A stretch of DNA of 64,000 bases, from the NCBI GenBank assembly GCA_903901045.1, contig CAIUPP010000138.1, forward strand, positions 1 to 64,000, written 5' to 3'. This document shows, in pieces, positions 1 through 64,000 of the stretch. Within the stretch, counting starts at the first letter, position 1. Every line of letters begins with the position of its first letter. This DNA is from an uncultured Planctomycetota bacterium. GTDB lineage: Bacteria > Planctomycetota > Brocadiia > CAIUPP01. The translations under genes were made by a program, and so were the position numbers. Under the pieces are notes generated by a model. It was given only the letters and a program-made list of their open reading frames with translations, had not been told where the DNA came from and ran no database searches.

Positions 1-10
1 GCGATGGTTT

Positions 11-131
11 GTGGAGTGCGGCGGCAACGACGCCGCTTTGGATGGCGTGGAGTCCGGCGCCCTCAGGGTGCAGCCCCGTGAGTCGTGCGCTCCGTCATAG
101 CCAAAGCGCCGCCGGCGGCGGCGCACTCCAC
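11..131. repeat. Long inverted repeat (arms 11-41 and 102-131)
   Basis: Two arms of about 30 bases are near-perfect reverse complements. The left arm runs from GTGGAGTGCGGCGGC to GCCGCTTTGG and the right arm from CCAAAGCG to GCACTCCAC. The 60-base loop contains no gene. The structure would form a very stable hairpin and resembles the non-coding dispersed palindromes seen elsewhere in the window. A further CCCCCTTCGGGGGCTCG hairpin lies at about 200-220, and the same motif recurs near 42.1 kb. I see no protein-coding gene between 1 and 447. Confidence 0.6.
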
Positions 132-447
132 ATTCTGCGGCACTCTTGAGATGCGTTTGCCCTGGGGGCGATGGAACCTTGGCGAGAGGCTCCGCCGCCC
201 CCTTCGGGGGCTCGGGGTTGGGGTAGTATGTCACTTCCGCGCGAAGTCATTCTGAGCGCAGCCCATCGACCAGGCTCGGGGTGAGAAAGGAGCAAGCCGC
301 GCCGCGCGAAGGTGATACACTGCCGGGGTGGGGTTACGACCTGGCCCCGCGACTCGCCTCGCCGCCTCGAGATCGACCGTGCCTCTCATCAAACGAAACG
401 GGCGACCTCATGCTGAGGCCGCCCGTTCGATTCACCTTACGCCGGTA

Positions 448-855
448 TCACCTGAGTACGTAGGGGTTCTTGCCGCACTTCGGGCATTTGACCGTCTCTT
501 GCCATTTCTGCATCGCAGCCGGATCGCCCTTGCCTGCCATCAGATCGGCCGGCGGCGTCGGGCTCGGGATCTTCGCCTTGCACGCGGCGCACACCATGGG
601 GCTGACCATCGTGTAATCGCCCGAGGTCGGATTCTTGTACGCGCCATCCTTCTGCCCCAGCTTGTCCCATTCCTGCAACTGCTTGGTGATGACTTCGCCG
701 GACTTCATATCGATCCGCTCAACCGGTTGTTCGAGCACCCACTTGGGGGGCGTCGGTCCGCCGGTGGACAGCCCCGCTCGCTTCGCCATGAAGACGATTG
801 CAAATACGATCACCACGATCAGGACAACCACCGCCGCAATCTTCTTAGGGCCCAT
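448..855 (-). CDS. Small membrane-anchored zinc-ribbon protein
   Basis: This 135-residue protein has a single N-terminal membrane segment (about residues 5-23, rich in V, I and A), probably with the rest outside the cytoplasm. The C-terminal half carries two CxxC pairs, CAAC near residue 93 and CPKC near 124, which look like a zinc ribbon. I do not recognise the family. The start is supported by a GGGAGG ribosome site 6 bases upstream. A promoter (TTGCAA, 17 bases, TATAGT; minus strand 933-905) lies just upstream, so the gene is probably transcribed alone. Confidence 0.7.
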   Translation of the reverse strand: MGPKKIAAVVVLIVVIVFAIVFMAKRAGLSTGGPTPPKWVLEQPVERIDMKSGEVITKQLQEWDKLGQKDGAYKNPTSGDYTMVSPMVCAACKAKIPSPTPPADLMAGKGDPAAMQKWQETVKCPKCGKNPYVLR

Positions 856-904
856 CCCAGTCCTCCCGAAAAAAACCGGTTATAGCTTTCCGTCCAATGC
901 TAAC

Positions 905-933
905 ACTATAAGGAGGCGGGGCGCCGTTTGCAA
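905..933 (-). promoter_or_regulatory. Sigma-70-like promoter of the zinc-ribbon gene
   Basis: On the minus strand TTGCAA (933-928) is followed after 17 bases by TATAGT (910-905), about 50 bases before the start codon at 855. The elements match the consensus well. Confidence 0.55.
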
Positions 934-968
934 GGAGATTGTGCCTGGGGGGGGGCGGCGCAGGCCGT

Positions 969-2129
969 CTATCGCAGCAGCGCGCCCGCGCGGACGTAGC
1001 GCTGCCCGGGAAGCTGCGCGGCGAGGTGCTTCAACTCCAGCACCATCAGGATGCTTGCGCTGTTGGCCGCCGAGAGCTTTGATTCGCGGGTGAGCTGGTC
1101 GATGTCCTTGGGGGTGCCGTCCAGCAGGTCGAAGAGGAGCCGTTCGTGCTGGTTGAGCATCAGGGCGCGGGGGTCTGGCAAGGGAGCTTCCCCTTCGCGC
1201 ACGGCCAGCGGAGCGGTCAAGGGACCCAGCGCCTCCAGAATGTCCTGCACGGATTCCACCAGCGTGGCGCCGTCGCGGAGGAGCTGGTTCGAGCCGCGGG
1301 TCTGGGGCCTGCCGATGTCGCCGGGCAGCGCAAAGACGTCGCGCCCCATCTCGCCGGCCATGCGCGCGGTGATGAGCGCGCCGCTGGTCCGCGAGGCCTC
1401 GACGACCAGGACGCCCACGGAAAGCCCGGCGATGATGCGGTTGCGCGGCGGGAAGTTCGCGGCGGCGGGGGGAGCGCCCATCGGCAGTTCGCTGATCAGC
1501 GCGCCGCTTTGCGCCACGCGCTCGGCCAGCGCCGCGTTCTCCGGGGGATAAACGCTTCCCAGCCCGTTCCCCAGCACCGCCAGCGTCCGCCCGCCCCCCT
1601 TGAGCGCGCCGTTGTGCGCGGCGGTGTCCACTCCCTGCGCCAGGCCGCTGACGACCGCGACCCCCGCCTGCGCGAGGTCGAATGCCAGCCGCTCGGCGTG
1701 GCTCCTGCCGTAGAGCGAGGCGCGGCGCGAGCCGACCACCCCCACGGCCAGCCGGTCCGTCTCCCGCAGCGTCCCTTTCACGTAGAGCAGCAGCGGCTGA
1801 TGGTCGTCGTTGCGCAGGCCGGGCGGGAATTCCGGGTCGGAGCAGGAGAGGATGCGCACCCCGGCGGCGCGCGCCTTTTCCGCTTCCTCGGCCGGATCGG
1901 ACTCGGGCCGCCCCTGCTGGACCGCCCGCGCGGCGGAGGGTTTGAGCCCCAGTTCGCGCAGTTCGGCGGAGGAGGCGGCGCGAGCCTTCGGCCAGGAGCC
2001 GAACCGGCGCAGCAGACGGCGCACGGTGATCGCGCCCAGGCCCGGCAGCGCCAGCGCCTCCATCAATTCCGGAACGGTCGCCGCCGGCAACGCCGCCGGT
2101 TCCACGCCCGGATACGGTGTTTCTGACAT
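969..2129 (-). CDS. dprA: DNA processing protein DprA
   Basis: DprA loads RecA onto incoming single-stranded DNA during natural transformation. The Rossmann-like core is clear: GSRRASLYGR, then GLAQGVDTAAH, a PPENAALAERV stretch, and FPPRNRIIAGLS followed by EASRTSGALITAR. An HhH-like N-terminal region (ALPGLGAITVRRLL) and a C-terminal winged helix of about 60 residues complete the usual layout, giving about 386 residues. I chose the ATG at 2129 because the conserved N-terminal helix follows directly. An upstream GTG at 2222 would add 31 residues with no recognisable homology. It shows that the host lineage at least retains one competence-associated gene. Confidence 0.93.
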   Translation of the reverse strand: MSETPYPGVEPAALPAATVPELMEALALPGLGAITVRRLLRRFGSWPKARAASSAELRELGLKPSAARAVQQGRPESDPAEEAEKARAAGVRILSCSDPEFPPGLRNDDHQPLLLYVKGTLRETDRLAVGVVGSRRASLYGRSHAERLAFDLAQAGVAVVSGLAQGVDTAAHNGALKGGGRTLAVLGNGLGSVYPPENAALAERVAQSGALISELPMGAPPAAANFPPRNRIIAGLSVGVLVVEASRTSGALITARMAGEMGRDVFALPGDIGRPQTRGSNQLLRDGATLVESVQDILEALGPLTAPLAVREGEAPLPDPRALMLNQHERLLFDLLDGTPKDIDQLTRESKLSAANSASILMVLELKHLAAQLPGQRYVRAGALLR

Positions 2130-2230
2130 GGTGGCACTCACGGTCTGTTGCGAGAGTCCGCGCCAAGCGGAGAAACGGATGATTTGCGAATTTGACAAAG
2201 GGGACGAGCCCGCCGATTTCACGGAACCTC

Positions 2231-2270
2231 TCTGCTCTCAGTTCTCAGTCTTCAGTTCTCAGTTTTCGCC
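2231..2270. repeat. 7-bp periodic spacer repeat (CAGTTCT type)
   Basis: A run of degenerate heptamers around CTCAGTTCTCAGTC fills the spacer between dprA and the FHA gene. Similar heptameric runs of several sequence types occur in many spacers of this window. Confidence 0.5.
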
Positions 2271-2291
2271 GTTCGTTCTGCACTCCGCCGT

Positions 2292-3164
2292 TCATCCCGG
2301 TTTTCGTATGACGGTCGCCGCTTCCGCGTTGCCGGCCAGCGGCAGCCGCATGCGGAACAGCACATCCTCCTCCGTGGCCGGGAGCAGTTCCAGCGCGCCG
2401 CCATGCGCGGCGACGGCCTCTTCCGCCGCGCGGAACGCGCCGCGCTTCGCCGCTTCGCGCACGCTGTTCTGCGGGATGCTCAGGCCGATGCAGATGACCT
2501 CCATGAGCATGCCGCCATGCGCCGGGTCGGCGCGGCCGCGCAGGACGATCAGCGCGTCCGGTTCGAGGCCGTCGGGGCGCGCGCGCACAATCTCCAGGAA
2601 CTCCTTCATCAACGAGACGAGGGCCCCGCGCAAGCGGCTTGCGTCCAGTTGCGCGCTCTCGACGGCGGGGCTTGCCTCCACGTGGATGCCCACCGAAAGC
2701 AGCTCCCATCCCCCCCGGATGGCGGCGGCCAGATCGGCCAGCAGCGCTTCGACGCGCATCGCCTTGAGTTCCGGATCGGTCGCGAGCCGCTCGGGAATGA
2801 AGTCGGTGGTCGCCCCCGGAAAGCGGACGCGCTGCTTGATCTGGCGCAGCTCCTCCAGGTCGGAGAGGGCCGGAGCGGAAGCGCCGAAGATGATTTTGGT
2901 GTTTCCCAGGGCGATGATGTCCCCCGGGCGCAGGCGGGCCTGGCGCACCAGCGCGCCGTTGACGAACGTCCCGTTGGAGCTGTTTTCGTCCACCAGCGTG
3001 GGCTCGTCGCCGGGGGAGAGCCTAACGTGGAGGCGGGAGACGCGCTCATCGTGGAGCAGCACGTCGCGTCCCGGCTCGCGGCCGAGCGCCAGCGGGCGCT
3101 CGCCCAGGACGAACTGCGTTCCGGCGTCCGCCCCCTCGAAGATGGTGAATGTCCACTCCGGCAT
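2292..3164 (-). CDS. FHA-domain signalling protein
   Basis: Residues about 1-100 form a forkhead-associated domain that binds phosphothreonine peptides. The hallmark residues are visible: LGREPGRD, SRLHVRLS, and NSSNGTFVNG. The remaining 190 residues include two segments (about 190-215 and 255-280) that resemble the dimerisation and ATPase parts of a histidine kinase, ending in LPATEEDVLFRMRLPL. I do not see an intact H-box, so kinase activity is doubtful. It is a cytoplasmic protein that probably reads a Ser/Thr kinase signal, but no such kinase is encoded nearby. A GAGAGAGGGA stretch precedes the ATG. Confidence 0.75.
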   Translation of the reverse strand: MPEWTFTIFEGADAGTQFVLGERPLALGREPGRDVLLHDERVSRLHVRLSPGDEPTLVDENSSNGTFVNGALVRQARLRPGDIIALGNTKIIFGASAPALSDLEELRQIKQRVRFPGATTDFIPERLATDPELKAMRVEALLADLAAAIRGGWELLSVGIHVEASPAVESAQLDASRLRGALVSLMKEFLEIVRARPDGLEPDALIVLRGRADPAHGGMLMEVICIGLSIPQNSVREAAKRGAFRAAEEAVAAHGGALELLPATEEDVLFRMRLPLAGNAEAATVIRKPG

Positions 3165-3373
3165 GGTGCAATCCCTCTCTCCGCGACACGCGGGTGGTGT
3201 TCACCGCAGAGACGCGGAGGACGCTGAGAACGGAACACGGCTACCGCTGATTACTGTTTTCAGATTGACGGCAACGCCAACTGCAGCAGACTACGAAACA
3301 CGCGAAAGGCGCGAAAGGAAACGGCGACTGCCGAATACTGCGCAAGACTTATCCGTCGCGACAAGAGCGCCAG

Positions 3374-4588
3374 CTACGGAGCCGTCCTGTATGTGCCGCT
3401 TTCAACGCCCTTCTGGTTGATGATATAGGTCTCGGCGCCGAGCGTGGCCTTTATCGTATATGCGGCGGGCGTGGAGTTCACCTCATAATCAGCGACCGCG
3501 AAGTCCTTGCCGTTGAGATCTTGAGCCCCGATACCCAGCGCCGCGCACAACGCGTCGCCCTTGATGCCGACCAACGTGGGATACTCCCCGCCGTGTGCGG
3601 CGGCATAGACACGCAGGGCGATGCGAATCAACCCAACGCCTGCGATGCCTTCACTCATCTTGACCGGCAACGTGTTTGTCACGTCTTCTTTGTCCGGGTC
3701 CGGGAACTTGACCGCGCCGAAGAGTGAATCTACGAGCCTGGTTCCCTCCGGCGGCTTGAACTCAAAATCGCCAGCTTTGAAGTCCGGCGTGGCGAACGTG
3801 ACGTGCCGCTCAGTGGAGACGCCCGTAATCTTCACGTTCTTCATGGTTTCCCTGGCCCGATTCATTGCGTCGCGCAGTTTCTGTCTCGCCTCGGGCGTCG
3901 GCTCGCCCCCCGTTGCCTTGACCGTCGCGTCCAATTGCTCATCGGTCATCTCCGGGATGTTCTTCGCTGCTTCAGTCAATTCCATGGACCGCGCGTACTG
4001 CTTGATGAAATAGCTCTTGGCGGAGACCCAAAGGGTAATTCGTTTGGAACCCGCCGAACTGCCGCTGATAACGTAACACTCTTCTCCGTCCAGCGTTTCG
4101 TTTTTCTCGATCTTCGGATCCTGCAAACCGAGGGGCGTGCTGCGTTTCGGAGCGAGAGCCGAGAAGAACAGCGACGGAACCGTATGCGCTGCGCCGGCGG
4201 ATATTCCCGTCGCTGTCGCAAGAGCCATGTCATCCCCTTTGAGCTTCGAGTACGCCTTCATGACTCCCATGTACAGATAGGGCTGATTGCCCGCGTTCCA
4301 GACAGCGCCCGGTTGCTCCGCGCCGGACATTCCCACAACCTTCTGGACCCAGGTGATGAGATAGAGGTCGGGTTTCTTCAACTTCATGGAAAACGTTGTT
4401 TCCAAGCGCGCCTTCGCGCCGTTGTTCTCCATATCCGCGACGACGGTTCCCTCTGCCTGATACGTCTGCATCGCCGCATATTGTGCGGCGACCTTGTCAA
4501 GGATTTGCTTCGCATCAGGTTCTTCGGCAAAGGCAAAGGTCGCCAACGACATGAAGCAGAAAGCGCATGCGGCCCCGTACATTCTCAT
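3374..4588 (-). CDS. Secreted DUF2092/LolA-like protein
   Basis: A signal peptide (residues 1-20, ending in FAFAEE) is followed by a typical DUF2092-type opening, DAKQILDKVAAQYAAMQTYQ, and a beta-rich region to about residue 300. This fold is related to the lipoprotein carriers LolA and LolB, so an envelope lipid-binding or scaffold role is plausible. The last 90 residues are different: GIAGVGLIRIALRVYAAAHGG with GEYPT looks like the conserved start of a pseudopilin-type segment found after prepilin helices. The ATG at 4588 is chosen because it begins the signal peptide directly; an ATG at 4600 is also possible. Total length is about 404 residues. Confidence 0.7.
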   Translation of the reverse strand: MRMYGAACAFCFMSLATFAFAEEPDAKQILDKVAAQYAAMQTYQAEGTVVADMENNGAKARLETTFSMKLKKPDLYLITWVQKVVGMSGAEQPGAVWNAGNQPYLYMGVMKAYSKLKGDDMALATATGISAGAAHTVPSLFFSALAPKRSTPLGLQDPKIEKNETLDGEECYVISGSSAGSKRITLWVSAKSYFIKQYARSMELTEAAKNIPEMTDEQLDATVKATGGEPTPEARQKLRDAMNRARETMKNVKITGVSTERHVTFATPDFKAGDFEFKPPEGTRLVDSLFGAVKFPDPDKEDVTNTLPVKMSEGIAGVGLIRIALRVYAAAHGGEYPTLVGIKGDALCAALGIGAQDLNGKDFAVADYEVNSTPAAYTIKATLGAETYIINQKGVESGTYRTAP

Positions 4589-4690
4589 TCCGTGCTCCAT
4601 TTTGGATTCAATGCAGAGGCTCGTATGCTTCCGCCCTCTCCGCGCCCTCCGTGTCTCTGCGGTGACCAACCGGCGCGGGTCCGCCCGCAT

Positions 4691-5164
4691 TTAGAGCGCG
4701 ACGCCGTTGATGGTCCCCTCGAACACCATCTGGCCCTTGACGAATCCCTGGCAATCGAAGGTGCTGATGCGCGTTTTCACCTCGCGCACTTTGGCCACCA
4801 TCACGAGGTGGTCGCCGGGCACGACCTGGCCGCGGAACTTCACCCCTTCCATCCCCGCGAAGCCCAGGAAGCGGTTGTGGCCGGTGCAACGCCCGTAGTA
4901 GTAACTGCACGTCTGCGCCGCGCATTCGCAGATGACCACGCCGGGCATCAGCGGACGCCCCGGGATGTGCCCGCGCACCCAGAAGTCGCTCTCTTTGGCG
5001 TCCTTGTAAGCCACCACCGCCTGCTGCGCGGGATCGTACTTGATGATGGCATCGAGCAGTTCCATCTCGAAACGCTGGCGGTTGTACTTGCGGATGCCTT
5101 CGATGTCATCCTCGATGCGCGTCAGGTCCAACTGGCTCAAGTCCACGAGCAGCTTCGGGGGCAT
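4691..5164 (-). CDS. FabZ/FabA-like beta-hydroxyacyl-ACP dehydratase
   Basis: This is a 157-residue hotdog-fold protein. The segment HIPGRPLMPGVVICECAAQ carries the catalytic His and the PG.P.MPG loop of the FabZ family, although the usual Glu helix is spelled CECAAQT. It would dehydrate 3-hydroxyacyl-ACP in fatty-acid or lipid A supply. The N-terminal 45 residues are longer than in canonical FabZ, so a specialised dehydratase is possible. The ATG at 5164 follows a strong AGGAGAGG site. No other fatty-acid gene is adjacent. Confidence 0.8.
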   Translation of the reverse strand: MPPKLLVDLSQLDLTRIEDDIEGIRKYNRQRFEMELLDAIIKYDPAQQAVVAYKDAKESDFWVRGHIPGRPLMPGVVICECAAQTCSYYYGRCTGHNRFLGFAGMEGVKFRGQVVPGDHLVMVAKVREVKTRISTFDCQGFVKGQMVFEGTINGVAL

Positions 5165-5214
5165 TATCCTCTCCTGTGACCTTGCAAAGACTGCGTTTTG
5201 CTCTGTTGGGTCGA

Positions 5215-5260
5215 GGTGGGGACACAAAACTTTCCTTTTGGAAAGTATTGTGTCCCCACC
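5215..5260. repeat. Dispersed palindrome family P1, copy 1
   Basis: The element is GGTGGGGACACAAAACTTTC, a short loop, then its near reverse complement ending GTGTCCCCACC. Four copies exist in the window (5215, 19739, 39640, 56645). Copies 1, 3 and 4 share flanks GGGTCGAG and CGGCCC. It lies immediately upstream of the FabZ-like gene. Such REP-type hairpins are often mobilised by RAYT (Y1 transposase) enzymes, but none is encoded in this window. Confidence 0.75.
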
Positions 5261-5429
5261 GGCCCAAGAGACCCGCGAACAGAATAACCGACCGGGCCGC
5301 CGGCTGCAAACGCGCCGCGCGCCAGCCATCGCAGCGAGAAGCATAGCAGCGCCGCGCCTTGGGCGCAAGAGAAAATCGCCAGTTGCGTAAACAATGAGTT
5401 GCCGGGAATGTGGCACCACCGCGCATGGA

Positions 5430-5580
5430 AAGTTCGTAAGGGTGGCGCGGGTTATCCAACCCGCGATCATCGTGCGTTTCTTCCGCTTGCTTTCCCGCGC
5501 CTCCAGCGCGGGACGCGGACTGGCCGCTCGACTCTGCTCGCGGTCCCGAGCCCGCCGAGGGAATAGTCCGCGCCACCATG
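5430..5580. repeat. Cluster of short palindromes (GCGCGGGTTATCCAACCCGCG type)
   Basis: The 545-base spacer 5165-5709 holds no gene that I can support. It contains a hairpin GCGCGGGTTATCCAACCCGCG near 5440, a CGCGCCTCCAGCGCG hairpin near 5500, and a GAGCCCGCCGAGGG stretch ending AGTCCGCGCCAC near 5575. Related copies occur near 9475, 30370, 41095, 44800 and 56600. Confidence 0.5.
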
Positions 5581-5627
5581 GTTCTCCCCCTCCTCGCCGC
5601 GTGACTCTCCGTGGGGGCCGCCCCTCA

Positions 5628-5655
5628 TTGTGTTTCCTCGCTCGAAAACTATAAT
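5628..5655 (+). promoter_or_regulatory. Sigma-70-like promoter of the IPT/TIG gene
   Basis: TTGTGT (5628-5633) and a perfect TATAAT (5650-5655) are separated by 16 bases and lie about 55 bases before the start codon at 5710. Confidence 0.55.
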
Positions 5656-5709
5656 GGAGCAAGAACGGGGCGGCTGTCTTTCTCGCGAGTACGCGACCGG
5701 GAGGACGGG

Positions 5710-7098
5710 ATGAAGAGCTTCAAGGCGTGCGCATCGGCCCTGGCACTGGCGGCGGCGTTCGTTGCGCTTATCGCAACGTGCGCAAGCGCGGCGCCGGTGA
5801 CGCTGCTTTCCGAGAACTTCGACGCCGCGACGCCTCCCGCCCTGCCGGCGGGATGGAGCATGGCGTTAGTGGGCTCAGGGATCGCCCGCGCGTGGGTGAC
5901 AGATACTGTAACCCACCGCCCCTCCGGCTATAGCCCGGTCAGCGCACCCAACCTCGCCTGTCTCAACGCAAGCAGCATCCCTTTTCCCAGCGTGCGCCTT
6001 TATTGCACAACAGGTCTCGACACCACCCCTTACGACCGCCTCAAGATCAGCTTCCAGATGTTTCATGACCCCAGTTACAACGATCCGGTGGACGCCGTGC
6101 AGGTTCAGGTATCGACCGATGGCTCCACCTGGCAGAATGCGGGCGACCCCATCGCGATGATCGCGGAGACGGCGGGGTGGCAACAGCACGAGGTGAATCT
6201 GAGCGCCTACGCGGGCATGGCCAGCGTGCGGGTCGGCTTGCTGGGCACCTGCTATATCTTCCACGATTGCTACGTGGACGACATCCTGGTCACCGCCGGG
6301 GCGGCGGAGGCATGCACTCCCGCGGAAGGGAGGTGGTGGGACACTTTCACCATCACGGGCGGGACGGGGTTCGGCGAGGGGGAAGGATCGGTCTTCCTCG
6401 ACGGCTCGCAGACCCAGGTGCTCTCCTGGACCAACGACGCAATCAGCTGCCGCATCGACCAGCCCAGGAACCCCGGATTGACCGACGTGGAGGTCGCTCC
6501 AGTGGCCTCCCCCACGATGCCCATGACCGACGCGTTCACCGTGCTCTCCTCCTGCACCCCCGCCACGGGAACGACCGGCACTTCCTTCCACATCGACGGC
6601 ATCGGGTTCGGGAACGCGAAGGGGAAGGTCTCGCTGAAACTCGGCGGGGAGAACCCCATCCCGCTGAAGGTCACGGCCTGGAGCCCCACGCAGATCACCT
6701 GCGAGGTCTCCAAGTGGCCGAGTCCCGAGACCTTCAACCTGATCATTCAGCCGAAGTCCTCACCCGCCATCGTCCTGCCGCAGTCTTTTGAGACCCGGAT
6801 GATTTCGCTGGATGCGCCCGCGCCCAGCCACGGCCCGGCGGGGACGGTGGTCACCCTCACCGCGCGCTATCTCGGAACGAAAAAGGGGAAGGTCTCCCTC
6901 TTCCTCGATGGCATCCCGAAGCCGCTGGTGAAGGCGTGCAAGGTGAATTCCTGGGTGATGGACGCCGCGACGGGCGCGGGGACGATCCAGGTGACGATTC
7001 CCAAGGGGCTCGCGGCGGCGACGTACGACCTGGTCGTTGTCGGCCCCGACGGCGGCCCCACCGCGCTGCCCGCGGCCTTTACCTACGAGACGCCGTAG
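5710..7098 (+). CDS. Secreted protein with choice-of-anchor-like and IPT/TIG domains
   Basis: The 462-residue precursor starts with a signal peptide cleaved after ASA (about residue 26). Residues about 30-200 form a jelly-roll module with LLSENFDAATPPALPAGW at its start and YVDDILVTAG at its end, as in MAM or choice-of-anchor domains. The rest holds two or three Ig-like IPT/TIG repeats, recognised by CTPATGTTGTSFHIDGIGFG and GPAGTVVTLTARYLG. It is probably secreted or surface bound and lacks any catalytic motif that I recognise. The ATG follows GGGAGGACGGG. A strong hairpin terminator follows at 7126. Confidence 0.75.
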   Translation: MKSFKACASALALAAAFVALIATCASAAPVTLLSENFDAATPPALPAGWSMALVGSGIARAWVTDTVTHRPSGYSPVSAPNLACLNASSIPFPSVRLYCTTGLDTTPYDRLKISFQMFHDPSYNDPVDAVQVQVSTDGSTWQNAGDPIAMIAETAGWQQHEVNLSAYAGMASVRVGLLGTCYIFHDCYVDDILVTAGAAEACTPAEGRWWDTFTITGGTGFGEGEGSVFLDGSQTQVLSWTNDAISCRIDQPRNPGLTDVEVAPVASPTMPMTDAFTVLSSCTPATGTTGTSFHIDGIGFGNAKGKVSLKLGGENPIPLKVTAWSPTQITCEVSKWPSPETFNLIIQPKSSPAIVLPQSFETRMISLDAPAPSHGPAGTVVTLTARYLGTKKGKVSLFLDGIPKPLVKACKVNSWVMDAATGAGTIQVTIPKGLAAATYDLVVVGPDGGPTALPAAFTYETP

Positions 7099-7125
7099 CG
7101 CGCCGCACCCCAGCAGCGCAAATGA

Positions 7126-7164
7126 AAAATGCCACGAGCCGTTCTGCACGGCTCGTGGCATTTT
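7126..7164. terminator. Bidirectional hairpin terminator
   Basis: AAAATGCCACGAGCCG and its exact reverse complement flank a 7-base loop, giving a stem with A/T ends on both sides. It separates the converging genes that end at 7098 and 7276. Confidence 0.8.
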
Positions 7165-7275
7165 CGCAATAATCTCAGCGCTCGGCGGGTCTCGCGGTGC
7201 GCTCAGAAGCCCATCTGCTCTGTTGAAACCATCCCGCTGGCGGCGCCTCGCAATGACGATCCATTAAGCTGCCCG

Positions 7276-9309
7276 TTACGGCGCGCTGACGGTGATGTCC
7301 AGCGAATCGCTGACGGCCGGCTTCACGTTGCTGAAGGTCGCGGTGATGGTGCAGGGCTGGAGGGTCAGGAGCAGGGGCAGGGTCAGCAGGCCCCCTTTGG
7401 CCATCTTCACCCCCTTGATCTTGCTGCACTTCCACTTGACCGCGCTGGTGACGTCGCGGTCGGCGATGCCCGCGTTATAGTGCGCCACGCAGTGGTATTG
7501 CGCCGTGCCCCCCGTGACGGTGAGCGGGCCGTCCACGGTGAGGGAGGTGACGCGCCCGATGGCGAAGTCGTTGTCGCTCTCATCCGAATAGCTGCCGTCC
7601 GGCGTGCTGATCTGAATCCGGTAATCGTCCCCGTCCGGGTAGACCCCCTGCGTCTTCGACTTCCACTTCCCCACCGTCCATTTGAACTTGTTCTTGGGGG
7701 CGCCGGCGGAAAGTTCCCAGCTTTGCCCGTTCCCCTTGAGCAGTTCGATGACCATTTTGGTGTTGCTCGGCAGGCTGGAAATCCAGGTGATCGTCACCGA
7801 CTTGCCGACTTCGAGGCCGATGCCGGTGTCGGAGGGATACGTCACGGCGATCAGTTGGAACTCGAACGCGCCGATGTCGGCGTAGTTGGGAGTGCCGGTC
7901 CCGGTGTTGGGGGTGTTCGGATCGTCGAAGCGGTGATTGCCATCCTTGTCCGTGGAGGGGACCAGCGCGCCGTCGGCCGCGTCAATGCAGGGGGAGCCTT
8001 CCAGCAGGTGCAGGTTGTCCCCTGAGGCGCCGGCGAAGAGGGGATCGGCGTCGATGTTCCCGCCTTCATCCGTCCCGAAATCCGCGTCCCACGCAGCGCT
8101 GCCGCCGCTGCCGGCGACGTCGCAATAGCGGAACTCCGGCGCTGCGGCGTTGGCGTTGACCACTTCCGGCCCCGTGGGGGCGGTGTCGTCCCAGAGGATG
8201 CAGTTGCGCAGGACCGGCGAGGAGGAATCGCTGTAGATCGCGCCGCCGGCGATGCCGGCGGTGTTGAGGTTGAGGGAGCAATTCGTCAGGGCCGGCGCGC
8301 TGTTGGAGAAATTGTAGATTCCGCCGCCGGAGATATCCGCGTTGTTGCCGCCGAGCGTGCAGTTCCTCAGCGCGGGGGAGGAATGGGCGAAGTTGCAGAG
8401 TCCTCCGCCGTACTGCGCGCCGTTCCCGCTGAAGGAGCTTTCGCGCAGCGAGGGGGAAGAGGAGTTGTTGTAGATCGCCCCGCCGTCGCCGGTGGCGGTG
8501 TTGCCGCTGAAATCGCATTGGGTGAGCACGGGGGAGGAGGAACTGCTGTTGGCCATCCCCGCCCCGTTGTCGGCGGCGGCGTTGCCGCTGAAGGAGCAGT
8601 CGGTGAGGGCGGGCGAGGAGTTGCTGTTGCACATCCCGCCGCCATCGCCCTCGGCGGTGTTGTCGATGAACTCGCAACCGGTCATATGGGGCGAGGAGCC
8701 GGCGTTGTACATCGCGCCGCCGTTGTCGTCGGAGGAGTTGTTGCGAAAGATGCAGTTGGTCAGATGCGGCGAAGCGGCGGCGTTGTACATCCCGCCGCCG
8801 CGGTTGTGCGGGGCGGAGGCGAAGTTAGCGTTTCCGTCCGAGATGGTCACGCCGTCGAGAACGGCCGTGTCGTCGATGGCGAGGGGGGCGGGGTTGAACA
8901 CGACGTGGTAGCAGTTGTCGGAGGGTTGCCCCACCGTGCCGATATCCCCGCTCAGAATGACCACGTTGGCCGACGAGTCGCGCTGGTTGCGGGTGGTTTC
9001 GACGCCGCTGAAGCCGCCGTAGATCTGGACGCTGTTCTTCAACTCGAAGTGCTGGGTGCGGCTGCTGAGGCCGAAGCCATAGTCGTTGGTGGGGGTGTAC
9101 GTGCCGGCGGCGATCCAGATTTCATCGCCGGGCTGCACCGCCGCCAGTGCGGATTCCAGGAGGGGAAAGGCGTCGACCCAGGTGAGGCCGGTGTTGGCCC
9201 CGGTGGCGCCCGACCTGACGGCGTAGACCGTTGCCAGGGCCGCCTGCCCGCAGGAAAGAACCAGCATGCCGCACAACGCCAGCGCCAGGAACAAGCTTCG
9301 GTTTCTCAT
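7276..9309 (-). CDS. Secreted right-handed beta-helix protein
   Basis: The 677-residue product has a signal peptide with a Cys (LVLSCGQAALA). Next comes a parallel beta-helix built of repeats such as GGGMYN, SSPALTDCSF and GNTATGDGG, about 10 coils between residues 110 and 400. This is the polymorphic-outer-membrane or choice-of-anchor Q pattern. After about residue 490 a separate module begins at YPSDTGIGLEVGKSV; it is also present at the end of the neighbouring C39-like protein. No catalytic motif is visible, so a surface adhesin or polysaccharide-binding role is an inference. The ATG at 9309 has GAGGAAATGAAG upstream; 9315 is an alternative. Confidence 0.75.
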   Translation of the reverse strand: MRNRSLFLALALCGMLVLSCGQAALATVYAVRSGATGANTGLTWVDAFPLLESALAAVQPGDEIWIAAGTYTPTNDYGFGLSSRTQHFELKNSVQIYGGFSGVETTRNQRDSSANVVILSGDIGTVGQPSDNCYHVVFNPAPLAIDDTAVLDGVTISDGNANFASAPHNRGGGMYNAAASPHLTNCIFRNNSSDDNGGAMYNAGSSPHMTGCEFIDNTAEGDGGGMCNSNSSPALTDCSFSGNAAADNGAGMANSSSSSPVLTQCDFSGNTATGDGGAIYNNSSSPSLRESSFSGNGAQYGGGLCNFAHSSPALRNCTLGGNNADISGGGIYNFSNSAPALTNCSLNLNTAGIAGGAIYSDSSSPVLRNCILWDDTAPTGPEVVNANAAAPEFRYCDVAGSGGSAAWDADFGTDEGGNIDADPLFAGASGDNLHLLEGSPCIDAADGALVPSTDKDGNHRFDDPNTPNTGTGTPNYADIGAFEFQLIAVTYPSDTGIGLEVGKSVTITWISSLPSNTKMVIELLKGNGQSWELSAGAPKNKFKWTVGKWKSKTQGVYPDGDDYRIQISTPDGSYSDESDNDFAIGRVTSLTVDGPLTVTGGTAQYHCVAHYNAGIADRDVTSAVKWKCSKIKGVKMAKGGLLTLPLLLTLQPCTITATFSNVKPAVSDSLDITVSAP

Positions 9310-9464
9310 CTTCATTTCCTCTCGGCGCGCGCCGGCTGCGGCGGGCGCCCCCTGTGTTCTCGACAACCCCATTATTGCAACGCAATTCCCCCGGAGCAGG
9401 GACTGCCTCGCCCCTCCAACAATTCATGCATCCCGCCGGAGCCGGTTAGAGCCGGTTCCACAAC

Positions 9465-9540
9465 GTGACATGTAGCGTGGACTATCAAGTCCGCGCCAAT
9501 GAATTCGCGGGTTTGATAACCCGCGCTACAGTTGTGGAAC
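9465..9540. repeat. Palindromic spacer repeat (AGTCCGCGCC / AACCCGCG type)
   Basis: This spacer contains TAGCGTGGACTATCAAGTCC followed by GCGGGTTTGATAACCCGCGC and a flanking pair of GTTGTGGAAC/GTTCCACAAC arms (about 9455-9465 and 9530-9541). The whole stretch can fold into nested hairpins and may serve as the terminator region between the two minus-strand secreted-protein genes. Confidence 0.5.
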
Positions 9541-9545
9541 CTGTT

Positions 9546-11180
9546 CTAAGGCGTGATGACGATCGGCAGCGTTCCGATGATCGCGGCGGTTCCCTTGCCG
9601 TAGCTGGCGGTGATCGTGCAGGGCACGTCGGCGCCGGTCACCGGCAGGGTGGCCAGGAGGCCCGTCTTGCCCATCTTGACCCCCTTGATCTTGGTGCAAG
9701 CCCATTTGGCGGGGGTGACGGTGAGGTCGCCGCCGAAGTTGAGATGGCCGGTGCAGGTATATTGCGGCTGGGGGAGGGCCCCGCCGACGATCGAGGTGGA
9801 GCCGTTCACGGTGAGCGAGGTGACGTGCCCGATCGCAAAGGGTGAGTCGCTCATGTCAACGGCGCCGCCGCTGACGGTGCTGACGGAGATCCGGTACTGG
9901 TCGCCATCGGGATAGGGCGCCTGCCCGGTCTTCGACTTCCACGTCCCGACCGCTTTCCAGAGCCAGGAGCCGGTGTTCGGGACGGAGGGCGCGAGGATCC
10001 AGCTATGCCCATCCCCATCCTGCAGGGTGATCTGCATGGGAGTCTTCGTGGTGAGTTCCTCGGTCTGCGTGTGCCAACGGATGACATAGCTCTGGCCGCG
10101 CTCGAACGCGATGCCGGTGTCGGAGGGGTAATCCAGGGTCACCGGCACGATGGGCGGCTCCCCGCTGGCCGCGAGACGCAGCACGGTGACGCCGTACTGA
10201 AGCATGCCACTGTACGAGCCGCCCCAGGTCATGGAGTGGTTGAGGTTGTCCCAGGTATCATGGATGTAGATGGTGCTGCTGCCGCTATCGTAGCCATAGC
10301 CGAGCATCGTATGCCCTTCCACCTGGATCAGCACGGGCCGGCCGGCGTCAATCTCCGTCTGGAAATTGGCGAAGGTGAACCCCTGCGGCTGGGTGGGATC
10401 GGTGGGATTGGGATAGATGTACTGGCTGAAATTGGCCGTGACCGTGTAGCCCCTGGACTCGGCGAAGAGCCTCATCCCGTGGCAGCCGTCGCGCCCGCTC
10501 GGCTCGCAGCCGGTATAGTTGGACAGCGCGACGCCGTCGCTCCCGAAGTAGAAGATCGTGGAGCCGTCCGTGTTGGGGCCGTAGTAACTGGTGAAGCTGG
10601 ACTGGTTGGTTCCCATGTAATCGCCGGTGCACTCCCCCTGGGTGTGCTGCGTCCAGCCATGGACGATCCAGGGATCGGGGCCGGCATTGCCGTAGTCAAT
10701 CCAGTAGTCGTCCACGTGACCGCGAATGGCGCGCCCATCCTTGCCCATATGCGTCGCGCTGAGGGGGCACTCGCCATCCCCGCCCGGCAGGGAGCTGTTC
10801 CCCCAGAAGGTCACGTTGTTCAGCGGGCAGACGCCGCTGTTGGCCGGCCCGGCGTACATGTTCGCGTAGCCATTCCGGTCGTAGTACCCCATCATCATCG
10901 CGGCGGAGGTGGCGGAGCAGCCGTAGCACCAGGTGAAGGCCGGCACGCCGGAGAGGACGTTGACCCCTGAGGCAGGATTCGCCTTCGGGGCCTGCACCAC
11001 CGGGGCTTTGACTTCCGGAGGACGGCCCGGGACGATGATCTCGTCAACCTGTTGTCCGGTCTTGTCCACGTAGCGCCCGACCACGTAGGGATTCTTCGCG
11101 CCGTACGCGGCGGCGGAGAAGAAGGCCGACGCCAGGATCACGCCCAGCACAGCAACGCAGCTTCCGCGAAGGTAATTCAT
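9546..11180 (-). CDS. Secreted C39-like cysteine peptidase with shared C-terminal module
   Basis: A signal peptide (1-27) leads into a papain-like C39_2 domain at about residues 60-330. The catalytic Cys lies in WCYGCSATSAAMMMGYYDR, and the His and Asn/Asp candidates in GHTMLGYGYD and HDTWDN. After about residue 340 the protein repeats the module seen in the preceding beta-helix protein, starting at YPSDTGIAFERGQSYVIRW and including KTGQAPYPDGD and CTKIKGVKMGK. It probably acts outside the cell, either as a peptidase or as an anchored binding protein. The ATG follows AGGAGGA, and TTGCAG-16-TACAAT (11287-11260) is a good promoter. Length is about 544 residues. Confidence 0.78.
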   Translation of the reverse strand: MNYLRGSCVAVLGVILASAFFSAAAYGAKNPYVVGRYVDKTGQQVDEIIVPGRPPEVKAPVVQAPKANPASGVNVLSGVPAFTWCYGCSATSAAMMMGYYDRNGYANMYAGPANSGVCPLNNVTFWGNSSLPGGDGECPLSATHMGKDGRAIRGHVDDYWIDYGNAGPDPWIVHGWTQHTQGECTGDYMGTNQSSFTSYYGPNTDGSTIFYFGSDGVALSNYTGCEPSGRDGCHGMRLFAESRGYTVTANFSQYIYPNPTDPTQPQGFTFANFQTEIDAGRPVLIQVEGHTMLGYGYDSGSSTIYIHDTWDNLNHSMTWGGSYSGMLQYGVTVLRLAASGEPPIVPVTLDYPSDTGIAFERGQSYVIRWHTQTEELTTKTPMQITLQDGDGHSWILAPSVPNTGSWLWKAVGTWKSKTGQAPYPDGDQYRISVSTVSGGAVDMSDSPFAIGHVTSLTVNGSTSIVGGALPQPQYTCTGHLNFGGDLTVTPAKWACTKIKGVKMGKTGLLATLPVTGADVPCTITASYGKGTAAIIGTLPIVITP

Positions 11181-11259
11181 GGGACGGTTCCTCCTGCACA
11201 TAAACAAGGCCCCCGACGGCGTGGAATGGTGGACTATCACAGCCACTTTTTACTGCTCT

Positions 11260-11287
11260 ATTGTACCCCTTTTCCACGAATCTGCAA
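11260..11287 (-). promoter_or_regulatory. Sigma-70-like promoter of the C39-like peptidase gene
   Basis: On the minus strand TTGCAG (11287-11282) and TACAAT (11265-11260) are 16 bases apart, about 80 bases upstream of the start codon. Confidence 0.5.
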
Positions 11288-11413
11288 GGAGCCGGGGGAC
11301 GGGCGCGCGCCAAGCGCCGAGCCGCCCGCCGCTCACCCGCCGATGGGGCCAGGCATGCCCTGTTCCCACAACGGATTGAGTGTTCAAAGACGGAACACGC
11401 GCGACACGCCCGT

Positions 11414-11920
11414 CTACCCCTTCGGCGGCTGGGCGGCTTCGATCACTTTGTCCTTCCTTCTATTGTCCATCGCGGCCCCCGCGAGGCCGATCAGCGTCAG
11501 CAGTTGCAGCGCTGCGCCCGCCGCGGCGCCGGGGGTGAGCGCGCCGCCGCCGGCGACGGTGCTGATGAGCCCCCCCGCAATCCCGACGACTTGCGCGCGC
11601 AATTCCTCCTGACGCTGAAGGTCGCTCTGCCCGGCCTCGATCTTCTTGTTCAGCGCGGCCACCTCGGAGTTGTACTCGCTCTGGCGGCGCGTGATATCCG
11701 CGGCGCGCTGCTCCAGCGAGGCGGTCAGGTCGATGACCTCCCGCTGGAATTGCTCCGCGGTGATCGCGCGCCCCGGCTGGAGGAGCGAGTCGGTCCTGGC
11801 ATGGCAGCCCAGCAGAAGAATGGTCAGCACGCCCCCCGCCGCCAATCCTCCCGCCAGCCAGCGGTTGTGGTCGAGCCAATTGCACAGCTTGTGGAGGGCA
11901 TCGGTTTCCTTCGCGTACAC
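11414..11920 (-). CDS. Phage-block membrane/coiled-coil protein (last gene)
   Basis: This 168-residue protein starts at a GTG preceded by AAGGAG. One membrane segment spans about residues 22-40 and ends with GC, which could be a lipobox. A long coiled coil follows (about 55-115, LTASLEQRAADITRRQ and ALNKKIEAGQSDLQRQEEL). A Gly/Ala-rich hydrophobic segment occupies about 120-155. The layout recalls Rz-type spanins or tail-end membrane proteins of prophages, but no family is recognised. It is the last gene of the leftward phage-like operon. Confidence 0.6.
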   Translation of the reverse strand: MYAKETDALHKLCNWLDHNRWLAGGLAAGGVLTILLLGCHARTDSLLQPGRAITAEQFQREVIDLTASLEQRAADITRRQSEYNSEVAALNKKIEAGQSDLQRQEELRAQVVGIAGGLISTVAGGGALTPGAAAGAALQLLTLIGLAGAAMDNRRKDKVIEAAQPPKG

Positions 11921-11965
11921 GGTCTTCTCCTTTTAATGAAGGTCCCAAGGGTGAATGCGTCGCAA

Positions 11966-13406
11966 TTACTTTGACACGCTGCGAGGGCGAGGCATGCCCT
12001 GCCCCTGCAAACTCTGGCGCTTCGGCCAGGTGGCGGGTTTCGTGAAGAGCGCAAAGCCGGGGTGGCGCGCCAGGGGTTGGAAGCCCATGGCGCAGGCGGG
12101 GGCCAGGCAATGCGCGTCGGCGATGAGCCGCCCCCCCCACTTTGAGCGCGCGGAAAAGCTCCCAGAGCCAGTCGGCAAGGGAATCGCCGTCGGGCATTCC
12201 CAGTAGCGCGGCGCTCTCCTGCGTGCGATCGAACACCGGGATGGGCAGCCGATGGCAGGCTTCGAGCCGAAGGTCGTGCCGGACGCCCGCGGAGCGGAGG
12301 GTGCGCGCGAACAGCCCCGCGACGTCGAGCAGCCGCCCGCGCGGCGGAAGGAGAGAGGCGAGGCGGCGGAGGACCTGGGGGTCCGCGGGAGGCTCCCCGA
12401 AGGGCGCGGAGGCCATGACCGCCCGCGCCTCGCCATGGGTGAGGACTTGCCGGGCCGCGTCGAGGACTTCGGGCACGCTCAGCCGCGCCAGGCAGGGGCA
12501 GGTGCGCCCCGCCTCCTTGAGCGCCATGCGCTGGCAGGCGGCGGGGCGAGACCAGTAGCAGGGCCAATGGCAGTCAAGGGAAGCACAGCCGGGGGCGGCT
12601 GTGCCGCACGGGTCGGGCTGAATGTAGGAATGGCGCGGGTAGTGCCGGTAGAGAACCGCGCCGGATTGCGAGGCGGTGAGGCCGAGGGCGCGCCCGCCCG
12701 CTGCGCCGCACAGGTGCGCCAGGCCGCTATCCGGGGCGATGAGCAGATCGGCGATGCTCAGCAGCGCGGCCAGTTCCAGCAGGGGGAGGCCGACGACTTG
12801 CGGCGCGGGGAAGTCGCGGGTGCGCGCGGGGACGCAATCCAGGATGAAGACGCCTTACTCCTCCCGCGCGAGTTCGCCCGCCAGCGCGCGCCAGCTTTCC
12901 CTGGGCCAGTCGCGCGCGGGGTCGGTGCTGAACGGCTGAAGGGCGACCCAGCCCCTCCGGCGACGGATGCCTCGCTCCTCCAGGAGACGCCGGGCGGCCG
13001 CGCGTTCCTCGGCGGTGATCGGGAGATGGGGGGTAAGCGATGCGGGCCACGCGTCGGCGGCGGCGCAGAAAAGCTCGATGCGGTCGTTCCACACTTCGCC
13101 GCGCACGTCCGCCTCGTGCCGGAAGGCGGGGCAATAGAGGTCCACGGTCAGATCGTACCTGGTCCCGGTGTTGAGGTAAGGAAACTGCGCCTCGTCCGCC
13201 GGGGCGAGGCGGGGACGGCGATTGGGGGGCGTCGGGATGACCCTGTCGGCGTCGCCAACGCCGCGCTCGACCAGGCAGGAATATTCCGGCGGGACGAAGA
13301 CATGGATCACCGACGTCGGATGCTTCCGGCGCAGCCCCGCGATGGCGGGCAGGATGCGGACCGCGTCGCCGATGCCGCCGGATTCTCGCAAGACGCGGAT
13401 GTTCAT
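11966..13406 (-). pseudogene. Broken GT9 glycosyltransferase-methyltransferase fusion
   Basis: The first part (13406 to 12858) is an ADP-heptose-type GT9 domain: SGGIGDAVRILPAIAGLRRK and PFSTDPARDWPRESWRALA. An in-frame TAA at 12857-12855 interrupts it after LAREE. The same frame then continues with the expected second half, GVFILDCVP and LLIAPDSGLAHLCGAAGG, so one substitution (for example CAA to TAA) would explain the stop. Downstream is a methyltransferase-like region ending LWELFRALKVGG. At an 8-G run (12138-12131) the frame must shift by one base to continue as RLIADAHCLAPACAMGFQP to the stop at 11966. Two lesions argue for decay; sequencing error at the homopolymer remains possible. Confidence 0.7.
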
Positions 13407-13470
13407 GGGGCAGTTTCACCACGGAGGAAACGGAGATCGGCGAAGTCAGGTGAGAGGCCGGGGCGGCTGA

Positions 13471-13830
13471 TCACCACCGGAACATGTGCCGCAGGAGGAG
13501 TTCGGCGGCGAGGACGACCAGCGGGGTGACGATGGCGGCGGCGACCCCGCCGTAGAGCGCCGCGCGGGTTTTGAGGACGGCGATGTCCACGTTCTGGACG
13601 CCGTTGCTCTTGTGGAGCGCGCGCACCGCCTGGCGGATTTCCTCGATGGCGTCGCCGAGAAAGGCCATGGCCGCGCCGAGCCGCTCGATTTTGCGCTCCA
13701 GCGGAAGGTGGCGCGCGCAGGTGTCGGAGGGGCGTCGCTCCGAAGCCTGCTCCGGAAGGGGGTCCAGCGGGTCGGCGTCTTCGAGCAGGTCGCGGATCCG
13801 GTCGCCGCACGATTTCGCGAGTGGGGTCAT
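13471..13830 (-). CDS. Coiled-coil protein with C-terminal membrane segment
   Basis: A 119-residue protein with a helical coiled coil (about 45-75, ERKIERLGAAMAFLGDAIEE), a conserved-looking QNVDIAVLKTRAALYGG stretch, and a membrane helix at 93-115 ending in HMFRW. The order resembles XhlA-type and other holin-associated phage proteins. Its ATG overlaps the last codons of the radical SAM gene by 4 bases, which implies translational coupling. Confidence 0.65.
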   Translation of the reverse strand: MTPLAKSCGDRIRDLLEDADPLDPLPEQASERRPSDTCARHLPLERKIERLGAAMAFLGDAIEEIRQAVRALHKSNGVQNVDIAVLKTRAALYGGVAAAIVTPLVVLAAELLLRHMFRW

Positions 13831-15413
13831 TTCTCCCTTCCTCTCTCATCCGCGCCCAGACCCGCCGCCTTGAGCGCTTCTTCCTGGGTGAGTTGCGCGG
13901 CGATCCAGAGGACTTGCTTCATCATCACGCGGCGCGCGGCGCAGACGTTGGGGACCGGAGCCGTGACCGCGCCGCCGATTTCGACGCGGTTCTGCGCGCA
14001 GCCGCCGCCGCAGAGGTAGCGCGCCCAGCATTCCGCGCACTCCGGATGCTCGTTGATGCAGTTGCGCAGCCAGGGTTGGCGGGCGGAGGAGTCAAACGAC
14101 GGATTGGACTGATCCGACGGATCGGGCAGATGCCCTATGGCGGTGCCGCTCTCGCGATGGCAGGCGAAGATTTTGCCGTCCGGGCCGACGGTGAGGTAGC
14201 CTCGGCCAGCGCCGCACTCGCTGCCGTGGAATTCGCAGTTGAGCAGCCGCGCGAGGATCTTGCGGAAGTAGAAGAAGGGGAAGGGCTTGCCCGCCCTGGC
14301 GCGCTCGACGAACCACTCCGCCGCGGCATGCCATTCCTCTTCCAGGCGCGCGAGGTCCATCTCCGTCTGCGGGACGGAGGCGCAGCCCTCGGCCAGGATC
14401 GCCGGCTCGATGCTGACGCCAGAGATTTTGCCAAGCCGGTAAAGCGCGTCGAAGAACTCCAGGCGCTCGACGAGCTGCGCGGGGAGTTCGGAGAAGGTCG
14501 CGCGGATGGAAGGGATGATGCCGGCGGCGTTGAGGGCGTCGAGACCGGACATTGCGAGGTCGAAGGAGGACGGATGATTTGCGATTGGCGATTGGCGATT
14601 ACGCGGTGCGCACGGCGCACCTGTGATTTGCGAATTAACGGCGGCGTCCGCGGCCGTTGGCCGCGATGCATTATGGATTTCCTTGGGGCCGTCCAATGAG
14701 AGGAGGACAGAGAAGTTGAAGCGCTTGAGCGCGGCGGCTTTGAGCGGGGTGATGAGGGTGCCGTTGGTGGTGACGTGGAGGCTGTAAGAGACCTTGCGCT
14801 CGTAGGCGAGCTGGTAGATGCGCTCGGCGGTGAGGATCAGGGTCGGCCAGGCGAGGAGAGGCTCGCCGCCGAAGAAAGAGACGGACAACGGAGCACGATT
14901 TCTGAATTCTGATTTCTGATTACTGATTTCTGACTTGGCGTCCTTGGCGACAGGTGCGCCTGCGCACCGGGCTTGGCGGTTCACTCCATCGTCGAACAGC
15001 GAGAGCGCTTTGAAGGCGGTTTCGGGGGGCATTGCAGGCGCGCCGTGCGCGCCGCCAGGGACACCGTCGTAGTCGGCTGCGAAGCAGTACTTGCAGCGCA
15101 GGTTGCAGGCATGGGTGAGGTTGAGGACGAGTTTGCGGACCCGTTCGACTCGCTCCGCTCGCTCAGGGCCGCCGGCAGGCGGCGGGAACTCCGGAGCGAC
15201 GCCGGAGAAGAGCAGGCCGGTGAAGCCGTCAGGGCCTTTCTCCAGCTTGTGGGCGGCGGCCGCGTCCACCTGAACGGCGCAAAGGGAATTCGGGTCGAAG
15301 GCGACATGGACGTCGTCCGGCCATGAGAACAGAACTGTCTCCGGCTTGCACGGTTTCACGCTGCGCGGGGGCGCGCACTTCACGTTCAGCAATCGGATCA
15401 CTTTTGTCTCCAC
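13827..15413 (-). CDS. Radical SAM/SPASM peptide maturase
   Basis: This 528-residue enzyme has the radical SAM motif CNLRCKYC at about residue 102, followed by FFGGEPLL and a TIM-barrel core. A C-terminal SPASM region has Cys at CEFHGSECGAGRG, at ACHRE, and in PECAECWARYLCGGGC, enough for two auxiliary Fe-S clusters. This is the architecture of Cys-rich peptide maturases (CcpM, SCIFF maturases, QhpD), which form thioether bridges. It directly follows a tail protein with about 80 Cys, its obvious candidate substrate. The GTG at 15413 is preceded by AAAGGAG with 6-base spacing; an ATG at 15479 lacks a ribosome site. Two heptad-repeat inserts (about residues 158-173 and 253-283) interrupt the fold in frame. 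Confidence 0.85.
   Translation of the reverse strand: METKVIRLLNVKCAPPRSVKPCKPETVLFSWPDDVHVAFDPNSLCAVQVDAAAAHKLEKGPDGFTGLLFSGVAPEFPPPAGGPERAERVERVRKLVLNLTHACNLRCKYCFAADYDGVPGGAHGAPAMPPETAFKALSLFDDGVNRQARCAGAPVAKDAKSEISNQKSEFRNRAPLSVSFFGGEPLLAWPTLILTAERIYQLAYERKVSYSLHVTTNGTLITPLKAAALKRFNFSVLLSLDGPKEIHNASRPTAADAAVNSQITGAPCAPRNRQSPIANHPSSFDLAMSGLDALNAAGIIPSIRATFSELPAQLVERLEFFDALYRLGKISGVSIEPAILAEGCASVPQTEMDLARLEEEWHAAAEWFVERARAGKPFPFFYFRKILARLLNCEFHGSECGAGRGYLTVGPDGKIFACHRESGTAIGHLPDPSDQSNPSFDSSARQPWLRNCINEHPECAECWARYLCGGGCAQNRVEIGGAVTAPVPNVCAARRVMMKQVLWIAAQLTQEEALKAAGLGADERGREK
14575..14655. repeat. In-frame GATTTGCGATTGGCG repeat insert in the radical SAM gene
   Basis: The stretch carries GATTTGCGATTGGCGATTGG and GCGCACGGCGCACC, the same heptamers that fill neighbouring spacers, yet the reading frame stays open. 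It encodes about 30 residues (INRQSPIANHP-like) between conserved strands. Confidence 0.6.
14892..14945. repeat. In-frame TGATTTCTGATTACTG repeat insert in the radical SAM gene
   Basis: A second run of heptamers (ATTTCTGAATTCTGATTTC...) is translated as AKSEISNQKSEFRNR just before the conserved FFGGEP strand. The same heptamers occur in the spacer near 20530. Confidence 0.6.
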
Positions 15414-15547
15414 GCCGATCTCCTTTTTTCGTCGCCAGCCGTCCTCATTGCGGCCAGCAGCTTTTCCTTGCAGTGGCAACAGCCGCGCGCATCCCTGCGG
15501 CCGTCGTGAGGCTGATGCTCCTTCAAACGTTTCTCAAGAGTCCTCAA
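15398..15547 (-). CDS. Candidate 49-residue Cys-containing protein between tail and maturase genes
   Basis: A TTG start overlaps the TGA of the tail gene (TTGA), and the ORF runs 49 codons to a TGA at 15400-15398, overlapping the GTG start of the radical SAM gene by 16 bases. The product is basic and contains GCCHCKEKLLAAM, a CCxC cluster. The tight overlaps on both sides suggest a coupled gene. It could be a small zinc-binding protein, a maturase partner, or a peptide substrate. No homologue comes to mind, and the absence of a clear ribosome site lowers confidence. Confidence 0.42.
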   Translation of the reverse strand: MRTLEKRLKEHQPHDGRRDARGCCHCKEKLLAAMRTAGDEKRRSAWRQK

Positions 15548-18500
15548 AGTTGCACCTCTTGAATTCCCATATTCCGCGCAATGGCCAGCGCACCGGCAGA
15601 TCCCAGCCCGTACTGCCGAAGGGTCAGCAGGATGCGCGCCTTGCTCACGTTGTCCAGCGACCGGCTGTCCTGGATGCGCTGCATCAGCAGCGCGGACTTT
15701 GCCTCGTGCGCCCCAGCCAGCAGGGCCAACCGGTCCTGCGAAAGAGCCGTCTCGATCTCAGCGTCGGGGTTGGCGTCATCCTCCAGCATGCGGGCGAAGG
15801 GGCGCGGCCTGTAGTAGAGCGTGCCGCCGGGCACCGTCCGGCTGGGCCAGGTGTGGCCGGGGTAGAATACCTGCTGCCCCTCCTTGCCGAACGTGCGCGC
15901 CACGTCGCCGGTGTGCGCTTCGGCCGGCGGATGCATCCCATCGGCCACGAAGTAGGCGTTACGCCGCGCGCGCCGGATTGCGTTCCAAAGCGCCTGGTCA
16001 AATTGCGTCGGGGAGGCCGGTGTGACCTTATCCAGGTCAGCCGCATGCAGGCCAACGGGAACTGCGAGTGACTCCGGCAATATCCAGCTATCGTCAGTCG
16101 TCCACCCGGTGACGCCCGGAGGCAAATCAGGCTCCCAGACGCCTCGCTTGTTCTGTCGTCTACGGACCCACACCCAGACGAAGTCATCTGGTCCTGGGTT
16201 GGCCGCGACGATGGGGCATGAGGGGGGAAGATGCAGCGCGTAGTTGTCCAGCTCAAGATAATTGCCGTTGTACACACAGCCAATCGGCCCAGCCGCTCCG
16301 CTGCCGAGCGCGCTGTCGACGAACGTGTACACCTGGGCGCCGTTCTTGAAAACGGTGTGACTGCTGCCATTCGCGCGGTGCAAATACGTGGCATTGTAGG
16401 CCCACTCTGACACCGCCAAGTTCCCCATCCACGACGCTCCGACGATCTTTGCGGTGGCGATCGCGTAATTACTGCCCGCATCGTTGAGCGTGGTGTAATA
16501 GCAGTTGCCGTTGCTCGCGCGCACGGCCACTCCTCCACCGCCGCTGGAAGCCGGAACGTTGGTCTCGATGGCCACATCATAGTTGTTGCCGCAGGAGCCC
16601 CAACGGGCGTCCGGAAGCGCCGAAAAGCTGTTAGTTCCCCCCGACTTGCTGAAGCGCAGCTTGTTCGACATGATGGCCCATGTGCCTGTCGCCCAGCCGC
16701 TGAGGAATGTGATGGGAGATCCAAAGTTCGCGCCCGGAGCGCCATCGGCGCGGTTGAAGTCGTCGGAGAAGGAGCATTGGCTGGCGGTCTCGCAGCCGGT
16801 TTCACAATGCGTCTGGCAGCCCGTCTCACAGTGGGTTTGGCAACCCGTCTCACAGTGGGTCTGGCAGCCGGTCTGGCAAGCGGCCTGGCAACCGGTTTCG
16901 CAGGTCACCTGGCACCCGGTTTCACAGTGGATCTGGCAACCGGTTTCGCAGGCGACCTGGCAACCGGTTTCGCAGTGGGTCTGGCAACCGGTCTCGCAGG
17001 CGACCTGGCAACCGGTTTCGCAGGTGATCTGGCAGGAAGTGGCGCAGGTTTCGCCGGCGGTTTCGCATTCCAATTCGCAGCCGGTCTCGCACGCGAGCTG
17101 GCAGGAGGCCTGACAGGCGACTTCGCAGTTTGCCTGGCACCCGGTCTGGCAGGAATGCGCGCAGGATTCCGCGCCGATTTCGCATTCCAGTTCGCAACCG
17201 GTCTGGCACGTGGCGGACTCGCAGGCGGCCTGGCAGGAGGAGGCGCAGGACTCGGCCCCGGTCTGGCAGTGCACTTCGCAACGCACCTCGCATTGGGTTT
17301 CGCAGCCGGTCTGACAGGCGGTCTGGCAGAGCAGTTCGCAGGCGGTTTCGCAGGCGGACTCGCAGTGCGTCTGGCAGCCGGTTTCGCAATCGGTCTCGCA
17401 GCCGCCGGTTTCGCAGGAGAGTTCGCAGCCGCTCTGGCAGGAGGTCTGGCAATCGGACTGGCAGTGGGTTTCGCAGGCGGATTCGCACTGCACCTGGCAG
17501 CCGGTCTCGCAGGCGATTTCGCAGCCGACTTCGCAGGCGGTCTCGCGGGCGATTTGGCAGCCGGTCTGGCAGGAATCGAGTTCGCACGAGGTGGTGCAGG
17601 CGGTTTCGCATGCGCCGCAGGGCCCGGACTCGGAGCAGCCGGTGTCGGCGCGGGCGCAATACTCCTCGCTGGAGGTAGTGCAGCCGACGATCTGACAATG
17701 GTCCTCGCAGGAGGTTTCGCATTGCCAGCAGCTTTCGGCGGCCAGCTCGCAGGCGTATTCGCAGCCGGTTTCGCAGCCGCCGGTTTCGCAACCGGCCTCG
17801 CACGCGGCGGCGCAGCCGGGGGAGCGCGGCAGGCGCAGGGTCAGTTCGATACCGGGGGCGGCGTTGGCCTCGCCGCCGCCGGGGAGGTGGTCCAACTGGA
17901 AGATGCGCGCCCCCTGCCCGGCGGCGAAGAGGCTGGGGTAAGCGAGGCTGACGGCGTCGTTGCGCTGGAGTTCCAGCCCCTTGAGCCAGCAGCGCAGTCG
18001 GACGATTTCGTAGACGCGCTTCATCCGCTCCAGCCAGAAGGCGGCGACGTTGAGCACGCAGCGGCGGTCAGCGTAGGCCCAGAAATCGCGCTCGACGGCG
18101 CGCCGGCCCAGGGCGGACTCGACCGCGGCGTCGCGCAGAAGCAGCTTCTTCTCGCTGCCCCGCTCGGTGAAGGTGCAGACAATTTCGCTGGCGATGTCTT
18201 CGAGGGCGGATTGCTCGCGTCGCACGCTGCCGAGTTCGAAACGGTCGGCGTCGAGGACGGATTCCGCGGCGGTGACGTGGTTGTGGAGGAGGCTCAGCCG
18301 CGCGCAGCCGTCGTCCCAGTTGAGGGCGCAGCGCGCCTGCCAGGCGAGGTCGGCCAGCAGGTCGAGCAGGTCGCGCTGCCGGGTGAGGGCAAAACCCATC
18401 TTGAGCGAGGCGAGCGCCCCGCGCGCGGAATCGAAGGACTCCGCCTCCACGTCGGCGGCGGGGACGTTCCCCCAGCGCGGGTGGGTGAGAAGGCTCAGCA

Positions 18501-19716
18501 GGACGTCGGCGGGGTTCTCGATGAGTGCGCCGGTGGAATCGCCGGCGCTTTCCGCGCCCTCCACGTCGGCCCAGATGCGGTTGGAGGTGAGCTGCGGCCA
18601 GAGTTCCTGCGGCAGGCGGGGGAAGGTGAGGGTGGTGACGTTGTGCCCCAGGACGGCGGCGAAACGGCTGTCGTTCAGGTTGACCTGGCAGAGGTCGGCA
18701 TCGAGGCGGAAGTAACCTTCAAAGTCGCTGGGGACGGCGGCGTCCGAACCGTCGGAGGGGTTGCGCGCGCGGCCGTACCCCTCGACGTTGAGGACGGCTT
18801 TGCAGGGGTGATCGGCGACGATGAAGATGTAGCCATCCTGCTCGATGACCACCTCGGCGCCGGCTTCGTGCGCGAGGTTGAGCGTTGCGCCGCGGCTCTC
18901 GATGCTGTACGGAGTGCCGGCGGGCAGCGTGTCGGAACCGCTGTGGTAGTAAGGGATTGGGCCGAAGTAGATTCGGCGGCGGACGCCGTCGTAGGCGACG
19001 ATTCGCCGGTACGGGGCGAGGCCGCCCCAGTCGCCGGGAACGCAGAGGTTGTAGCCGACGTAGCGTCCGCTGACGGCGCTGAGGCCGAGGTCGTCGAAGG
19101 AGGTCTGATCCACGGCGGCGCCGACGGTGCGGTCGGGCGCGACGGCGACGTAGCGCGCGGTGGCGTGGAAGGTGTTCCCCTGGAAAGAGCCGGCGGCGAC
19201 CTCTCCCTGAATGCGGATGGTGATGGGGGTGTTCTGGGGGAAGGCGGAGGCGTCGTCCACGAAGAGGCGCATGTCCTCCCAGAGGCAGCGGCGGGTGAGG
19301 CGCGCGACGGGGCCGATGTCGGCGGGGACGCATTCGCTGCGGCGCACGCGCCCGAACAGAATGGGGAGCATGGCGCGTTCATGCGACTCGGCGACGAAGG
19401 GGAACGTGGCGCGGTCGCTGAGGAGGCCGAGGGTTTTGCGATAGCGCGTCGAGTAGTCGGTGAGGCGCAGTGTCAGGCGGCGGCGCTCATCCTCCCACTG
19501 CGGCGCATCGTTGATGATCCCCTTGAAGAGGGGGGTGAGGTGCGGCTTGTCGAGGCCGACGAAGTGCTGGTAAAGGGTGACCACTTTTCCCTGGAACGGC
19601 ACGGACTGCCCGTAGCCATGCCAGAGGCCGTCGTGGTCGGAGAGCGCCAGCGGGGTGCCCCCCACCGGGTCAGGCAGGGCCACAGTGGCGGCGTTCAGCG
19701 TCAGCGTTACGCTCAT
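15544..19716 (-). CDS. Giant tail protein with Cys-tetrad rod
   Basis: Residues 1-630 resemble a phage tail-tip or baseplate protein (HERAMLPILFGRVRRSE, then RLRCWLKGLELQRNDAVSLA). Residues 635-981 are a run of C-x3 tetrads such as CETGCQTHCETGCQVA, with about 80 Cys by my count and Glu or Gln after most of them. The pattern is most regular near its end, where an 8-residue unit repeats about ten times. A LamG/concanavalin-like jelly roll follows (about 983-1165, starting SFSDDFNRADGAPGANFG), then a C-terminal domain with PDDFVWVWVRRR and a helical end. The ATG follows AAGGAG. The next genes are a radical SAM/SPASM enzyme and a possible small partner, so the Cys rod is probably modified after translation. 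Confidence 0.85.
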   Translation of the reverse strand: MSVTLTLNAATVALPDPVGGTPLALSDHDGLWHGYGQSVPFQGKVVTLYQHFVGLDKPHLTPLFKGIINDAPQWEDERRRLTLRLTDYSTRYRKTLGLLSDRATFPFVAESHERAMLPILFGRVRRSECVPADIGPVARLTRRCLWEDMRLFVDDASAFPQNTPITIRIQGEVAAGSFQGNTFHATARYVAVAPDRTVGAAVDQTSFDDLGLSAVSGRYVGYNLCVPGDWGGLAPYRRIVAYDGVRRRIYFGPIPYYHSGSDTLPAGTPYSIESRGATLNLAHEAGAEVVIEQDGYIFIVADHPCKAVLNVEGYGRARNPSDGSDAAVPSDFEGYFRLDADLCQVNLNDSRFAAVLGHNVTTLTFPRLPQELWPQLTSNRIWADVEGAESAGDSTGALIENPADVLLSLLTHPRWGNVPAADVEAESFDSARGALASLKMGFALTRQRDLLDLLADLAWQARCALNWDDGCARLSLLHNHVTAAESVLDADRFELGSVRREQSALEDIASEIVCTFTERGSEKKLLLRDAAVESALGRRAVERDFWAYADRRCVLNVAAFWLERMKRVYEIVRLRCWLKGLELQRNDAVSLAYPSLFAAGQGARIFQLDHLPGGGEANAAPGIELTLRLPRSPGCAAACEAGCETGGCETGCEYACELAAESCWQCETSCEDHCQIVGCTTSSEEYCARADTGCSESGPCGACETACTTSCELDSCQTGCQIARETACEVGCEIACETGCQVQCESACETHCQSDCQTSCQSGCELSCETGGCETDCETGCQTHCESACETACELLCQTACQTGCETQCEVRCEVHCQTGAESCASSCQAACESATCQTGCELECEIGAESCAHSCQTGCQANCEVACQASCQLACETGCELECETAGETCATSCQITCETGCQVACETGCQTHCETGCQVACETGCQIHCETGCQVTCETGCQAACQTGCQTHCETGCQTHCETGCQTHCETGCETASQCSFSDDFNRADGAPGANFGSPITFLSGWATGTWAIMSNKLRFSKSGGTNSFSALPDARWGSCGNNYDVAIETNVPASSGGGGVAVRASNGNCYYTTLNDAGSNYAIATAKIVGASWMGNLAVSEWAYNATYLHRANGSSHTVFKNGAQVYTFVDSALGSGAAGPIGCVYNGNYLELDNYALHLPPSCPIVAANPGPDDFVWVWVRRRQNKRGVWEPDLPPGVTGWTTDDSWILPESLAVPVGLHAADLDKVTPASPTQFDQALWNAIRRARRNAYFVADGMHPPAEAHTGDVARTFGKEGQQVFYPGHTWPSRTVPGGTLYYRPRPFARMLEDDANPDAEIETALSQDRLALLAGAHEAKSALLMQRIQDSRSLDNVSKARILLTLRQYGLGSAGALAIARNMGIQEVQL
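16774..17814 (-). repeat. Cys-tetrad coding repeat (12- and 24-bp periodicity)
   Basis: The DNA shows 12-bp periods, for example plus-strand CTGGCAACCGGTTTCGCAGG recurring with small changes. The 24-bp unit is most uniform at 16790-17035, suggesting recent tandem duplication there and older diverged copies upstream in the protein. The antisense strand stays open through the repeat and gives a spurious LATGFAGD-type protein. Confidence 0.85.
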
Positions 19717-20499
19717 GGTTCACTCCTTCCGCGTCAGAGGGGGACACAAAACTTTCCCGCGGAAAGTATTGTGTCCCCACTTTCCTTCTCCGAAGTTCCA
19801 GGATGCGCGCCCGGACGGCCGGGTCGCTTGCGGCATGCAACGCGCTGAGGGGACGGCGGCCGAGCGCGGCTTCCTCGCGCGAGAGGCGGCGGAATGCGGC
19901 GTCCAGTTCCGAGGGGTCGGCCCGCATCAGCCGAAGCAGCCAGAGGCGCTCGCGGAGGCGGTCGAGCCGGCGCAGGCGCGCGGCGCGCAGCAGCCCCGGC
20001 AATTCCTCCAGCGGCAAGGCCAGCGCTTCGGCCCGCGAGAGGCCGGCGTCCGTCAGCTCGAAGAGGAGCGCGTCGAGCCGGCCAGGCTCGCGCTGACGGA
20101 TTCCAGCGTCCTGCGGGCCGCGCCGAAAAAACCGCGCATCTCCTCCGCCATGCGGGGCCAGTCGTTCACTTCAAGGGAGGCGGTGAGCAGGCGCAGGCAG
20201 TCGCCGGGGCTCCAGAGCGCGGCTTCGGCGGGTTCGCGGCGCGCGACGCAGGCGGCCAGCGGCGCGAGCAGTTCGGGGAAGCGCAGGGCGAAGCGGCCGA
20301 TCGCGCGCAGAAGCGCCTGCTCGCTCAGCGCCTCCTCAGCCACGAGCAAGCCTTCCAGCCCCCCTTCCGGGATGGCCTGGCGGATGCAGCGAGCCAGGGA
20401 GGCGAGGTCGGCGACGGTGAGCTTTCCGACTGGAATTTCGGAGCCGTCGTCGAGGAGGACGGCGCGCGAGGAGGGCGGAAGCGCGTCAGGCGTGGGCAT
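19670..20499 (-). CDS. Tail assembly chaperone, long form by -1 frameshift (GT-like)
   Basis: Translation starts at 20499 as for the short form. A -1 slip at TTTTTTC (20131-20125) opens a frame that stays free of stops and encodes EPGRLDALLFELTDAG and LSREEAALGRRPLSALHAA, a typical T-domain of lambda G-GT chaperones. The fused product would be 276 residues. Its last 30 residues are encoded by palindrome P1 copy 2 and then overlap the start of the tail gene by 47 bases. Confidence 0.72.
19739..19780. repeat. Dispersed palindrome family P1, copy 2
   Basis: GGGACACAAAACTTTCCC with loop GCGG and the complementary arm GGAAAGTATTGTGTCCCC. It lies between the chaperone and tail genes and is read through as KVGTQYFPRESFVSPSD at the C-terminus of the frameshifted chaperone. 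Confidence 0.75.
20053..20499 (-). CDS. Tail assembly chaperone, short form (G-like)
   Basis: A 148-residue protein located between the tail tube and tail tip genes, the usual place for the G protein that chaperones tape measure and tube assembly. The text reads DDGSEIPVGKLTVADLASLARC and later a helical region. The segment MRGFFGAARR contains the slip site for the long form. Confidence 0.7.
   Translation of the reverse strand: MPTPDALPPSSRAVLLDDGSEIPVGKLTVADLASLARCIRQAIPEGGLEGLLVAEEALSEQALLRAIGRFALRFPELLAPLAACVARREPAEAALWSPGDCLRLLTASLEVNDWPRMAEEMRGFFGAARRTLESVSASLAGSTRSSSS
20125..20131 (-). promoter_or_regulatory. T_TTT_TTC -1 ribosomal frameshift site
   Basis: The minus strand reads GGT TTT TTC in the zero frame, which is the classical X_XXY_YYZ heptamer. 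It lies in the position expected for a G/GT chaperone, and the -1 frame downstream is open to 19670. Confidence 0.7.
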
Positions 20500-20523
20500 G
20501 CGGGAATCTCCTTGTTGGAAGAA

Positions 20524-20652
20524 GGACGGCGATTTGCGATTACTGATTTCTGATTACTGAATTGTGATTTGACGGCGACAACAAGCGCGCTGGGACAGCG
20601 CGCTCCACCATTCTGCACTCTGCGTTCTGCGCTCTGCATTCTGCATTCCGTC
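20524..20652. repeat. Two heptamer repeat types in a phage spacer
   Basis: GATTTGCGATTACTGATTTC-type heptamers at 20526-20568 are followed by CTGCACTCTGCGTTCTGCGC-type heptamers at 20609-20650, with a GCGCGCTGGGACAGCGCGCTCC hairpin between them. This fills the whole gap between the tail tube and chaperone genes. Confidence 0.6.
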
Positions 20653-21165
20653 TTACGCGCCCGAAGGGACGTTGATCGTGCCGAGCTGCTGGCCGTCCGG
20701 CTTGGACTCGTCGACGAGGGCGATCAGGGTGACTTCGAGGACGCGGTCCTCCTCGCTGTTGAACGTGACCTCGGCCCACTCCCTGACCACCGCGCGGTGG
20801 ATGAGGATGTCCTCGCTGGTGGAGGGGTTGGCTTTGAGGGGGCGGATGGTGAGGGCGACGGCGCTATCGCCGAGGCGCGCGCCGGGGGCGCGGCCGAAAC
20901 GCACGGCGTTGCCCGATACGCTGGCGCCGGGCAGCAGCGACTGGATGTTGGCCAGCACCCACTGGGCGCAGCGGAAGGTGATGCGCGGCTGGCAGCCGGT
21001 GTGGATGAGGTCGACGATGTTCTCCCCCTGTTTCGCGGTCTTGCGCTCGCGCGTCTGGATGCCGAGATGGAAGATCACATCTCCCTCGGTGTGCCCGACG
21101 GAGACGCCGCCCAGGAGGATCTCGGCGGGGCCGGTGCGGATTTCGGATGCGGAGGTCGTTGCCAT
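20653..21165 (-). CDS. Major tail tube protein
   Basis: This 170-residue protein opens with AEILLGGVSVGHTEGDVIFH, a pattern common in siphophage tail tube proteins, and is beta-rich throughout. Its position between DUF3168-type completion protein and the chaperone is canonical. It would polymerise into the tail tube. Confidence 0.7.
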   Translation of the reverse strand: MATTSASEIRTGPAEILLGGVSVGHTEGDVIFHLGIQTRERKTAKQGENIVDLIHTGCQPRITFRCAQWVLANIQSLLPGASVSGNAVRFGRAPGARLGDSAVALTIRPLKANPSTSEDILIHRAVVREWAEVTFNSEEDRVLEVTLIALVDESKPDGQQLGTINVPSGA

Positions 21166-21199
21166 TGCGGTTGTCCTTAACTGGAGAAGAGCGGGAACG

Positions 21200-21308
21200 A
21201 ACGATTTGCGATTACTGATTGGCGATTAGCGATTGGCGACTTAACGACGACGCCAAGCGCGCTCCACCTCGTTCCGCATTCTGCATTCTGCACTCTGCAT
21301 TCTGCACT
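21200..21308. repeat. Heptamer repeats upstream of the tail tube gene
   Basis: GATTGGCGATTAGCGATTGG (about 21204-21240) and CTGCATTCTGCACTCTGC (21272-21306) heptamers occupy the spacer. Confidence 0.55.
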
Positions 21309-21311
21309 CCC

Positions 21312-21770
21312 TCAACTTTCTATCCGGTAGAGTTTCACGCGCCATTCGGTGAGGCGCTGGAAGAGCTCGGCGCTGTCGCCGTCGGCGGTGAGTTCGCCGG
21401 TGGGGAGGTCGTCGGAACGCAGGTAGCGGAACTCGCCGCAGCGCCAGGTGGTGAGGGAAACCGGCGACGGGGCGCGGCCGGAGCGCACGCGGCGGCCTTC
21501 GTCCAGCAGCGTCTCCAACGCGTCGCGGACGGCGGCGGAACTGCCGGCGCGACCCCAGATGTCGAGTTGCAGCCGGACGTCCACGCGTCCTCCGCCGGAG
21601 AGGCCGGGGAAGGATTCGTCGCGGCAGGAGAAGGTCAGTTGCGGGTACGCGGCGCGGCGGAAGGGACGGCGCGCGAAGATGCGCCCGCTCCCGAGCAGGC
21701 CGACGAGCGTGGCGTCCGCCTCGATGGCGGCGACGAGCGCTTTCTCCAGTTCAATCTCCCAAGCGGCCAT
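21312..21770 (-). CDS. Tail completion protein (DUF3168 family)
   Basis: A 152-residue protein with IELEKALVAAIEADATLVGL at the start, a central QLTFSCRDESFPGLSGGGR and RLTEWRVKLYRIES at the end, as in DUF3168 tail terminators such as the HK97 gp10 neighbour. It follows the gp10-like gene without a gap. Confidence 0.75.
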   Translation of the reverse strand: MAAWEIELEKALVAAIEADATLVGLLGSGRIFARRPFRRAAYPQLTFSCRDESFPGLSGGGRVDVRLQLDIWGRAGSSAAVRDALETLLDEGRRVRSGRAPSPVSLTTWRCGEFRYLRSDDLPTGELTADGDSAELFQRLTEWRVKLYRIES

Positions 21771-22178
21771 TCAACTGACCTCCTTTCCGATCTTTCGGAG
21801 TTGCGCAAGGAACCGGGATTCGATGTGCAGTCTGGCGGTGCGCAGGTACGGCATGGTGGCGAAGGGGTTTGGATAATCCTCGGCCCGCTTGGTGGCCCAC
21901 ATCGTGTCCGGCGCTTCGGGCCTGCCGCGTTCGACGAACGGCGCGTGCGGGCAGTCGGTGCCGACGGCGGCGGCGATTTCATCCCCCCGCCGCCCGGCGG
22001 CGATGGAGATCGAGCTTTGCAGCCACCCCGTGTCCTTGGGGGCGAGGCGGCGCGCCTCGGCCTGAACGTCGCGCGCCCAGGTTTGGGCGAGGAGTTCCAC
22101 GCCTTCGGCAACCCCCGCGGCGTAGCGCGAGTAAGCCGTTCCGACCTGCAGGTTGAACGCGGCGAGTCGTTGCGCCAT
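21771..22178 (-). CDS. HK97 gp10-like tail component
   Basis: About 135 residues. The pattern EARRLAPKDTGWLQSSI with HAPFVERGRPE is diagnostic of the HK97 gp10 family, which joins head and tail. The ATG at 22178 touches the stop of the upstream gene, indicating coupling. Confidence 0.8.
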   Translation of the reverse strand: MAQRLAAFNLQVGTAYSRYAAGVAEGVELLAQTWARDVQAEARRLAPKDTGWLQSSISIAAGRRGDEIAAAVGTDCPHAPFVERGRPEAPDTMWATKRAEDYPNPFATMPYLRTARLHIESRFLAQLRKIGKEVS

Positions 22179-22531
22179 CAGAGCTGCCTCCTGAGCCAGG
22201 CGACTTTGCACTTGCCGCGTCCGGAGGGATCGGCGACGTGGCGGACGACGTAGAGGGCGTCGCCGATGAGGATGCGGTCCGGCTGTGCGCCGGGCGAGGA
22301 GGCGGCGGGCTCGGGGCGGATGTCGGCGATCGGCTCGACGAGGAGCTTGAAATCGACGTCGAGCGCGAGTCCATGCTCGCGCCGCTCATCGCGCGCGGAG
22401 ATGGGGAGCAGGGCGCAGGGGAGGCCGGTGGCGGCGGTGGCCCAGGAGATTGCATCGCGGCCCCGGTCGTCGCGCGTGGCGGTGGCGCGCTGGACGGTGC
22501 AGGTGAGGTTGAGGAGCGCGCGATAGCTCAT
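22178..22531 (-). CDS. Head closure / head-tail adaptor protein
   Basis: A 117-residue protein with CTVQRATATRDDRG near the start and GDALYVVRHVADPSGRG near the end, the usual form of gp16/SPP1-type head-closure proteins. It overlaps the upstream connector gene by 4 bases. Confidence 0.78.
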   Translation of the reverse strand: MSYRALLNLTCTVQRATATRDDRGRDAISWATAATGLPCALLPISARDERREHGLALDVDFKLLVEPIADIRPEPAASSPGAQPDRILIGDALYVVRHVADPSGRGKCKVAWLRRQL

Positions 22532-23106
22532 AGTCTGATCTCCCGATACGGGTCGAGAAGTTCCCGGATCTCCGGGGTGATGAGGAGTCCGGCGTAGGTG
22601 ACGCTGTAAACGCCGCCCTGGTTCTCGGAGGCGATGCCGTCGCCCCCCTGCTGTCCGCGATGGAAGAGCGCGGCGGCCAGGAGGATGCAGGCCTGCGCGA
22701 GCGGCGCGGGGACGGCGGCATAGCCGGCGGTGTAGGTGACTTTGATGTTGAGGCGTCCATCCTGGAAGTCGCCTCGGCGCAGTTCGATGATGCCCTCCTC
22801 GGCGCGGAGGAGGATATCGGCGGCGGGAATCGCGCTGCCGGGCGCAAAGAGGCGGTCGAGGTCGTCGATTAGGACGGGGGCGGGCGCGGCGGCGACGGGT
22901 CGCTGGCGCAGGATGAGCCGGGGCACGCCGCGCCCGTCGTAGTATTCGGTGCGGGCGAGCTGGGCGAATTCGCGCGAGCAGTAACGCTCGATCGCCTCCG
23001 AGGCGCGGGCGATGAGCGCGGTGAGCAGCGCGTCCTGCGCGCTCCCGGTGAGGCCGAGGTACGCTTTCACGTCGGCGGGGGTGGTGAGGTTTACGGATGC
23101 GGACAT
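22528..23106 (-). CDS. Head-tail connector (gp6-like)
   Basis: 192 residues. LTTPADVKAYLGLTGSAQDA followed by LIARASEAIERYCSREF matches the helical start of gp6-like connector proteins. The C-terminal YSVTYAGLLITPEIRELLDPYR is also typical. It binds the portal. Confidence 0.8.
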   Translation of the reverse strand: MSASVNLTTPADVKAYLGLTGSAQDALLTALIARASEAIERYCSREFAQLARTEYYDGRGVPRLILRQRPVAAAPAPVLIDDLDRLFAPGSAIPAADILLRAEEGIIELRRGDFQDGRLNIKVTYTAGYAAVPAPLAQACILLAAALFHRGQQGGDGIASENQGGVYSVTYAGLLITPEIRELLDPYREIRL

Positions 23107-23154
23107 TGTGCGGCCTCCTAGTTAACGGGGGGATTCACCACGGAGACGCGAGAA

Positions 23155-23300
23155 CGGATGATTTGCGATTACTGAATAGCGATTTGCGATTTGAACGGTC
23201 TCTTGCGAAGAGCGGTTGCATGTCTCCACAGGTCCGCCGCGAACGCTCGACGGGCTGAAGCCCGTCGCTACTCACAACAACTGGGCGCAGCATGCTGCGC
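23155..23300. repeat. Heptamers and palindromes between connector and glycosyltransferase
   Basis: The spacer contains ATTTGCGATTACTGAATAGC heptamers, a CGGGCTGAAGCCCG hairpin (about 23250) and GCGCAGCATGCTGCGCCCC (about 23285), a copy of the GCATGC-centred palindrome family that is also found inside the protease gene. Confidence 0.6.
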
Positions 23301-23302
23301 CC

Positions 23303-24388
23303 CTACGCCGGTTGAACACGGCCTTCGGCGCACTGGCTCGCGCCCAGGCCATCGCCCTCTATTTCCCGCAGCGCGCGGAGAAGGCGGAAGGCGGCGTGCG
23401 CCCAGGTGAAGCGGCGGCGGACGTGCTCGGCGGCGCGGCGGCCGATCTGCCCGATGCGCCGCGGGTGCTGCCTGGCCCAGAGGATTTTCGCGGCAAGGTC
23501 GGCGACGTCCGGCTCGACGGCCCGGAGGAGCAGGTCGCAGTTGCCATGCGGCGAGAGCAGGCGAAACTTGCGGCCGGGCGTCGCGCGCAGCGGGATGGCG
23601 CAGCGCTCATCGGCCAGGTCCAGGAGCGAGGTGCAAGGGGTGTACAGGGCGGGGAGCCCGCAGGCCATCGCCTCGCCCAGGGTGAAACCGAACCCCTCCC
23701 CCATGCTCGGGAGAGCGAAGAGGTCCGCGCTCTGATACAACTCGCGCAATGCGGCGATGCCGAGGTCGCGGCTGTCGAAGATGACGTTACCCGCGCGCTC
23801 AAGCCGGTTGGTGCCGGTGGTCTTCATGTAAAGCTCGTAGCCGGGGACGTTCTGAAACGCGCGCCAGGCACCGAGGAGAAATTGGTACCCCTTGCGGTCG
23901 TTCGGCGCGCCGACCCAGAGGACGCGGAAGGCGCGACGGCCCAACGGCCGCGGACCGGGATAGAAGCTCTCCACGTCCACTCCCTGCGGGACGTACAGGA
24001 CCGGGACGGGGACGAGCTTCTTGAAGACGGGCACGAGGAAGCGCGCGGTGACGAAGATGGCGTCGGCGCCCTGGTGGAGCGCGCTGTCCTCAGCGCGCTC
24101 GGCGCCGCAGCAAGCCGGCTGGGGACAGCCGGCTCCACCACGACCTGGGGTAAGCGTGGCGCTCTCCCATTCCGGGAGTTCGGGGAATTCCCACGCGGTC
24201 CAGAGGACGTTGCAGCGCCCCGGGATCGGCCGGAAGGCGTGCGGCGGACAATGGTGCAGCGCGAGCGGGGCGTCGGGGTCGAGGCGGACGCCCGCCATCT
24301 CCAGGCAGCGACGCCCCCAGCGGTTGCCCTGGGTGTAGCCATAGGCATCGCCGATGCCCTGAACGTCGGTTGCCCAGGCGATTCTCAT
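23303..24388 (-). CDS. GT4-type glycosyltransferase within the head-gene cluster
   Basis: About 361 residues with a GT-B fold. The C-terminal nucleotide-sugar domain is clear: FRVLWVGAPNDRKG, then ADLFALPSMGEGFGFTLGEAMACGLP with the E-x7-E motif. It lies between capsid and connector genes on the same strand, so it is cargo or decorates virion or host surface. Residues about 85-110 (PACCGAERAEDSALHQG) come from two host palindromes inserted in frame at 24077-24139. The ATG at 24388 begins MRIAWATDVQG; an upstream ATG would add 20 low-complexity residues. Confidence 0.75.
   Translation of the reverse strand: MRIAWATDVQGIGDAYGYTQGNRWGRRCLEMAGVRLDPDAPLALHHCPPHAFRPIPGRCNVLWTAWEFPELPEWESATLTPGRGGAGCPQPACCGAERAEDSALHQGADAIFVTARFLVPVFKKLVPVPVLYVPQGVDVESFYPGPRPLGRRAFRVLWVGAPNDRKGYQFLLGAWRAFQNVPGYELYMKTTGTNRLERAGNVIFDSRDLGIAALRELYQSADLFALPSMGEGFGFTLGEAMACGLPALYTPCTSLLDLADERCAIPLRATPGRKFRLLSPHGNCDLLLRAVEPDVADLAAKILWARQHPRRIGQIGRRAAEHVRRRFTWAHAAFRLLRALREIEGDGLGASQCAEGRVQPA
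24077..24139. repeat. Two palindromes inside the glycosyltransferase gene
   Basis: GAGCGCGCTGTCCTCAGCGC (24077-24100) and GCCGGCTGGGGACAGCCGGC (24115-24134) are members of the GCTG(A/T)GGACAGC-centred family that also occurs three times near 25.7 kb. The reading frame is kept through both. Confidence 0.7.
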
Positions 24389-24525
24389 GTCATGCCTCGG
24401 AAAGAAATGGACGGAGATGGACGAACACGGACTGACACGGACAGGCACGGAGGACAGCGGAGGTTCGTGGCGTAATATTCACGTTGCCGTCCTCCGTGTC
24501 TCCGTGCCCCCGTGGTGAGCCGCTG

Positions 24526-25647
24526 TTACGACGGAACGGTGAATGCGCCGGATTTGCGGAAGGCGTCGGCCTGGGCGACCTTGCCGTCCACGCGCTCGAT
24601 GACCTTGATTCCGAGCTGATGCTTGCGGAAGGTCTCGCCGCCGGTGGTGGTGGTTTCAATCAGCATGCGCTGCCGGTCGAACCAGGCGTACTTGGCCAGG
24701 TTGCCGAAGAAGATCAGGCCGTCGGCGAGGTCGGCCTGGGTGCTGTAAGGCTTGCCGAGCAGCAGGCTGGGGGCGTCGGCAATGAGCGGGTCGCGCAGGA
24801 TGGGCATCTTCTGCTCATCCTTGATGCGCAGGCACCAGGAGAGGGTATTCTCGCTCATGACCCAGCGCGCGGCGGCGTGATGCTTGCGCGGGAGGGCGAA
24901 CTTCAGCGCGAGGAGCTTGTCGTAGCTGATCGCTCCGCTGCAGCCGTCCACGGCGGCGATGCCGGAGGCGCTGACGAGCCCCTCGGGCTGGCCGTCGCCG
25001 TCGCCGACGCAGATCTTCTTGTCGCGCTCGGCGGCGATGGCTTCGGCGAAGAGCTGCTGGACGGTGTCCACGATGCCGGGGTTGGCGTCGTCCACCAGTT
25101 CGCGGGAGATGAAGGTGACGGCGCTCATGCCGGCGATGGCCCAGTCGACGTGGCCGAAGACCGGGTCGGCGATGTCGATGTCCTCATTCTCGGCGCGGCC
25201 CCAGGTGATGCTGACGCCGGTGGCGAGGGTGGGGAAGTCGCCGGTGTCGGTGATGACGGGGACCTTGCGGACGTACGGGAAGACTTCGGAGAGCTCGGGG
25301 ACGAGCTGCTCCAGTTCGGCCTGGTAGCCCGGGGGCGCCAGGTAGCCGCCGGCGGTGGCGGAGCCTTCGGAGAGGGCCTTGACGACGGCGTCGTCCAGGT
25401 CGGCGCGAGGGTTGATGCCGAGCTTGAGGATGCCGAGCAGGTAGGCGCGCTCGAAACGGCGCTTCTCCTCGGAGGGGGCCAGCGGCGCGCCGCCGAAGAG
25501 CCCCGCTTTGCGGGCGACTTTGTCCAGGCCGCGATCGCGGACGGCCTTTTCGACCGCGTCGGTCACGATCCCCTGGAGGTTCTCCGAGAGGCTGACCTGC
25601 GCGGCGATTTTCGACGCGAGGGCGTCGAGTTCCTTGTTCTCTTCCAT
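24526..25647 (-). CDS. HK97-type major capsid protein
   Basis: About 373 residues. An N-terminal helical scaffold-like delta region (ELDALASKIAAQVSLSENLQ) precedes the HK97 fold, seen in TAGGYLAPPGYQAELEQLVPE, a P-loop and A-domain with VPVITDTGDFP, and FGNLAKYAWFDRQRMLIETT near the C-terminus. The ATG at 25647 follows GGGAG; an upstream extension would only translate palindromic repeats. It forms the icosahedral shell. Confidence 0.9.
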   Translation of the reverse strand: MEENKELDALASKIAAQVSLSENLQGIVTDAVEKAVRDRGLDKVARKAGLFGGAPLAPSEEKRRFERAYLLGILKLGINPRADLDDAVVKALSEGSATAGGYLAPPGYQAELEQLVPELSEVFPYVRKVPVITDTGDFPTLATGVSITWGRAENEDIDIADPVFGHVDWAIAGMSAVTFISRELVDDANPGIVDTVQQLFAEAIAAERDKKICVGDGDGQPEGLVSASGIAAVDGCSGAISYDKLLALKFALPRKHHAAARWVMSENTLSWCLRIKDEQKMPILRDPLIADAPSLLLGKPYSTQADLADGLIFFGNLAKYAWFDRQRMLIETTTTGGETFRKHQLGIKVIERVDGKVAQADAFRKSGAFTVPS

Positions 25648-25659
25648 TGGGTTCTCCCT

Positions 25660-25782
25660 TGTGGTGGAGCGCGCTGTCCTCAGCGCGCTCGGCAAAACGG
25701 CGAACAACAAACGCGCTGTCCTCAGCGCGCCCGGCAAAAACGGCGGACAACAAGCGCGCTGAGGACAGCGCGCTCCACCATA
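25660..25782. repeat. Triple palindrome array upstream of the capsid gene
   Basis: Three palindromes with core GCGCTG-CC-CAGCGC (about 25667-25692, 25711-25733 and 25753-25777) lie in the capsid leader, the third in opposite orientation. Each can form a hairpin and the outer two can pair with each other. Confidence 0.7.
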
Positions 25783-25813
25783 CGACAGATCGGACGGATT
25801 GGACGGATACGGC

Positions 25814-26662
25814 TCAGGCGCGGCCCATGCGGCGGTTCAGTTCGGCGCGGATGAGTTCACTCACGACGCTCCGGAGACGCGCCCGCATTCGGGCGGCGAC
25901 CTCCTGCGCGCGGGTCTCGATCCAGGCGCGGTCGAATCCGGGCACGGTTTCCTTCTCGCCTGCCCGCGATGCGGCGGGCTCGGGCGGGGTTTCGGGCGGC
26001 ACGGCAACGGCTATGGGCGCAGCATGCTGCGCCCCTACGGCAGCAGATAACGCTTGCTCTACCGGGAGCAAGGCATGCCTTGCCCCTACAAGAGCGGGCG
26101 CGAGGCCCAGAGATTTGATCAGGCTGCGGTGGGTGAGGAGTCCATCGCGCAGGGCGTTGCTGAGCGCTTCGGGGTTGGCAGGGATGGGGACGCCGGAGAA
26201 TTCGAGCAGCTCCCAGCGGGTGATGCGGTAGCCGAGCAGCGCGCCCTTTTCGTCGCGGCGCTCGGTCCACTCGATGGGGCGGAAGCCGATGCTCCAGCCG
26301 CGCAGGTAGCCGCGCCGATAGAGTTCGGCGACCTGCCCGGCGAAGTCGGTGGGGGCCCAGAGGACGCTGGCGCGCAGGGAGTTGCCCTCGACGCGCACCC
26401 GCTCGGCGCGCCCGATGGGAAGGTTGCGGTAGTCGTGCGCCCACATGACGACGGGGTTGCGCTGGAACGCCTCCAGGTCGACGCCGCCGGGCTCGACGAT
26501 GTCCCCGTGCCGGTCGATGGAGTCGGTGGAGATGGTGACGTCCAGGCGGCCGTCTTCCTGCGGGACGGCGCATGAGAGCACCGGCAGGGCCAGGTTGCCG
26601 CGACCGGTGCGCTTGAGGCCGTGGGAGACGGCCCAGGCGGTGAGTTCGGAGAGGTTGGGCAT
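25814..26662 (-). CDS. HK97-family prohead protease
   Basis: About 282 residues. The U35 protease signature is present: STDSIDRHGDIVEPGGVDL, PVVMWAHDYRNLPIG with the catalytic His, and WELLEFSGVPIPANPEAL with the Ser region. It cleaves the capsid delta domain. After residue 185 the text LVGARHALLPVEQ and AAVGAQHAAPI derives from two host palindromes at 26015-26083, kept in frame. The C-terminal linker is Pro/Ala rich. The ATG at 26662 follows AAGGATT. Confidence 0.87.
   Translation of the reverse strand: MPNLSELTAWAVSHGLKRTGRGNLALPVLSCAVPQEDGRLDVTISTDSIDRHGDIVEPGGVDLEAFQRNPVVMWAHDYRNLPIGRAERVRVEGNSLRASVLWAPTDFAGQVAELYRRGYLRGWSIGFRPIEWTERRDEKGALLGYRITRWELLEFSGVPIPANPEALSNALRDGLLTHRSLIKSLGLAPALVGARHALLPVEQALSAAVGAQHAAPIAVAVPPETPPEPAASRAGEKETVPGFDRAWIETRAQEVAARMRARLRSVVSELIRAELNRRMGRA
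26015..26083. repeat. Two GCATGC-centred palindromes inside the protease gene
   Basis: GGGCGCAGCATGCTGCGCCC (26015-26034) and GCAAGGCATGCCTTGC (26068-26083), each followed by CCCTAC, as in their intergenic copies near 23285 and 12000. Confidence 0.75.
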
Positions 26663-26723
26663 GGGGGAATCCTTAAAGGACTGCAAGGACTACAAGGACT
26701 GCAACGACAACGGCGGGGAGGCG

Positions 26724-27911
26724 CTACTCGCGCTCCGGCACTCTGTTGACCGGCACGTAAAACCTGTCCCCCTGACCCACCTGCTCGTAGCCTCCTTCGG
26801 CGCGCGCCTCGTTGCGCGTGAGCAGGCCGGCCTGGAAGTCCTCGCGCGCCATGCGGCGCTGGGACTCGCGGTCCGCGGGGACGGGGGATTCGAATTGGAC
26901 GGTGAGCGCGGGATCGAAACGTGGCATGAGATCCTGGTTGATCTGGTCGGTGATGAGTTGCAGCAGCGGGGCGACGCAGTAGCGCGCGAAGATGGTGTCC
27001 ATGGCATCGGCGACGGCGCGGTTGACGTCCTGCGAGAGGCCGATGACGGCGGCGGGGACGCCGAAGATGGCGAGGATCTCGTCGCGCGCCAGTTGGGCGG
27101 ATTCGGCGAAGGCCATTTCGCTGGGGGTGAGGGTGATCTGTTTGGCTTTGAGCCCGGCTTCGAGGACGAGCCACTTGCCGGCGTTGTCGGCGCCGGAGTA
27201 CTTCAACTCCATCTGCGCGCGAAGGCGGGAGATGGCGGCATCGTCCAAGCGCGAGTCGGATTCGAGGACGCCGCCGGGCCAGGCGCCGCGGCGCATGAGC
27301 TGGCGCTGGACGCATTTCATCGCCTCGTGGCTGTCCACCGTCTCGGCGGCGGCCTGGAGCGGCCCCTGCCCGTAGTACAGGTCGGCGGGGTTGGGGAGGC
27401 GCAGGTGGATGATTTCGTCGCGGCCGAAGGAGACGGTGCGCCCGCCCTGCGTGTACTCGTAGCCGGCGATGAAGTCGCGGCTGTCGGGGAGGACGCGCAT
27501 TCCCTGCGAGGGGCAAACCCAGATTTCCGCGGGCGCGCCGAGGCCGTTGCGCGGGACGTACCAGTACGCGTTGCCGGTGAGCTCGAGGAAGGTGATGGTC
27601 TGCGACCAGAGCCAGTAGCGGGTGTGGAAGGGATTGACGGTGTTGAAGAGGCGGAGGGCCGGATGGGCGGGGTCGGTGATTTCCGTCAGGCCGCCCCCCT
27701 CGCTCCGATAGACGCACAACGGGGTGGCGGCAACGCGGTTGGCGATGGTGCGGACGGCGGCGAAGACCCAGTGGCGGAAGTGACGCACCTGCTCGGAGGG
27801 GTCGTCCGCCCAGGCGGCGGGCCGCCCGGATTGGAAGAAGGGGATGAGCGCGGCGCGGAAACGGCCTTCGGGCGCGGCGGATTTGCGGCGGAGCCAGTTG
27901 AGGAGGTTCAT
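26724..27911 (-). CDS. HK97-type portal protein
   Basis: 395 residues. VFAAVRTIANRVAATPLCVY, ITFLELTGNAYWYVPRN and ILAIFGVPAAVIGLSQDVNR, then NQDLMPRF, are conserved portal segments. It forms the dodecameric DNA channel of the head and binds terminase and connector. Confidence 0.92.
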   Translation of the reverse strand: MNLLNWLRRKSAAPEGRFRAALIPFFQSGRPAAWADDPSEQVRHFRHWVFAAVRTIANRVAATPLCVYRSEGGGLTEITDPAHPALRLFNTVNPFHTRYWLWSQTITFLELTGNAYWYVPRNGLGAPAEIWVCPSQGMRVLPDSRDFIAGYEYTQGGRTVSFGRDEIIHLRLPNPADLYYGQGPLQAAAETVDSHEAMKCVQRQLMRRGAWPGGVLESDSRLDDAAISRLRAQMELKYSGADNAGKWLVLEAGLKAKQITLTPSEMAFAESAQLARDEILAIFGVPAAVIGLSQDVNRAVADAMDTIFARYCVAPLLQLITDQINQDLMPRFDPALTVQFESPVPADRESQRRMAREDFQAGLLTRNEARAEGGYEQVGQGDRFYVPVNRVPERE

Positions 27912-27939
27912 AGGGGTCTCTCAACAAAAGAAGGGAAAC

Positions 27940-28115
27940 GGCGATTTGCGATTGCTCGGGAGCGCTTGCGCGCCCCTCTTGATTACTGATTTGCGATGTA
28001 CGAATTGAACGACCCCCTGTAACTGGGGTTTGCGCGTAATGCCGGCATCATTCTGAAATCGCAAGTCACAGGTGCGCCATGCGCACCGCGTAATCGCCAA
28101 TCGCAAATCGTCCGT
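27940..28115. repeat. Heptamer repeats between terminase and portal genes
   Basis: GATTTGCGATT/GATTACTGATT heptamers and a GGTGCGCCATGCGCACC hairpin (about 28070) fill this spacer. I see no gene here. Confidence 0.55.
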
Positions 28116-28118
28116 GCT

Positions 28119-29555
28119 TCATAGCCATATTGCGCGCGGTTCCGGCGGAGCGGGGACGAAGGTCAGCGCGAGGGCGTCGGCAAGGTCGGGGGAGCGGCCG
28201 AGGCGGGCGCGGATTTCGTCCTTCCCCTCCAGGCGAATCTGCCCGCGGCTCGTGTAGGAGAAACGCGGGGCGATGCATTCCGCCGCGAGCGCGTCGCTGC
28301 CGGGGGGCAGCGCGAGAGGCCGATCCGCGCCGCCGTCCGAGAACGGGGTAAGGCATGCCTTACCCCTACGCGAGCGAGCGTCGTTGTCCGTTGTAGGGTC
28401 AAGGCATGCCTTGACCCTACTCTCAGAAAGACCCCGCACCGGGTCCAGCGCTTCGCGCAGCAGCCAGTAGCACTCGGCGCGGACGTTGGCGAAGCGGTCC
28501 GCCTCCACGGCGCGCCCGGCCATGTTCACCGCGACGGCGGCGAACCCCTGCTCGCGCAACCGGTCGGTGACGCCCCCACCCAGGCCGGTGTCATCGATGC
28601 GCACGCGGCGCGCGGGGATGGCCTGCTCGCGGGCCAGCGCCAGCAGCGCGCCCGCCGTGGCCATCGTGTCCTGCCCCTGCCGCGCGACGACATGCCGCAG
28701 CGCGTACCGGTCGCGCAGGATCATCACCGTGCGGTCGGAGCCGAAGCGCGCCACGTCCACTCCCAGCACCTGGCTATCGCGATCCAGCGGGGGAATCTCT
28801 CGCCTCATGGCTTCCTCCACCCAGCCCAGCGGAATGAGGCAATCCTCCCCCTCCGCGGGGAACTCGCCCAGCACGCGGCTGGCGTAGGCGGCGGAACCGG
28901 CCCCCCACTGCGCGCGCTGCGCCTCGATCCACTCGGCCGTGACCAGCCCCGGCACCACCTCGCGCCGCTCGATGACGTTCGGCGAATCGGCGCAGGAGAT
29001 GTGCAGCCGCTCGAAACCGCTGCCGGGCTTGTGCGAGTCGTAGAAGAAGCCGCTGGGCGACACGGGGTTGCCAATGAGCAGCAGCCGGCTGTTGCGGCTG
29101 GTGAGCAGCCCCATGACGGCTTCATAGATTTCCGCCGGCACCCCTCCGGCCTCGTCGACGATGACCAGGATGTTCTCGCAGTGCAGCCCCTGAAGCCGCT
29201 GCGGCTCGTTGGTGCTGAAGCCGAAGGCGCGGCGGCAGTCGGTGAGGCGGATTTCCGTGCGGTTGACCTGGCCGACGCCCCGGTCCGCGAACTGCGTGCG
29301 CTGCCAGAGGCGGCGGATTTCCGGCCAGAGCACGTCGCGCACCTGGCGGAAGGTGGGCGCGGTGGTGGTGACCAGCACGGGGGTGTGCTCGGCAAGGAAC
29401 CAGACCGCGGCGACCGCGGCGGCGTGCGTTTTGCCGACCCCATGCCCGCTGCGGACCGTGACGCGCGGATGCCGCTCGATGGCGCGCAACACATCGCATT
29501 GCCGTTCCCAGAGCGTGTCAAGTTCAATCCCCCTGGCGAATTCAAGCGGACCCAC
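28119..29555 (-). CDS. Terminase large subunit
   Basis: About 478 residues. The ATPase domain has Walker A SGHGVGKT and Walker B ILVIVDEAGG; the RNase H-like nuclease starts at LGVDVARFGSDRT with further acidic residues in RIDDTGLGGGVTDR. It pumps and cuts phage DNA. A GTG at 29555 preceded by GGAGG is the likely start. Two palindromes at 28345-28420 are read in frame as RVKACLDPTTDN and SRRGKACLTPF in a loop of the nuclease domain. Confidence 0.9.
   Translation of the reverse strand: MGPLEFARGIELDTLWERQCDVLRAIERHPRVTVRSGHGVGKTHAAAVAAVWFLAEHTPVLVTTTAPTFRQVRDVLWPEIRRLWQRTQFADRGVGQVNRTEIRLTDCRRAFGFSTNEPQRLQGLHCENILVIVDEAGGVPAEIYEAVMGLLTSRNSRLLLIGNPVSPSGFFYDSHKPGSGFERLHISCADSPNVIERREVVPGLVTAEWIEAQRAQWGAGSAAYASRVLGEFPAEGEDCLIPLGWVEEAMRREIPPLDRDSQVLGVDVARFGSDRTVMILRDRYALRHVVARQGQDTMATAGALLALAREQAIPARRVRIDDTGLGGGVTDRLREQGFAAVAVNMAGRAVEADRFANVRAECYWLLREALDPVRGLSESRVKACLDPTTDNDARSRRGKACLTPFSDGGADRPLALPPGSDALAAECIAPRFSYTSRGQIRLEGKDEIRARLGRSPDLADALALTFVPAPPEPRAIWL
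28345..28420. repeat. Two GCATGC-centred palindromes inside the terminase gene
   Basis: GGGGTAAGGCATGCCTTACC (28345-28366) and a 28-base palindrome from GTAGGGTCAAGGCATG to CCTTGACCCTAC (28393-28420). They are perfect palindromes and lie within an open reading frame. Confidence 0.78.
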
Positions 29556-29701
29556 GCACGACCTCCGGGCACCACGGAAACAACGGGGCTCTCGCAAAGA
29601 CGCTAAGACGCAAAGAACGGCGGGGCTGGGTTACGGACAGGACGGCAGGTTTCGTGTTTGAACGTTGGACGTTGAAAGTTGAGAGTTGAAAGTTGAATCC
29701 G

Positions 29702-30091
29702 TCAGCCTCTCCGTTTCTTCGCCCGGTACTCCATGTACGCCTTGAGCATTTCCGACATCGTCATATCCGCGATATCCTTCTCCGGCGACATCGGCTGCTC
29801 CTCGGCCCGTTCCTTCTCTAGCCGCTCCAGGTACAAGCGTCCCAGCCAGATCTGCGCCGGAACCTTTCCCGCCCGGACAGACTCAAGCAGGCTGCGTCGC
29901 ATCCGGGTCCGCAACCGCGCGAACCCGCGGCGGAGCGACTTGGCGAAGCGAGTGCGAACGAACTCCGCGGAGCAATCCAACTCCGCCGCAATCTCCTCCA
30001 CCGTGCACCCGATAGCCGCCATCTTCAGCACCCGAGCCGCGACCGTGGTCGCTCGCTTGGCACTCTGCACTCTGCCTTTGTCTTTCTTCAT
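29702..30091 (-). CDS. Probable terminase small subunit
   Basis: About 129 residues. A helix-turn-helix (AIGCTVEEIAAELDCSAEFV) is followed by a helical region with KVPAQIWLGRLYLERLEKE, as in several small terminase subunits. Its position just before the large subunit supports the call. The ATG at 30091 begins MKKDKG; a longer form would translate heptamer repeats (DAERIMKKDKGRVQSAK). Confidence 0.65.
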   Translation of the reverse strand: MKKDKGRVQSAKRATTVAARVLKMAAIGCTVEEIAAELDCSAEFVRTRFAKSLRRGFARLRTRMRRSLLESVRAGKVPAQIWLGRLYLERLEKERAEEQPMSPEKDIADMTMSEMLKAYMEYRAKKRRG

Positions 30092-30196
30092 TATGCGCTC
30101 TGCATCCTGCATTCTTCCGTCCTCTTCCGCGCAGGACGACGGGGCCAGACACCCCCGTACACGACGGGCGGACTCTCCCCCCTGCGCCCCGGTCAC

Positions 30197-30505
30197 TAAA
30201 CGCCGGCAGTTCTCTGTTCCGTGTCGCGTCGGACACGATCACTTTGTACGTCGCTTGCGGCCGGTGCGCCCTTGCGGCAAATGCGTCTCACACGACCGTG
30301 CATCGGATGCGCCGGTCACGACAAGGAACAGACAACTGCCGTACGTCATACACTCCACAAAAAGTCCGGAAGGTGGCGCGGACTATCCAGTCCGCGATTC
30401 ATCTCGTTTCCATGGCCGCTGCAGCGGCCAAAGCTCTATTCATTCAAAACTCAGTACTCAGTGTTCAGTACTCTGCACTCTCCGTAAAAAGCGTCTCCTC
30501 ACCCC
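30197..30505. other. Spacer with repeats only
   Basis: This 309-base stretch holds GTGGCGCGGACTATCCAGTCC (about 30370) and CAGTACTCAGTGTTCAGTAC heptamers (about 30447-30482). I see no credible gene. Confidence 0.5.
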
Positions 30506-30527
30506 TATCAGGGTTCGTATACCATGA
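30506..30527. repeat. Direct repeat, left copy
   Basis: Begins TATCAGGGTTCGTATACC. The partner at 32530 differs at one position. Confidence 0.7.
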
Positions 30528-30795
30528 GAACTTGACATCGCGGGCTGTAGAAGGACACTACCGAAAGGGAGAATGGGCTTGGTAGGAGAAGTCCAGGAAG
30601 AATTGGTGTTACTCAGAAAGACGATGCGACCAAGGAATACGCGGGGGTTCAGCAGCTATAGCGGATCGTCTTTAAGCACAAGTACATCGAAGGATGGGGA
30701 ACGCACCAATGCGGAATTGGTTTCAGAAGAATCCGGCAGGAAAGAAATGGGCAATCCTCAGATGTCACCATCCCATGCGCGGATGCTTGGGAACT

Positions 30796-31980
30796 TCAAA
30801 TCTGGGTGGCTCCGGATTGCTTGGGGCGCATTAGCTGGAACGCGGCGAGGACGCGCGCAATTAAGAGAGGTTCGCTGGAAAAGTAGGCAGTGTTGGCTTG
30901 ACTTCCCCGCTCGCGTTGAGGAACTACGTCGCAGGATACCAATAGTTGTTTATCGTCGCAGATCAAAAAGCCGTTTGCAAACGGCATCTTCGCGTACAAC
31001 ACAGCTTCCTTCCGTTTGTTCTTTAATGTCTCAAGCGGCTGCGGCAAAGGCTCATCTTCGGCCGTTACCGGCAGGAGGACTACGACTGAACGAGGAGTTT
31101 TAGTGCCGCTGATGTTCTTCAAGCCAAAATCCCGAATGGATTTGGCGATGTCCATGTCCAGTGATCGTGTTGCCCACAAGACGTTTTCTGACGACTCGCG
31201 AATCATGGTAGTTGCCAGGTCTACAAAATCTTGCCTCTTCGCCAATCGGATCGTAGCAAAGTTCATTTCCGCGCAAGTGTCCCAGCAGGAGTGGTCGGCG
31301 TCGACGGTTCCAGTAATCAAGTCGGACAGGCATTCTTTCCGACCGGCTGCAAGTGGCAGCCCAGCGGGAGGAACGATTTCCGCCACCAAGAAAAGCGGCA
31401 CTCCAACCATGAAATAAATGTAAGCTGCGGGCGGAAAAGAATGCCAGAGGAACTGCACTAGGGCCCAATCACTGCCTGGGTTGACATAAAACTTCAATTT
31501 GTCGACAAGCCAGTCGGAGACGCCCTGAGGAGCCAACTCCAACAAGTGGGGGGCTATCTGCACCATAAACGTCTTGAAGAAGATGCATAAGGGCACGGAG
31601 ACAATGAAGATGACTCCAACGACGCTCAAGGTACCGGAAATTGCCGCCTTTCCGTTAAAGCGCGTAATCAATCTCAGAAGGCATGGGGTCAAGGCACAGA
31701 CTAGGAAGAGGTGGTTTGCGTGGGCAACCGGATTGCCGAAGATGTAGGAGAAGATGAAGATTACGCCGACGTAAAGGGCCATCGTGAGCAGGGCAAATGG
31801 TAACCACAACTTCTTTACAAGAAAACCAAGACAACCAAGTCTGTCCTTCCGCCAAGGAAGGTAGATGAGTGCAAACGATGTAAAATACAGATGGAGGTAA
31901 TCGAGAAGCGCCCCTAAACTCCTGGCGATCCAAGTGGTGATGGTGGCGAAATATCCAGGCGCACGCTGGTAAAGGTTCAT
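30796..31980 (-). CDS. Multi-TM protein with PLD-like C-terminal domain
   Basis: 394 residues. Four or five membrane helices lie in the first 215 residues (for example ALLTMALYVGVIFIFSYIF). The cytoplasmic C-terminal half, from DFVDLATTMIRESSENVLWA to KMPFANGFLICDDKQLLVS and FSSEPLLIARVLAAF, has the shape of a phospholipase D-like fold, but I do not see the HxK motif, so it is probably a binding or sensing domain. Base composition is lower in GC than its neighbours. It sits in a direct-repeat-flanked insert of a prophage, so superinfection exclusion or phage defence is a reasonable inference. Confidence 0.65.
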   Translation of the reverse strand: MNLYQRAPGYFATITTWIARSLGALLDYLHLYFTSFALIYLPWRKDRLGCLGFLVKKLWLPFALLTMALYVGVIFIFSYIFGNPVAHANHLFLVCALTPCLLRLITRFNGKAAISGTLSVVGVIFIVSVPLCIFFKTFMVQIAPHLLELAPQGVSDWLVDKLKFYVNPGSDWALVQFLWHSFPPAAYIYFMVGVPLFLVAEIVPPAGLPLAAGRKECLSDLITGTVDADHSCWDTCAEMNFATIRLAKRQDFVDLATTMIRESSENVLWATRSLDMDIAKSIRDFGLKNISGTKTPRSVVVLLPVTAEDEPLPQPLETLKNKRKEAVLYAKMPFANGFLICDDKQLLVSCDVVPQRERGSQANTAYFSSEPLLIARVLAAFQLMRPKQSGATQI

Positions 31981-31992
31981 TGGCAGGCTGGG

Positions 31993-32163
31993 TTACTTGC
32001 GGAAACCAGCAACTGCCACAACTGTGGCAATCCCAGAACAAGCCAAGCGCAAGATACCAATCGGCGTAGAAAGGGCCATGGCAAAGAACACCGCTAGTAC
32101 AACCGTAGCCCAAGTGTTCGTCCAGAACCGCCGCTTGTTGCGTGTTTGCTGCAAAGTTCTCAC
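31993..32163 (-). CDS. 56-residue membrane protein encoded upstream of the PLD-like gene
   Basis: A GTG start at 32163 is preceded by AGGGGAG with 6-base spacing. The product begins MRTLQQTRNKRRFWTNTW, has two hydrophobic helices (about 19-33 and 37-53) and ends GFRK. The stop is 12 bases before the start of the PLD-like gene, so both are likely co-transcribed. It may be a partner subunit of that protein. A possible promoter (TTGACG 32220-32215, TATTAC-type -10) lies upstream. Confidence 0.6.
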   Translation of the reverse strand: MRTLQQTRNKRRFWTNTWATVVLAVFFAMALSTPIGILRLACSGIATVVAVAGFRK

Positions 32164-32529
32164 CTTAGCTCCCCTGTGCTTTAAATGTCCGCTGTATTAC
32201 TATTCGCCGGCTTGCGTCAAGACTTTAGCGAAAAACAGCCCCAATTACTGCAATAGAGACAATATTGACGCCCCGGCCATAGCCAGCATCGTCAAGTAGT
32301 TATAAAGGGTTGCAACAGCGCCTGCACCTCTGCGCGTGGGGTGAAATGGACCATGGGTGATACTTCTACCACCGCAAGCGCCTTTTTGTCAAGAGGATTT
32401 GTAGAAATTTCTGTGCCCAAGCACTACCCCCTTAGCTTACTCAAAGGCTCCTTCGAGTCAAGGACCTGGCCAATAAAGTTTACATACAGTACATGCCGGC
32501 ATGCAGTACAGCATTAGAACCGCTACCCA
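32164..32529. other. AT-rich leader of the cargo operon
   Basis: About 366 bases with no supported gene. It includes a possible -35 TTGACG (32220-32215, minus) and, at about 32487-32507, an imperfect palindrome GTACATGCCGGCATGCAGTAC near the right direct repeat. Confidence 0.4.
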
Positions 32530-32551
32530 TATCAGGGTCCGTATACCATGA
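32530..32551. repeat. Direct repeat, right copy
   Basis: Begins TATCAGGGTCCGTATACC. It lies 20 bases beyond the stop of the sigma-like gene. Confidence 0.7.
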
Positions 32552-32570
32552 AACCACGATTGGCACGTTG

Positions 32571-33023
32571 CTACCCCCTCTCCGTTCTACCCACCTCTTG
32601 TACCTTGGGCGTGAAATCCGTTGTCGTTCCTGCCGCTCCCAATACGACGTCGTACAACTCCGCCAGCGCGCGATACATACACGCCTGCACCCGGCCCTTA
32701 CTCACCCCCAGCCTCCCCGCCGCCTCGTTGAGCGAGCAGCCCAGCCCCCAGACGAGCATGGCGGAGAGGTATTCGCGGCTGGAGAGCCGCTCGCGGTAGA
32801 CGTCCGCCAACCGCATGAGGCAGCGGCGGCCCTCGGAGGCCTCGCGCAGCGCCGCGCGCGCGGGTCCGTCGGGCAGGCGCTCGGCATGGGCGATGCCGAT
32901 CCATTCCCGCCCGTTGCGCCCGAAATCGGGCGAGGGGAGCAGCGCCTCCACCTCGGCGCAGGGGTGGCCGGTATCCAGGCAGGTGCGGCAGTCGCAGGCG
33001 GCGCACAAAGCGGCATGGGACAT
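32571..33023 (-). CDS. Sigma-70 region 4-like phage regulator
   Basis: 150 residues. The C-terminal half reads SSREYLSAMLVWGLGCSLNE then AAGRLGVSKGRVQACMYRAL, a typical sigma region 4 helix-turn-helix. The N-terminus has Cys pairs (CAACDCRTC), perhaps a small zinc site. It probably activates the structural genes downstream. A GGAGACC site precedes the ATG. Confidence 0.65.
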   Translation of the reverse strand: MSHAALCAACDCRTCLDTGHPCAEVEALLPSPDFGRNGREWIGIAHAERLPDGPARAALREASEGRRCLMRLADVYRERLSSREYLSAMLVWGLGCSLNEAAGRLGVSKGRVQACMYRALAELYDVVLGAAGTTTDFTPKVQEVGRTERG

Positions 33024-33114
33024 GATGGTCTCCTTCTATGACGACAACGACTTGTGTCCACAGATTCACACAGATGAACGCAGATGACGGCGGCTCAGGG
33101 TTACGGCAGCGGCG

Positions 33115-33235
33115 TTCGCCAGTTCGCTACTCGCTACTCAGTACTCTGCACTCACTACTCGCCTTCCCCCGCTTTCCTCAGTTCGCTACTCAGTGCTCAC
33201 TGCTCTGCACTCACTACTCGCCGTTTACTGTCATC
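33115..33235. repeat. Heptamer repeats (TACTCAC / CTACTCG type)
   Basis: Two runs such as CGCTACTCAGTACTCTGCAC, separated by about 30 bases, fill the spacer between the sigma-like and RDF genes. The flank contains the CACAGATGAACGCAGATGA type of 12-mer repeat. Confidence 0.55.
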
Positions 33236-33243
33236 CGTGTGCA

Positions 33244-33987
33244 TCAGTGTCCATCTGTGGATAACCCGTTATGAATCCGCCGCAGTTCCTCCACGCCCAG
33301 GTCGAAGGTGAGCTTGAGCGTGTACCCGCCGCGCCTGCCCTGCCTGCCGCGGGCGGCGTCGAGGGGGCGAGGCAGCCGTCGCAGCGTGAGCGGGATGTGC
33401 GCGATGCGCCCGCAAAGCCCCCGCACGAACTCCACCCCGCTGTTGATCTCCACGATGCTGTGCGCGCTGGAGGTGTCGATCTGCCATATGCCGGCGCAAC
33501 TGACGCGCGGCAGCATGACCATGAGGCTGCCGATGAACCGGCATTCGCGGCGGTCGAGCAGTTCGCAGGGGCAATCGCGCTCGACCAGCGAACGCGCCGC
33601 CTCCGCGCAGTCGCACTTCATCTCCCCGCACCGGTCGCACAGCAGCCGCGCCGCGCGCCGACCATCTCCTTTGCACTTCAGCACGCCCCCCTTGCCGTAC
33701 AGCTTGCACGCCTGCGGGAAGAAGAGGCCCGGCTCCTCGGCGGGGAAAACGATGTCCAGCTCCCTGGGCTGCGCGCCGTACAGCTCCCGGATGACGGGGT
33801 AGGCGCGCAGGGAGTCCTCGTCGAATTTGAAGTGCCCGAGCTCCACGGGCGTCTGGACGCTGCGGTTGTTGCGTCGGAAGAGGCGGCGCTCACCCAGGCG
33901 GATGCGTCCCAGCCGCGGCAGCCGCCGAAGCTGGGTGAGCTGCTGAATGCGGTTGAGTCCCCACTGCGTGTTACGATGCTGCTGCAT
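33244..33987 (-). CDS. Gp3-like recombination directionality factor
   Basis: About 247 residues. The pattern VELGHFKFDEDSLRAYP, LYGAQPRELDIVFPAEEPG and GKGGVLKCKGDG, then a CDRCGEMKCDC zinc-like cluster, matches Gp3-type proteins that switch serine integrases toward excision. It is the first gene of the leftward operon. No serine integrase is in the window. The ATG at 33987 has AAGGAGGG upstream. Confidence 0.72.
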   Translation of the reverse strand: MQQHRNTQWGLNRIQQLTQLRRLPRLGRIRLGERRLFRRNNRSVQTPVELGHFKFDEDSLRAYPVIRELYGAQPRELDIVFPAEEPGLFFPQACKLYGKGGVLKCKGDGRRAARLLCDRCGEMKCDCAEAARSLVERDCPCELLDRRECRFIGSLMVMLPRVSCAGIWQIDTSSAHSIVEINSGVEFVRGLCGRIAHIPLTLRRLPRPLDAARGRQGRRGGYTLKLTFDLGVEELRRIHNGLSTDGH

Positions 33988-34189
33988 GACTGCGCCCTCC
34001 TTCATAAGGAGCCCCCTGTGAAACGCGACGCCACGCGGCGTCACGGTCGATGAGTTGATATGAACTGTCCAATTTTGGGCGGTTCAGGGTGAGCAACTGC
34101 GGCACAGACTGTCCCGGAAATCGACACCTTGCGGCTAATCCCCGTTTCCAGCGCCTCATGGCGCGAACGCACCCCCGGCCACTTTGGGC

Positions 34190-34217
34190 TTGACAGAAGA
34201 TTGGCATTTGTTAGGAT
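34190..34217 (+). promoter_or_regulatory. Possible rightward promoter
   Basis: TTGACA (34190-34195), 16 bases, TAGGAT (34212-34217). It would give a leader of about 240 bases before the repressor gene, in which I see no ORF. Confidence 0.4.
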
Positions 34218-34383
34218 AGCCGGCAGGTGCGGGGGGCGGCTGGCGGCACAATCTAGGGGATTCCCGTCCGTACGGATTCCAGTTGTCGGGTAATTTCTGC
34301 GCATATGGCGGAAATGTGCGGTCGTGCGATCATGGGTTGCCTCCGTCCCTGCGACTTGGCGGCCTCTCGCGCCTCTTGACAGG

Positions 34384-34426
34384 AGGATAGCGTATATATT
34401 ACCATTTGTCAATAGGCAACGGTAAT
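34384..34426 (-). promoter_or_regulatory. Leftward promoter with overlapping operator
   Basis: On the minus strand TTGACA (34412-34407), 17 bases and TATCCT (34389-34384) form a strong promoter toward the RDF gene. An inverted repeat ATTACC (34398-34403) / GGTAAT (34421-34426) covers its -35 region and is a good candidate operator for the adjacent S24 repressor. Confidence 0.6.
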
Positions 34427-34462
34427 ATTTTTCCACTCACGCCGGAAATAGGGCGTACCTGA

Positions 34463-35074
34463 TTGAAAGAGTGCGGCATACAGGCGCGGCTGGCTGAGCT
34501 CCGCAAGCACGTGGGAGAGGCCGGGGCCTCGTTGGCGGAATTTGCCCGGCTGACGGGGATCGAGCGCCGCCTGCTGGCGCGCTACGAGAAGGATGTCGCC
34601 CCCTCCGCGGATAACGTCGCGAAGATCGTGAAAGGGACGCGCTGCTCCGCCGCCTGGCTGCTCACCGGCGAGGGGCAGATGTTTCAGGAAGAGGGGACGC
34701 GCCCGCAGCGAGTGCCCGTCGTGGCCACCGCCAGCGGCGCGGGTGCCGCCCGCGTGGCCTTCACCGACCACGGGCGCGAGGAGCGCCGCATGACCCTCCC
34801 CTCCGATGCGCACCTGGTGCAGGTGACCGGCGACAGCATGGTCCCCATCGCCGTCAGCGGGCAGTTCGTCTGGGTCTCCAACGAGTCCCCCGTCAACGGC
34901 GACCTCGCCCTCATCGAGCTGCCCGACGACGAGGTGCTCTTCAAGCGCGTCTATCTCGCCGGCAACATGCTCCAGTGCATCAGCATCAACCAGGACCCCC
35001 GCTACGCCCCGATGATGATCCACCGCAAGGACGTCCGGCGCGTGCGGAAAGTCCTCGGCACCTGGTACGGATAG
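34463..35074 (+). CDS. CI-like repressor (HTH plus S24/LexA-like domain)
   Basis: 203 residues from a TTG start. The N-terminal HTH (SLAEFARLTGIERRLLARYE) is followed by a LexA-like domain with TGDSMVPIAVSGQFVWV carrying the catalytic Ser, and a Lys candidate in DDEVLFKRVYL. RecA-stimulated self-cleavage would induce the element. The gene diverges from the RDF operon across the control region at 34.4 kb, the usual lysogeny switch layout. Confidence 0.85.
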   Translation: MKECGIQARLAELRKHVGEAGASLAEFARLTGIERRLLARYEKDVAPSADNVAKIVKGTRCSAAWLLTGEGQMFQEEGTRPQRVPVVATASGAGAARVAFTDHGREERRMTLPSDAHLVQVTGDSMVPIAVSGQFVWVSNESPVNGDLALIELPDDEVLFKRVYLAGNMLQCISINQDPRYAPMMIHRKDVRRVRKVLGTWYG

Positions 35075-35109
35075 CCCGCCCCCTGCCCTCGCACCTGATC
35101 CCCAAACGA

Positions 35110-35144
35110 AAACGCCCGGAAGGATGGATTCCTCCCGGGCGTTT
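35110..35144. terminator. Bidirectional terminator between repressor and ppdK
   Basis: AAACGCCCGG (35110-35119) pairs with CCGGGCGTTT (35135-35144), and the inner AAGG/CCTT can extend the stem. It separates the converging genes. Confidence 0.8.
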
Positions 35145-35164
35145 CGCCTCGTCGAACGACTCGC

Positions 35165-37888
35165 TTACTTCTTCGCCCTCTTCTCTTCGAGCGCGGCATG
35201 GGCGGCGGCCAGCCGGGCGATGGGCACGCGGAACGGGGAGCAGCTCACGTAGGTCAGCCCGGTCCGGTGGCAGAACTTCACCGAGGCGGGGTCGCCTCCC
35301 TGCTCGCCGCAGATGCCCACCTTCAGGTTCGGCCGGGTGGCGCGGCCCTTGGTCACGGACATCTCGATCAACTGCCCGATGCCATCCTGGTCGATGGTCT
35401 GGAACGGGTCGGCGTCGAGGATCTTCTTATCCAGGTAGTCGCCGAGGAACCCGCCGATATCGTCGCGGCTGAAGCCGAAACCCATCTGCGTCAGGTCGTT
35501 CGTGCCGAAGCTGAAGAACTCGCTGGACTTGGCCATGCGGTCGGCCAGCAGCGCGGCGCGGGGAATCTCGATCATCGTGCCGTAGTGGTACTCGATGGCG
35601 CTGAGCTTGAACTTCTTGAGCACCTCGGCGTAGACGCGGTCGACGATCTTCTTGGTGAAATCGCATTCGCGCACGTCGCAGGTGACCGGCACCATGATCT
35701 CCGGCTTGACCTTCTTGCCCTTCTTGAGCAATTCGGCGGCGGCCTCGAAGATGGCGCGGACCTGCATCTCGGTGACTTCGGGGTAGGTGATGCCGAGGCG
35801 GACGCCGCGGTGCCCCATCATCGGGTTGGACTCGTGCAGCGCCTCGCCGCGCGCCTTGACGGCGGCGGGGGTGATGCCGAGCGCCTTGGCCAGCTCGGCC
35901 TGCTTTTCCTTCCCCTGCGGAACGAACTCGTGAAGGGGCGGGTCGAGCAGGCGGATGGTCACCGGCAGCCCTTCCATGGCTTCCAGCGTCGCCTTGATAT
36001 CCTTCTTGACGTACTTGAACAGCTCGTTGACGGCCTTCGCGCGCTCCGCGGGGGTGTTGCTGAGGATCATCTTGCGAAGGACGAAGAGGGCGTCGTCGGA
36101 GCCCTTGCCGTAGAACATGTGCTCGGTGCGGAAGAGGCCGATTCCCTCGGCGCCGAAAGCGCGGGCGATCTTGGCGTCGGCGGGCGTATCAGCATTCGTG
36201 CGGACGCCCAGAGTGCGCTTGGTGTCCACGATCTTCATGAACTGCTGGAAACGCGGGTTCTCGGTGGCGTCGATCATCGCCAGCGCGCCGGAGTAGACGA
36301 ATCCGCGCGTGCCGTTGAGGGTGAACGTGTCCCCTTCCTTGAAGCTCTTGCCGTCGACCACGAGCTTGCGCGTCTTGGCGTCGACGTGGATAGCGCCGGC
36401 CCCCACGATGCAGCACTTGCCCCAGCCGCGGGCGACGAGCGCCGCGTGGCTGGTCATGCCGCCGCGAGCGGTGAGGATGCCGACCGCCGCGCGCATGCCT
36501 TCGACGTCTTCCGGGTTGGTCTCTTCGCGCACGAGGATGACCGCTTTGCCCTTCTTGGTCCAGGCCACGGCTTCCTCGGCGGTGAAGACGATCTGTCCCA
36601 CCGCGCCGCCGGGGCCGGCGGGCAACCCCTTGGCGACCGGCTTGACCTTCTTCTCGGCGTTCGGGTCGACGATCGGGTGGAGCAACTCATCCAACTGCGC
36701 CGGGTCGACGCGCAGCACCGCCGTCTCCTCGTCGATCAGCTTCTCGGCCAGCATATCCATCGCCATGTTCAGGGCGGCGGTTCCGGTGCGCTTGCCGTTG
36801 CGGCACTGGAGCATGTACAGCTTGCCTTCCTGGATGGTGAACTCGATGTCCTGCATGTCGTGGTAATGCTGTTCCAGGCGGGCGCGGATGTCGCAGATCT
36901 GCTTGTACAGACCCGGCATGGCTTCCTGCAGCGACTTGAGGTGACGGTTCTGGTCGTTCTTCGTGTCGTTGTTCAGCGGGTTCGGGGTGCGGATGCCGGC
37001 GACCACGTCTTCGCCCTGCGCGTTGACGAGCCACTCGCCGTAGAACTTGTTCTCGCCGGTGGCGGGGTTGCGGGTGAAGGCGACGCCCGTCGCGCTGCTC
37101 TCCCCCATGTTGCCGAAGACCATGGACTGCACGGTGACCGCGGTGCCCCACTCATCCGGGATCCCTTCGATGCGGCGGTAGGAGACGGCGCGCTTGCCGT
37201 TCCAGCTCTTGAACACCGCGCCGATGCCACCCCAAAGCTGCTCCTTGGGATCGTCCGGGAAGTCCTTGCCGAGCACCTTCTTGACGCGCTTCTTGAACTG
37301 CGCCACCAGCTCCTTCAGGTCGTCCACCGTCAGATCGGTATCGCTCTTGTAGCCCTTCTTGCGCTTCACGTCGCCGAGGAGCTCGTCGAGCTGCTTCCGG
37401 ATGCCTTCCCCTTCGGCCGGCTCGATCCCCTCCGCCTTCTCCATCACCACGTCGGAGTACATCATAATGAGGCGGCGGTAGGCGTCCCACACGAAGCGCT
37501 CGTTGCCGGTCTTCTTCACCAGACCCGGGATGGTGCGCGAGGTGAGGCCGACGTTGAGGACGGTCTCCATCATGCCCGGCATGGACTTGCGCGCGCCGGA
37601 GCGGCAGCTCACCAGCAGCGGGTTGGCCGCATCGCCATACCCCATCCCCATCACCTTCTCGGTGTTGCGCAGGTTCTCTTCGACCTGGGCGGCGAGCTCG
37701 GCGGGGTAGTTGCACTTGTTCTGGTAGTACACCGTGCACAGCTCGGTGGTGAGGGTGAAACCGGGGGGCACCGGCAGGCCGATGTTGGCCATTTCCGCCA
37801 GGTTGGCTCCCTTGCCGCCGAGCAGGTTCTTCATGTCCGCGCGGCCTTCCGCCTTGCCGCCGCCGAAGAAATAGACATACTTCGCCAT
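35165..37888 (-). CDS. ppdK: Pyruvate, phosphate dikinase
   Basis: 907 residues. It interconverts pyruvate, ATP and phosphate with PEP, AMP and pyrophosphate. The N-terminal ATP-grasp domain starts at FFGGGKAEGRADMKNLLGGK; the phosphohistidine domain has GGMTSHAALVARGWGKCC; the PEP-binding barrel contains GLFRTEHMFYG, GTNDLTQMGFGFSRDD and GICGEQGGDPASV with the catalytic Cys in VSCSPFR. Length and order match the family. The ATG at 37888 follows GAGGAGAG. It is a host gene and marks the right edge of the phage-like block. Confidence 0.96.
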   Translation of the reverse strand: MAKYVYFFGGGKAEGRADMKNLLGGKGANLAEMANIGLPVPPGFTLTTELCTVYYQNKCNYPAELAAQVEENLRNTEKVMGMGYGDAANPLLVSCRSGARKSMPGMMETVLNVGLTSRTIPGLVKKTGNERFVWDAYRRLIMMYSDVVMEKAEGIEPAEGEGIRKQLDELLGDVKRKKGYKSDTDLTVDDLKELVAQFKKRVKKVLGKDFPDDPKEQLWGGIGAVFKSWNGKRAVSYRRIEGIPDEWGTAVTVQSMVFGNMGESSATGVAFTRNPATGENKFYGEWLVNAQGEDVVAGIRTPNPLNNDTKNDQNRHLKSLQEAMPGLYKQICDIRARLEQHYHDMQDIEFTIQEGKLYMLQCRNGKRTGTAALNMAMDMLAEKLIDEETAVLRVDPAQLDELLHPIVDPNAEKKVKPVAKGLPAGPGGAVGQIVFTAEEAVAWTKKGKAVILVREETNPEDVEGMRAAVGILTARGGMTSHAALVARGWGKCCIVGAGAIHVDAKTRKLVVDGKSFKEGDTFTLNGTRGFVYSGALAMIDATENPRFQQFMKIVDTKRTLGVRTNADTPADAKIARAFGAEGIGLFRTEHMFYGKGSDDALFVLRKMILSNTPAERAKAVNELFKYVKKDIKATLEAMEGLPVTIRLLDPPLHEFVPQGKEKQAELAKALGITPAAVKARGEALHESNPMMGHRGVRLGITYPEVTEMQVRAIFEAAAELLKKGKKVKPEIMVPVTCDVRECDFTKKIVDRVYAEVLKKFKLSAIEYHYGTMIEIPRAALLADRMAKSSEFFSFGTNDLTQMGFGFSRDDIGGFLGDYLDKKILDADPFQTIDQDGIGQLIEMSVTKGRATRPNLKVGICGEQGGDPASVKFCHRTGLTYVSCSPFRVPIARLAAAHAALEEKRAKK

Positions 37889-38019
37889 AGGAATCTCTCC
37901 TCTAAACCAAGAATTGCGGCGCGCTTTCAACGGAGGGCACCGCGTTGGGAACTGGGCGCGAAGAAGCTCCAAAGATAACACAATGGAGGGGGATTTTCAA
38001 TTGAAGGAACGGCAACGGG

Positions 38020-38135
38020 GTGAACCGCCAAGACGCCAAGGGCGCCAAGAACGGAGACCAGGTTAACGGCAATGCAGCACGAACCAGTTTCAGTAACCCC
38101 GAATTGCCTTTCTTGGCGATCTTGGCGCCTTGGCG
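38020..38135. repeat. CCGCCAAGACGCCAAGG-type inverted repeat
   Basis: AACCGCCAAGACGCCAAGGG near 38020 and CTTGGCGATCTTGGCGCCTT near 38115 face each other across 70 bases, forming a large hairpin after the MFS gene. It may act as a terminator. Confidence 0.5.
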
Positions 38136-38136
38136 G

Positions 38137-39444
38137 TTAAGCCTGTCGTTGTCCGTCGCCTTCAGCGCTCACGTCCCGTCCCTTTACGATGAACCACGCC
38201 GCCCCGATCACGCCGAAGCCGAAGGCGATCAGCAGCGTCATTTGGGGGCAGATCATCCAGAGAAAGGCGCCGCTGAGCGCGGCGAAGGAGACGATGACGT
38301 CGCGCACGAGGTAGTAGAGCCCGAACATCGCGGCTTTGCGGTCCTCGGGGGCGAGGTCCATGATGAGCGCTTTGCGCGTCGGCTCGCCAAACTCCTTCAG
38401 CCCGCGCAGGATGAAGACCGGCACGAACGCCCAGAGCGTGTGCGCGAAAAGCAGCGCCAGCGGGAAGAGCGCAAAGAAGCCGAACGTGATAGCCACGAAC
38501 GGCTTCTTGCCGAACCGGTCGGCCATGCGCGCCACCGGGATGTAGCAGAGCATGGCCGTGATTTGCTCGATGACGGACAAAATGCCGAACCAGAACGCCG
38601 CCTCGCCGACGCTCATGCCCCCCACGATGATGAGGTTGTGCGTCACCCAGAGGATCACCAGGACATCCGGGATGCGCTCGCAGAAGCGGATGAGGATGTC
38701 GCTGGCCAGCAGGTTGCGCAGGCCGGGGGTCATCAGCGGCCAGAGCTTCAGCGGGTTCTTCTCGGCGCGCTTGCCGCCGTCGGACGGCGCGTCCGATTCG
38801 ATGAGGATCTGCTGCAGCACCATGGCCAGCATCGCCAGCCCGAGCGCGAAGACGAAGGCGATCCGCACGCCGGAGGTGACCCCCCACAGCGCGATGAACG
38901 CGCCTCCGGCAAACGGCCCGAGCGTCTTGGGGATGCGCCGCACCAGCGCCTGCACGCTGACCCCCATGGTGCGCTGCGTCTTCGGGACGGCTTTGCTGAT
39001 GATCTCCATGGTCGCCGGCAGCGAGATGGCCGACCAGGAGATGAAGAACGCCGCCCCCAGCAGCACCGCCCACCAGGTGGGGATCAGGATGACGATGAGG
39101 TAGCCCACCATGGAGAGGGCGTTGAAGGCCATCAGGGCGCGTTTCGCCCCCCAGCGGTCGCTGAGGTAGCCGCCAGGGAAGGAGTAGAGCGCAGAGAGCA
39201 GGTCGTCCATGAATGCGAGCAGGCCGATGGAGAGCAGCCCCACCGGGAGCGTGAAGGCGATGAGGGTGAACGACAAGTCCCCGCCGAGCTTCTCCAGATA
39301 CATGGGGAGGTAGCGCTCGGCCATGTGCTCGCCCATGCCGACCAGCACGATCATGCTGAGCATCCCCACAATGCTGCGCCTCAGCCCGAAGAAGGCAATG
39401 GCGCGCCGCAGTGGGGAGGGGGTTGAGCCTTCGGTATCAGTCAA
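38137..39444 (-). CDS. Major facilitator superfamily transporter
   Basis: About 435 residues with 12 predicted membrane helices. The GGYLSDRWGAKRALM loop between helices 2 and 3 is the MFS signature, and VARMADRFGKKPF is its counterpart in the second half. The substrate cannot be told. A TTG at 39444 preceded by GAGGAG is the likeliest start, because the upstream ATG adds a basic non-conserved stretch. Confidence 0.82.
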   Translation of the reverse strand: MTDTEGSTPSPLRRAIAFFGLRRSIVGMLSMIVLVGMGEHMAERYLPMYLEKLGGDLSFTLIAFTLPVGLLSIGLLAFMDDLLSALYSFPGGYLSDRWGAKRALMAFNALSMVGYLIVILIPTWWAVLLGAAFFISWSAISLPATMEIISKAVPKTQRTMGVSVQALVRRIPKTLGPFAGGAFIALWGVTSGVRIAFVFALGLAMLAMVLQQILIESDAPSDGGKRAEKNPLKLWPLMTPGLRNLLASDILIRFCERIPDVLVILWVTHNLIIVGGMSVGEAAFWFGILSVIEQITAMLCYIPVARMADRFGKKPFVAITFGFFALFPLALLFAHTLWAFVPVFILRGLKEFGEPTRKALIMDLAPEDRKAAMFGLYYLVRDVIVSFAALSGAFLWMICPQMTLLIAFGFGVIGAAWFIVKGRDVSAEGDGQRQA

Positions 39445-39544
39445 GGATCGGCTCCTCGAAAAACGTCGCGCAGGGGGTAATGTATGCGCGGCGGGCGGAA
39501 GATGCAAGTCCAGCAGGGCGCTGAAGAACCGCGTTGTGCCCGCC

Positions 39545-39630
39545 TCTTGCGCGGGCTGAAGCCCGCGCTACACGGCCTTCCCCAAGCATAAAGAGGCGCG
39601 TGTAGCCCGGGCTTTAGCCCGGGCCCTCGG
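39545..39630. repeat. Hairpin pair (GCGGGCTGAAGCCCGC type)
   Basis: GCGGGCTGAAGCCCGCGCTAC (about 39550) and GCCCGGGCTTTAGCCCGGGC (about 39606) lie in the spacer upstream of the MFS gene and before palindrome P1 copy 3. Confidence 0.6.
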
Positions 39631-39639
39631 CTGGGTCGA

Positions 39640-39684
39640 GGTGGGGACACAAAACTTTCCTTTGGAAAGTATCGTGTCCCCACC
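39640..39684. repeat. Dispersed palindrome family P1, copy 3
   Basis: GGTGGGGACACAAAACTTTC plus TTTGGAAAGTATCGTGTCCC, with the same GGTCGAG and CGGCCCC flanks as copies 1 and 4. Confidence 0.75.
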
Positions 39685-39726
39685 GGCCCCACTGATCCCC
39701 TTATCCCGTTCCAACAAACGCATGCA

Positions 39727-39755
39727 TTGCGTCCGCCGCTGCTTTGGGCTACATT
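39727..39755 (+). promoter_or_regulatory. Promoter of the cyclophilin gene
   Basis: TTGCGT (39727-39732) and TACATT (39750-39755) with 17-base spacing, about 75 bases before the start codon. Confidence 0.45.
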
Positions 39756-39831
39756 CTAAGGAAGCGCCGGAGTGTTGGGGCCGGCGCGCGTTCCGCCGCG
39801 TGGCGGGGATTCACAAATGGAGGGTATCGAC

Positions 39832-40575
39832 ATGGTGCAGTTGCGTCAGAAGATCGCCATTCTGGCGATCGGCCTCTTGGCATGCGGCTCCGTGCGCGCC
39901 GCCGAAGAAAACAAGGAGACCCCTGTGGCTAATCCGGTGGTCGTGATGGAAACGTCCGAAGGGACGATCAAGATCGAGCTGTTCGCCGACAAGGCGCCCA
40001 AGACGGTCGAGAATTTCCTCAAGTACGTGGATGACAAGTTCTACGACGGCACGATTTTCCATCGCGTCATCAAAGATTTCATGATCCAGGGCGGCGGCTT
40101 CACGCCCGACTTCAACCAGAAGGCGACCCGCGACCAGATCAAGAACGAGGCGCGCGGGGATCTCGGCAACAAGCGCGGCACCATCGCCATGGCCCGCACG
40201 AACGTGGTGGATAGCGCCACGGCGCAGTTCTTCATCAACACCGTGGACAATGAGTTCCTCAACCACAAGAGTGAAGCCCCGCGTGGCTTCGGCTACTGCG
40301 TGTTCGGCAAGGTGATCGACGGGATGGATGTGGTGGACAAGATCCGCAGCGTCAAGACCGGCGGCAACGCCACCTTCCCGAGCGACGTGCCTGAGACGAC
40401 GATTCTGATTAAGAGCGTGCGCCGCGCCGGCGCGCCGGCCGCCGCCGCCGCCCCGACGGCCGCGAAATACGCCTGCCCCATGAAGTGCGAAGGGGACAAG
40501 ACCTACAGCAAGCCCGGCACCTGCCCGGTCTGCAAAATGAAGCTCGAACCGGTCATAGCTGGGACGGCGAAGTGA
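39832..40575 (+). CDS. Periplasmic cyclophilin-type peptidyl-prolyl isomerase with metal-binding tail
   Basis: About 247 residues. A signal peptide (1-22, ending VRAAEE) precedes a cyclophilin domain with DGTIFHRVIKDFMIQGG, FFINTVDN and FGKVIDGMDVV. After an Ala/Pro linker comes YACPMKCEGDKTYSKPG and CPVCKMKLEP, the heavy-metal-binding motif seen in copper-efflux proteins. It probably folds envelope proteins, and the tail may bind metal. The ATG at 39832 has GGAGGGT upstream. A terminator follows at 40611. Confidence 0.88.
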   Translation: MVQLRQKIAILAIGLLACGSVRAAEENKETPVANPVVVMETSEGTIKIELFADKAPKTVENFLKYVDDKFYDGTIFHRVIKDFMIQGGGFTPDFNQKATRDQIKNEARGDLGNKRGTIAMARTNVVDSATAQFFINTVDNEFLNHKSEAPRGFGYCVFGKVIDGMDVVDKIRSVKTGGNATFPSDVPETTILIKSVRRAGAPAAAAAPTAAKYACPMKCEGDKTYSKPGTCPVCKMKLEPVIAGTAK

Positions 40576-40610
40576 CCGCCCTGTTCCGACTGTAGATGCG
40601 CGTTGACTCG

Positions 40611-40649
40611 AAAGCCCCGCGAAGGATTCTCAGGCCTTCGCGGGGCTTT
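40611..40649 (+). terminator. Rho-independent terminator after the cyclophilin gene
   Basis: AAAGCCCCGCGAAGG (40611-40625) pairs with CCTTCGCGGGGCTTTT (40634-40649). Confidence 0.85.
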
Positions 40650-40783
40650 TCGCGTCTATCGCCCGCATCGCCATGCCGCCTCAACCCCGCGCCAATCGAA
40701 AAAGCCTTGATTCGCCCGGCGGCCGGCGATACGTTCAGTTGATGGGGCGCGGTATGGGCCACACTCTGAACAGGGAGAAGATC

Positions 40784-41086
40784 ATGGTCAAGGTGGCGCT
40801 GTTCGTTCGTCTGGAGGCGAAGCCGGGAAAGGAAAGGGAGGTCGAGAAGTTCCTTCTGAGCGGTCTGCCGCTGGTGATGGGGGAACCGGCCACGACGGCC
40901 TGGTTCGGGATTCGACTGGGGCCTTCCACCTTCGGCATCTTCGACGCCTTCGCGGACGAGGCGGGGCGGCAGGCGCACCTCACCGGCAAGGTGGCCGCCG
41001 CGTTGATGGCCAAAGCGCCGGAGTTGCTCGCGAAGCCCCCCGTCATCGAGAAGGTGGACGTTCTCGCGGCGAAGCTGCCGGAGTAA
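40784..41086 (+). CDS. ABM-domain (antibiotic biosynthesis monooxygenase-like) protein
   Basis: A 100-residue ferredoxin-like protein: [20 protein letters not shown] at the start and [19 protein letters not shown] in the middle are typical of ABM-fold proteins. Such small enzymes act on quinones, haem or reactive carbonyls; the substrate is unknown here. The ATG at 40784 follows GGGAGAAG. Confidence 0.78.
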
Positions 41087-41094
41087 GTGAAACT

Positions 41095-41190
41095 GGCGCG
41101 GGTTATCCAACCCGCGAAATCGAGCGCGGACCGGCCGTTCGGCATCGCTCGGGACCCCGAGCCTGCCGAGGGATAGTCCGCGCCACATTG
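41095..41190. repeat. GCGCGGGTTATCCAACCCGCG hairpin and companion
   Basis: The hairpin at about 41096-41117 is followed by GGACCCCGAGCCTGCCGAGG and AGTCCGCGCCAC (about 41150-41186), the same combination as at 5440-5578. Confidence 0.6.
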
Positions 41191-41226
41191 GATGACCCCA
41201 GCGTGGCAACCCCTTTGGCCTCCGTT

Positions 41227-42006
41227 ATGACCGCCACCGCCTCCGCGCGGCGGCGGTTCCTCAAACCGGTCGTGGTCATGCCGGCGTACAACGCCGAGCA
41301 GACGCTGGAAGCCACTGTGCGCGACATTCCCCCCGGCTCCGTGGACTCCATTATCCTGGGGGACGACGCCAGCCGCGACCGGACCGTCGCCATCGCGGAA
41401 CGCCTCGGGCTGACGGTGATCCGCCATCCCGAGACGCGCGGCTACGGGGCGAACCAGAAGAGCTGCTATGCCGAGGCGCTGCGCCGCGGCGCGGATGTGG
41501 TGGTCATGGTCCACCCGGACTATCAGTACGACGCCTTCATCGTCCGCCCCGCGCTGGACCTGCTGGCCAGCGGCTGCTGCGACATGGTGCTGGGCAACCG
41601 CATCCGCAGCCGCAAGGCCGCGCTGGCATCGCGCATGCCCGCCTACAAGTACCTCTCCAACCGCGCGCTGACCCTCGTGGAGAACTCGGTCCTCGGCCAG
41701 AACCTCGGCGATTGCCATTCCGGCTTCCGCGCCTATACGCGCGACGTGCTCGAAACGATCCCCTACGAGCGCAACTCGAACGACTTCGTCTTCGACACGC
41801 AGATGATCGCGCAGGCCGCGTACTTCGGTTTTCAGATCGGCGACCTGCCGGTCCCCTGCCGCTATTTCTCCGAGGCCTCCTCCATCAATCTCTGGCGAAG
41901 CACCCTCTACGGTTGCGCCACGATGGGCGTCATGGCGCAGTACATTCTGCAAAAGGCGCATCTGGCGCGGTTCGGGATATTCGAGCGGGCAGCGCCGCGC
42001 GCGTGA
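41227..42006 (+). CDS. Family 2 glycosyltransferase
   Basis: About 259 residues. [20 protein letters not shown], then [11 protein letters not shown] and HPDYQYDAF are the GT-A fold motifs. The form resembles dolichyl- or undecaprenyl-phosphate sugar synthases without the membrane tail. It would charge a lipid carrier for the adjacent membrane glycosyltransferase. The start is uncertain: ATG at 41227 or TTG at 41188, neither with a clear ribosome site. Confidence 0.82.
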
Positions 42007-42089
42007 CGGCGGGAGGGAATCACGCGGAGACACGGAGCCGCGGAGAACGGCACGAGTTGAGGTGGATTTGCCCTGTTGAAACCATTTTG

Positions 42090-42199
42090 CGAACCCCCGA
42101 AGGGGGCGACAGACACACGGCGGAATGTTCCGTCGCCCCCTTCGGGGGCTCGATGGGTAGACACGACGCCAACCCACGACTCGCTCCGCTCGTCGTGGG
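42090..42199. repeat. Nested hairpins upstream of the GT39-like gene
   Basis: CGAACCCCCGAAGGGGGCGAC (42090-42110) pairs with GTCGCCCCCTTCGGGGGCTC (42132-42152); a further CCCACGACTCGCTCCGCTCG hairpin spans 42173-42199. A copy of TGTTGAAACCATT (also near 7220, 56710 and 58825) is at 42074. The 266-base spacer has no gene. Confidence 0.6.
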
Positions 42200-42272
42200 C
42201 TAGAGTCCGACGGCCGCTTCGCGGCCTCACGAGCGGAGCAGGATAATTTCGACTGAACTAAGGCGGACCTGA

Positions 42273-43769
42273 ATGCCAACCAAACTTGAGCCTCAACCCA
42301 GGATAACCATCTCGCCCGCCGCCGCCGCGCTGGCGGCGATAGCGCTCTGCGGGTTTCTCCTGCGCCTGTTCGACCTGGGCAAGGAGAGCCTCTGGGTGGA
42401 TGAGGGATTCACCTGGCGTCTGTCGAAATTCACCTTGCCTCAATATATCGACAACGTCCTGCACACCATCCGAAACGTCCTGCCCCCGTTGTACTTCCAA
42501 CTCATGCACTGCTGGATCGCGCTTTTCGGGAGTTCGGAGTTCTCCCTGCGCTTCCCCTCGGTCATTTGCGGAACGCTCTCCATCGTCGCCATTTACCTGT
42601 TCTGCAAGAGCGTCTTCAACCGGGAGACGGGAATCGTCGCCGCCCTGCTCCTGGCCTTCTCCATCTTCCACATCCAGTACTCGCAGGAAGCGAGGATGTA
42701 CGAACTGCTCTCCCTGCTCTCCATCGCCGCCTTCTATCTCCTGGTCAGGTTCATCCGGGGCAACCAGTGGTCGAGCGCCCTTCTCCTGGGGCTCGCCAAC
42801 GTGCTGCTGATATACACCCATCACTACGGCTTCTTCATCGTCTTCTCGGAGTACCTCTTCGCGGCGGTCCTCTGCCTCACGCGCCGGGGCTATCTCAAGA
42901 GCAGCCTCACGCGCTGGCTGGCGCTGAGCGCAATGAGCTTTGTGCTCGTCGCCCCCTGGCTGTACGTCTTCATCAATCAGGCGCGCAAGGTGGCGAAGGC
43001 CCCCTGGCTCCCCGCGCCGACCGCCGCGAGCATTCTCTCCCTGTTCACCACCTACGCGGGCGGAACGATTCTCCTGGCGCTCTGCCTGGCGCCGCTTGCC
43101 TTCTGGCTCCTGGCGAAACTCTTCTCATCGCAGAAGTTCCATGAGAAGGAGCCCCCGCGCGACGGCAACTGGGACCTGCTCCTGCTGATTTGGCTCATCG
43201 CACCCATCCTGTGCGCCTTCGCCTATTCTGCGGCCGTCAACCCCATCTTCGGCTACAAGTACCTCATCGCCTCCTCCATTCCCTTCTACTGCCTCGTCGC
43301 CCGCGCGATCAGCGCCATCCGCTTCAAGTACGCGAAGATCGCGCTGCTGGGGGTCATGGTCCTCCTCTGCCTGATGAACGCCCGGCGCTACTACAACTCG
43401 ATCAACAAGGAGCAGTGGCGCGAGGCCGCGCAGTTCGTGGAGAAGTTCGCGCAGCCGAACGACGTGCTGCTCTTCAACGCCGGCTTCGGGCTGGAGAACG
43501 GGTTCGACTATTATTCCCGGCGGGAGGACATCGTCAAGAAGGCGTTCCCGGCGAGAACGGTGGAGGTGAACACGGCGGTGACTCAGGACGACCTCGCCGA
43601 ATTATCGGACGATATCAGCGGCCACGACCGGGTCTGGGTGATCTATTCCCACGGCCACGACGTGGACAGCCTCATCAGCAACACCCTGCGCGAGTCCTAC
43701 ATTGCCCCCTACGGCAGCCGGAACTTCGCGAATATTACGGTGTGCTTGTATGTGAAGGAGAAGGAATAG
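42273..43769 (+). CDS. GT39/ArnT-like membrane glycosyltransferase
   Basis: 498 residues with about 10-11 membrane helices. LRLFDLGKESLWVDEGFTW carries the catalytic Asp-Glu loop of the GT-C fold (PMT_2 family), and FHIQYSQEARMYELLSLLS is also conserved. It transfers a sugar from a lipid carrier to a lipid or protein outside the inner membrane. The GT2 gene just upstream probably makes the donor. Confidence 0.85.
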   Translation: MPTKLEPQPRITISPAAAALAAIALCGFLLRLFDLGKESLWVDEGFTWRLSKFTLPQYIDNVLHTIRNVLPPLYFQLMHCWIALFGSSEFSLRFPSVICGTLSIVAIYLFCKSVFNRETGIVAALLLAFSIFHIQYSQEARMYELLSLLSIAAFYLLVRFIRGNQWSSALLLGLANVLLIYTHHYGFFIVFSEYLFAAVLCLTRRGYLKSSLTRWLALSAMSFVLVAPWLYVFINQARKVAKAPWLPAPTAASILSLFTTYAGGTILLALCLAPLAFWLLAKLFSSQKFHEKEPPRDGNWDLLLLIWLIAPILCAFAYSAAVNPIFGYKYLIASSIPFYCLVARAISAIRFKYAKIALLGVMVLLCLMNARRYYNSINKEQWREAAQFVEKFAQPNDVLLFNAGFGLENGFDYYSRREDIVKKAFPARTVEVNTAVTQDDLAELSDDISGHDRVWVIYSHGHDVDSLISNTLRESYIAPYGSRNFANITVCLYVKEKE

Positions 43770-43849
43770 GGGCAACTACGAAATACGCTGAATGCGCGAA
43801 AGAAGAATGACTCCACCCCCGGCTTGCTCATGGGGCCGGGGCCGGCGTC

Positions 43850-43871
43850 AAATAGGTAGCGGCACCTATTT
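43850..43871. repeat. AAATAGGT-AGCGGC-ACCTATTT palindrome
   Basis: Perfect 8-base arms around a 6-base loop, in the spacer before the DUF3185 gene. It resembles the AAATAGGTGTC-type REP arms known from other genomes. Confidence 0.6.
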
Positions 43872-43931
43872 ACCCGTATGGCCCTTCGGTTCACAATTTC
43901 CATATGGAATAAAGAGGAGGAGAATATTCCC

Positions 43932-44138
43932 ATGAACAAGGCCATCTCATTGGCGCTACTTGCGGCGGGGGTGCTGCTCCTGATCCTTGGGGTCAGCGCG
44001 TCCAAGTCGCTGGGGTCGGACATTTCCCGGTTCTTCACCGGTTCGCCCACCGACAAGGCGATATGGATGCTGATCGGCGGGGTGGTGCTGCTCATCATCG
44101 GACTGGCGGGAGTGCTGCGCGGATCCAAGGGGGACTGA
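43932..44138 (+). CDS. DUF3185 small membrane protein
   Basis: 68 residues with two membrane helices. [19 protein letters not shown] and [19 protein letters not shown] are the family hallmarks. Function is unknown; homologues are stress-linked inner-membrane proteins. GGAGGAG precedes the ATG. It leads a three-gene cluster. Confidence 0.85.
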
Positions 44139-44154
44139 TAAAGGGCGCGGCGTC

Positions 44155-44319
44155 ATGCTGTACTACTCGCTGATTTTTCTGCTCGTGGCCATCGTCGCCG
44201 GCATCCTCGGCTTTGCCGGCATTGCCGGCACGGCGGCCTGGATTGCCAAAGTTCTGTTCGTCGTCTTCCTGGTGATGTTTGTCATCGCGCTGGTGACGCA
44301 CACCCGGCGGCGGGGGTAG
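44155..44319 (+). CDS. DUF1328 small membrane protein
   Basis: 54 residues. The ORF reads [20 protein letters not shown] and then [17 protein letters not shown], a textbook DUF1328 (YtjA-type) sequence. It lies 16 bases after the DUF3185 gene and belongs to the same operon. The family is usually found with envelope-stress genes. Confidence 0.88.
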
Positions 44320-44364
44320 GCCTCCGCCGGAATGCTCCTCGCTTTCTGGATTGGGAGAATGCTC

Positions 44365-44781
44365 ATGGGCAAGATGTTGATAACGTGCGCCGTCGCGGTA
44401 GCGTTGGCGCTCGGTATGACGGCGTGCAAGGATAGCTGCACATCGTCGAAGGTGTCGGATTCGGCCAAGGCGACCGGCGACTACGTGGTCCAGTCGAAGG
44501 ACAAGGCCATCAAGGCCTCCCAGGAGGCGCTCGACGCGCTCGAGACGAAGTGGCAGGAGCTGCAGACCAAGGCGGCACCGGCCACCGCCGAGGCGAAAGC
44601 CGACTTCGAGAAATCCAAGGCGGAGATGGGCAAGGCCGTCGACGAGGCCAAGGCCAAGCTCGTCGAGGCGAAGGCCGCGAGCGAGGACGCCTGGCAGCAG
44701 AAGGTCAAGCCCGCGCTCGACACCGCCGTTGCCAAAGCGCAGAAGCTCTATGAGGATACCGCCGCCAAGTTCAGCAACTAG
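44365..44781 (+). CDS. Coiled-coil lipoprotein
   Basis: 138 residues. A lipoprotein signal (ALALGMTACKD) is followed by a long Ala/Lys/Glu-rich helix of apolipoprotein or LEA type (ALDALETKWQELQTKAAP). It probably stabilises the envelope. ATG at 44365 follows GGGAGAA. A terminator hairpin follows at 44838. Confidence 0.78.
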   Translation: MGKMLITCAVAVALALGMTACKDSCTSSKVSDSAKATGDYVVQSKDKAIKASQEALDALETKWQELQTKAAPATAEAKADFEKSKAEMGKAVDEAKAKLVEAKAASEDAWQQKVKPALDTAVAKAQKLYEDTAAKFSN

Positions 44782-44837
44782 GGACTGCTTTAGGGCTGTG
44801 GCGCGGGCCATTCGACCCGCGACAACTGACAACTGAG

Positions 44838-44876
44838 AACCCTGCGAGGGCCGCGCTACTCCTTCGCAGGGTTCTT
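44838..44876. terminator. Hairpin terminator between lipoprotein and hydrolase genes
   Basis: GAACCCTGCGA pairs with TCGCAGGGTTC, followed by TTTTT on the plus strand. It overlaps the 3' end of the converging hydrolase gene. Confidence 0.65.
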
Positions 44877-45806
44877 TTTGTCACCGGTCGCCCCACCGAG
44901 CGCCTGCAGGTAGAACTCCACCAGCGTCTTGCGCATGGGGCCGGGGGAGGCGAAGGCCTGGGTGTGGCCGGCGCCGTCGAGGAGGATCAGGTCCTTCGGC
45001 GCGGCGGCGCGCTCGTAGAGCCGTTCGCTGTGGCGCGAATCGACGACGCGGTCCGCCGTGCCGTGGATCAGCAGCAGCGGCGCGGGCGCGATCTTCGCCA
45101 CGACATCCTCCGGGTCGTACCCGCCGCTGATCGCCATGAACACGATGGGCCAGCGCAGCCAGCCGAGGACCGGCACGCGCGCCACCACGTCGCGCGCGGC
45201 TCCGCGGTAGGAACTGAACGCGGAATCGATCGCGACCGCGCGCACTCCCTCGTATCGATGCCCCCCCAGCGTGGCGATGGCCACCGCCCCGCCCAGGCTC
45301 TGCCCCAGCACCAGCAGCCGCTTCGGGTCCACATCCCTGCGCGACTGCACGTATGCGATGGCCGCCGCGCCATCCTCGATCGTCCCGCGCCGGCCCGGCT
45401 TTCCCTCGGAACGGCCGTAGCCGCGATAGTCGAAGGCGAACACGTTGAAGCCCTGCGCGGGCAGCCACTCGACGAAGGCGAGATGCGAGGAGAGGTTCTG
45501 CGCGTTGCCGTGGAAATGGATCACCGTGCCGCGCGCGGGGCCCTGGGCCGGGAGGAACCAGCCGTGGAGCTTCGTGCCATCCCCGCTGGCGAACGTCACC
45601 TCCTCATACTTCAGCCCGAAGCGCGCCGGCGAGCCGTAGTCCACGCGGTCGGGGTAGTAGAACGCCCCGTTCGCGCAGCCGGAGAGCAGGTACGCCAGGA
45701 GCAGCGCCGGCAACGCCAGAAGCGCGGCGAGCGCGCGCCGCCTTCGGCGCTTCCGTTCGGCGGTGTCCATCGGGGCGGACGGCGGGCAAGACGGGTCCTG
45801 GCTCAT
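44856..45806 (-). CDS. Membrane-anchored alpha/beta hydrolase
   Basis: 316 residues. A basic N-terminus, a hydrophobic stretch and a lipobox-like LLSGC suggest a lipoprotein or anchored form. The hydrolase core has FHGNAQNLSSH, DYRGYGRSEG and the nucleophile elbow GQSLGG; Asp and His candidates lie in HGTADRVVDS and DGAGHTQAF. It resembles the BEM46/YfhR group; substrate unknown. Confidence 0.85.
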   Translation of the reverse strand: MSQDPSCPPSAPMDTAERKRRRRRALAALLALPALLLAYLLSGCANGAFYYPDRVDYGSPARFGLKYEEVTFASGDGTKLHGWFLPAQGPARGTVIHFHGNAQNLSSHLAFVEWLPAQGFNVFAFDYRGYGRSEGKPGRRGTIEDGAAAIAYVQSRRDVDPKRLLVLGQSLGGAVAIATLGGHRYEGVRAVAIDSAFSSYRGAARDVVARVPVLGWLRWPIVFMAISGGYDPEDVVAKIAPAPLLLIHGTADRVVDSRHSERLYERAAAPKDLILLDGAGHTQAFASPGPMRKTLVEFYLQALGGATGDKKNPAKE

Positions 45807-45876
45807 TCTTTTCTCACTTTATAGCGGTCTATATGCCGTTACGCTCTCTTGAAGTGATCACCGTTCTTTGTCGTTC

Positions 45877-45960
45877 GTCCCGTCGGGACAGAATGAAAAT
45901 AGCCTGCCAGTCCCCGGCACTGAAGTGCCGAGCTATTATCTTGCCGTCCCTCCGGGACGT
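45877..45960. repeat. GTCCCGTCGGGAC / GGCACTGAAGTGCC repeat unit
   Basis: Three hairpins follow one another: CGTCCCGTCGGGACAG, CGGCACTGAAGTGCCG and GTCCCTCCGGGAC, linked by ATGAAAATAGC and GCTATTATCTT, which also pair. The 293-base spacer 45807-46099 contains no gene. Confidence 0.65.
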
Positions 45961-46099
45961 CTGAACGAATGACGATGGTTTCAGCCGCGCAAGACAACTT
46001 GTAGTATATCCTCCGCTGACCTGAGTTGAAAATCCCGCCTCTTATGCACACAATGGACCGGTTGGGACACCCTAATTCGGCCAAACAGGAGCTTCAGAA

Positions 46100-48286
46100 A
46101 TGCGCAGCGCTTTGAAATGGTGGGAGCGCCCCGTGCGGATGATGCGGCGCGACTATATCGGCAATTTCGCCCCCTTCATGAAGTCCGACCTCGACCAACT
46201 CGCGCGCGAATCGCGCGATCGCTGGCACATCAACTGCGAGTGGGTCATGGCCACGCCCGGCTGCGCTCCCGGACTGGCCTACCAGACGCTGTTCAATTCG
46301 CCGAAGTTCGAGAAGTTCCCCCAGCTTGGCCGCTTCGACATGCTCCGCGAGTACCTGCCGCACGCCCGGAGGTATGGCGTGCATCTCCTGCCGTACGTGA
46401 ACATGCACTGGTACTCCTACGACTTCGCCGCGAAGCACCCGGGATGGGAGCAGTTGCTGGAGGACGGGACGCCTTACGGCCGCAAAAGCCCCCTGTACGG
46501 CGGCGGGACCACGCTGTGCGTCAACAGCCCCTGGCGCGATTGGGCCTTCGAACTGATCCGCGAGGTCATGCGCACGGGGGTGGATGGCTGCTTCCTGGAC
46601 GGCCCGGTGCTCTTCCCGAATTGCTGCTACTGCGATAGTTGCCGCGCGCTCTTCACGAAGGAATCCGGCAGGAAGAAGATGCCCTCCTTCAGCGATTGGT
46701 CGGACCCGCTCTGGAAGAGGTTCCTCCAGTTCCGGGCGCAATCCTGGGCCAACTTCATGCAGGGGGCGCAGGATGCGGCGCTGTCGGTCAACCCCGACGC
46801 CGCCATCTTCCTGAACGGCGGCGGCTTCGATTCCTCCGCGATGCTCACCGCCCGCGATCCCGCACGCATGGAGAAGTTCCAGAGCTTCTCGGGATCCGAA
46901 GAGTTCTTCCATTGCGGCACGGCCTACAAGTCCCCTTTCGATTCGCTCAACCTGGCCCGCTTCCTCAGCGCCGGGGAGAAGCCGGCGGTGGTCTTCACGC
47001 ACCACGCGCTCTCCACCTGGCACTACGCCCCCCTGCCCCCCGCCGAGATGGCCAACGCCCTGGCCCAGTCCGTCGCCGGCGGCGCGAACACCTGGTTCGC
47101 CATCTTCATGGAAGCGATGAAGTCGCGCGCCGGGGAGGCGTTCGAAGCCGTCTCCATCGGCAAGTTCCTGCAGGAGAACGAGGAATACTACACCGCGACC
47201 CAGCCCGCCGCCGAGACCGCGGTACTCCTCTCCAATCGAACTCTCTACTACTACGTGACGCGCCACAAGGCGCTGACGCACGAGGTCGGCGCCGGGAAGG
47301 AAATGAACCTGATCCTCGAAAGCGCGCGCAAGCCGACGCGCGCCGACCTGGCCGCCTGCCGCGACACCTCGGCCCGGCTGCTCGACCATGAGCATCACGG
47401 CTGTTTCGACGCGCTCAACTTCGCCCATGTCCCGGTGCGCGCGCTGTGGGACAACCACCTCGTCCCGTCGAAACTCAAGGGGGTCCGGACGCTGGTGCTG
47501 CCGAACGCCGCCTGCCTGTCCGACGAGCAGATCGCCGCGATACAGAAATTCGTCAAGGCCGGCGGCGGACTCGTCGCGACGTTCGAATCGGGCGCCTATG
47601 ACGAGTGGGGGGACGCCGCAAAGCGCCCGGAGTGGCTCCGATTCCTCGGCGTCGAGAAGGTGGAGGGGGCCTTCGCCCCGTCGCGCATCGAGGATTACCT
47701 GACCGTCAAGGGCAGCGCCCTGCCCGGCTTCTCCGACGGGTACCTCATGCCCCGGCCCATCAACGCGTTGAAGGTGAAGCCCGCCGGAGACGCCCGGCCG
47801 CTGGCGTATTTCAACAACCCCGTCGGGCTGGCGTATCAGCTTCTCAAGGGAATCTCGGACTGGCCGGCGGCGCTGTTGAGCAAGCGCGGCAAGGGGCGCG
47901 TGGTCTACCTGGCCTCCCCGCTTTTCGAAAGCTTCGAACTCTACCACATGGCCGACCACAAGGAGCTTGCGCGCGCCGCGGTGCAGTTGGCGGCGGGCGC
48001 GGCGGGCTTGCAGGTGCAGACCGACGCCCCCGGCAGCCTGGCGGTCGAGGTGCGCGCGCAGAAGGGAAGAACCCTGGTGCACCTGATCAACACCTCCTCC
48101 GACATGAAGCGCCCGATGGAGAAGATCATCCCCCTGCATGACGTGCAATTGACCGTTCACGCCCGGGGCATCCGGCGCGTCCGGGCGCTGCGCGCGAAGA
48201 AGCGCCTGCGGTTCACCGCCTCCAGGGGGAGCGTGACCCTTCGCGTCCCGCTGATCGGCGACTACGAAGTCCTGGCATTGGAGTAA
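46100..48286 (+). CDS. Glycoside hydrolase-like protein (GHL6 / beta-galactosidase trimerisation type)
   Basis: 728 residues. A TIM barrel occupies about 20-360 (RYGVHLLPYVNMHWYSYDFA, VDGCFLDGPVLFPNCCYCD). Next comes a GATase-like domain about 370-560 (GVRTLVLPNAACLSDEQIAA, FVKAGGGLVATFESGAYDE), then a beta-rich end. This is the layout of hypothetical glycosyl hydrolase 6 and GH42-related enzymes. No signal peptide, so cytoplasmic. It leads an operon with a DUF1284-like protein and GH116. Confidence 0.78.
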   Translation: MRSALKWWERPVRMMRRDYIGNFAPFMKSDLDQLARESRDRWHINCEWVMATPGCAPGLAYQTLFNSPKFEKFPQLGRFDMLREYLPHARRYGVHLLPYVNMHWYSYDFAAKHPGWEQLLEDGTPYGRKSPLYGGGTTLCVNSPWRDWAFELIREVMRTGVDGCFLDGPVLFPNCCYCDSCRALFTKESGRKKMPSFSDWSDPLWKRFLQFRAQSWANFMQGAQDAALSVNPDAAIFLNGGGFDSSAMLTARDPARMEKFQSFSGSEEFFHCGTAYKSPFDSLNLARFLSAGEKPAVVFTHHALSTWHYAPLPPAEMANALAQSVAGGANTWFAIFMEAMKSRAGEAFEAVSIGKFLQENEEYYTATQPAAETAVLLSNRTLYYYVTRHKALTHEVGAGKEMNLILESARKPTRADLAACRDTSARLLDHEHHGCFDALNFAHVPVRALWDNHLVPSKLKGVRTLVLPNAACLSDEQIAAIQKFVKAGGGLVATFESGAYDEWGDAAKRPEWLRFLGVEKVEGAFAPSRIEDYLTVKGSALPGFSDGYLMPRPINALKVKPAGDARPLAYFNNPVGLAYQLLKGISDWPAALLSKRGKGRVVYLASPLFESFELYHMADHKELARAAVQLAAGAAGLQVQTDAPGSLAVEVRAQKGRTLVHLINTSSDMKRPMEKIIPLHDVQLTVHARGIRRVRALRAKKRLRFTASRGSVTLRVPLIGDYEVLALE

Positions 48287-48322
48287 GCAGCGATCATGAT
48301 GGCATCAGGAAGGAAGCGAACG

Positions 48323-49327
48323 ATGGCATCGCGTCGGCCGCGAAAGGCTCTGGAGATCCGTCCGTACCAGTTGCTGTGCATCCTCTGCCGGGCGCAGAAG
48401 CTCCCAGCGCATCTGCGCCCGTTTCTTCGGGCGGTCCGGCGCGACCCGCTCCGCCCGGTGCGCCTGCGATGCAACGTGGATTCCGTTTATGGCTTTCAGA
48501 ATCCGGGGCGCGGGGCCGATACGCCGGAGGGGGCGCTCTTCAACGACCTGCGCGACCTGACGGTCCTTCAGCGCCTGGGCCTTGCGCCCGGGGCGACGCT
48601 GCCGGCGCGCGACCTCTTTGCGCGCGTCCTTCACTCCATCCCGACGGCGCAGGGTCTCTGCGGCTCTTCGAAGGCCGCGTCGGACGCCTGGCGCGGCTGC
48701 CCGCGCGCGGCCAGCGGAGCTTATGAGAAGGGAGTCGCGCGCGGCCTCGATGCCCTGCTCCCCTGGACCACCCCGGCGCAGCGCGCCGCCACCAAGCGCC
48801 GGACGGTGCGCGAAATGCGCGCCGCTCCCGCCCTGCGCATCCGCCCGCACCACCTCATGTGCATGGCCTGCTTCCACGCCGGCAGGAGCCATCTGGCCCC
48901 CATCGTGGAAGACAACCTGTTCGAGGCCGTGGAGATCGTCCAGAAGAACCCCGAGAAGCCCGTCACGCTCGTCGCCGGCTGCTGCATGATCTGCCCCCCC
49001 TGCGCGCTTTACGACCCGAAGAGCGGCCTCTGCGTCGGGGGCAACGGCATGGCGTTGCGAGACCAGAAGAAGGACCTGGACGTGCTGCGCCTGCTCGGCC
49101 TGGAGTACGGCGCGACGCTGCCGGCGCGCGAGTTGTTCCGGCGTCTCTTCGCAAAGGTGCGAACCTCCACGCAAATCTGCGGTTACTGCGACGGCGTCGC
49201 GCGCGGACCGGATTGGAGCGTCTGCCGCAGCCCGAAAGGGAGCCCCGAATACGCCAAAGGGCGCGCCGCCGGACTGGGAATTCCCGGCTTGAAGAAGCCG
49301 CGCCTCTCCCGGGCCGCATCCAAGTGA
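48323..49327 (+). CDS. Tandem DUF1284-like Cys protein
   Basis: About 334 residues made of two related halves. Each starts with (L/I)RP-LL/LMC-C and ends with LGATLPAR-LF and an AYEKG/EYAKG-type repeat. The C-terminal half keeps a Cys-rich centre (CCMICPPCALYDP) that may bind a metal or Fe-S cluster; the N-terminal half has lost it (CNVDSVYGFQNPG). Function unknown. It lies between two glycosidase genes on the same strand. The ATG at 48323 has AGGAAGGAAG upstream; 48296 is an alternative. Confidence 0.65.
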   Translation: MASRRPRKALEIRPYQLLCILCRAQKLPAHLRPFLRAVRRDPLRPVRLRCNVDSVYGFQNPGRGADTPEGALFNDLRDLTVLQRLGLAPGATLPARDLFARVLHSIPTAQGLCGSSKAASDAWRGCPRAASGAYEKGVARGLDALLPWTTPAQRAATKRRTVREMRAAPALRIRPHHLMCMACFHAGRSHLAPIVEDNLFEAVEIVQKNPEKPVTLVAGCCMICPPCALYDPKSGLCVGGNGMALRDQKKDLDVLRLLGLEYGATLPARELFRRLFAKVRTSTQICGYCDGVARGPDWSVCRSPKGSPEYAKGRAAGLGIPGLKKPRLSRAASK

Positions 49328-49385
49328 AGGCTCAACGCCCGGACCCGTCGCGGCTTCCTCGCTGGTTCAGTGAAGGACCCTGGAG

Positions 49386-51911
49386 ATGGCGCGCATCGAA
49401 CGCTGGCCCGTCCTGACTCGATACGCGGGGGACCGCCTGGCCCGCATCGCATTGCCGCTGGGGGGCATCGGCACCGGGACCGTCTCGCTCGGCGGACGGG
49501 GACAACTGCGCGACTGGGAGATCATGAACCGCCCGGCGAAGGGCTTCGCCCCCGAGCGGGCGTTCTTTGCGCTGCACGTGCGCGGCCCGCGCGGGCTGGC
49601 CGTCACCCGAGCGCTGGAGGGGGTGCTGCCCTCCGAGAACTACGAAGGCGCCAGCGGCGTCACGACGCCCAACCACGGCTGGCCCAGGTTCCGCCGCTGC
49701 GAATTCCTCGCCGCCTATCCGCTGGGGCAGGTGCGCCTCTCCGATCCGGACGTGCCGGTCAACGTCCGCATCGAGGCGTTCAACCCTCTGATCCCCGCCG
49801 ACGCGGACTCCAGCGGCATCCCCGTGGCCGTCCTGCGTTTCGTGCTGACCAACCGCACCGCCTCGGGGCTGACGGCCACCGTCTGCGGCAGCGTGGACAA
49901 TTTCATCGGGTTCGACGGCAAGGAGGGGAAGCCGCTCCGCAACCGGAACCGCTTCCGCCCCGTCGCGCCCGCCGGCATCTTCATGCAGTCGGAAGGAGTG
50001 AGCGCCGACGCGCCGCAGTTCGGCACGATGGCGCTGGCGACCACGGCGCGCGATGTCACCTGGCGCACCGCCTGGGCCAAGGCCACCTGGGGGGACAGCC
50101 TGCTGGACTTCCACGACGATCTGCACGAGGATGGTCGGCTGGATGAGCGCGACGGCGAAGGGGCGGATGCCCCCATCGCCTCGCTGGCCGCCACCGTTTC
50201 ACTTCCCCCGCGCGCCACGCGCGAGGTCGTGTTCCTCCTGGCCTGGCACTTCCCCAACCGCGTCACCTGGAGTCCCCGGAAGCAGCCCGCCTGCGATTGC
50301 GGCTCCGGCTGCGCCGAACCGCCGGAGGTCATCGGCAACTACTACACGACGCAGTACGCCGACGCCTGGGAGGTGATCGCGCGCACCGCGCCGCACCTGC
50401 CTCAACTCGAACGCAAGACGCTGGCGTTCGTGAACAGCTTCCTGGCGTCCAGTCTGCCGGAGGTCGTCAAAGAGGCCGCGCTGTACAACCTGAGCACGCT
50501 GCGCTCGCAGACCTGCTTTCGGACTCCGGACGGGCATTTCTTCGGCTGGGAGGGATGCGGCAATGACACCGGTTGCTGCATGGGCTCCTGCACGCACGTC
50601 TGGAACTATGAGCAGGCGACGGGGTTCCTCTTCGGCGGCCTGGCGCGTTCGATGCGCGAGGTGGAGTTCCTCCACGCGACCGCCCCAAACGGCCTGATGA
50701 GCTTCCGCACCACGCTCCCGCTGGCGCGCGCCCTGGACTACGGCATCGCCGCCGCCGACGGGCAGATGGGCTGCCTGATGCGCCTCTACCGCGAGTGGCA
50801 GCTATCGGGAGACCTCGACTGGCTCCGCCGCCTCTGGCCCGGCGCGCGCAAGGCGATGGAGTTCTGCTGGATTCCCGGCGGCTGGGACGCCGACCAGGAT
50901 GGCGTGATGGAGGGGTGCCAGCACAACACCATGGATGTGGAGTACTACGGCCCCAACCCGCAGATGGGGGCCTGGTACCTCGGCGCGTTGCGCGCCTGCG
51001 AGGAGATGGCCGACGCGGCGGGGGATGCGCCGTTCGCGCGCCGCTGCCGCGCGCTCTTCGAGCGCGGCAGCCGCTGGGTCGATGCGCGCCTGTTCAATGG
51101 AGAGTACTACGAGCAGGAGATTCGCCCGACCGCGCTTGAAAACATCGCCCCCGGCCTGCGCCACAACATGGGCGCCAACGATCCGCGCGATCCCATCCTC
51201 CAGCTTGGCGCCGGCTGCCTGGTGGACCAGCTCGTCGGCCAGCAGGTGGCGCAACTCCTGGGGCTGGGCGACCTGCTCGACCCGCGTCACGTCCGCAAGA
51301 CGCTCCGCAGCATTATGAAGCACAATTTCAAGAGCCCGCTCTACCGGCATTTCAACCACCTGCGCACCTTCGCCTTGAACGACGAGTCCGCCCTCCTGAT
51401 GGCCAGCTACCCGCGCGGCCGCCGCCCGAAGCGCCCCTTCCCCTACTACAATGAAGTGATGACCGGCTTCGAGTACGTGGCGGCCATCCACATGCTCCAG
51501 GAAGGCCAGACCGCCGCCGGCCTCAAGTGCATCGCCGCGATTCGCGCGCGATACGATGGCGCGCGGCGCAGCCCGTTCGATGAGGCGGAATGCGGTCATC
51601 ATTACGCGCGCGCGATGGCCAGTTGGGGCGCGGTGCTCGCGCTCAGCGGCTTCCATTATTCCGCCGTGGAACGCGAACTTCGCTTCGCCGCCTCCCCGCG
51701 GCCCGCGCAGTGGTTCTGGTCCAATGGCAGCGCCTGGGGAACGTTCGCGCAGCGCCCGGGCCCTCGCGGGACCGCCGTGGAGTTGAAACTCCTGCACGGA
51801 ACTCTGGAATTGCGCCGCCTCTCCCTTGCGGGGGCGGGAGCCGTGGAGTGGAGCCGCGCGCGGCGGATCAAGGCAGGTCAAACGCTTCGATCGCTCCTCG
51901 CCCCGGGGTGA
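49386..51911 (+). CDS. GH116 beta-glucosidase/glucosylceramidase-like enzyme
   Basis: 841 residues. An N-terminal beta domain (IALPLGGIGTGTVSLGGRG, DWEIMNRPAKG) and a C-terminal (alpha/alpha)6 DUF608 domain with QHNTMDVEYYGPNPQMGAWY match GH116, the family of GBA2 and bacterial beta-glucosidases. It hydrolyses beta-glucosides or beta-xylosides with retention. No signal peptide. It is the third gene of the cluster, 58 bases after the DUF1284-like gene. Confidence 0.9.
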   Translation: MARIERWPVLTRYAGDRLARIALPLGGIGTGTVSLGGRGQLRDWEIMNRPAKGFAPERAFFALHVRGPRGLAVTRALEGVLPSENYEGASGVTTPNHGWPRFRRCEFLAAYPLGQVRLSDPDVPVNVRIEAFNPLIPADADSSGIPVAVLRFVLTNRTASGLTATVCGSVDNFIGFDGKEGKPLRNRNRFRPVAPAGIFMQSEGVSADAPQFGTMALATTARDVTWRTAWAKATWGDSLLDFHDDLHEDGRLDERDGEGADAPIASLAATVSLPPRATREVVFLLAWHFPNRVTWSPRKQPACDCGSGCAEPPEVIGNYYTTQYADAWEVIARTAPHLPQLERKTLAFVNSFLASSLPEVVKEAALYNLSTLRSQTCFRTPDGHFFGWEGCGNDTGCCMGSCTHVWNYEQATGFLFGGLARSMREVEFLHATAPNGLMSFRTTLPLARALDYGIAAADGQMGCLMRLYREWQLSGDLDWLRRLWPGARKAMEFCWIPGGWDADQDGVMEGCQHNTMDVEYYGPNPQMGAWYLGALRACEEMADAAGDAPFARRCRALFERGSRWVDARLFNGEYYEQEIRPTALENIAPGLRHNMGANDPRDPILQLGAGCLVDQLVGQQVAQLLGLGDLLDPRHVRKTLRSIMKHNFKSPLYRHFNHLRTFALNDESALLMASYPRGRRPKRPFPYYNEVMTGFEYVAAIHMLQEGQTAAGLKCIAAIRARYDGARRSPFDEAECGHHYARAMASWGAVLALSGFHYSAVERELRFAASPRPAQWFWSNGSAWGTFAQRPGPRGTAVELKLLHGTLELRRLSLAGAGAVEWSRARRIKAGQTLRSLLAPG

Positions 51912-51930
51912 ACCCGGCGGCGCAGGCGCA

Positions 51931-54900
51931 TCACAACTTGGCCGCGGCGGCGCGGATGGCCGCGATCAGGTCCTCCGACAGCCCGCCCTTGGTCAGGTAG
52001 CCCGCGGCGCCGGCTTGCTGCATGGCCGCAGCGATCCCCTTCTCAATGTGCATCGACAGCCCCAGCACCTTGATGGCGGGCATTTGATTGCGCAGGATTC
52101 GAGTCAGTTCCACCCCGCTCATCCCCGGCATGGAGACGTCGGTCACCACCACGTCGGGCGCGAGCCGGCGCGCCAGTTCCAGCGCCTCTTCTCCGTTGCG
52201 CGCTTCGCCCACCACCTCGATATCCGCCTCCAGTTGAATCAGGCTGGACAACCCCTGGCGCATGATCTTGTGGTCGTCGACCAGCAGCAGGCGGATTCTC
52301 CGCACGTTCCCAGCGGGAGCTTTCTCCGGTTGTGCGGGGGCCGGTGCGGGGGCGGCGGCGGGCCGCGCGGCCGCGGCGAGCGGCGCATCCGCCGATGGGG
52401 CGGTCAGGATGATGCGCGTCCCCTGCCCCGGCGCGCTTTCAACCTCCATGACGCCCCCCAGGTATGCCAGCCGCTGCTGGATGCTGAACAACCCGAAGCC
52501 TCCCCCGCTCTGCGGGCTCAGCGAGTCCGGGTGCAGGCCGCACCCCTTGTCCTCGACGAGGATCTTCGTCCACCCCTCCCCGGTGCGCAGCATGGTGACG
52601 TGCGCCTCGCGCACGCCGGAGTGCTTCAGCGCGTTCAGGAGCAGTTCGCGGATGGACTCGAACAGCAGCAGGCGCACCGGCTCGGATGCCGGCTCGGCGT
52701 CGTTATTGGCGCGGACGTGGACCTTGAAGAGGCTCTTCTCCTCCATGCGCCCGGCCAGCCAGCCCAGCGCCGCAGCCAGCCCTCCCTGGTGCAGAATGGG
52801 AGGGCTCAGTTCGACCGTCAGCGAGCGCGAGGCGGCGATCGCCTCCTTGATGATGGACTCCACTCCCTGCACGGTGGACTCGACCGTCCGCCGGTCCGCG
52901 CGCTTGATCAATCCCAACTGCATCGTGGCGGCGACGAGCAGTTGCTGGACGTGATCGTGCAGGATGGTGGCCAGGCGCTTGCGCTCGCGCTGCTCGGTCA
53001 TGGAGAGGTCCGAGGCCAGCGCGCGCAACTGATCGGCCAGCCGATGCGCCTCCGCGGTGCGTTCGGCCACGCGCTGTTCCAGCGTTTCGTTGAGCTCCTT
53101 CAACTGCCGCTCCGCCTGCTTGCGCGCGGTGATGTCCACGAGGGTCGAAAGGACCACCCGCTCGCCCCGCACGGTGAGCACCTGCGCCGAAAGCTGCGCC
53201 ACGAAGCGCTCGCCGCTCTTCCGGCGGAACTCCTCTTCCCACCCTCGCACCGCGCCCTTCTCCCGCAATTCCCTGATGAAGAGCGCCCGGGCTTCGGCCG
53301 TCGGCCAGATGGAGAGCGTGCCGGCCGGCCGGCCGATGACCTCCTCCCGGCTGTAGCCGTTCATGGCCACCCAGGTATCGTTCACCTCCAGGAACCGCCC
53401 GTCCTCCAGGCGCGTCATGGCGACGGCGGCCGGGTTGGAGGCGAAGGCCCGCGCGAACTTCTCCTCGGACAGGCTCAGCGCTTCCTCCGCAAGTTTGCGC
53501 TCGGTGATGTCCACGTGGATCCAGAGCCGGCCGTATGATTTCCCCTGGATGTTCAGGGGAACAAAATCCCTCAGGCATGTCTCCCCGTTCTTCATGGCGA
53601 GTTCTTCGCCCTTCACCGGTTTTCCCCTGGCAACGATTTCCAGGATGCGTGAGCCGGCTTCCTCGGAATGCAGGTAGCCGCTCTTGATCTTCTCGATCAT
53701 ATCGCGGGAAGCGAGCCCCACGAGGTCGGCGGGCGCATCCTTCAGGCCGAAACGGTCGCAGAACGCCTGGTTGGCGAACTCAACCCGCCCCGCGTCCGTC
53801 ACCAGCAGCACCCCGGAGTACATGCTGGAGAGGACCGAATAGAAGCGCTGCAGCGTAGTTTGCAGAACGCTTTCGGCCTTCTTTCGCTCGGTGATGTCAA
53901 TACAGATGCCTGACATGCGCAGGGGCCGGCCGGCGGCATCGTACGTCGTATCACCCAACGCGCTGACCCACCGCACCTCGCCCGAGGGCAGGAGGACCCG
54001 GCATTCATTCTCCAGCCGCGCGTGACTTTGAATGGCCTGGCGGATCCGTTCGTCCGCGCCCTTGCGATCATCGGGGTGGAGGGCGCCGCGCCACGCTTCG
54101 AAAGAGGCCTTCGCTTGTGCCGGGTCAAGGCCGAAGAGGCGGAACATTTCGGCGGACCATTCCAGCTTTTCCGTCGTCATGTCCCAGTCCCACATGCCGG
54201 CATCCGCCGATTTCTGCGCGAGGGCCAGCCGCTGCTCGCTCAGGCGCAGCGCCTCCTCGGCCTTCTTTCGCTCGGTGATATCCACCAGGCTTACGACCGC
54301 GCCGCGCGGACGCCCCCGGTCGTCCAGCAGGGGGGTGCCATAGCCCAATACGTGGCGGACCATTCCGTCGTCGAAGACCAGGGTGATCTCGAAATCCCTG
54401 ACATGCTCGCCGCGGGCCGCCCGCTGGGCGGGCAGTTCGTCGATCCGCAGCTCGCGCCCCTCCTTGAAGACCCGGAAATGGCGCGGCTTGCTTTCCGGCG
54501 GCCCCGACAGCGAGAGTTCGCCGTCGCGGGGAACCCGTAAAATCTCATTCGCCAGCCGGTTGCCTACGAGGTGGAGACAGTCGGGGTCATGGGCGATGAA
54601 GACAGGCATGGGAACGGCTTCAAGCAGGACGGCCAACTCCTCGGCCCGCTCGCGTTCGCGCCGTTCGCTTTCGCGCAGCGCCTCTTCCGCCAGCGCGTGC
54701 GCGGCGCGCAGGCGGATCGTCTGGACGCCGTGGGCGAAATCGCCGGCCAGCTCCGTCAGCAGCTTCACCTCCTCGTCGGAGAAGGGGTCCGGCTCGCGGG
54801 AGTAAATGGTCAGCGCCCCGAACGCCCGGCCCTCCGCCATCATCGGAAGGGCGATGGAGGAAGCATACCCGCGCCGCAGCGCCTCCGCGCGCCAGGGCGC

Positions 54901-56457
54901 GAAGGCGGGATCGGTGAGCATGTTGCGGCAGACGCGAGCTTGCCCGGTGCGAATCGCCGTGCCCGTGGGCCCCCGCCCGCGCTCCGCGTCCGCCCAGGTG
55001 ATCCGCAGGGTGTCCAGGTACCCTTCCTCAAATCCGGCGCAGGCGACCGGCAGGACGCTGCGCGCCTCGTCCTGCTGCGCCATCCCCACCCAGACCATCG
55101 CATGCCCGCAGTCTTCCACGATGACGCGGCAGACCGCCCGCAGATAAGCCGCCTCGTCGCCGGCGCGCAGCAGCGCCTGGTCGCTCCGGCTGTGCGCGCG
55201 CAGTGTGCGGTTGAGGCGATGCAACTGGTCTTCCACCTGCTTCTGCCCGGTGACGTCCCTGAAGACCACCGCGAACTGCCCGGGGGCGGGACGGTAGGCC
55301 AGCACGGCGTAGTGCCGTTGGAGGGCGGGGGAGTAATTGTCAAATCGCACCGCCTCGCCGGTCTGCGCGACCGCGCCGTACATCCGCAGCCACTTCGGAT
55401 CATCCCCCGGCAGAATTTCATTGTGCGTCCGGCCAACCACCTCCTCGCGCTTCAGCCCGGTCAGGCGCTCGAACGCCGGGTTGATGTCCAGAAAACGGTA
55501 GTCCACCGGCGTTCCCTGCTCGTCCGTAACGACCTCGTGGATGGCGAAGCCCTCGGTCATTCCGTTGAACAAAGCGTGGTAACGTTCTTCGCTGGCGCGC
55601 AAGGCCTGTTCCAGCGGAATGTCCCAGCGGCCCGTCTCGCGCACCGACGCAATCGCCGCCACGATCATGTACGCCCCGCCGAGGAATTGCGCCGCGCGCG
55701 CAGTCCAACTCAGCGCGCCGCCAAGCACCGACTCGATCATGATGCCGAATATCCCCGTCGCCACCAGCAAAAGGGCCGGCGCGTACCAGCGCACGAAGGC
55801 CGAAGGGGATGGGCGGTTGGAGAACCCGAGCAGCGCCGCGGCGAACGCAAACATGGCGGCGGCCATGCCGAGCACGAAACCCCGGATCGGCGTGCCCCCC
55901 TCTCCCTGCACGAAGAAGACCGGCATCCACCTCAGCAGCGACAACAGGACGACAAACCACACGGCGCACACCGCGCAGGCGTAAGCCATCGTCAGGATCA
56001 GACCGCGCTGCCCCAGCGCGGGACGCGGTTTCATGGAGAGGACCGCGCCGGCCAGACAACAGAACGCCGCGAAGCAGACCAGCGTGTTGTGAATGCCGAT
56101 GACGACGTCGATGCCATGCGACAGGAGCAGCGGCGCCAGCGTGCCGGCGGCCCCCCAGATGACGATGCCGCCGCCCAGCAGCAACAACCCCGGCGCGCCG
56201 CGCGCGACAAAACTCCTTCCAACCAGAATCGCGACGGTGACCGAGGCCAGCGTGGAGAAGAAGAAGTTGAACAACATCAGCAGGAACTGTGATTCATGGG
56301 CTCCCTGCAAATCCGCACGCCACAATAGGAGCAGCGCGGCGAATAGCACCGGGATCGGCAGCCAGGCCAGCCGATGCCCCCACCTCCCCGCGGGAAGTGG
56401 GAGAGGCATCTCCGACGTGGCCGATTTCGGCCGGTCCCGACCTGGCTCGTTGCTCAC
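51931..56457 (-). CDS. Multi-PAS hybrid histidine kinase with C-terminal receiver
   Basis: About 1508 residues. Seven or eight membrane helices (25-260) are followed by a PAS domain near 300, a GAF domain near 440-570, four more PAS/PAC units to about 1090 (each ending in DITERKKAE-like text), and a HisKA_3 helix with ATILHDHVQQ near 1167. The ATPase is at 1230-1330 (RELLLNALKHSG, GGGFGLFSIQQR). A Pro/Ala linker leads to a NarL-type receiver (RIRLLLVDDHKIMRQG, VVTDVSMPGMSG), but no LuxR helix-turn-helix follows. It would pass phosphate to another protein. A GTG at 56457 after AAGGAG is the likely start. Confidence 0.9.
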   Translation of the reverse strand: MSNEPGRDRPKSATSEMPLPLPAGRWGHRLAWLPIPVLFAALLLLWRADLQGAHESQFLLMLFNFFFSTLASVTVAILVGRSFVARGAPGLLLLGGGIVIWGAAGTLAPLLLSHGIDVVIGIHNTLVCFAAFCCLAGAVLSMKPRPALGQRGLILTMAYACAVCAVWFVVLLSLLRWMPVFFVQGEGGTPIRGFVLGMAAAMFAFAAALLGFSNRPSPSAFVRWYAPALLLVATGIFGIMIESVLGGALSWTARAAQFLGGAYMIVAAIASVRETGRWDIPLEQALRASEERYHALFNGMTEGFAIHEVVTDEQGTPVDYRFLDINPAFERLTGLKREEVVGRTHNEILPGDDPKWLRMYGAVAQTGEAVRFDNYSPALQRHYAVLAYRPAPGQFAVVFRDVTGQKQVEDQLHRLNRTLRAHSRSDQALLRAGDEAAYLRAVCRVIVEDCGHAMVWVGMAQQDEARSVLPVACAGFEEGYLDTLRITWADAERGRGPTGTAIRTGQARVCRNMLTDPAFAPWRAEALRRGYASSIALPMMAEGRAFGALTIYSREPDPFSDEEVKLLTELAGDFAHGVQTIRLRAAHALAEEALRESERRERERAEELAVLLEAVPMPVFIAHDPDCLHLVGNRLANEILRVPRDGELSLSGPPESKPRHFRVFKEGRELRIDELPAQRAARGEHVRDFEITLVFDDGMVRHVLGYGTPLLDDRGRPRGAVVSLVDITERKKAEEALRLSEQRLALAQKSADAGMWDWDMTTEKLEWSAEMFRLFGLDPAQAKASFEAWRGALHPDDRKGADERIRQAIQSHARLENECRVLLPSGEVRWVSALGDTTYDAAGRPLRMSGICIDITERKKAESVLQTTLQRFYSVLSSMYSGVLLVTDAGRVEFANQAFCDRFGLKDAPADLVGLASRDMIEKIKSGYLHSEEAGSRILEIVARGKPVKGEELAMKNGETCLRDFVPLNIQGKSYGRLWIHVDITERKLAEEALSLSEEKFARAFASNPAAVAMTRLEDGRFLEVNDTWVAMNGYSREEVIGRPAGTLSIWPTAEARALFIRELREKGAVRGWEEEFRRKSGERFVAQLSAQVLTVRGERVVLSTLVDITARKQAERQLKELNETLEQRVAERTAEAHRLADQLRALASDLSMTEQRERKRLATILHDHVQQLLVAATMQLGLIKRADRRTVESTVQGVESIIKEAIAASRSLTVELSPPILHQGGLAAALGWLAGRMEEKSLFKVHVRANNDAEPASEPVRLLLFESIRELLLNALKHSGVREAHVTMLRTGEGWTKILVEDKGCGLHPDSLSPQSGGGFGLFSIQQRLAYLGGVMEVESAPGQGTRIILTAPSADAPLAAAARPAAAPAPAPAQPEKAPAGNVRRIRLLLVDDHKIMRQGLSSLIQLEADIEVVGEARNGEEALELARRLAPDVVVTDVSMPGMSGVELTRILRNQMPAIKVLGLSMHIEKGIAAAMQQAGAAGYLTKGGLSEDLIAAIRAAAAKL

Positions 56458-56644
56458 AAATGCTCCTTCAAACCTCGGCGAACGCCACCGACGCTTACGG
56501 GAGTATTCCGGCAAAGCCCCTTCTGCCGACTCTTGACATTGGGTGGTAATTGTAACAGGAACGGCGGGGCGAGCCTAGGGCGAGTTTCACAACTTGACAT
56601 GTAGCGCGGACTATCCCCTCGACCAACTCGGGGCCGTGGGTCGA

Positions 56645-56689
56645 GGTGGGGACACAAAACTTTCCTTTGGAAAGTATTGTGTCCCCACC
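56645..56689. repeat. Dispersed palindrome family P1, copy 4
   Basis: GGTGGGGACACAAAACTTTC, TTTGGAAAGTATTGTGTCCC and CACC with CGGCCC after it, as in copies 1 and 3. It sits between the kinase and YkgJ genes. TTTCAACAAAGC follows at about 56713. Confidence 0.75.
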
Positions 56690-56735
56690 GGCCCGGCCTG
56701 CCAACCGGGATGGTTTCAACAAAGCAAAACCAGTT

Positions 56736-57116
56736 CTAGAGTGAATCGCCCCCTGGCGCGCTGGGTTTCGTCGCAGGCACCGGAAGCGCGCAGGCCGCTT
56801 CCAGCGGCGGCAGGCCGACGCGCGAACGCGCCTCCTGGCACTGCGGATCGCCGGCGGGGAAATCGCGGCAGACCCGCGGCCGCGTGGGGTGGATCGTGCA
56901 GAGACTGTCGGGCCCCAGAAAGCTGCAACGCTCGTGGAACGGGAGCGGATAGAGCTTGTACGCCCAGTCATCCTCGCGCAGATGGTCCGGCAGGCGGTAC
57001 CCCTCGGAGCGAATGCGCGGCTCCATCTCCGCATCCGCCTCGGAGACGAACACCGGGAACGTCCGGCAACACGCGCCGCAGCCGTCGCACTCCATCCGCA
57101 TCCTCCAGCCCGTCAT
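56736..57116 (-). CDS. YkgJ-type cysteine cluster protein
   Basis: About 126 residues. CDGCGACCRTFPVFVSEADA, RCSFLGPDSLCTIHPTRPRV and CRDFPAG give the eight-Cys pattern of the YkgJ family, which probably holds an Fe-S or zinc cluster. Function unknown. The ATG at 57116 is chosen because it precedes the Cys motif closely; 57101 is also possible. Confidence 0.82.
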   Translation of the reverse strand: MTGWRMRMECDGCGACCRTFPVFVSEADAEMEPRIRSEGYRLPDHLREDDWAYKLYPLPFHERCSFLGPDSLCTIHPTRPRVCRDFPAGDPQCQEARSRVGLPPLEAACALPVPATKPSAPGGDSL

Positions 57117-57190
57117 GTCAACGCGCCCCACGCAGACGCGCCTCACTACATCATAGCATGAAGGGGGACTCGGATGGGCGCCGAGGCGAC

Positions 57191-58630
57191 TTACCAAAGC
57201 AACCGCTCTGCCTGGCCCAGCAGGTAGACGAAGATGTGGGCGGGGACGCGAAGGAACGCTGTCTCCGCGTTCCTGAAGCGCTGGACATCGAAGTCTTCTT
57301 CCCGCCGGGTGACCCAGTAGGCCGACTTCACTTTCTCCCGCCCGCAGAACGCCACAATGCCCTCGCTCTCACGCAAGGGCGCCTTCTCCCGGTACTTGAC
57401 CTCCACGGGAATCAGGTAAGCCGGACTCCGCACGATAATATCCACTTCCTTCTGTGTGGCCGCATCTCGCCAGTAGGTGATCTGCGGGACATCGCGGTAG
57501 TGGTATGCGAAGAGATGACGCAAGACGGTCGTCTCCGCGATGGTTCCCATTTCCTCCGGGTTGTTGAGCACCTCCTCTCCCCGCAGCAAGACGGCATTTC
57601 TCAGGGCTGCGTCGACGAGATAGACCTTGGGCTGAGCCTTTAGCACCTTCTTGCCTGTGGGAGCGTAAGGAGGCAGCAGGTAGATCAAATTCGCTTTCTT
57701 TAGGACCTCTAAATGGTTCAAGACCGTGGGGCGAGTCAGTTCCAGGGCATCGGCGCACTTTCGGGCCACAAAGAGACCGCCGCTGTTCAGGCAGATGTAA
57801 ATGAACAGTTTCTCCAAGTCGTTGACGCTGCGGATACCGAACAGGCTTGCCATGTCTCGTTTGATGACTCGCTCCACCACGTCCTCTCGCAGGAGGCGCT
57901 GTGAGAGCGTCGAGTCGTTCTGTCTGGCGGTCTCAGGAAAACCGCCCACAAGAAGGTATCGTTGGAACAGGGGCATGAGGGGTCTGAACTGAGTGGCAAG
58001 AAGAGACAGGTCATCCTTCTTAATCTTGAACAAGTCTATAGGCCGCAGGTCATCGGGAATTTGGCCGGTGCGTTCACCCCGTATCTGAAGGAACTCGTAG
58101 AAGGACAAAGTGGGTATCTGGACGGTCAGCCAGCGGCCGACTCCGCTTTCGGTGAGTTTCTGGTGATGGGCCACACTGGCCGAGCCGGTCGCCAGAATGC
58201 GGTACTCAGGATTGTGGTCAACAAGTTGCTTGATGTGAAGCTCCCAGTCGCTTGAGTACTGCACCTCGTCCAAGAGCAGGACAGCGGGTTTCCCCTGGGG
58301 ATAGGTGCTCTCGTGGTAGAGCTTGAGTATCTTGGGCAGGGTGAAAATCTTAAGCAAGGGATGGTCAAGGCTGATATAGCAGATGCTCTTGGGGTCGGCC
58401 CCCTCCTTGAGAAGCGATTCGGCTATCTGGAAAAGAATGGTGGTCTTGCCGACGCGCCTCGGCCCTGAAAGATGAATCGCTCGCTGGAGCTCGGACTTGG
58501 CGAGGTAATCGTGGCAGACTTGGAAGGCTATGCGGCGAAACTTAGGGACAACCAATGGACGACCACCCCACCAGGGGTTGTATCCTTGGAGAACGCTCAG
58601 GAGTTCCGCGCGGTCGAGCAAGTCGTTCAT
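57191..58630 (-). CDS. AAA_14 / DUF4143 ATP-binding protein
   Basis: About 479 residues. Walker A GPRRVGKTTI, Walker B AVLLLDEVQYSSDWE and the sensor LATGSASVAHH belong to the AAA_14 group; a DUF4143 C-terminal region with PVEVKYREKAPL, like a PD-(D/E)XK nuclease edge, follows a winged helix (TRPTVLNHLEVLKKANLIYL). Such proteins are common, sporadically distributed and often mobile. GC is lower than in neighbours. A palindrome overlaps its promoter. Confidence 0.88.
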   Translation of the reverse strand: MNDLLDRAELLSVLQGYNPWWGGRPLVVPKFRRIAFQVCHDYLAKSELQRAIHLSGPRRVGKTTILFQIAESLLKEGADPKSICYISLDHPLLKIFTLPKILKLYHESTYPQGKPAVLLLDEVQYSSDWELHIKQLVDHNPEYRILATGSASVAHHQKLTESGVGRWLTVQIPTLSFYEFLQIRGERTGQIPDDLRPIDLFKIKKDDLSLLATQFRPLMPLFQRYLLVGGFPETARQNDSTLSQRLLREDVVERVIKRDMASLFGIRSVNDLEKLFIYICLNSGGLFVARKCADALELTRPTVLNHLEVLKKANLIYLLPPYAPTGKKVLKAQPKVYLVDAALRNAVLLRGEEVLNNPEEMGTIAETTVLRHLFAYHYRDVPQITYWRDAATQKEVDIIVRSPAYLIPVEVKYREKAPLRESEGIVAFCGREKVKSAYWVTRREEDFDVQRFRNAETAFLRVPAHIFVYLLGQAERLLW

Positions 58631-58658
58631 GCCAAGTTCCTTACCAATTATACCCATT

Positions 58659-58701
58659 AATGGTAAAGTGTACTATACCATTCCATGACCTAATTGGTCA
58701 A
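58659..58701 (-). promoter_or_regulatory. Promoter with overlapping operator-like palindrome
   Basis: On the minus strand TTGACC (58701-58696), 18 bases, TATAGT (58677-58672). A palindrome with arms AATGGTA/TACCATT (58659-58682) covers the -10 box, so a repressor, perhaps the ATPase itself through its winged helix, could shut the gene off. Confidence 0.6.
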
Positions 58702-58894
58702 TATCGCCTTCGGTTCCATCCTCCCGCCCTCCCAGGGAAAGTGCCCCTTCATCGTAGAGAAGCCGACCCGCCCGACTGATCTTGTGTTAGACGATGAAGC
58801 GTCGTGGTGAGTTGAAAATGATGGTTTCAACAGAGCAAGCGTTAGTCTATTGAGCGACAAGGGCCATTTTTTGACCGATGCCGTTGAAGCAAGC

Positions 58895-58979
58895 TGGTGC
58901 GAGGGAGGGGAGTCGAACCCCTACCCCTTTCGGGACTGGATCCTAAGTCCAGCGCGTATGCCAATTCCGCCACCCTCGC
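58895..58979 (-). tRNA. tRNA-Leu (anticodon UAG)
   Basis: 85 bases including an encoded CCA. The acceptor stem GCGAGGG/CCCTCGC, D-arm TGGCGGAATTGG, anticodon arm CTGGA-CTTAGGA-TCCAG (anticodon TAG), a long variable arm and GGTTCGACTCC are all present. The 3' end of the integrase gene reads into its 5' half. Confidence 0.95.
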
Positions 58980-60396
58980 ACGTGCCCCGCATGATACCCA
59001 AACCACGGCCCTTTGCCAATGCCAGCAATGCTTTTCCGTGTGCGGTATCACTTTGTATTACGCCTTTGTCCCCTTGCAGTTGCTTGCCCGAACTACCCCC
59101 ATTTACCCCCAATTCCGGTACAGTTTCCGGTACAGTCATTCCGTCCGTTCCCGTCGCGCGGGCTTCTTGGGCGCTTGACGGCGCGGACAGGTCCGGCAGC
59201 GCGTCCAACGCCCCCGTCTGACTGGCAAGGGTCAGGTGTGTGTAGTGGTCCATTGTCAGCACAATGCTTGAATGCCGCGCCAGCGATTGCGCCGTCTTGG
59301 GATGCACCCCGCCGTTGCACAGGTTGGTAATGAACGTGTGGCGCAGCGCGTGGAAGTCCACCACCCGCCCCGCCGCGTCTTCCGCCTCGATCCCCGCCGC
59401 CGTCAAGTCTTCCTCAATCATGCTCCCGCCGACGTTCCTATCAGGCATCGGGAAGGCTTGCGCCGCTGGCAGCTTTGCCCGCAGGTACTCCCGCAGCAGT
59501 TCCGCCGTCTCACGCCGAAGGGGTAGCCGGTCTTCGCGCCGGTGCTTGGAGTATCCCGCCTTGACGGTCACGGTAGGCGTTGTGGCGTCCAGCGCGAAGC
59601 TCCCCGCCGTCAAGGTCCGCAGTTCATTCCACCGCAGCCCCGTTTCAAGCGCCAGCCGGTAGAGCATTTCCCGATCCGCGCCCGTCAGCCCGGCGTAGGG
59701 CTTGCCCTTGCGCGTGGCTTCCAGCAGCAGGCGGCATTCATCCGCCGTCAGCGCGCGGCGGACAATGCGCCGGTCAGTCTGTGCGTTCATCCGCTTCAGG
59801 AAGGCCACAGGCGATTCACTCGCGCGCCGTTCCGACACCATCCACTTGCAGAACTGCTTGAACGCCCCGACATACCCGTTACAAGTCCGTATGCTCATGC
59901 CCGAATCGTTCTCACCCTTCGGCTTGCGTTCTTCGGCAAGGAACGTCTCCACCTTCCCCGGCGCTATGTCGCTCCACTTCTTGAAGTGGCAACCGTCGAG
60001 AATCGCCTTGACGCGCGCGGTTGTCGTGTTGACATACATCGCCGTCCGCCCCTGTGCGCCAAGCGCCGCGCCGAACTCTGCAAGGTGTTCCGTCAGCGGC
60101 TTGCCCGCCGCCGCGCGGCGCGGGTCCAGCAGCCCAAGTACCGCCAGCCGCGCCCGGATACGTTCCGGCACTCCCTCAAGCCACACGATCAACGCCCGGT
60201 CAGGTGCTTCCCCGCTCACATGACAGGCCAGCAGACGTTGCAGCTTCCCCGCGAAGGCTTCCGTTACCGCCTTATCCGCGAACGCGGCCAGCGTCAATTC
60301 CTTCCCGTCCTTGTCCGTAAAGGCAACGTGGAAATTCCCGCTCTCGCGCACATCCCCATTATCGTCTCGGTACGTGTGCTTGAAGATTCGCAGCAT
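58921..60396 (-). CDS. Tyrosine recombinase (phage-type integrase)
   Basis: 491 residues. The catalytic domain has TGLRWNELRTL (Arg I), HALRHTFITNL (His-x2-Arg), LARHSS and MDHYTHL with the nucleophile Tyr. An SAM-like core-binding domain lies at about 110-220. The final 20 residues are encoded inside the tRNA-Leu gene, on the same strand, so the element integrates at or next to this tRNA. It probably serves the genes at 60.4-62.8 kb. Confidence 0.92.
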   Translation of the reverse strand: MLRIFKHTYRDDNGDVRESGNFHVAFTDKDGKELTLAAFADKAVTEAFAGKLQRLLACHVSGEAPDRALIVWLEGVPERIRARLAVLGLLDPRRAAAGKPLTEHLAEFGAALGAQGRTAMYVNTTTARVKAILDGCHFKKWSDIAPGKVETFLAEERKPKGENDSGMSIRTCNGYVGAFKQFCKWMVSERRASESPVAFLKRMNAQTDRRIVRRALTADECRLLLEATRKGKPYAGLTGADREMLYRLALETGLRWNELRTLTAGSFALDATTPTVTVKAGYSKHRREDRLPLRRETAELLREYLRAKLPAAQAFPMPDRNVGGSMIEEDLTAAGIEAEDAAGRVVDFHALRHTFITNLCNGGVHPKTAQSLARHSSIVLTMDHYTHLTLASQTGALDALPDLSAPSSAQEARATGTDGMTVPETVPELGVNGGSSGKQLQGDKGVIQSDTAHGKALLALAKGRGLGIMRGTCEGGGIGIRAGLRIQSRKG

Positions 60397-60399
60397 AGC

Positions 60400-60603
60400 T
60401 CACTTCCCCTTTCTGATATGAAGGTCCAACAGCGCCGCCAGCTTGTCAAGAGTCCATAGCCCCAGCCCCGCCTTGCGGTTCATAAAGTGGGACATAGAGG
60501 CTTGGTCCAGCCCGATCCGCTTGCAGATTTCATACCGGCTCATGCCGGAATCATCTATCGCCCGGCGGATTTCTTCGGAGAGTGTGTCTTTCTTCTTGCT
60601 CAT
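60400..60603 (-). CDS. XRE-family DNA-binding protein
   Basis: 67 residues, essentially one HTH_XRE domain: SGMSRYEICKRIGLDQASMS then HFMNRKAGLGLWTLDKLAAL. It is 3 bases upstream of the integrase start, so it likely co-regulates integration. Confidence 0.85.
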   Translation of the reverse strand: MSKKKDTLSEEIRRAIDDSGMSRYEICKRIGLDQASMSHFMNRKAGLGLWTLDKLAALLDLHIRKGK

Positions 60604-60794
60604 GGTGATATTCTACCCTGTGCTTTGATAGCTGTCAAGTAGCCCTATTCGATTCCCATCTTCGTTCCAGGCTTAGGCCTTTTCCCGAACCGATACGGCC
60701 ACGGCGCGCACCGCTCCCCGGAGGCGCACACCGCGCATTGCTTCCGGGCCGCCAGTGTGCCCATGCACTTCCTTTCAGGCAAATGGCGGTCCTT

Positions 60795-61526
60795 CTACAG
60801 GTTGGTCTCCATCGGCGCAGAGAACGTCCTAGTATCTGCCTGCCGTGCGGCGGTTCCCAGGAGATACCCGAAAGCCCTCTTGATCTTCTTGTCGTTCATC
60901 AAGTCCCCTTGCAGCACACAGAGAGCCTTTCGCGCTTTCTCGACGTTGTACCCCCGTTTGACAAGTGCCCTTACCGCCAAGTTGAAGTCTATCTTTTGGC
61001 CTTCTCCTAAAAGCCCGTTCACGTTTTCTATGACAGAGCGAAGACTCTCCCACTTGGGACCGTCCCCTTTGGCCTGCGCGTTGTCGCGCGGGGAACTAAA
61101 GCCGTCCCTTCTTGGGGTCTTGGTTTTCTTTCCTTCTTGGTGGGTGTCCACCCCGACACCAACAGCAGTGTCAGCCCCGACACTTGCGCCAGTGTCAGCA
61201 GGGACACCCCCATTGACACTACCCACCCCGCCTTCGCTGGGCGCAGGCCACACAATCCAGCGGCAAGATGCTTCCCGTCCTTTGTGGCTGCCAGCCAGTT
61301 GCTTCATTTCCAAGCCCCGCAAGGCACGGTGAGCATTCCGCTGGCTTACTCCCGCAATGCCTGCGATTGTACTGACGGCTACTTCGTCGCGTTCCTTGTG
61401 ATAGCCGCGCGTCTGGTCGCCAAGCGCGAAGTACACTCGCAGTTCCTCACCGCACAGGTCGTGCCGCTGAAGAATGGCCTCAAGTCCCTCATGCTCCATC
61501 TGCCAGAAGCCGTTGCGTGTCTTCAC
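60795..61526 (-). CDS. Replication-initiator-like protein (RepO-type winged helix)
   Basis: About 243 residues. QMEHEGLEAILQRHDLCGEE and VSTIAGIAGVSQRNAHRALR form a winged-helix region like those at the start of phage replication proteins. A Gly/Val/Asp-rich linker (about 100-140) follows. The GTG start at 61526 overlaps the TGA of the next gene upstream (GTGA), which fixes the start. Confidence 0.55.
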   Translation of the reverse strand: MKTRNGFWQMEHEGLEAILQRHDLCGEELRVYFALGDQTRGYHKERDEVAVSTIAGIAGVSQRNAHRALRGLEMKQLAGSHKGREASCRWIVWPAPSEGGVGSVNGGVPADTGASVGADTAVGVGVDTHQEGKKTKTPRRDGFSSPRDNAQAKGDGPKWESLRSVIENVNGLLGEGQKIDFNLAVRALVKRGYNVEKARKALCVLQGDLMNDKKIKRAFGYLLGTAARQADTRTFSAPMETNL

Positions 61527-61783
61527 TTCCCCGCGCACCGGCAACCCCCTTTCTCCGGCTGCCAGTACCAGGACGCGCGCGGCGGCGCGCCCGCCTCGAT
61601 CCACGCGCGCACTTCGGCATCGCGCCAGCGCGTCAGCCTGCCGAGTTTCATCGGCTTGGGGAGCTTGCCCCCGCTGTGCATCCGCCAAACGTGCGTAGGT
61701 GAGCATCCGAGCATCCCCGCCAGTTCATCGGCGGAAATCAGGAGCGCCGCCGATATGGGGGCGGTAAGGGGTGTCTCAAGCAT
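61523..61783 (-). CDS. AlpA/excisionase-type HTH protein
   Basis: About 86 residues. ISADELAGMLGCSPTHVWRM and GRLTRWRDAEVRAWIEAG are the HTH_17 (MerR-like excisionase) pattern. The ATG at 61783 overlaps the end of the upstream gene. Confidence 0.8.
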   Translation of the reverse strand: MLETPLTAPISAALLISADELAGMLGCSPTHVWRMHSGGKLPKPMKLGRLTRWRDAEVRAWIEAGAPPRASWYWQPEKGGCRCAGK

Positions 61784-61976
61784 CGGCGTTCCCCTTGTCC
61801 GGCAAGTGGCGCAACCGTCGTGCGTTTTCCTCGGCAATCATCCAACGCCCGCCGATCTTGTAAGCGCCCGGCAACTGCCCCATACGGGCAAGACGGCGGA
61901 CTGTCTCCGGGTGTTTGCGAATGAGCGCCGCAAGTTCCTCAAGCGTCAAGTCCGTGTGCATTCTATGGGCCTCCAT
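61776..61976 (-). CDS. Second excisionase-type HTH protein
   Basis: About 66 residues. LTLEELAALIRKHPETVRRL and GAYKIGGRWMIAEENARRL fit HTH_17 again. Two tandem genes of this kind are common in integrative elements. Confidence 0.8.
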   Translation of the reverse strand: MEAHRMHTDLTLEELAALIRKHPETVRRLARMGQLPGAYKIGGRWMIAEENARRLRHLPDKGNADA

Positions 61977-62052
61977 GCTTTCTAACTTCCGCATAGAGTG
62001 TGCCACAGAGAACAACGCCTGACAGTGGTGTTAGAGTGAAGCCAGAGTGAAG

Positions 62053-62823
62053 TCAGAGGGTAACTGGCTTCGGCGGGGAATCAGGGCAGTAGTAACCAAG
62101 CCCTTTCTTGTTCTTCACCGTTCCTCGTTTTTTCAAGTCCGCAAGGGCCGCTTTTACTGTACGCAGGTCCTTCTTGACTCCGATCTTATCAAGGCGGCCC
62201 GTGAGGGCTTCGGCAGTCATTCCATGCCCGGCCAGTTCTTCCAGAATCCGAATCTGCAAGTCCGTACTTGGTTCATTATCCCCCCCATCGCCCGGTGCGC
62301 CGTCCACTCTTGCCGGTTGTGCCCCTGCCGATGGAATCACTCTCGGCCGTCGAGCTTCGTTTTCCAGCTTGATTGCCAGCCGTCCGATTTCCGTAATGCC
62401 TTGCCGATATGACTGCTGTTTCTTGTCTGGCATGTCAACGGCTACGAATTTGCACATATCAAGGAAATCGTTCATCAGCGTCCAAATGCTCCCCCGTTTC
62501 ATGGCGTTCATCTTCTCGACAACATCCCATAGATACTCAACGCCTATGGCGTGGGCTTTCTGGATTCGCGTAGAGTTCAAGCCCCTGTCTTCGGCGGCGC
62601 GCACGAGCAATTGGCAGGCGTTCCCACCCAATGCCGTTACATCATTGAAACGCATCCGGGGATGCTGTTCCAACAGCGCCAGCCCCGCTCGGTTGGGCAT
62701 GGCCCGCCAGAAGCTCAAGACTCTGAACAGATCCGTGGCAGTCAAGTTTGGGTAATTCTCCGGCCCACCGATACGATTCCAGAACTCCGCTTCAGCGGAC
62801 TCCCTGGGGGAAGCTTTCGGCAT
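62053..62823 (-). CDS. Mobile-element protein with C-terminal winged helix
   Basis: About 256 residues. The N-terminal 150 residues are helical (ATDLFRVLSFWRAMPNRAGL) and unrecognised. A Pro/Gly-rich linker leads to a winged helix (ILEELAGHGMTAEALTGRLD, KKDLRTVKAALADLKKRG). It may regulate or take part in replication. The ATG at 62823 follows GAGGA. Confidence 0.6.
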   Translation of the reverse strand: MPKASPRESAEAEFWNRIGGPENYPNLTATDLFRVLSFWRAMPNRAGLALLEQHPRMRFNDVTALGGNACQLLVRAAEDRGLNSTRIQKAHAIGVEYLWDVVEKMNAMKRGSIWTLMNDFLDMCKFVAVDMPDKKQQSYRQGITEIGRLAIKLENEARRPRVIPSAGAQPARVDGAPGDGGDNEPSTDLQIRILEELAGHGMTAEALTGRLDKIGVKKDLRTVKAALADLKKRGTVKNKKGLGYYCPDSPPKPVTL

Positions 62824-63014
62824 GTTGCATCCTCGCTCATGCAAGCTCGCGGGGGAAGAAAACGGGCGGCAGGCTATGCGAGTTTCAGCTTTTCGGCCCG
62901 TCGGCCTATCCGCCCCGGCGCACTATATCAAACCGGACTGATAACCGGAAGGCGGCTGGCGACTGTCAGACCCGTGTGGCATAATACTTCCAATCTCAAT
63001 CGGGAGGGACGGTG

Positions 63015-63194
63015 ATGATGACAATACTTGTGCTCCTCTTGCTGGTGGGATTGGGGGCGGTGGCCTGGCACAGGGGATTCAACGGCGTGGTGCATGTGCT
63101 GACGCTGCTGGGGGTGACGTTGGCGTTCTATTGGGGGGCGCTGCTGCCCTTCCTCGGTCTCTGCCTGCTGGTGTGGTTCTTCGGAAAGAAGTAG
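63015..63194 (+). CDS. 59-residue two-TM membrane protein
   Basis: Two hydrophobic helices (about 2-18 and 27-55) joined by HRGFNGVVHV, ending FFGKK. GGGAGGGAC precedes the start. No family recognised. It lies outside the minus-strand mobile genes and may be host. Confidence 0.6.
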   Translation: MMTILVLLLLVGLGAVAWHRGFNGVVHVLTLLGVTLAFYWGALLPFLGLCLLVWFFGKK

Positions 63195-63291
63195 GCATGA
63201 CCTTATGCCGCCGTACCTTTACCCCTTCGCCCCTTGAGATAGAATGGCGTCTTCAACAAGGGCCTTCGCTTCGTCCAGCAAGCGCCGGGCT

Positions 63292-63951
63292 TCACGACGC
63301 GCCGTAAGATGTCCTCCATAAAGGAATCGGAATCCATGCAATCTGCATGTACGCCCGCCCATTCTTCACACCGGCTGCAAGAACCCCCGACCCAATGCAC
63401 AGGGCCGACTGCTGGTTGTACTTGAGGTCCTCCGGTATCGCCTCTTTGGGGTGCAGGGGCAGAACCACGCCGTCCCGCGGGGTGGTGGAAGAATGGTAGA
63501 TGATCAACGGCGTGAAGAAGAAGAACTTTTCGACTGCAAGGGCCTGTCCTGTCTCAACATCATAATGGGTTTCGCCTCCAAGGGTGATCTGTCCAAGAAG
63601 CATTCCGAAGGTCTCTGAGTCCGCTACAAGTTCCCTCTTGTCGTCCCGCCATTCCGAAAGAGGCTCGTAGTACATCGCTGTATCATAGGGACCGATCAAG
63701 GCGGGCCACCAGAGGTTCCAAGGCCCATGCACGGTATAGCCTTTCACCTCACCGCGTCCGGTAAAGGTCAAGTTGCCGAAGGTCCCGCCATTCTGGGCAT
63801 CGTACTTCAATTTCTCAATGACTGCCGGACTTATGTTGCGGAGAACATTCTGGAATTCCTTCTTGCTGCGCGGCCCGTTGCCGTCCAAGCAATAGAACGT
63901 ACATCCGTTCAGGAACAGCAGGGCGAATGCGACAAAAGCCATGCTACGCAT
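63292..63951 (-). CDS. Putative lipoprotein
   Basis: About 219 residues. The signal peptide ends in a lipobox (LLFLNGC). The mature part has FYCLDGNGPRSKKEFQNVLR and WNLWWPALIGPYDTAMYYEP; no family is recognised. ATG at 63951 follows AAGGAGG with 8-base spacing. Confidence 0.65.
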   Translation of the reverse strand: MRSMAFVAFALLFLNGCTFYCLDGNGPRSKKEFQNVLRNISPAVIEKLKYDAQNGGTFGNLTFTGRGEVKGYTVHGPWNLWWPALIGPYDTAMYYEPLSEWRDDKRELVADSETFGMLLGQITLGGETHYDVETGQALAVEKFFFFTPLIIYHSSTTPRDGVVLPLHPKEAIPEDLKYNQQSALCIGSGVLAAGVKNGRAYMQIAWIPIPLWRTSYGAS

Positions 63952-64000
63952 GAGTTGTGCCTCCTTCATCAAGAGTGGGTGTCTGGTTTGTCTTCGATTA

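Follow-up and report, generated by a model that had tools for sequence, protein, structure and literature searches.

A cysteine rod in a phage tail-tip protein and the radical SAM/SPASM enzyme that probably cross-links it into a gamma-thioether ladder

The window, a 64,000-nucleotide stretch of DNA from an uncultured Planctomycetota bacterium (contig CAIUPP010000138.1), encoded a phage tail-tip hub protein of 1390 aa with a cysteine rod (15544..19716, minus strand). The large gene that came next, starting 64 bp downstream of the tail gene on that strand, encoded a radical SAM/SPASM maturase of 550 aa (13827..15479, minus strand). The enzyme–substrate pairing of maturase and rod was well supported. 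We consider it probable, with a chance of about two in three, that the rod is a substrate domain of the virion in which a ranthipeptide-type maturase forms a ladder of gamma-thioethers from Cys(i) to residue i+5, giving a compact fibre. Many uncultured phages have a long ladder of this kind on their tail-tip proteins, nearly always adjoined by the radical SAM enzyme; therefore, the fibre is probably held by tens of sulphur cross-links.

The window sits on an 87.6-kb contig of a bacterial genome bin of 4.77 Mb, which contained no 16S gene. The tail gene belonged to a prophage-like, minus-strand head-tail module flanked by bacterial genes, namely PPDK (35165-37981) and a FabA-like gene (4691-5662). 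Profiles and context identified the terminase (28119-29597), followed on the minus strand by the portal (26724-27911), the head protease (25814-26686), and the major head protein (24526-25737). Then came head-tail adaptors, tail completion, the tail terminator, an Ig-domain tail protein, the 1390-aa tail protein, and the radical SAM/SPASM gene, so that the hub gene lay downstream of the head, adaptor, terminator, and Ig-domain tail genes, as expected of a gpJ-like hub. The interval from the Ig-domain tail protein to the hub (19670-21165) held only ORFs of 115 and 148 aa and no tape-measure-sized gene, while relatives had one of 775-1011 aa just upstream of the hub. The element may accordingly have a very short tail or be decayed. 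A glycosyltransferase gene was found within the head-tail cassette (23303-24448; phrog_2170, 7e-18), and a GT9-like fragment lay past the maturase gene (12855-13406). Two adjacent proteins, one with polymorphic membrane protein repeats (7276-9372) and one a C39-like peptidase (9546-11246), had a common C-terminal domain of the phrog_14098 type. A second integrated element starts at 58895-61706, with a tRNA-Leu and, after it, a phage integrase gene (5.4e-19) and a gene like replication O.

Residues 1-634 of the tail protein (17815..19716, minus strand) formed a gpJ-like tail-tip hub, with seven homologues among the rod carriers (E values of 1e-29 to 1e-78 over these residues). The sequence-profile support for a tail function was weak (phrog_1101, tail, 1.2e-6). 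Residues 1-780 were modelled by AF2 with the help of homologues on seven virus contigs. The model, good only for about residues 290-630, was compared by Foldseek and matched the lambda tail tip (8xcg, 1.3e-13), JBD30 (8rk3, 8e-13), T5 (7zqp, 2e-12), and the native GTA (6tba, 4e-10). The earlier note had called the product a phage tail protein, and this was confirmed by the structure model together with the gene context. BLAST, which masks low complexity, gave no match of the tail protein to annotated phages. The hub fold is common to the window protein and the hubs of lambda gpJ, T5, and JBD30, but the central fibres of the known hubs are fibronectin-like or coiled, and these hubs are not known to bear a Cys ladder or to come with a maturase. 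Past the rod, a folded-looking domain starting with DDFNRADG (residues 985-1165; 16222..16764, minus strand) was recognised from its sequence only and appeared to resemble the lectin-like domains of phage minor tail proteins. Neither this domain nor the C-terminal region (residues 1166-1390; 15547..16221, minus strand) had a Pfam or PDB sequence match.

The rod itself occupied residues 635-981 (16774..17814, minus strand) as a C-[E/Q]-x-x repeat. It held exactly 80 Cys, in line with the earlier count of about 80, with a gap of 4 in 63 of the 79 intervals, 5 in five, and 7 in five; E or Q directly followed 86% of the Cys. Its codons varied (TGC 73 and TGT 7; GAA 33 and GAG 18; CAG 27 and CAA 5), and 67% of the tetrads were distinct. 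A 5-Cys pattern matched 36 times in the rod, compared with none for the reversed control pattern; it had no further match in the rest of the 4.77-Mb genome or in the genomes of 57 close relatives of the host, which had no rods. The AF2/AlphaFold prediction of the bare rod was uninformative, with pLDDT values of about 25-30 and no structure.

The enzyme was listed with a TTG start, and its true start may lie further in. It carried C125-N-L-R-C-K-Y-C132 and CAECWARYLCGGGC, and it matched Radical_SAM PF04055 with 42.1 bits (1.4e-10; cut-off 29.5) and SPASM TIGR04085 with 50.6 bits (2e-13; cut-off 27), which confirmed that the next full-size gene is a radical SAM/SPASM gene, as proposed earlier. 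PF13186 gave 14.2 bits, below its cut-off of 21.5. In 33 aligned maturases, C125 and C132 were invariant and C129 was kept in more than 90%; the SPASM cysteines C422, C481, C484, C494, and C513 were also invariant. The nearest solved relative was CteB (5wgg), with 1e-31 by sequence and 1.3e-20 by structure model, and the second structural match was to anaerobic sulfatase maturases. In the search for a leader-binding RRE domain, residues 27-80 were modelled as a small beta-rich N-terminal domain, and the alignment with CteB spanned 522 columns. Two insertions, at residues ~172-195 (KSEISNQKSEFRNR) and 285-305 (NRQSPIANHPSS), looked like small interspersed repeats, with kindred text at ~20540-20640, and the model confidence fell there. 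A quick tree was made of 45 enzymes. Eleven rod maturases, the window enzyme among them, made up a clade with support 99, which shared its side of a weakly supported split with the bacterial SCIFF maturases. The remaining rod maturases fell into further clades; therefore, several origins are possible, and rod maturases may have come from several radical SAM/SPASM branches.

The residue grammar of the rods was analysed in 60 non-redundant rod proteins. The frequency of E or Q after a Cys depended on the distance to the previous Cys: it was 91% (1929/2127) for a Cys four residues upstream, 90% for five, 72% for three, 51% for six, 18-24% for seven to eight, and 16% where there was none. The first Cys of a chain was followed by E or Q in 15 of 94 cases and the last in 59 of 94 (63%). 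Similarly, E or Q followed 26 of 140 start-like and 104 of 137 end-like Cys (Fisher p 1.4e-22; protein-wise sign test 39:5). The identity of the following residue thus depended on the previous Cys and not on the next, indicating that the acceptor belongs to the Cys five residues back. Among 2350 acceptors, E made up 47.6%, Q 43.0%, T 4.3%, M 1.8%, V 0.9%, and L 0.5%; S never occurred, N (0.1%), D (0.3%), and G (0.1%) were rare, and D, N, G, and A together came to about 1%. The common acceptors all possess a gamma C-H. In the window rod, the acceptor place was E, Q, or T for 70 of the 72 Cys pairs at a spacing of 3-6. By this C-x3-C-[acceptor] grammar, each thioether is predicted to link Cys(i) with residue i+5, which would give about 70 of them in the window rod. 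To our knowledge, Gln as a thioether acceptor has no precedent. The SCIFF peptides of six loci, C-x2-C-Q-x2-C-Q-x2-C-K-T-S-C-T/G, obeyed the same rule (GGCGECQTSCQSACKTSCT).

The bond of CteA has been reported at C-gamma, and Cys32 and Thr37 of Tte1186/CteA are five residues apart; a competing result gave Cys32-Thr34 (i+2) instead of Thr37, and a single thioether is known in SCIFFs (PMC8326336). The pairing and the thioether chemistry could be as proposed with a different connectivity: a Glu or Gln joined to the following Cys ([EQ]-x-x-C), a Cys joined to i+2 as for CteA Thr34, or an alpha-carbon sactionine. E and Q also lie three residues ahead of the next Cys, as in NxxcA, which joins Asn20 to Cys23 (PMC8326336), and Thr was the commonest i+2 residue in the window rod. 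The asymmetry between first and last Cys disfavoured the NxxC-type connectivity, and the i+2 position varied freely in the rods. A different connectivity was therefore judged unlikely, and the i-to-i+5 ladder was retained as the preferred reading.

The window system behaves like a ranthipeptide system by its sequences, yet it falls outside both SCIFF and TIGR04117. It has in common with SCIFF/CteB (PDB 5WGG/5WHY; TIGR03974) the radical SAM/SPASM fold with CxxxCxxC and the C-x3-C-[acceptor] grammar, and the link to ranthipeptide chemistry drawn in the earlier note was thus supported by the nearest structure and by the rule. The SCIFF substrate is a peptide of about 45 residues with a leader and one proven thioether, whereas the candidate substrate here is a domain in a virion protein of 1390 aa, with mainly Glu and Gln at its tens of sites. 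No short SCIFF precursor with a leader was found, and the tail protein had no NCBIfam peptide match. The maturase scored 131.9 bits against TIGR03974 (cut-off 425), 129.8 against PapB NF047865 (cut-off 340), and 101.4 against QhpD (cut-off 453), and it stayed under every NCBIfam equivalog cut-off among those shown. The best PapB NF047865 score among the rod maturases scanned was 263.4 (L132). The nearest prior notice of C-x3 repeats as possible radical SAM targets is TIGR04117, the Cys-Xaa-Xaa-Xaa repeat target predicted by others, whose maturase is TIGR04115. The phage rod protein of L133 matched TIGR04117 with 35.2 bits, below the cut-off of 50, and the window tail protein did not match it; no phage-tail link or residue grammar for TIGR04117 was found in the literature searched. 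PapB (freyrasin) and QhpD maturases belong to the same enzyme branch as the window enzyme and act on different substrates. In their thioethers, the acceptor is C-terminal of the Cys. They form Cys-Asp and Cys-Glu thioethers (PMC8326336), and the rods avoid Asp.

The enzyme might also modify the rod without thioethers, by epimerisation, by Cys oxidation as in sulfatase maturation, or by modification of Glu or Gln. SPASM enzymes catalyse many reactions, and the likeness to anaerobic sulfatase maturases points the same way, but CteB was nearer by both sequence and structure, and a grammar of Cys with a distant acceptor, lacking S, N, and D acceptors, fits a cross-link better. We regard such a modification as quite improbable compared with cross-linking.

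The association of enzyme and rod was studied across viruses. Pattern scans of IMG/VR, filtered for long, E/Q-rich, and sequence-diverse rods, gave 46 distinct records, among which L123/L019 and L135 had a lower tetrad diversity and were retained for their very long rods. Entire records were searched for radical SAM genes, and the neighbourhoods were inspected. Eight records (G058, G067, G074, G083, G088, G093, G112, and G115) were left out, their contigs ending at the rod or close to it. G074 was dropped as an exception, its contig stopping short of the position that the enzyme takes in the twin L124. The enzyme was present in 37 of the 38 assessable records, two of which (G059 and G066) were below the Pfam cut-off and were counted by a family HMM match and the CxxxCxxC motif. 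The single exception was G114, which had a 52-Cys rod and no radical SAM gene within its 35.6-kb contig. In 41 mapped loci, which include three bacterial contigs (L188, L225, and L261) and two near-identical pairs, rod and enzyme genes were on the same strand in 40, on the same strand within 2 kb in 37, and within 150 bp or overlapping in 29.

Furthermore, a homologue search with the hub domain alone, the rod excluded, yielded eight rod-bearing homologues with the enzyme in 6 of 6 assessable cases, whereas the enzyme was found in none of eight rod-less homologues (six of them with at least 3.7 kb of downstream sequence). Homologous tail genes lacking the maturase had been named in the earlier note as adverse to the pairing; the outcome favoured the note, as only the rod-less ones lacked it. 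Other radical SAM genes occurred in 10 of 14 marine records caught by single spurious pattern matches; therefore, mere presence in a phage is weak evidence, and adjacency and the SPASM type count. Scans for baseplate gpI homologues without rods yielded too few for comparison. Cys-dense repeats commonly bind metal or form disulphides, which would favour a metal-binding or disulphide-bonded fibre, with the radical SAM gene serving something else. Such a fibre, to which no result pointed directly, is very unlikely in view of the co-occurrence, the adjacency, and the contrast between rod-bearing and rod-less members of one hub family; moreover, Gln is not a usual metal ligand, and the first-Cys rule has no obvious metal explanation.

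With the window maturase as the only query, the virus search returned one weak locus. Records labelled as human-gut "phage" and holding the closest maturases were rejected as phage evidence: wherever a precursor was visible, it was a bacterial SCIFF peptide, and a rod was absent from all of them. Several of the GenBank "Bacteriophage sp." fecal scaffolds L104-L117 (MT835472-MT839930) looked like bacterial SCIFF loci with precursor peptides and are probably mislabelled. One hub homologue (L383:9827-14245) had, in place of the rod, an irregular Cys-rich stretch of other spacing, with 25 Cys between residues 687 and 851, and another radical SAM gene (L383:15317-16405) lay 1 kb on. The gut phage phAss-1 (L398, OQ749652; TAG=Gln code) had an unannotated radical SAM enzyme at 11950-13143 and then CNTCNVGCDIQCRTCITCNSC at ~13575; the enzyme is related and the Cys pattern differs, perhaps representing a different Cys code. 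In two contigs (L317/L334; L380, L381), a 130-aa protein with 22 clustered Cys, mostly without E or Q (CGDSCENICGECTGCGG), directly followed a radical SAM gene.

The rods were found on various carrier proteins, with up to 188 Cys in one rod protein. P2 gpI-like baseplate proteins carried them, often as tandem duplicates (Tail_P2_I in L148 and L124), as did a YqbQ-like protein in L120 and a tail-fibre-like protein in L142; in the clostridial-type loci L188, L225, and L374, the carrier was a protein of 560-780 aa with the rod close to its N-terminus. The ladder is therefore a module on unrelated virion proteins. The enzymes also differed. Rod maturases of 793-846 aa occurred at L127:9109-11535, L132:10200-12578, and perhaps L375:8169-10706. 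Two of these gave matches of ~340 residues to a radical SAM model that contains an intein, lying either before the radical SAM core or within it, and inteins therefore seem to sit inside phage rod maturases. Between rod and maturase lay a further, short radical SAM gene (276-294 aa, CNLRCKHCY) at L126:5052-5933, L147:15953-16780, L376:2459-3286, and L302:922-1749; it had a weak likeness to the ACGX and tungsten-cofactor maturase families, and a further modification is possible. A third, divergent radical SAM type (CNAGCxYCPS) adjoined the longest rods (128-188 Cys) at L123:17121-18641, L135:3482-4603, and L118:3-1136.

The codons of six pairs of related rods were compared. No amino-acid change was found at 251 Cys positions despite many silent changes; the acceptor changes were mostly between E and Q, and the two other tetrad positions changed freely. 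The rods are under codon-level purifying selection. In addition, Thr acceptors occurred only with the maturase clade of the window (8/11, compared with 0/11 elsewhere), and C-x2-C gaps of three residues were mostly in two other maturase clades. These differences point to enzyme specificity, the independent clades being few and each representing one evolutionary event. The co-variation of rod grammar and maturase clade, in agreement with the co-occurrence and the hub-family contrast, strongly supported the proposal that the enzyme acts on the rod. The reading in the earlier note was thus supported in part, its bonds and its stiff fibre or needle being putative. Tetrad diversity, together with codon variation and changes, ruled out a DNA microsatellite origin of the window rod. 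A functionless low-complexity repeat expansion with an enzyme nearby by chance can be dismissed, since the C4 arrays that do come from 12-nt microsatellites had few distinct tetrads and any radical SAM gene in only 2 of 23 IMG/VR records, while true rods are diverse and selected, and the comparisons already refute it.

For the i-to-i+5 ladder, we infer the reaction, the connectivity, and a stiffness or mechanical role of the fibre as follows. The N-terminal part of the hub would form the tail tip, and the Cys rod would hang below it, where lambda gpJ has its central fibre. The radical SAM/SPASM enzyme would move along the rod ahead of assembly, taking a gamma hydrogen from the Glu or Gln (sometimes Thr or Met) after each Cys and bonding that gamma carbon to the sulphur of the preceding Cys. 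The product would be a series of thioethers that overlap, each running from Cys(i) to residue i+5; the window rod could have up to ~70 of them, with 2 Da lost for each. The unmodified rod has no predictable fold; stapled, it would be a compact fibre resisting proteases, reduction, and denaturation, and it would carry the distal domain, which is probably receptor-binding.

Known thioethers formed by radical SAM enzymes occur in small peptides and in one subunit of an amine dehydrogenase. No report of this chemistry in phage tails, or of such a ladder in any virus, was found in the literature searched, subscription papers and preprints lying outside its scope. We see an even chance that radical SAM/SPASM enzymes were taken up by several unrelated lineages of tailed phages, where they convert Cys-x3 domains of virion proteins, at the tail tip, in the baseplate, and elsewhere, into continuous gamma-thioether ladders with 10 to 180 cross-links. 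Such ladders would be a covalent structural polymer within virions, produced by a local C-x3-C-[E/Q/T/M] rule and with no classical short precursor peptide. If this is true, radical SAM thioether chemistry would be a widespread structural device of virus particles, with a testable code for which Cys pairs with which residue. It would also provide a large set of natural enzymes, which may accept Gln as well as Glu and act at tens of sites per chain, and offer an explanation for tail fibres that lie beyond sequence and structure predictors. Moreover, it bears on the question of why the remaining Cys of SCIFFs are conserved, as they obey the same rule.

Follow-up and report, generated by a model that had tools for sequence, protein, structure and literature searches.

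The palindromes that lie inside genes of a resident prophage, and inside host genes of the same genome, very probably derive from the host chromosome as mobile elements of the REP type that inserted there, and the in-gene copies that survived are mainly those that preserve the reading frame and are located in loops (probability about 0.86). They were analysed in a 64,000-nucleotide stretch of DNA, referred to here as the window, and in the genome to which it belongs. REP-type palindromes of the host chromosome would insert into prophage and host genes, and most surviving copies are intergenic. A copy within a gene would survive mainly if the net number of nucleotides gained is divisible by three, if it creates no stop codon and if it falls in a surface-exposed loop or a linker; such copies lengthen the protein by about 10-43 residues while the gene stays readable. 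We observed the insertions themselves, the bias towards keeping the frame, the repeat families across the genome and the near absence of family A from sister genomes. The insertions into phage genes presumably took place during the prophage state.

The palindromes are real copies of repeat families that are dispersed over the host genome. The family A unit is 24 nt long with sharp edges and comprises a GTAG tag and a 20-nt GCATGC palindrome, which has an 8-bp stem, a CATG loop and arms of the AAGG or GCAG type. The pattern GTAGGGNNNNNGCATGC for family A gave 196 matches genome-wide, while the reversed control pattern gave 1. The tag was present in 96 of 96 family A units, a number that reflects the demand for GTAG in the pattern itself; the mirrored CTAC, which results in a symmetrical 28-mer, was seen in only 4 of them. 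Family B (TGGTGGAGC..GCTGTCC) is a hairpin with a TGGTGG edge that is frequently arranged as an inverted dimer, and its pattern TGGTGGAGCNNGCTGTCC had 53 matches genome-wide compared to 0 for the control. Across the class, family A reached 196 matches in the host genome (G000), 0 in the genome of the sister genus (G001) and no more than 14 in any of the 73 remaining genomes. Hairpins with arms of at least 9 were also in excess: 16 were found in the window versus 1-7 in ten Markov shuffles, and 445,284 bases of this genome contained 106, versus 15-31 in three second-order Markov shuffles.

Within the window, units were present in spacers as had been proposed from the sequence. The hairpin search located a family B unit in the prophage tail region (20581-20610, minus strand) and, outside the phage head-gene cluster, a pair of A3-type GTAG hairpins (GGGCTKAAGCCC; 39547-39626, no strand assigned). 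A family A1 REP at 23283-23306 (minus strand) adjoins an A3 unit at 23248-23271, and three family B units (D3, I1) occupy the spacer between the capsid and protease genes (25662-25780, no strand assigned). In 834,823 bases, 173 units were grouped in 119 clusters, and a count of coding versus non-coding copies placed 81 of the 119 clusters in intergenic regions. Only 27 were called in genes despite 81% of the sequence being coding, which suggests that copies in genes were purged or that genes are avoided.

A two-flank frame test was applied to the 119 clusters. It misread simulated frameshifts as the same frame in 4 of 986 cases, and it found the frame kept in 20 clusters and shifted in 4 (null about 0.33, p = 5e-7); the four shifted clusters may be gene junctions. 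This supports selection for frame genome-wide, in line with the original suggestion of selection that keeps the genes functional, and we infer that the bias is due to purifying selection and not to directed insertion. None of the 12 family A units in sense orientation used the phase that contains TAG. An HMM gene caller was discarded as proof of frame, since 147 of 302 simulated frameshifts were still called inside a gene. We consider it unlikely that the frame was kept because the element has a fixed length divisible by three, and not through purging of shifted copies. The sharp-edged 24-nt unit of family A fits such an explanation, but net inserts varied (36, 54, 69, 78, 108-114 and 123 nt, all whole codons) and the same frame bias was found for family B, whose unit lengths differ. 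The low proportion of clusters in genes also argues against it. An exact 24-nt insertion as the reason for the kept frame was disfavoured by the host gene for MnmA, which carries a single unit and shows a net gain of 36 nt, not 24.

The hairpins could also be regulatory or termination elements that were selected in the phage operon, with the in-gene copies being incidental, which in our view is quite improbable. The predominance of intergenic clusters is consistent with this, and so is the use of the GTAG tag as a source of stop codons: the stop TAG of the phage glycosyltransferase gene (23303-23305) comes from the tag of the next REP, and the tag supplies the stop of some host genes as well. 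The in-gene copies, however, lie in enzymes that are unrelated to one another, at positions that do not correspond, and in either orientation, with 12 sense and 12 antisense family A units.

Insertion of host REPs was followed in individual genes by comparison to homologues. The terminase, protease and glycosyltransferase open reading frames of the prophage all contain the palindromes noted there and read through them without a stop. The large terminase gene of the resident HK97-like prophage (28119-29597, minus strand; phrog_2, E 2e-40) carries two family A2 REPs, one at 28346-28369 on the minus strand (GTAG plus GCATGC palindrome, the palindrome at 28345-28366), which encodes GKACL, and a fully symmetrical 28-mer at 28393-28420 (no strand assigned), which encodes KACLDP. 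They form a tag-to-tag pair with a 23-nt spacer between them; the insert in which they lie spans some 36 codons (residues ~387-422). The terminase of the sister genus (G001, 51% identity) was 36 residues shorter exactly at the palindrome site, and an alignment of G001 and the terminase of a related prophage (G195) put the gap at 36-38 aa. Three IMG/VR relatives (L068, L069, L070) had gaps of 36-40 aa at this site. The REP pair is missing as a single block. A clean gap at the site was not found in the remote relative L067 (34% identity). The insert was predicted to be disordered (pLDDT <50, residues 386-426), and Foldseek with the terminase model retrieved known large terminases. The palindrome-derived residues of the terminase are thus an insertion, as was claimed, and the five relatives do not have residues of equal length in their place.

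The phage-borne glycosyltransferase gene (23303-24448, minus strand) contains a family B inverted dimer at 24072-24140 (no strand assigned) with TGGTGGAG tags outward, which encodes GGAGCPQPACCGAERAEDSALHQ and includes two GCTG(A/G)GGACAGC hairpins (24077-24100 and 24113-24134). In the homologue from the G195 prophage, the dimer was missing as a single block and left a gap of 26 aa, so that here also the predicted insertion was confirmed, this relative not being of equal length at the site. This prophage also has homologues of the terminase, portal, capsid and protease (43-48%). The three genes had been described as phage structural genes; PHROGs and Pfam confirmed the gene names, but the glycosyltransferase is of the moron type (phrog_2170) and non-structural. 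Relatives of the glycosyltransferase and the protease were taken from genome searches, and IMG/VR scans with these two proteins found none.

The prohead protease gene (S78; 25814-26686, minus strand; PF04586, E 3e-11) harbors two REPs in its non-conserved C-terminal tail, the length of which varies among 13 relatives, so that these REPs may or may not be insertions. These are a family A1 unit at 26015-26038, which encodes VGAQHAAP, and a slightly degenerate family A2 unit at 26066-26089, which encodes VGARHALLP (both minus strand). No REP was present in the genes for the portal protein (26724-27911, minus strand; PF04860, E 2e-75) and the major capsid protein (24526-25650, minus strand; PF05065, E 5e-44).

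In-frame REPs were also present in the host genes for MurD, MnmA, PrmC, an aminotransferase and, twice, HypF, and relatives were shorter at these sites. The MurD insert comprised 41 aa in comparison to G001 and about 43 aa in comparison to PDB 7sir. For MnmA, the insert was 12 aa versus G001, G002 and G003 and 10-11 aa versus PDB; the G195 MnmA has a loop of equal length at the REP site. HypF showed inserts of 18 and 23 aa versus G001, PrmC one of about 22 aa and the GabT-like aminotransferase one of 15 aa. Insert lengths come from comparison to more distant homologues (sister-genus, prophage, viral and PDB), and the insertion edges are therefore approximate. Altogether, 10 sites in 9 genes were compared to homologues, and extra residues were found at the 8 sites in the terminase, the glycosyltransferase and the host enzymes above. 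The others were the protease site and LpxK, which aligned poorly at its REP site.

A different outcome was observed in another phage glycosyltransferase family from IMG/VR. The 24-mer was found in frame in one shared loop of three phage glycosyltransferases (exact in L214 and L216, degenerate in L345) that are not mutual nearest relatives. The 77 relatives that span this loop were of about equal length (mode -1 residue). In this family the REP takes the place of the loop and does not lengthen it, so that addition is not the sole outcome. It is very improbable that the palindromic stretches in general are native variable linkers resembling repeats, or gene-conversion patches that replaced loops of equal length: this glycosyltransferase family and the naturally variable protease tail are compatible with it, but homologues of the terminase, the glycosyltransferase, MurD, MnmA, HypF, PrmC and the aminotransferase are shorter by 10-43 residues and the in-gene DNA matches units dispersed in spacers of the genome, and for the terminase and the phage-borne glycosyltransferase it is refuted by the homologue gaps.

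The same 24-mer occurs in frame in other long viral open reading frames of IMG/VR. An 866-aa viral family (L222) was rejected as evidence for insertion, since REP-like peptides appear at several places in hypervariable linkers and an empty length cannot be defined. The search returned 80 loci for this family; 67 rows were aligned, 9 of them with internal stops replaced by X, and Pfam, PHROGs and PDB gave no name. We suggest only tentatively that temperate phages are regular hosts and carriers of bacterial REPs, that phage genes, glycosyltransferase loops and linkers in particular, are repeated landing sites, and that phages carry in-frame REPs across bacterial lineages.

The RPE of Rickettsia are the classic case of palindromes within genes. 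Numerous unrelated genes carry them with the reading frame intact (Ogata et al. 2002, Claverie and Ogata 2003, as cited in PMC3733652), and families A and B behave in the same way. According to the same source, the RPE tag is CGTC and no linked transposase was found, whereas the tag is GTAG in family A and TGGTGG in family B and our genome has RAYTs. The predicted analogy to Rickettsia therefore applies to the in-frame insertion, not to membership in the RPE. GTAG-tagged REPs that are read in frame inside genes and add 20 to 30 aa were described by Di Nocera, De Gregorio and Rocco 2013 (PMC3733652), where a stem of 5-13 bp, a loop of 2-20 nt and a total of 20-40 bp are given as their limits. 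Family A resembles them in its tag at one end, short stem-loop of fitting size and interspersed high copy number, in its single, dimer and cluster layouts, and in its largely intergenic location with some in-frame genic copies; common to both are also the frequent stop codons from GTAG and the presence of RAYT genes. Family B, with its TGGTGG edge, does not belong to the GTAG-tagged REPs. The words "phage" and "prophage" are absent from the available text of PMC3733652; compared to that text, our analysis adds insertions in the genes for a packaging protein and for a glycosyltransferase carried by the phage, measured against relatives with empty sites, and a calibrated frame test.

In a literature search that covered few subscription papers, REPs in phage genes were not reported. 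REPs inside genes are already known; what is less common here is their presence in phage genes, and viral packaging genes are an unusual but modest addition. The case is well controlled by a sister genus without a family A match, a related prophage and viral relatives, and a burst of tiny mobile palindromes visibly adds peptides to apparently working genes, the packaging motor included. It opens to testing how often repeats turn into protein, which loops tolerate them and whether REPs travel from host to host by way of phages.

REPINs are described as non-autonomous intergenic repeats in which two inverted REP units move together. As in the REPIN/RAYT system (Bertels and Rainey 2011), our repeats include inverted REP pairs (the family B dimers, the terminase pair) in a genome with RAYT-like genes; the dimer and the terminase pair, each missing as one block in relatives, may or may not move jointly. 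Unlike REPINs, some copies are read as protein and the families are not adjoined by a RAYT. The elements of families A and B are probably mobilised by RAYTs, and a RAYT-like Y1 transposase would have carried out the insertion. The genome has six Y1_Tnp and six REP_Tyr_transpos matches, some of which are the same genes. Seven Y1-type transposase genes were examined for neighbouring units of families A and B; no such unit adjoined them, and the nearest family A unit was about 1.6 kb away. Three A3-type hairpins precede one RAYT gene (C139), and a CTAC-flanked hairpin lies 1 bp from another (C29).

The contig belongs to a 4.77-Mb bacterial genome (G000), and the minus strand harbors an HK97-like prophage at 13.8-30 kb of the window, with genes for a tail protein, neck and adaptor proteins, a glycosyltransferase, the capsid, an S78 protease, the portal and the large terminase. 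As the original prediction had stated, palindromes were present within the terminase, protease and glycosyltransferase genes without introducing a stop: all six units in these three genes were read through. Units of the same types were also found in spacers, as predicted. The glycosyltransferase gene stops at a TAG that belongs to the tag (GTAG) of the REP following it.

The units fell into two REP families with members throughout the genome. In family A, the GTAG tag precedes a 20-nt palindrome that reads either GGGC-AAGG-CATG-CCTT-GCCC or GGGC-GCAG-CATG-CTGC-GCCC. The units had sharp edges, TT was favored immediately upstream, and a mirrored CTAC, giving a symmetrical 28-mer, was present in just 4 of 96 units. 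The pattern matched 196 times in G000, compared to one match for the reversed control. A related type, A3, was also found (GTAG followed by GGGCTKAAGCCC). Family B (TGGTGGAGC..GCTGTCC and then the other arm, frequently as an inverted dimer) had 53 matches. At least one family A match was detected in 18 of the 75 genomes of the class. Since the sister-genus genome G001 had no match and all others had 14 at most, the data point to a recent burst of family A in the G000 lineage.

Homologs of the phage proteins revealed empty sites. The terminase of G001 (51% identity) lacked 36 residues precisely at the two palindromes, and 36-40 residues were missing at this site from three viral terminases of IMG/VR (L068, L069, L070). 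A prophage of genome G195 encodes homologs of the terminase, portal, capsid, protease and glycosyltransferase (39-48%); its terminase likewise lacked the palindrome block, and 26 residues were missing from its glycosyltransferase where the family B dimer sits. No clean gap at the palindrome site was seen with the remote terminase relative L067 (34%). The terminase insert is predicted to be a floppy loop, since residues 386-426 had a pLDDT below 50 in an AlphaFold2 model built from six sequences (mean pLDDT 73). The protease units were located C-terminal to the conserved domain, in a tail of varying length among 13 relatives.

REP units of the prophage-gene type were also read in frame in host genes, named by NCBIfam. 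The MurD insert comprised 41 residues missing from G001 (about 43 compared to PDB 7sir), and HypF had two inserts of 18 and 23 residues, both missing from G001. In MnmA, 12 residues were missing from G001 and the comparison genomes G002 and G003, and 10-11 from PDB homologs; the loop of the G195 protein was equal in length to that of G000. Compared to homologs, the inserts comprised about 22 residues in PrmC and 15 in a GabT-like aminotransferase. Altogether, extra residues were found at 8 of the 10 sites tested against homologs; the other two were the protease, with its variable tail, and LpxK, for which the alignment at the unit site was too poor. The PrmC insert (L053 1501-1811) also held a tandem stretch rich in AT (tgatgattgatgatt...), which translates to INHQSSMIN; therefore, a second kind of repeat entered the same gene.

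We surveyed 834,823 bases of G000 (46 pieces; 119 REP clusters; 19.3% non-coding). By a custom gene caller, 27 clusters were inside a gene, 81 were intergenic and 11 lay at a gene edge. The label "inside gene" is no proof of frame, because 147 of 302 simulated frameshifts also received it. In a second test, both 180-nt flanks were scored separately for their coding frame, and only 4 of 986 simulated frameshifting insertions were misread as same frame. No confident coding was found on either side of 69 clusters, and 25 had it on one flank only. The frame was the same on both sides of 20 clusters (19 open through the unit, one with a stop inside it) and shifted in four; one cluster had flanks on opposite strands. 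Same frame in 20 of 24 compares to an expected one third (p = 5e-7). The TAG-exposing phase was used by none of the 12 sense-read family A units, and in-gene copies were much rarer than the coding share predicts (27/119 versus 81%). Frame bias, avoidance of the TAG phase and the in-gene deficit together fit the view that damaging copies were purged. Part of this pattern would also be expected if genes were avoided in a directed manner.

RAYT-like genes (REP transposases) were present in G000. One of them (L187 3913-4539, contig C139) had three A3-type hairpins upstream and likely forms a REPtron of G000 with them. Another, on contig C29, had a CTAC-flanked hairpin 1 bp away. None of the seven Y1-type genes examined adjoined a family A or B unit. 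The known association of REPs with RAYTs, together with the GTAG tag, suggests that RAYTs may mobilize these families. A Y1 transposase gene on contig C17 (L192 4911-5542) had matching hairpins on both sides, GCAGGGGTT..AACCCCTGC and CGCGTCCC..GGGACGCG, resembling a transposase with palindromic ends.

GTAG REPs inside genes were described by Di Nocera et al. 2013 (PMC3733652). In that paper, more than half occur as dimers or groups coding for 20-30 residues, the tag frequently provides a TAG stop, and the Rickettsia palindromic elements belong to a CGTC class. By this description the in-gene REPs of G000 are of the same kind; less usual here are the phage packaging gene, the empty-site controls and the second, TGGTGG-edged family. 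The accessible text did not mention "phage", and no other report of REPs in phage genes was found in the literature searched.

The exact A1 24-mer (a family A subtype) occurred in 23 stretches on 19 contigs of IMG/VR and that of A2 in six stretches, with several copies inside long open frames. Three phage glycosyltransferases that belong to one family, yet are not one another's nearest relatives, carried the same REP in frame in the same loop (L214 7042-7065 and L216 1089-1112, exact; L345 at about 1874, degenerate). This loop showed no extra length compared to the 77 relatives that span it; the REP had taken the place of the loop without lengthening it, which warns against presuming an addition of residues at every site. 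Any of three processes could account for the shared position: repeated insertion, recombination or gene conversion. A 316-aa family-2 glycosyltransferase ORF on another viral contig (L228 1963-2910) held the A1 unit three times in frame. The proteins of a viral family (L222 2882-5479 and relatives L236-L313) were about 800-870 aa long, had no match in Pfam, PHROGs or PDB, and contained hypervariable linkers in which GTAG-REP peptides differed from member to member; GTAGCACAGGCTTCAGCCTGTG-type units were also present in the members L274-L277 and L304.

What the first reader, a model, noticed from the sequence alone, without database searches (positions are those of the whole stretch)
30506..32551. 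Direct-repeat-flanked cargo with a PLD-like membrane protein and a tiny membrane partner
A 22-base repeat with one mismatch brackets about 2 kb of less GC-rich DNA containing a 56-residue two-TM protein and a multi-TM protein with a PLD-like domain that lacks HxK. Placement between the regulator and terminase genes fits a moron acting in superinfection exclusion or defence. I do not recognise it as a named system.
Basis: partly seen in the sequence, partly recalled or inferred. Interest (0 to 1): 0.72.

Follow-up and report, generated by a model that had tools for sequence, protein, structure and literature searches.

The report
Orphan membrane-gene pair in planctomycete prophage
A small foreign-looking pair of membrane-protein genes sits in a virus genome embedded in a planctomycete bacterium, between two copies of a short repeat that turns out to be scattered elsewhere in that bacterium, so the repeat is probably an old insertion spot rather than the signature of a mobile cassette.

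Summary
The repeat is real (25/27 nt; 30501-30527 and 32525-32551; none in 300 shuffles) and brackets the lowest-GC 2 kb of the window (51.5% against 65%). Inside is a plausible two-gene operon on the minus strand (56 aa, then 394 aa), within an HK97-type siphovirus prophage of a planctomycete. The left window copy carries that repeat's upstream half; the right copy has a weak trace of its downstream half. The simplest reading is that the cargo inserted into, or recombined at, a pre-existing dispersed repeat; no transposase or integrase is inside. The nearest related prophage (TerL 51%) has regulator and terminase about 130 bp apart with no cargo, so the genes look accessory. No relatives of either protein were found. 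The PLD-like reading of the C-terminus is only suggestive: it aligns in register with the HxK position, but one of 60 shuffles scores as well, and the predicted fold is low-confidence. A membrane-acting moron is the best guess; a lysis (holin) role in the lambda-like position is a real rival.

The parts
30439..30505 (+). upstream part of a composite dispersed intergenic repeat (ACTC-rich stretch), continuous with the left direct-repeat copy
   Evidence: 74% identity of 30439-30527 to G000:C109:48493-48577; alignment better than 300 shuffles for C109 and C56
30501..30527 (+). left direct-repeat copy (27 nt)
   Evidence: same core at C109, C56, C133 in own genome
30528..30795 (.). cargo, non-coding part downstream of the 394-aa gene, 51% GC
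30796..31980 (-). 394-aa orphan protein: N-terminal half with about 4-5 hydrophobic segments, C-terminal about 160 aa predicted alpha/beta; PLD-like register lacking HxK is unproven
   Evidence: gene is real; fold not settled
31993..32163 (-). 56-aa orphan protein, two hydrophobic segments, 8 K/R, no acidic residues, GTG start with GGGGAG upstream
   Evidence: only sub-threshold hits to DUF4231 (E 0.065) and SLATT_1 (E 0.18)
32164..32529 (.). cargo, non-coding part upstream of the 56-aa gene, 49% GC, with a CATGCCGGCATG palindrome at 32492-32503
   Evidence: no sigma-70-type promoter match
32525..32551 (+). right direct-repeat copy (27 nt)
32609..32633 (+). weak match to the downstream part of the dispersed repeat (about 20 of 25), overlapping the 3' end of the regulator gene
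   Evidence: shuffle p about 0.03 against C109 and C56, 0.34 against C133; suggestive only
32571..33023 (-). prophage regulator with weak sigma-70 region 4 similarity and an N-terminal Cys motif (context)
   Evidence: N-terminal relative in L018/L143
29702..30196 (-). small terminase-like gene (context)
   Evidence: lies next to TerL; relative found in viral locus L103
28119..29597 (-). large terminase subunit (context)
   Evidence: phrog_2, E 2.3e-40

Best explanation
The 2-kb block is an accessory two-gene module (a moron) of a planctomycete siphovirus-type prophage. It entered the gap between the sigma-like regulator and the terminase genes at a copy of a dispersed intergenic repeat of the host genome, leaving repeat sequence on both sides. 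Shown: the repeat pair, low GC, two-gene operon layout, the dispersed copies elsewhere without cargo, and absence of cargo in the nearest related prophage. Inferred: that the insertion happened in the repeat (by recombination or an unidentified recombinase), and that the two membrane proteins act together at the cytoplasmic membrane of the lysogen, most likely to block or abort infection by other phages, with the soluble C-terminal domain of the 394-aa protein as the sensing or regulatory part and the membrane segments as the effector.
For: Repeat pair 25/27; GC z = -3.6; dispersed copies at C109, C56, C133 without cargo; left copy continuous with the upstream half of that repeat; right copy weakly followed by the downstream half; cargo single-copy in own genome and absent from L018/L143, where the regulator N-terminus and TerL lie about 130 bp apart; prophage context; two orphan membrane proteins in one apparent operon. 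A published prophage two-gene defence with a transmembrane member (Butters gp30/gp31, PMC7542560) and the membrane protein PdpSau (PMC10127798) show that this kind of function is plausible.
Against: No functional evidence, no homologues, no known defence family. The two repeat copies differ at two positions, so this is not a fresh duplication. No recombinase within the block. The nearest relative is distant (51% TerL) and also shows no TerS or RDF match, so gene absence there is not a clean empty site. The position also fits a lambda-like lysis cassette.
Confidence: 0.4

Rival explanations
1. The bracket is fortuitous: two independent copies of a dispersed intergenic repeat happen to flank a region of unrelated origin; the repeats have nothing to do with how the genes arrived.
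For: The genome is rich in such repeats: 54 matches to a 581-nt composite; the two copies differ from each other at 2 of 27 positions.
Against: The core itself has only five copies in 4.77 Mb at up to three mismatches, so two in the same orientation 2 kb apart at the GC boundary is unlikely by chance; left and right copies look like complementary halves of one repeat, the right half weakly.
Confidence: 0.27
2. Lysis module: the 56-aa two-TM cationic protein is a holin (or antiholin) and the 394-aa protein a membrane partner, in the lambda-like place between late regulator and small terminase.
For: Size, two TM segments and operon position; same strand as regulator and terminase; no holin or endolysin was recognised in the other prophage ORFs scanned, apart from a C39-like peptidase at 9546-11246.
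Against: Foreign GC; absent from the nearest related prophage; no holin family match; the 394-aa protein matches no endolysin model.
Confidence: 0.17
3. A non-autonomous integrative element that uses the dispersed repeat as its attachment site and is moved in trans by a recombinase.
For: Direct-repeat ends at a sequence found singly elsewhere in the genome.
Against: No second copy of the element, no other closely spaced repeat pair of this core, no inverted ends, no recombinase inside; the core is absent from viral contigs.
Confidence: 0.08
4. A minimal SLATT/2TM effector system: the 56-aa protein is a truncated SLATT-like pore former regulated by the C-terminal alpha/beta domain of its partner.
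For: Sub-threshold hits to DUF4231 and SLATT_1 over the same residues.
Against: E-values 0.065 and 0.18 are near chance level for a short hydrophobic protein; no nucleotide synthetase was recognised nearby.
Confidence: 0.06

Closest known systems
Butters gp30/gp31 prophage defence pair (PMC7542560)
   Same: two prophage genes acting as a pair, with a transmembrane protein
   Different: no sequence relation was tested; here both proteins have membrane segments and no function is shown
PdpSau of S. aureus prophages (PMC10127798)
   Same: membrane-anchored accessory prophage protein with a cytoplasmic C-terminal part
   Different: single gene, other architecture, tested function; ours is orphan and untested
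Lambdoid lysis cassette (S-R-Rz between Q and nu1; from general knowledge)
   Same: position between late regulator and small terminase, small two-TM protein first in the operon
   Different: no endolysin or spanin recognised; foreign composition
PLD superfamily half-domain (PF13091)
   Same: C-terminal strand/helix order E-H-E-H-E-E-E-H in a low-confidence model, and an alignment in register with the HxK and D positions
   Different: HxK absent (FAN), no significant score

Membership tests
PLD superfamily (PLDc_2, PF13091) | significant profile match | tested here: not met
   no Pfam PLD hit up to E = 1; hhalign score 18.0, P = 0.029, one of 60 shuffles reached 18.5
PLD superfamily (PLDc_2, PF13091) | HxK catalytic motif | tested here: not met
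   aligned residues are FAN
PLD superfamily (PLDc_2, PF13091) | PLD fold | tested here: inconclusive
   model pLDDT 42.6, pTM 0.37; no PDB match at E <= 0.001
SLATT / DUF4231 2TM effector | match over curated cut-off | tested here: not met
   14.1 bits against 24.7; 11.8 against 41
Transposon or integrative element | recombinase gene or inverted ends inside the repeats | tested here: not met
   only two ORFs with gene character, no family hit; no terminal inverted repeats
Prophage moron | accessory gene with foreign composition, absent in related phage | tested here: met
   only one distant relative available, so the test is weak
Prophage moron | own promoter and terminator, expressed in the lysogen | tested here: inconclusive
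   no sigma-70-type promoter match; the only terminator-like site on that strand lies inside the gene; planctomycete signals are not covered; expression not testable here
Phage holin | match to a known holin family | tested here: not met
   none in Pfam or PHROGs for the 56-aa protein; holins are diverse, so this does not exclude the role
Known anti-phage defence system | PADLOC model hit | tested here: not met
   none up to E = 1

The most novel reading that the evidence does not exclude
A previously undescribed two-gene prophage exclusion system in which a multi-pass protein with a catalytically dead PLD-like soluble domain senses infection and works through a 56-residue two-TM partner, carried in a slot made by a dispersed host repeat that serves as an integration site.
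Probability: 0.08. Interest if true: 0.6.

Novelty: new member of a known kind. Interest (0 to 1): 0.27.

Why it matters
Planctomycete phages are little sampled (general knowledge). A prophage slot between regulator and terminase that takes up orphan membrane genes would be a place to look for exclusion genes in this phylum. The case also shows that a direct-repeat bracket must be checked against the whole genome before it is read as a mobile cassette.

Tried and rejected
Homologues of the 394-aa protein: viral contigs, genome contigs, phages, plasmids, 392 genomes of the phylum and 75 of the class. Two weak hits in other genomes (L028, L029) were a 113-aa open frame and a universal-stress-protein-like frame, rejected as chance. 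The 56-aa protein and the C-terminal half in viral contigs: nothing. PDB by sequence: nothing. Two structure predictions without an alignment: low confidence; the PDB fold search has no usable match. Rfam: nothing. Repeat core in viral contigs: none. G001:C244 match with three mismatches: no longer match seen, treated as chance. The CATGCCGGCATG palindrome as a repressor operator: no copy by the repressor gene. The internal terminator-like hairpin at 30970-30985: fewer such sites than shuffles give. Literature searches for a PLD/transmembrane prophage system or a SLATT-PLD pair gave no match.

Full report
What is there. The window lies in a 4.77-Mb, 154-contig genome whose nearest relatives with a name are Planctomycetota. 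From about 35.1 kb leftwards there is a siphovirus-type prophage, mostly on the minus strand: an S24-type repressor (34463-35074, plus), an RDF/Gp3-like protein (33244-34044), a protein with weak sigma-70 region 4 similarity (32571-33023), then the cargo, a small-terminase-like gene, TerL, portal, protease, major capsid protein, head-tail adaptors and tail genes.

Observation. The repeat pair is real and beyond chance: 22 nt with one mismatch, 27 nt with two; no such pair in 300 shuffles. The block between is the lowest-GC 2 kb of the window, 51.5%. It holds two genes in one apparent operon on the minus strand: a 56-aa GTG-start gene with GGGGAG upstream, and 12 nt further a 394-aa gene. The long frame is not chance (398 stop-free codons against at most 249 in 1000 shuffles).

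The repeat is not private. A search of the whole genome found the same core at G000:C109:48493, C56:2523 and C133:371, outside the annotated-looking reading frames there, plus a variant 183 nt from the C109 copy. These copies sit in a composite dispersed repeat: an ACTC-rich stretch, a sequence like CACCTATATCAGGGTTCGTAYACCAYGAAATCGCG, then CCCTTGTCAYTCCTGCC and a GC-rich palindrome. The left window copy is preceded by the upstream half of this composite (74% identity over 30439-30527; beyond 300 shuffles against C109 and C56) and is followed by cargo. The right copy is preceded by cargo and has only a weak trace of the downstream half, CGTGAAATCCGTTGTCGTTCCTGCC at 32609-32633 (shuffle p about 0.03 against two copies and 0.34 against the third), about 55 nt further away than in the other copies and overlapping the end of the regulator gene. 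This is what an insertion into a pre-existing dispersed repeat would leave, but the right half of the argument is thin.

Accessory status. The only near relative with a readable locus (L018 = L143, Planctomycetota bacterium UR.bin147, TerL 51%) has the repressor (46%), a frame matching the regulator's N-terminus at about 2.5-2.86 kb and TerL from 2987, with no cargo between. TerS and RDF gave no match on that contig either, so it is not a clean empty site. The cargo is single-copy in its own genome.

What the proteins are. Neither protein matches Pfam, PHROGs, NCBIfam or PADLOC at a meaningful level, and no relative of the 394-aa protein was found in viral contigs, genome contigs, phages, plasmids or 392 genomes of the phylum; the 56-aa protein was searched in viral contigs only. 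Hydrophobicity puts about four or five membrane segments into residues 48-203 of the 394-aa protein and two into the 56-aa protein, which has eight basic and no acidic residues. For the PLD-like reading I built a profile of PLD half-domains from relatives of the host. Its best alignment to the C-terminus falls in register, with FAN where HxK would be and the following D conserved, but one of 60 shuffles scores as well. The single-sequence model of the C-terminal 160 residues has strand/helix order E-H-E-H-E-E-E-H, compatible with a PLD half-domain but also with other alpha/beta folds; confidence is low (pLDDT 42.6) and no PDB chain matches significantly. So the PLD-like label stays a guess.

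Function. By position, composition and membrane character the best guess is a moron acting at the lysogen's membrane against other phages, as prophage membrane proteins do elsewhere (PMC7542560, PMC10127798). Nothing computed here decides between them.

Verdict. Observation confirmed; mobile-cassette reading weakened by the dispersed copies; accessory status supported by one distant relative; PLD and defence unproven. Interest is modest.

Noticed in passing
G000:C109:48179-48759, C56:2405-2629, C133:261-392 (L009, L010, L011): A composite dispersed intergenic repeat with several separate repeat modules, including a second one, CTATRTCAGGAAATGGGCGACAA, about 160-190 nt upstream; origin and function unknown.
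   Followed up: partly
window 13827-15479: A radical SAM protein gene next to the prophage tail region, on the same strand as the phage genes.
   Followed up: no
window 23303-24448: A glycosyltransferase-like gene sits between the capsid gene and the head-tail adaptor genes of the prophage.
   Followed up: no
window 33244-34044: A Gp3-like recombination directionality factor is present (E 2.9e-38), but I saw no integrase gene next to it; the prophage may be incomplete or use a distant integrase. Not searched for systematically.
   Followed up: no
window 30970-30985: A perfect hairpin followed by TTTTT lies inside the 394-aa gene, at the codons for the FAN residues; probably chance.
   Followed up: partly
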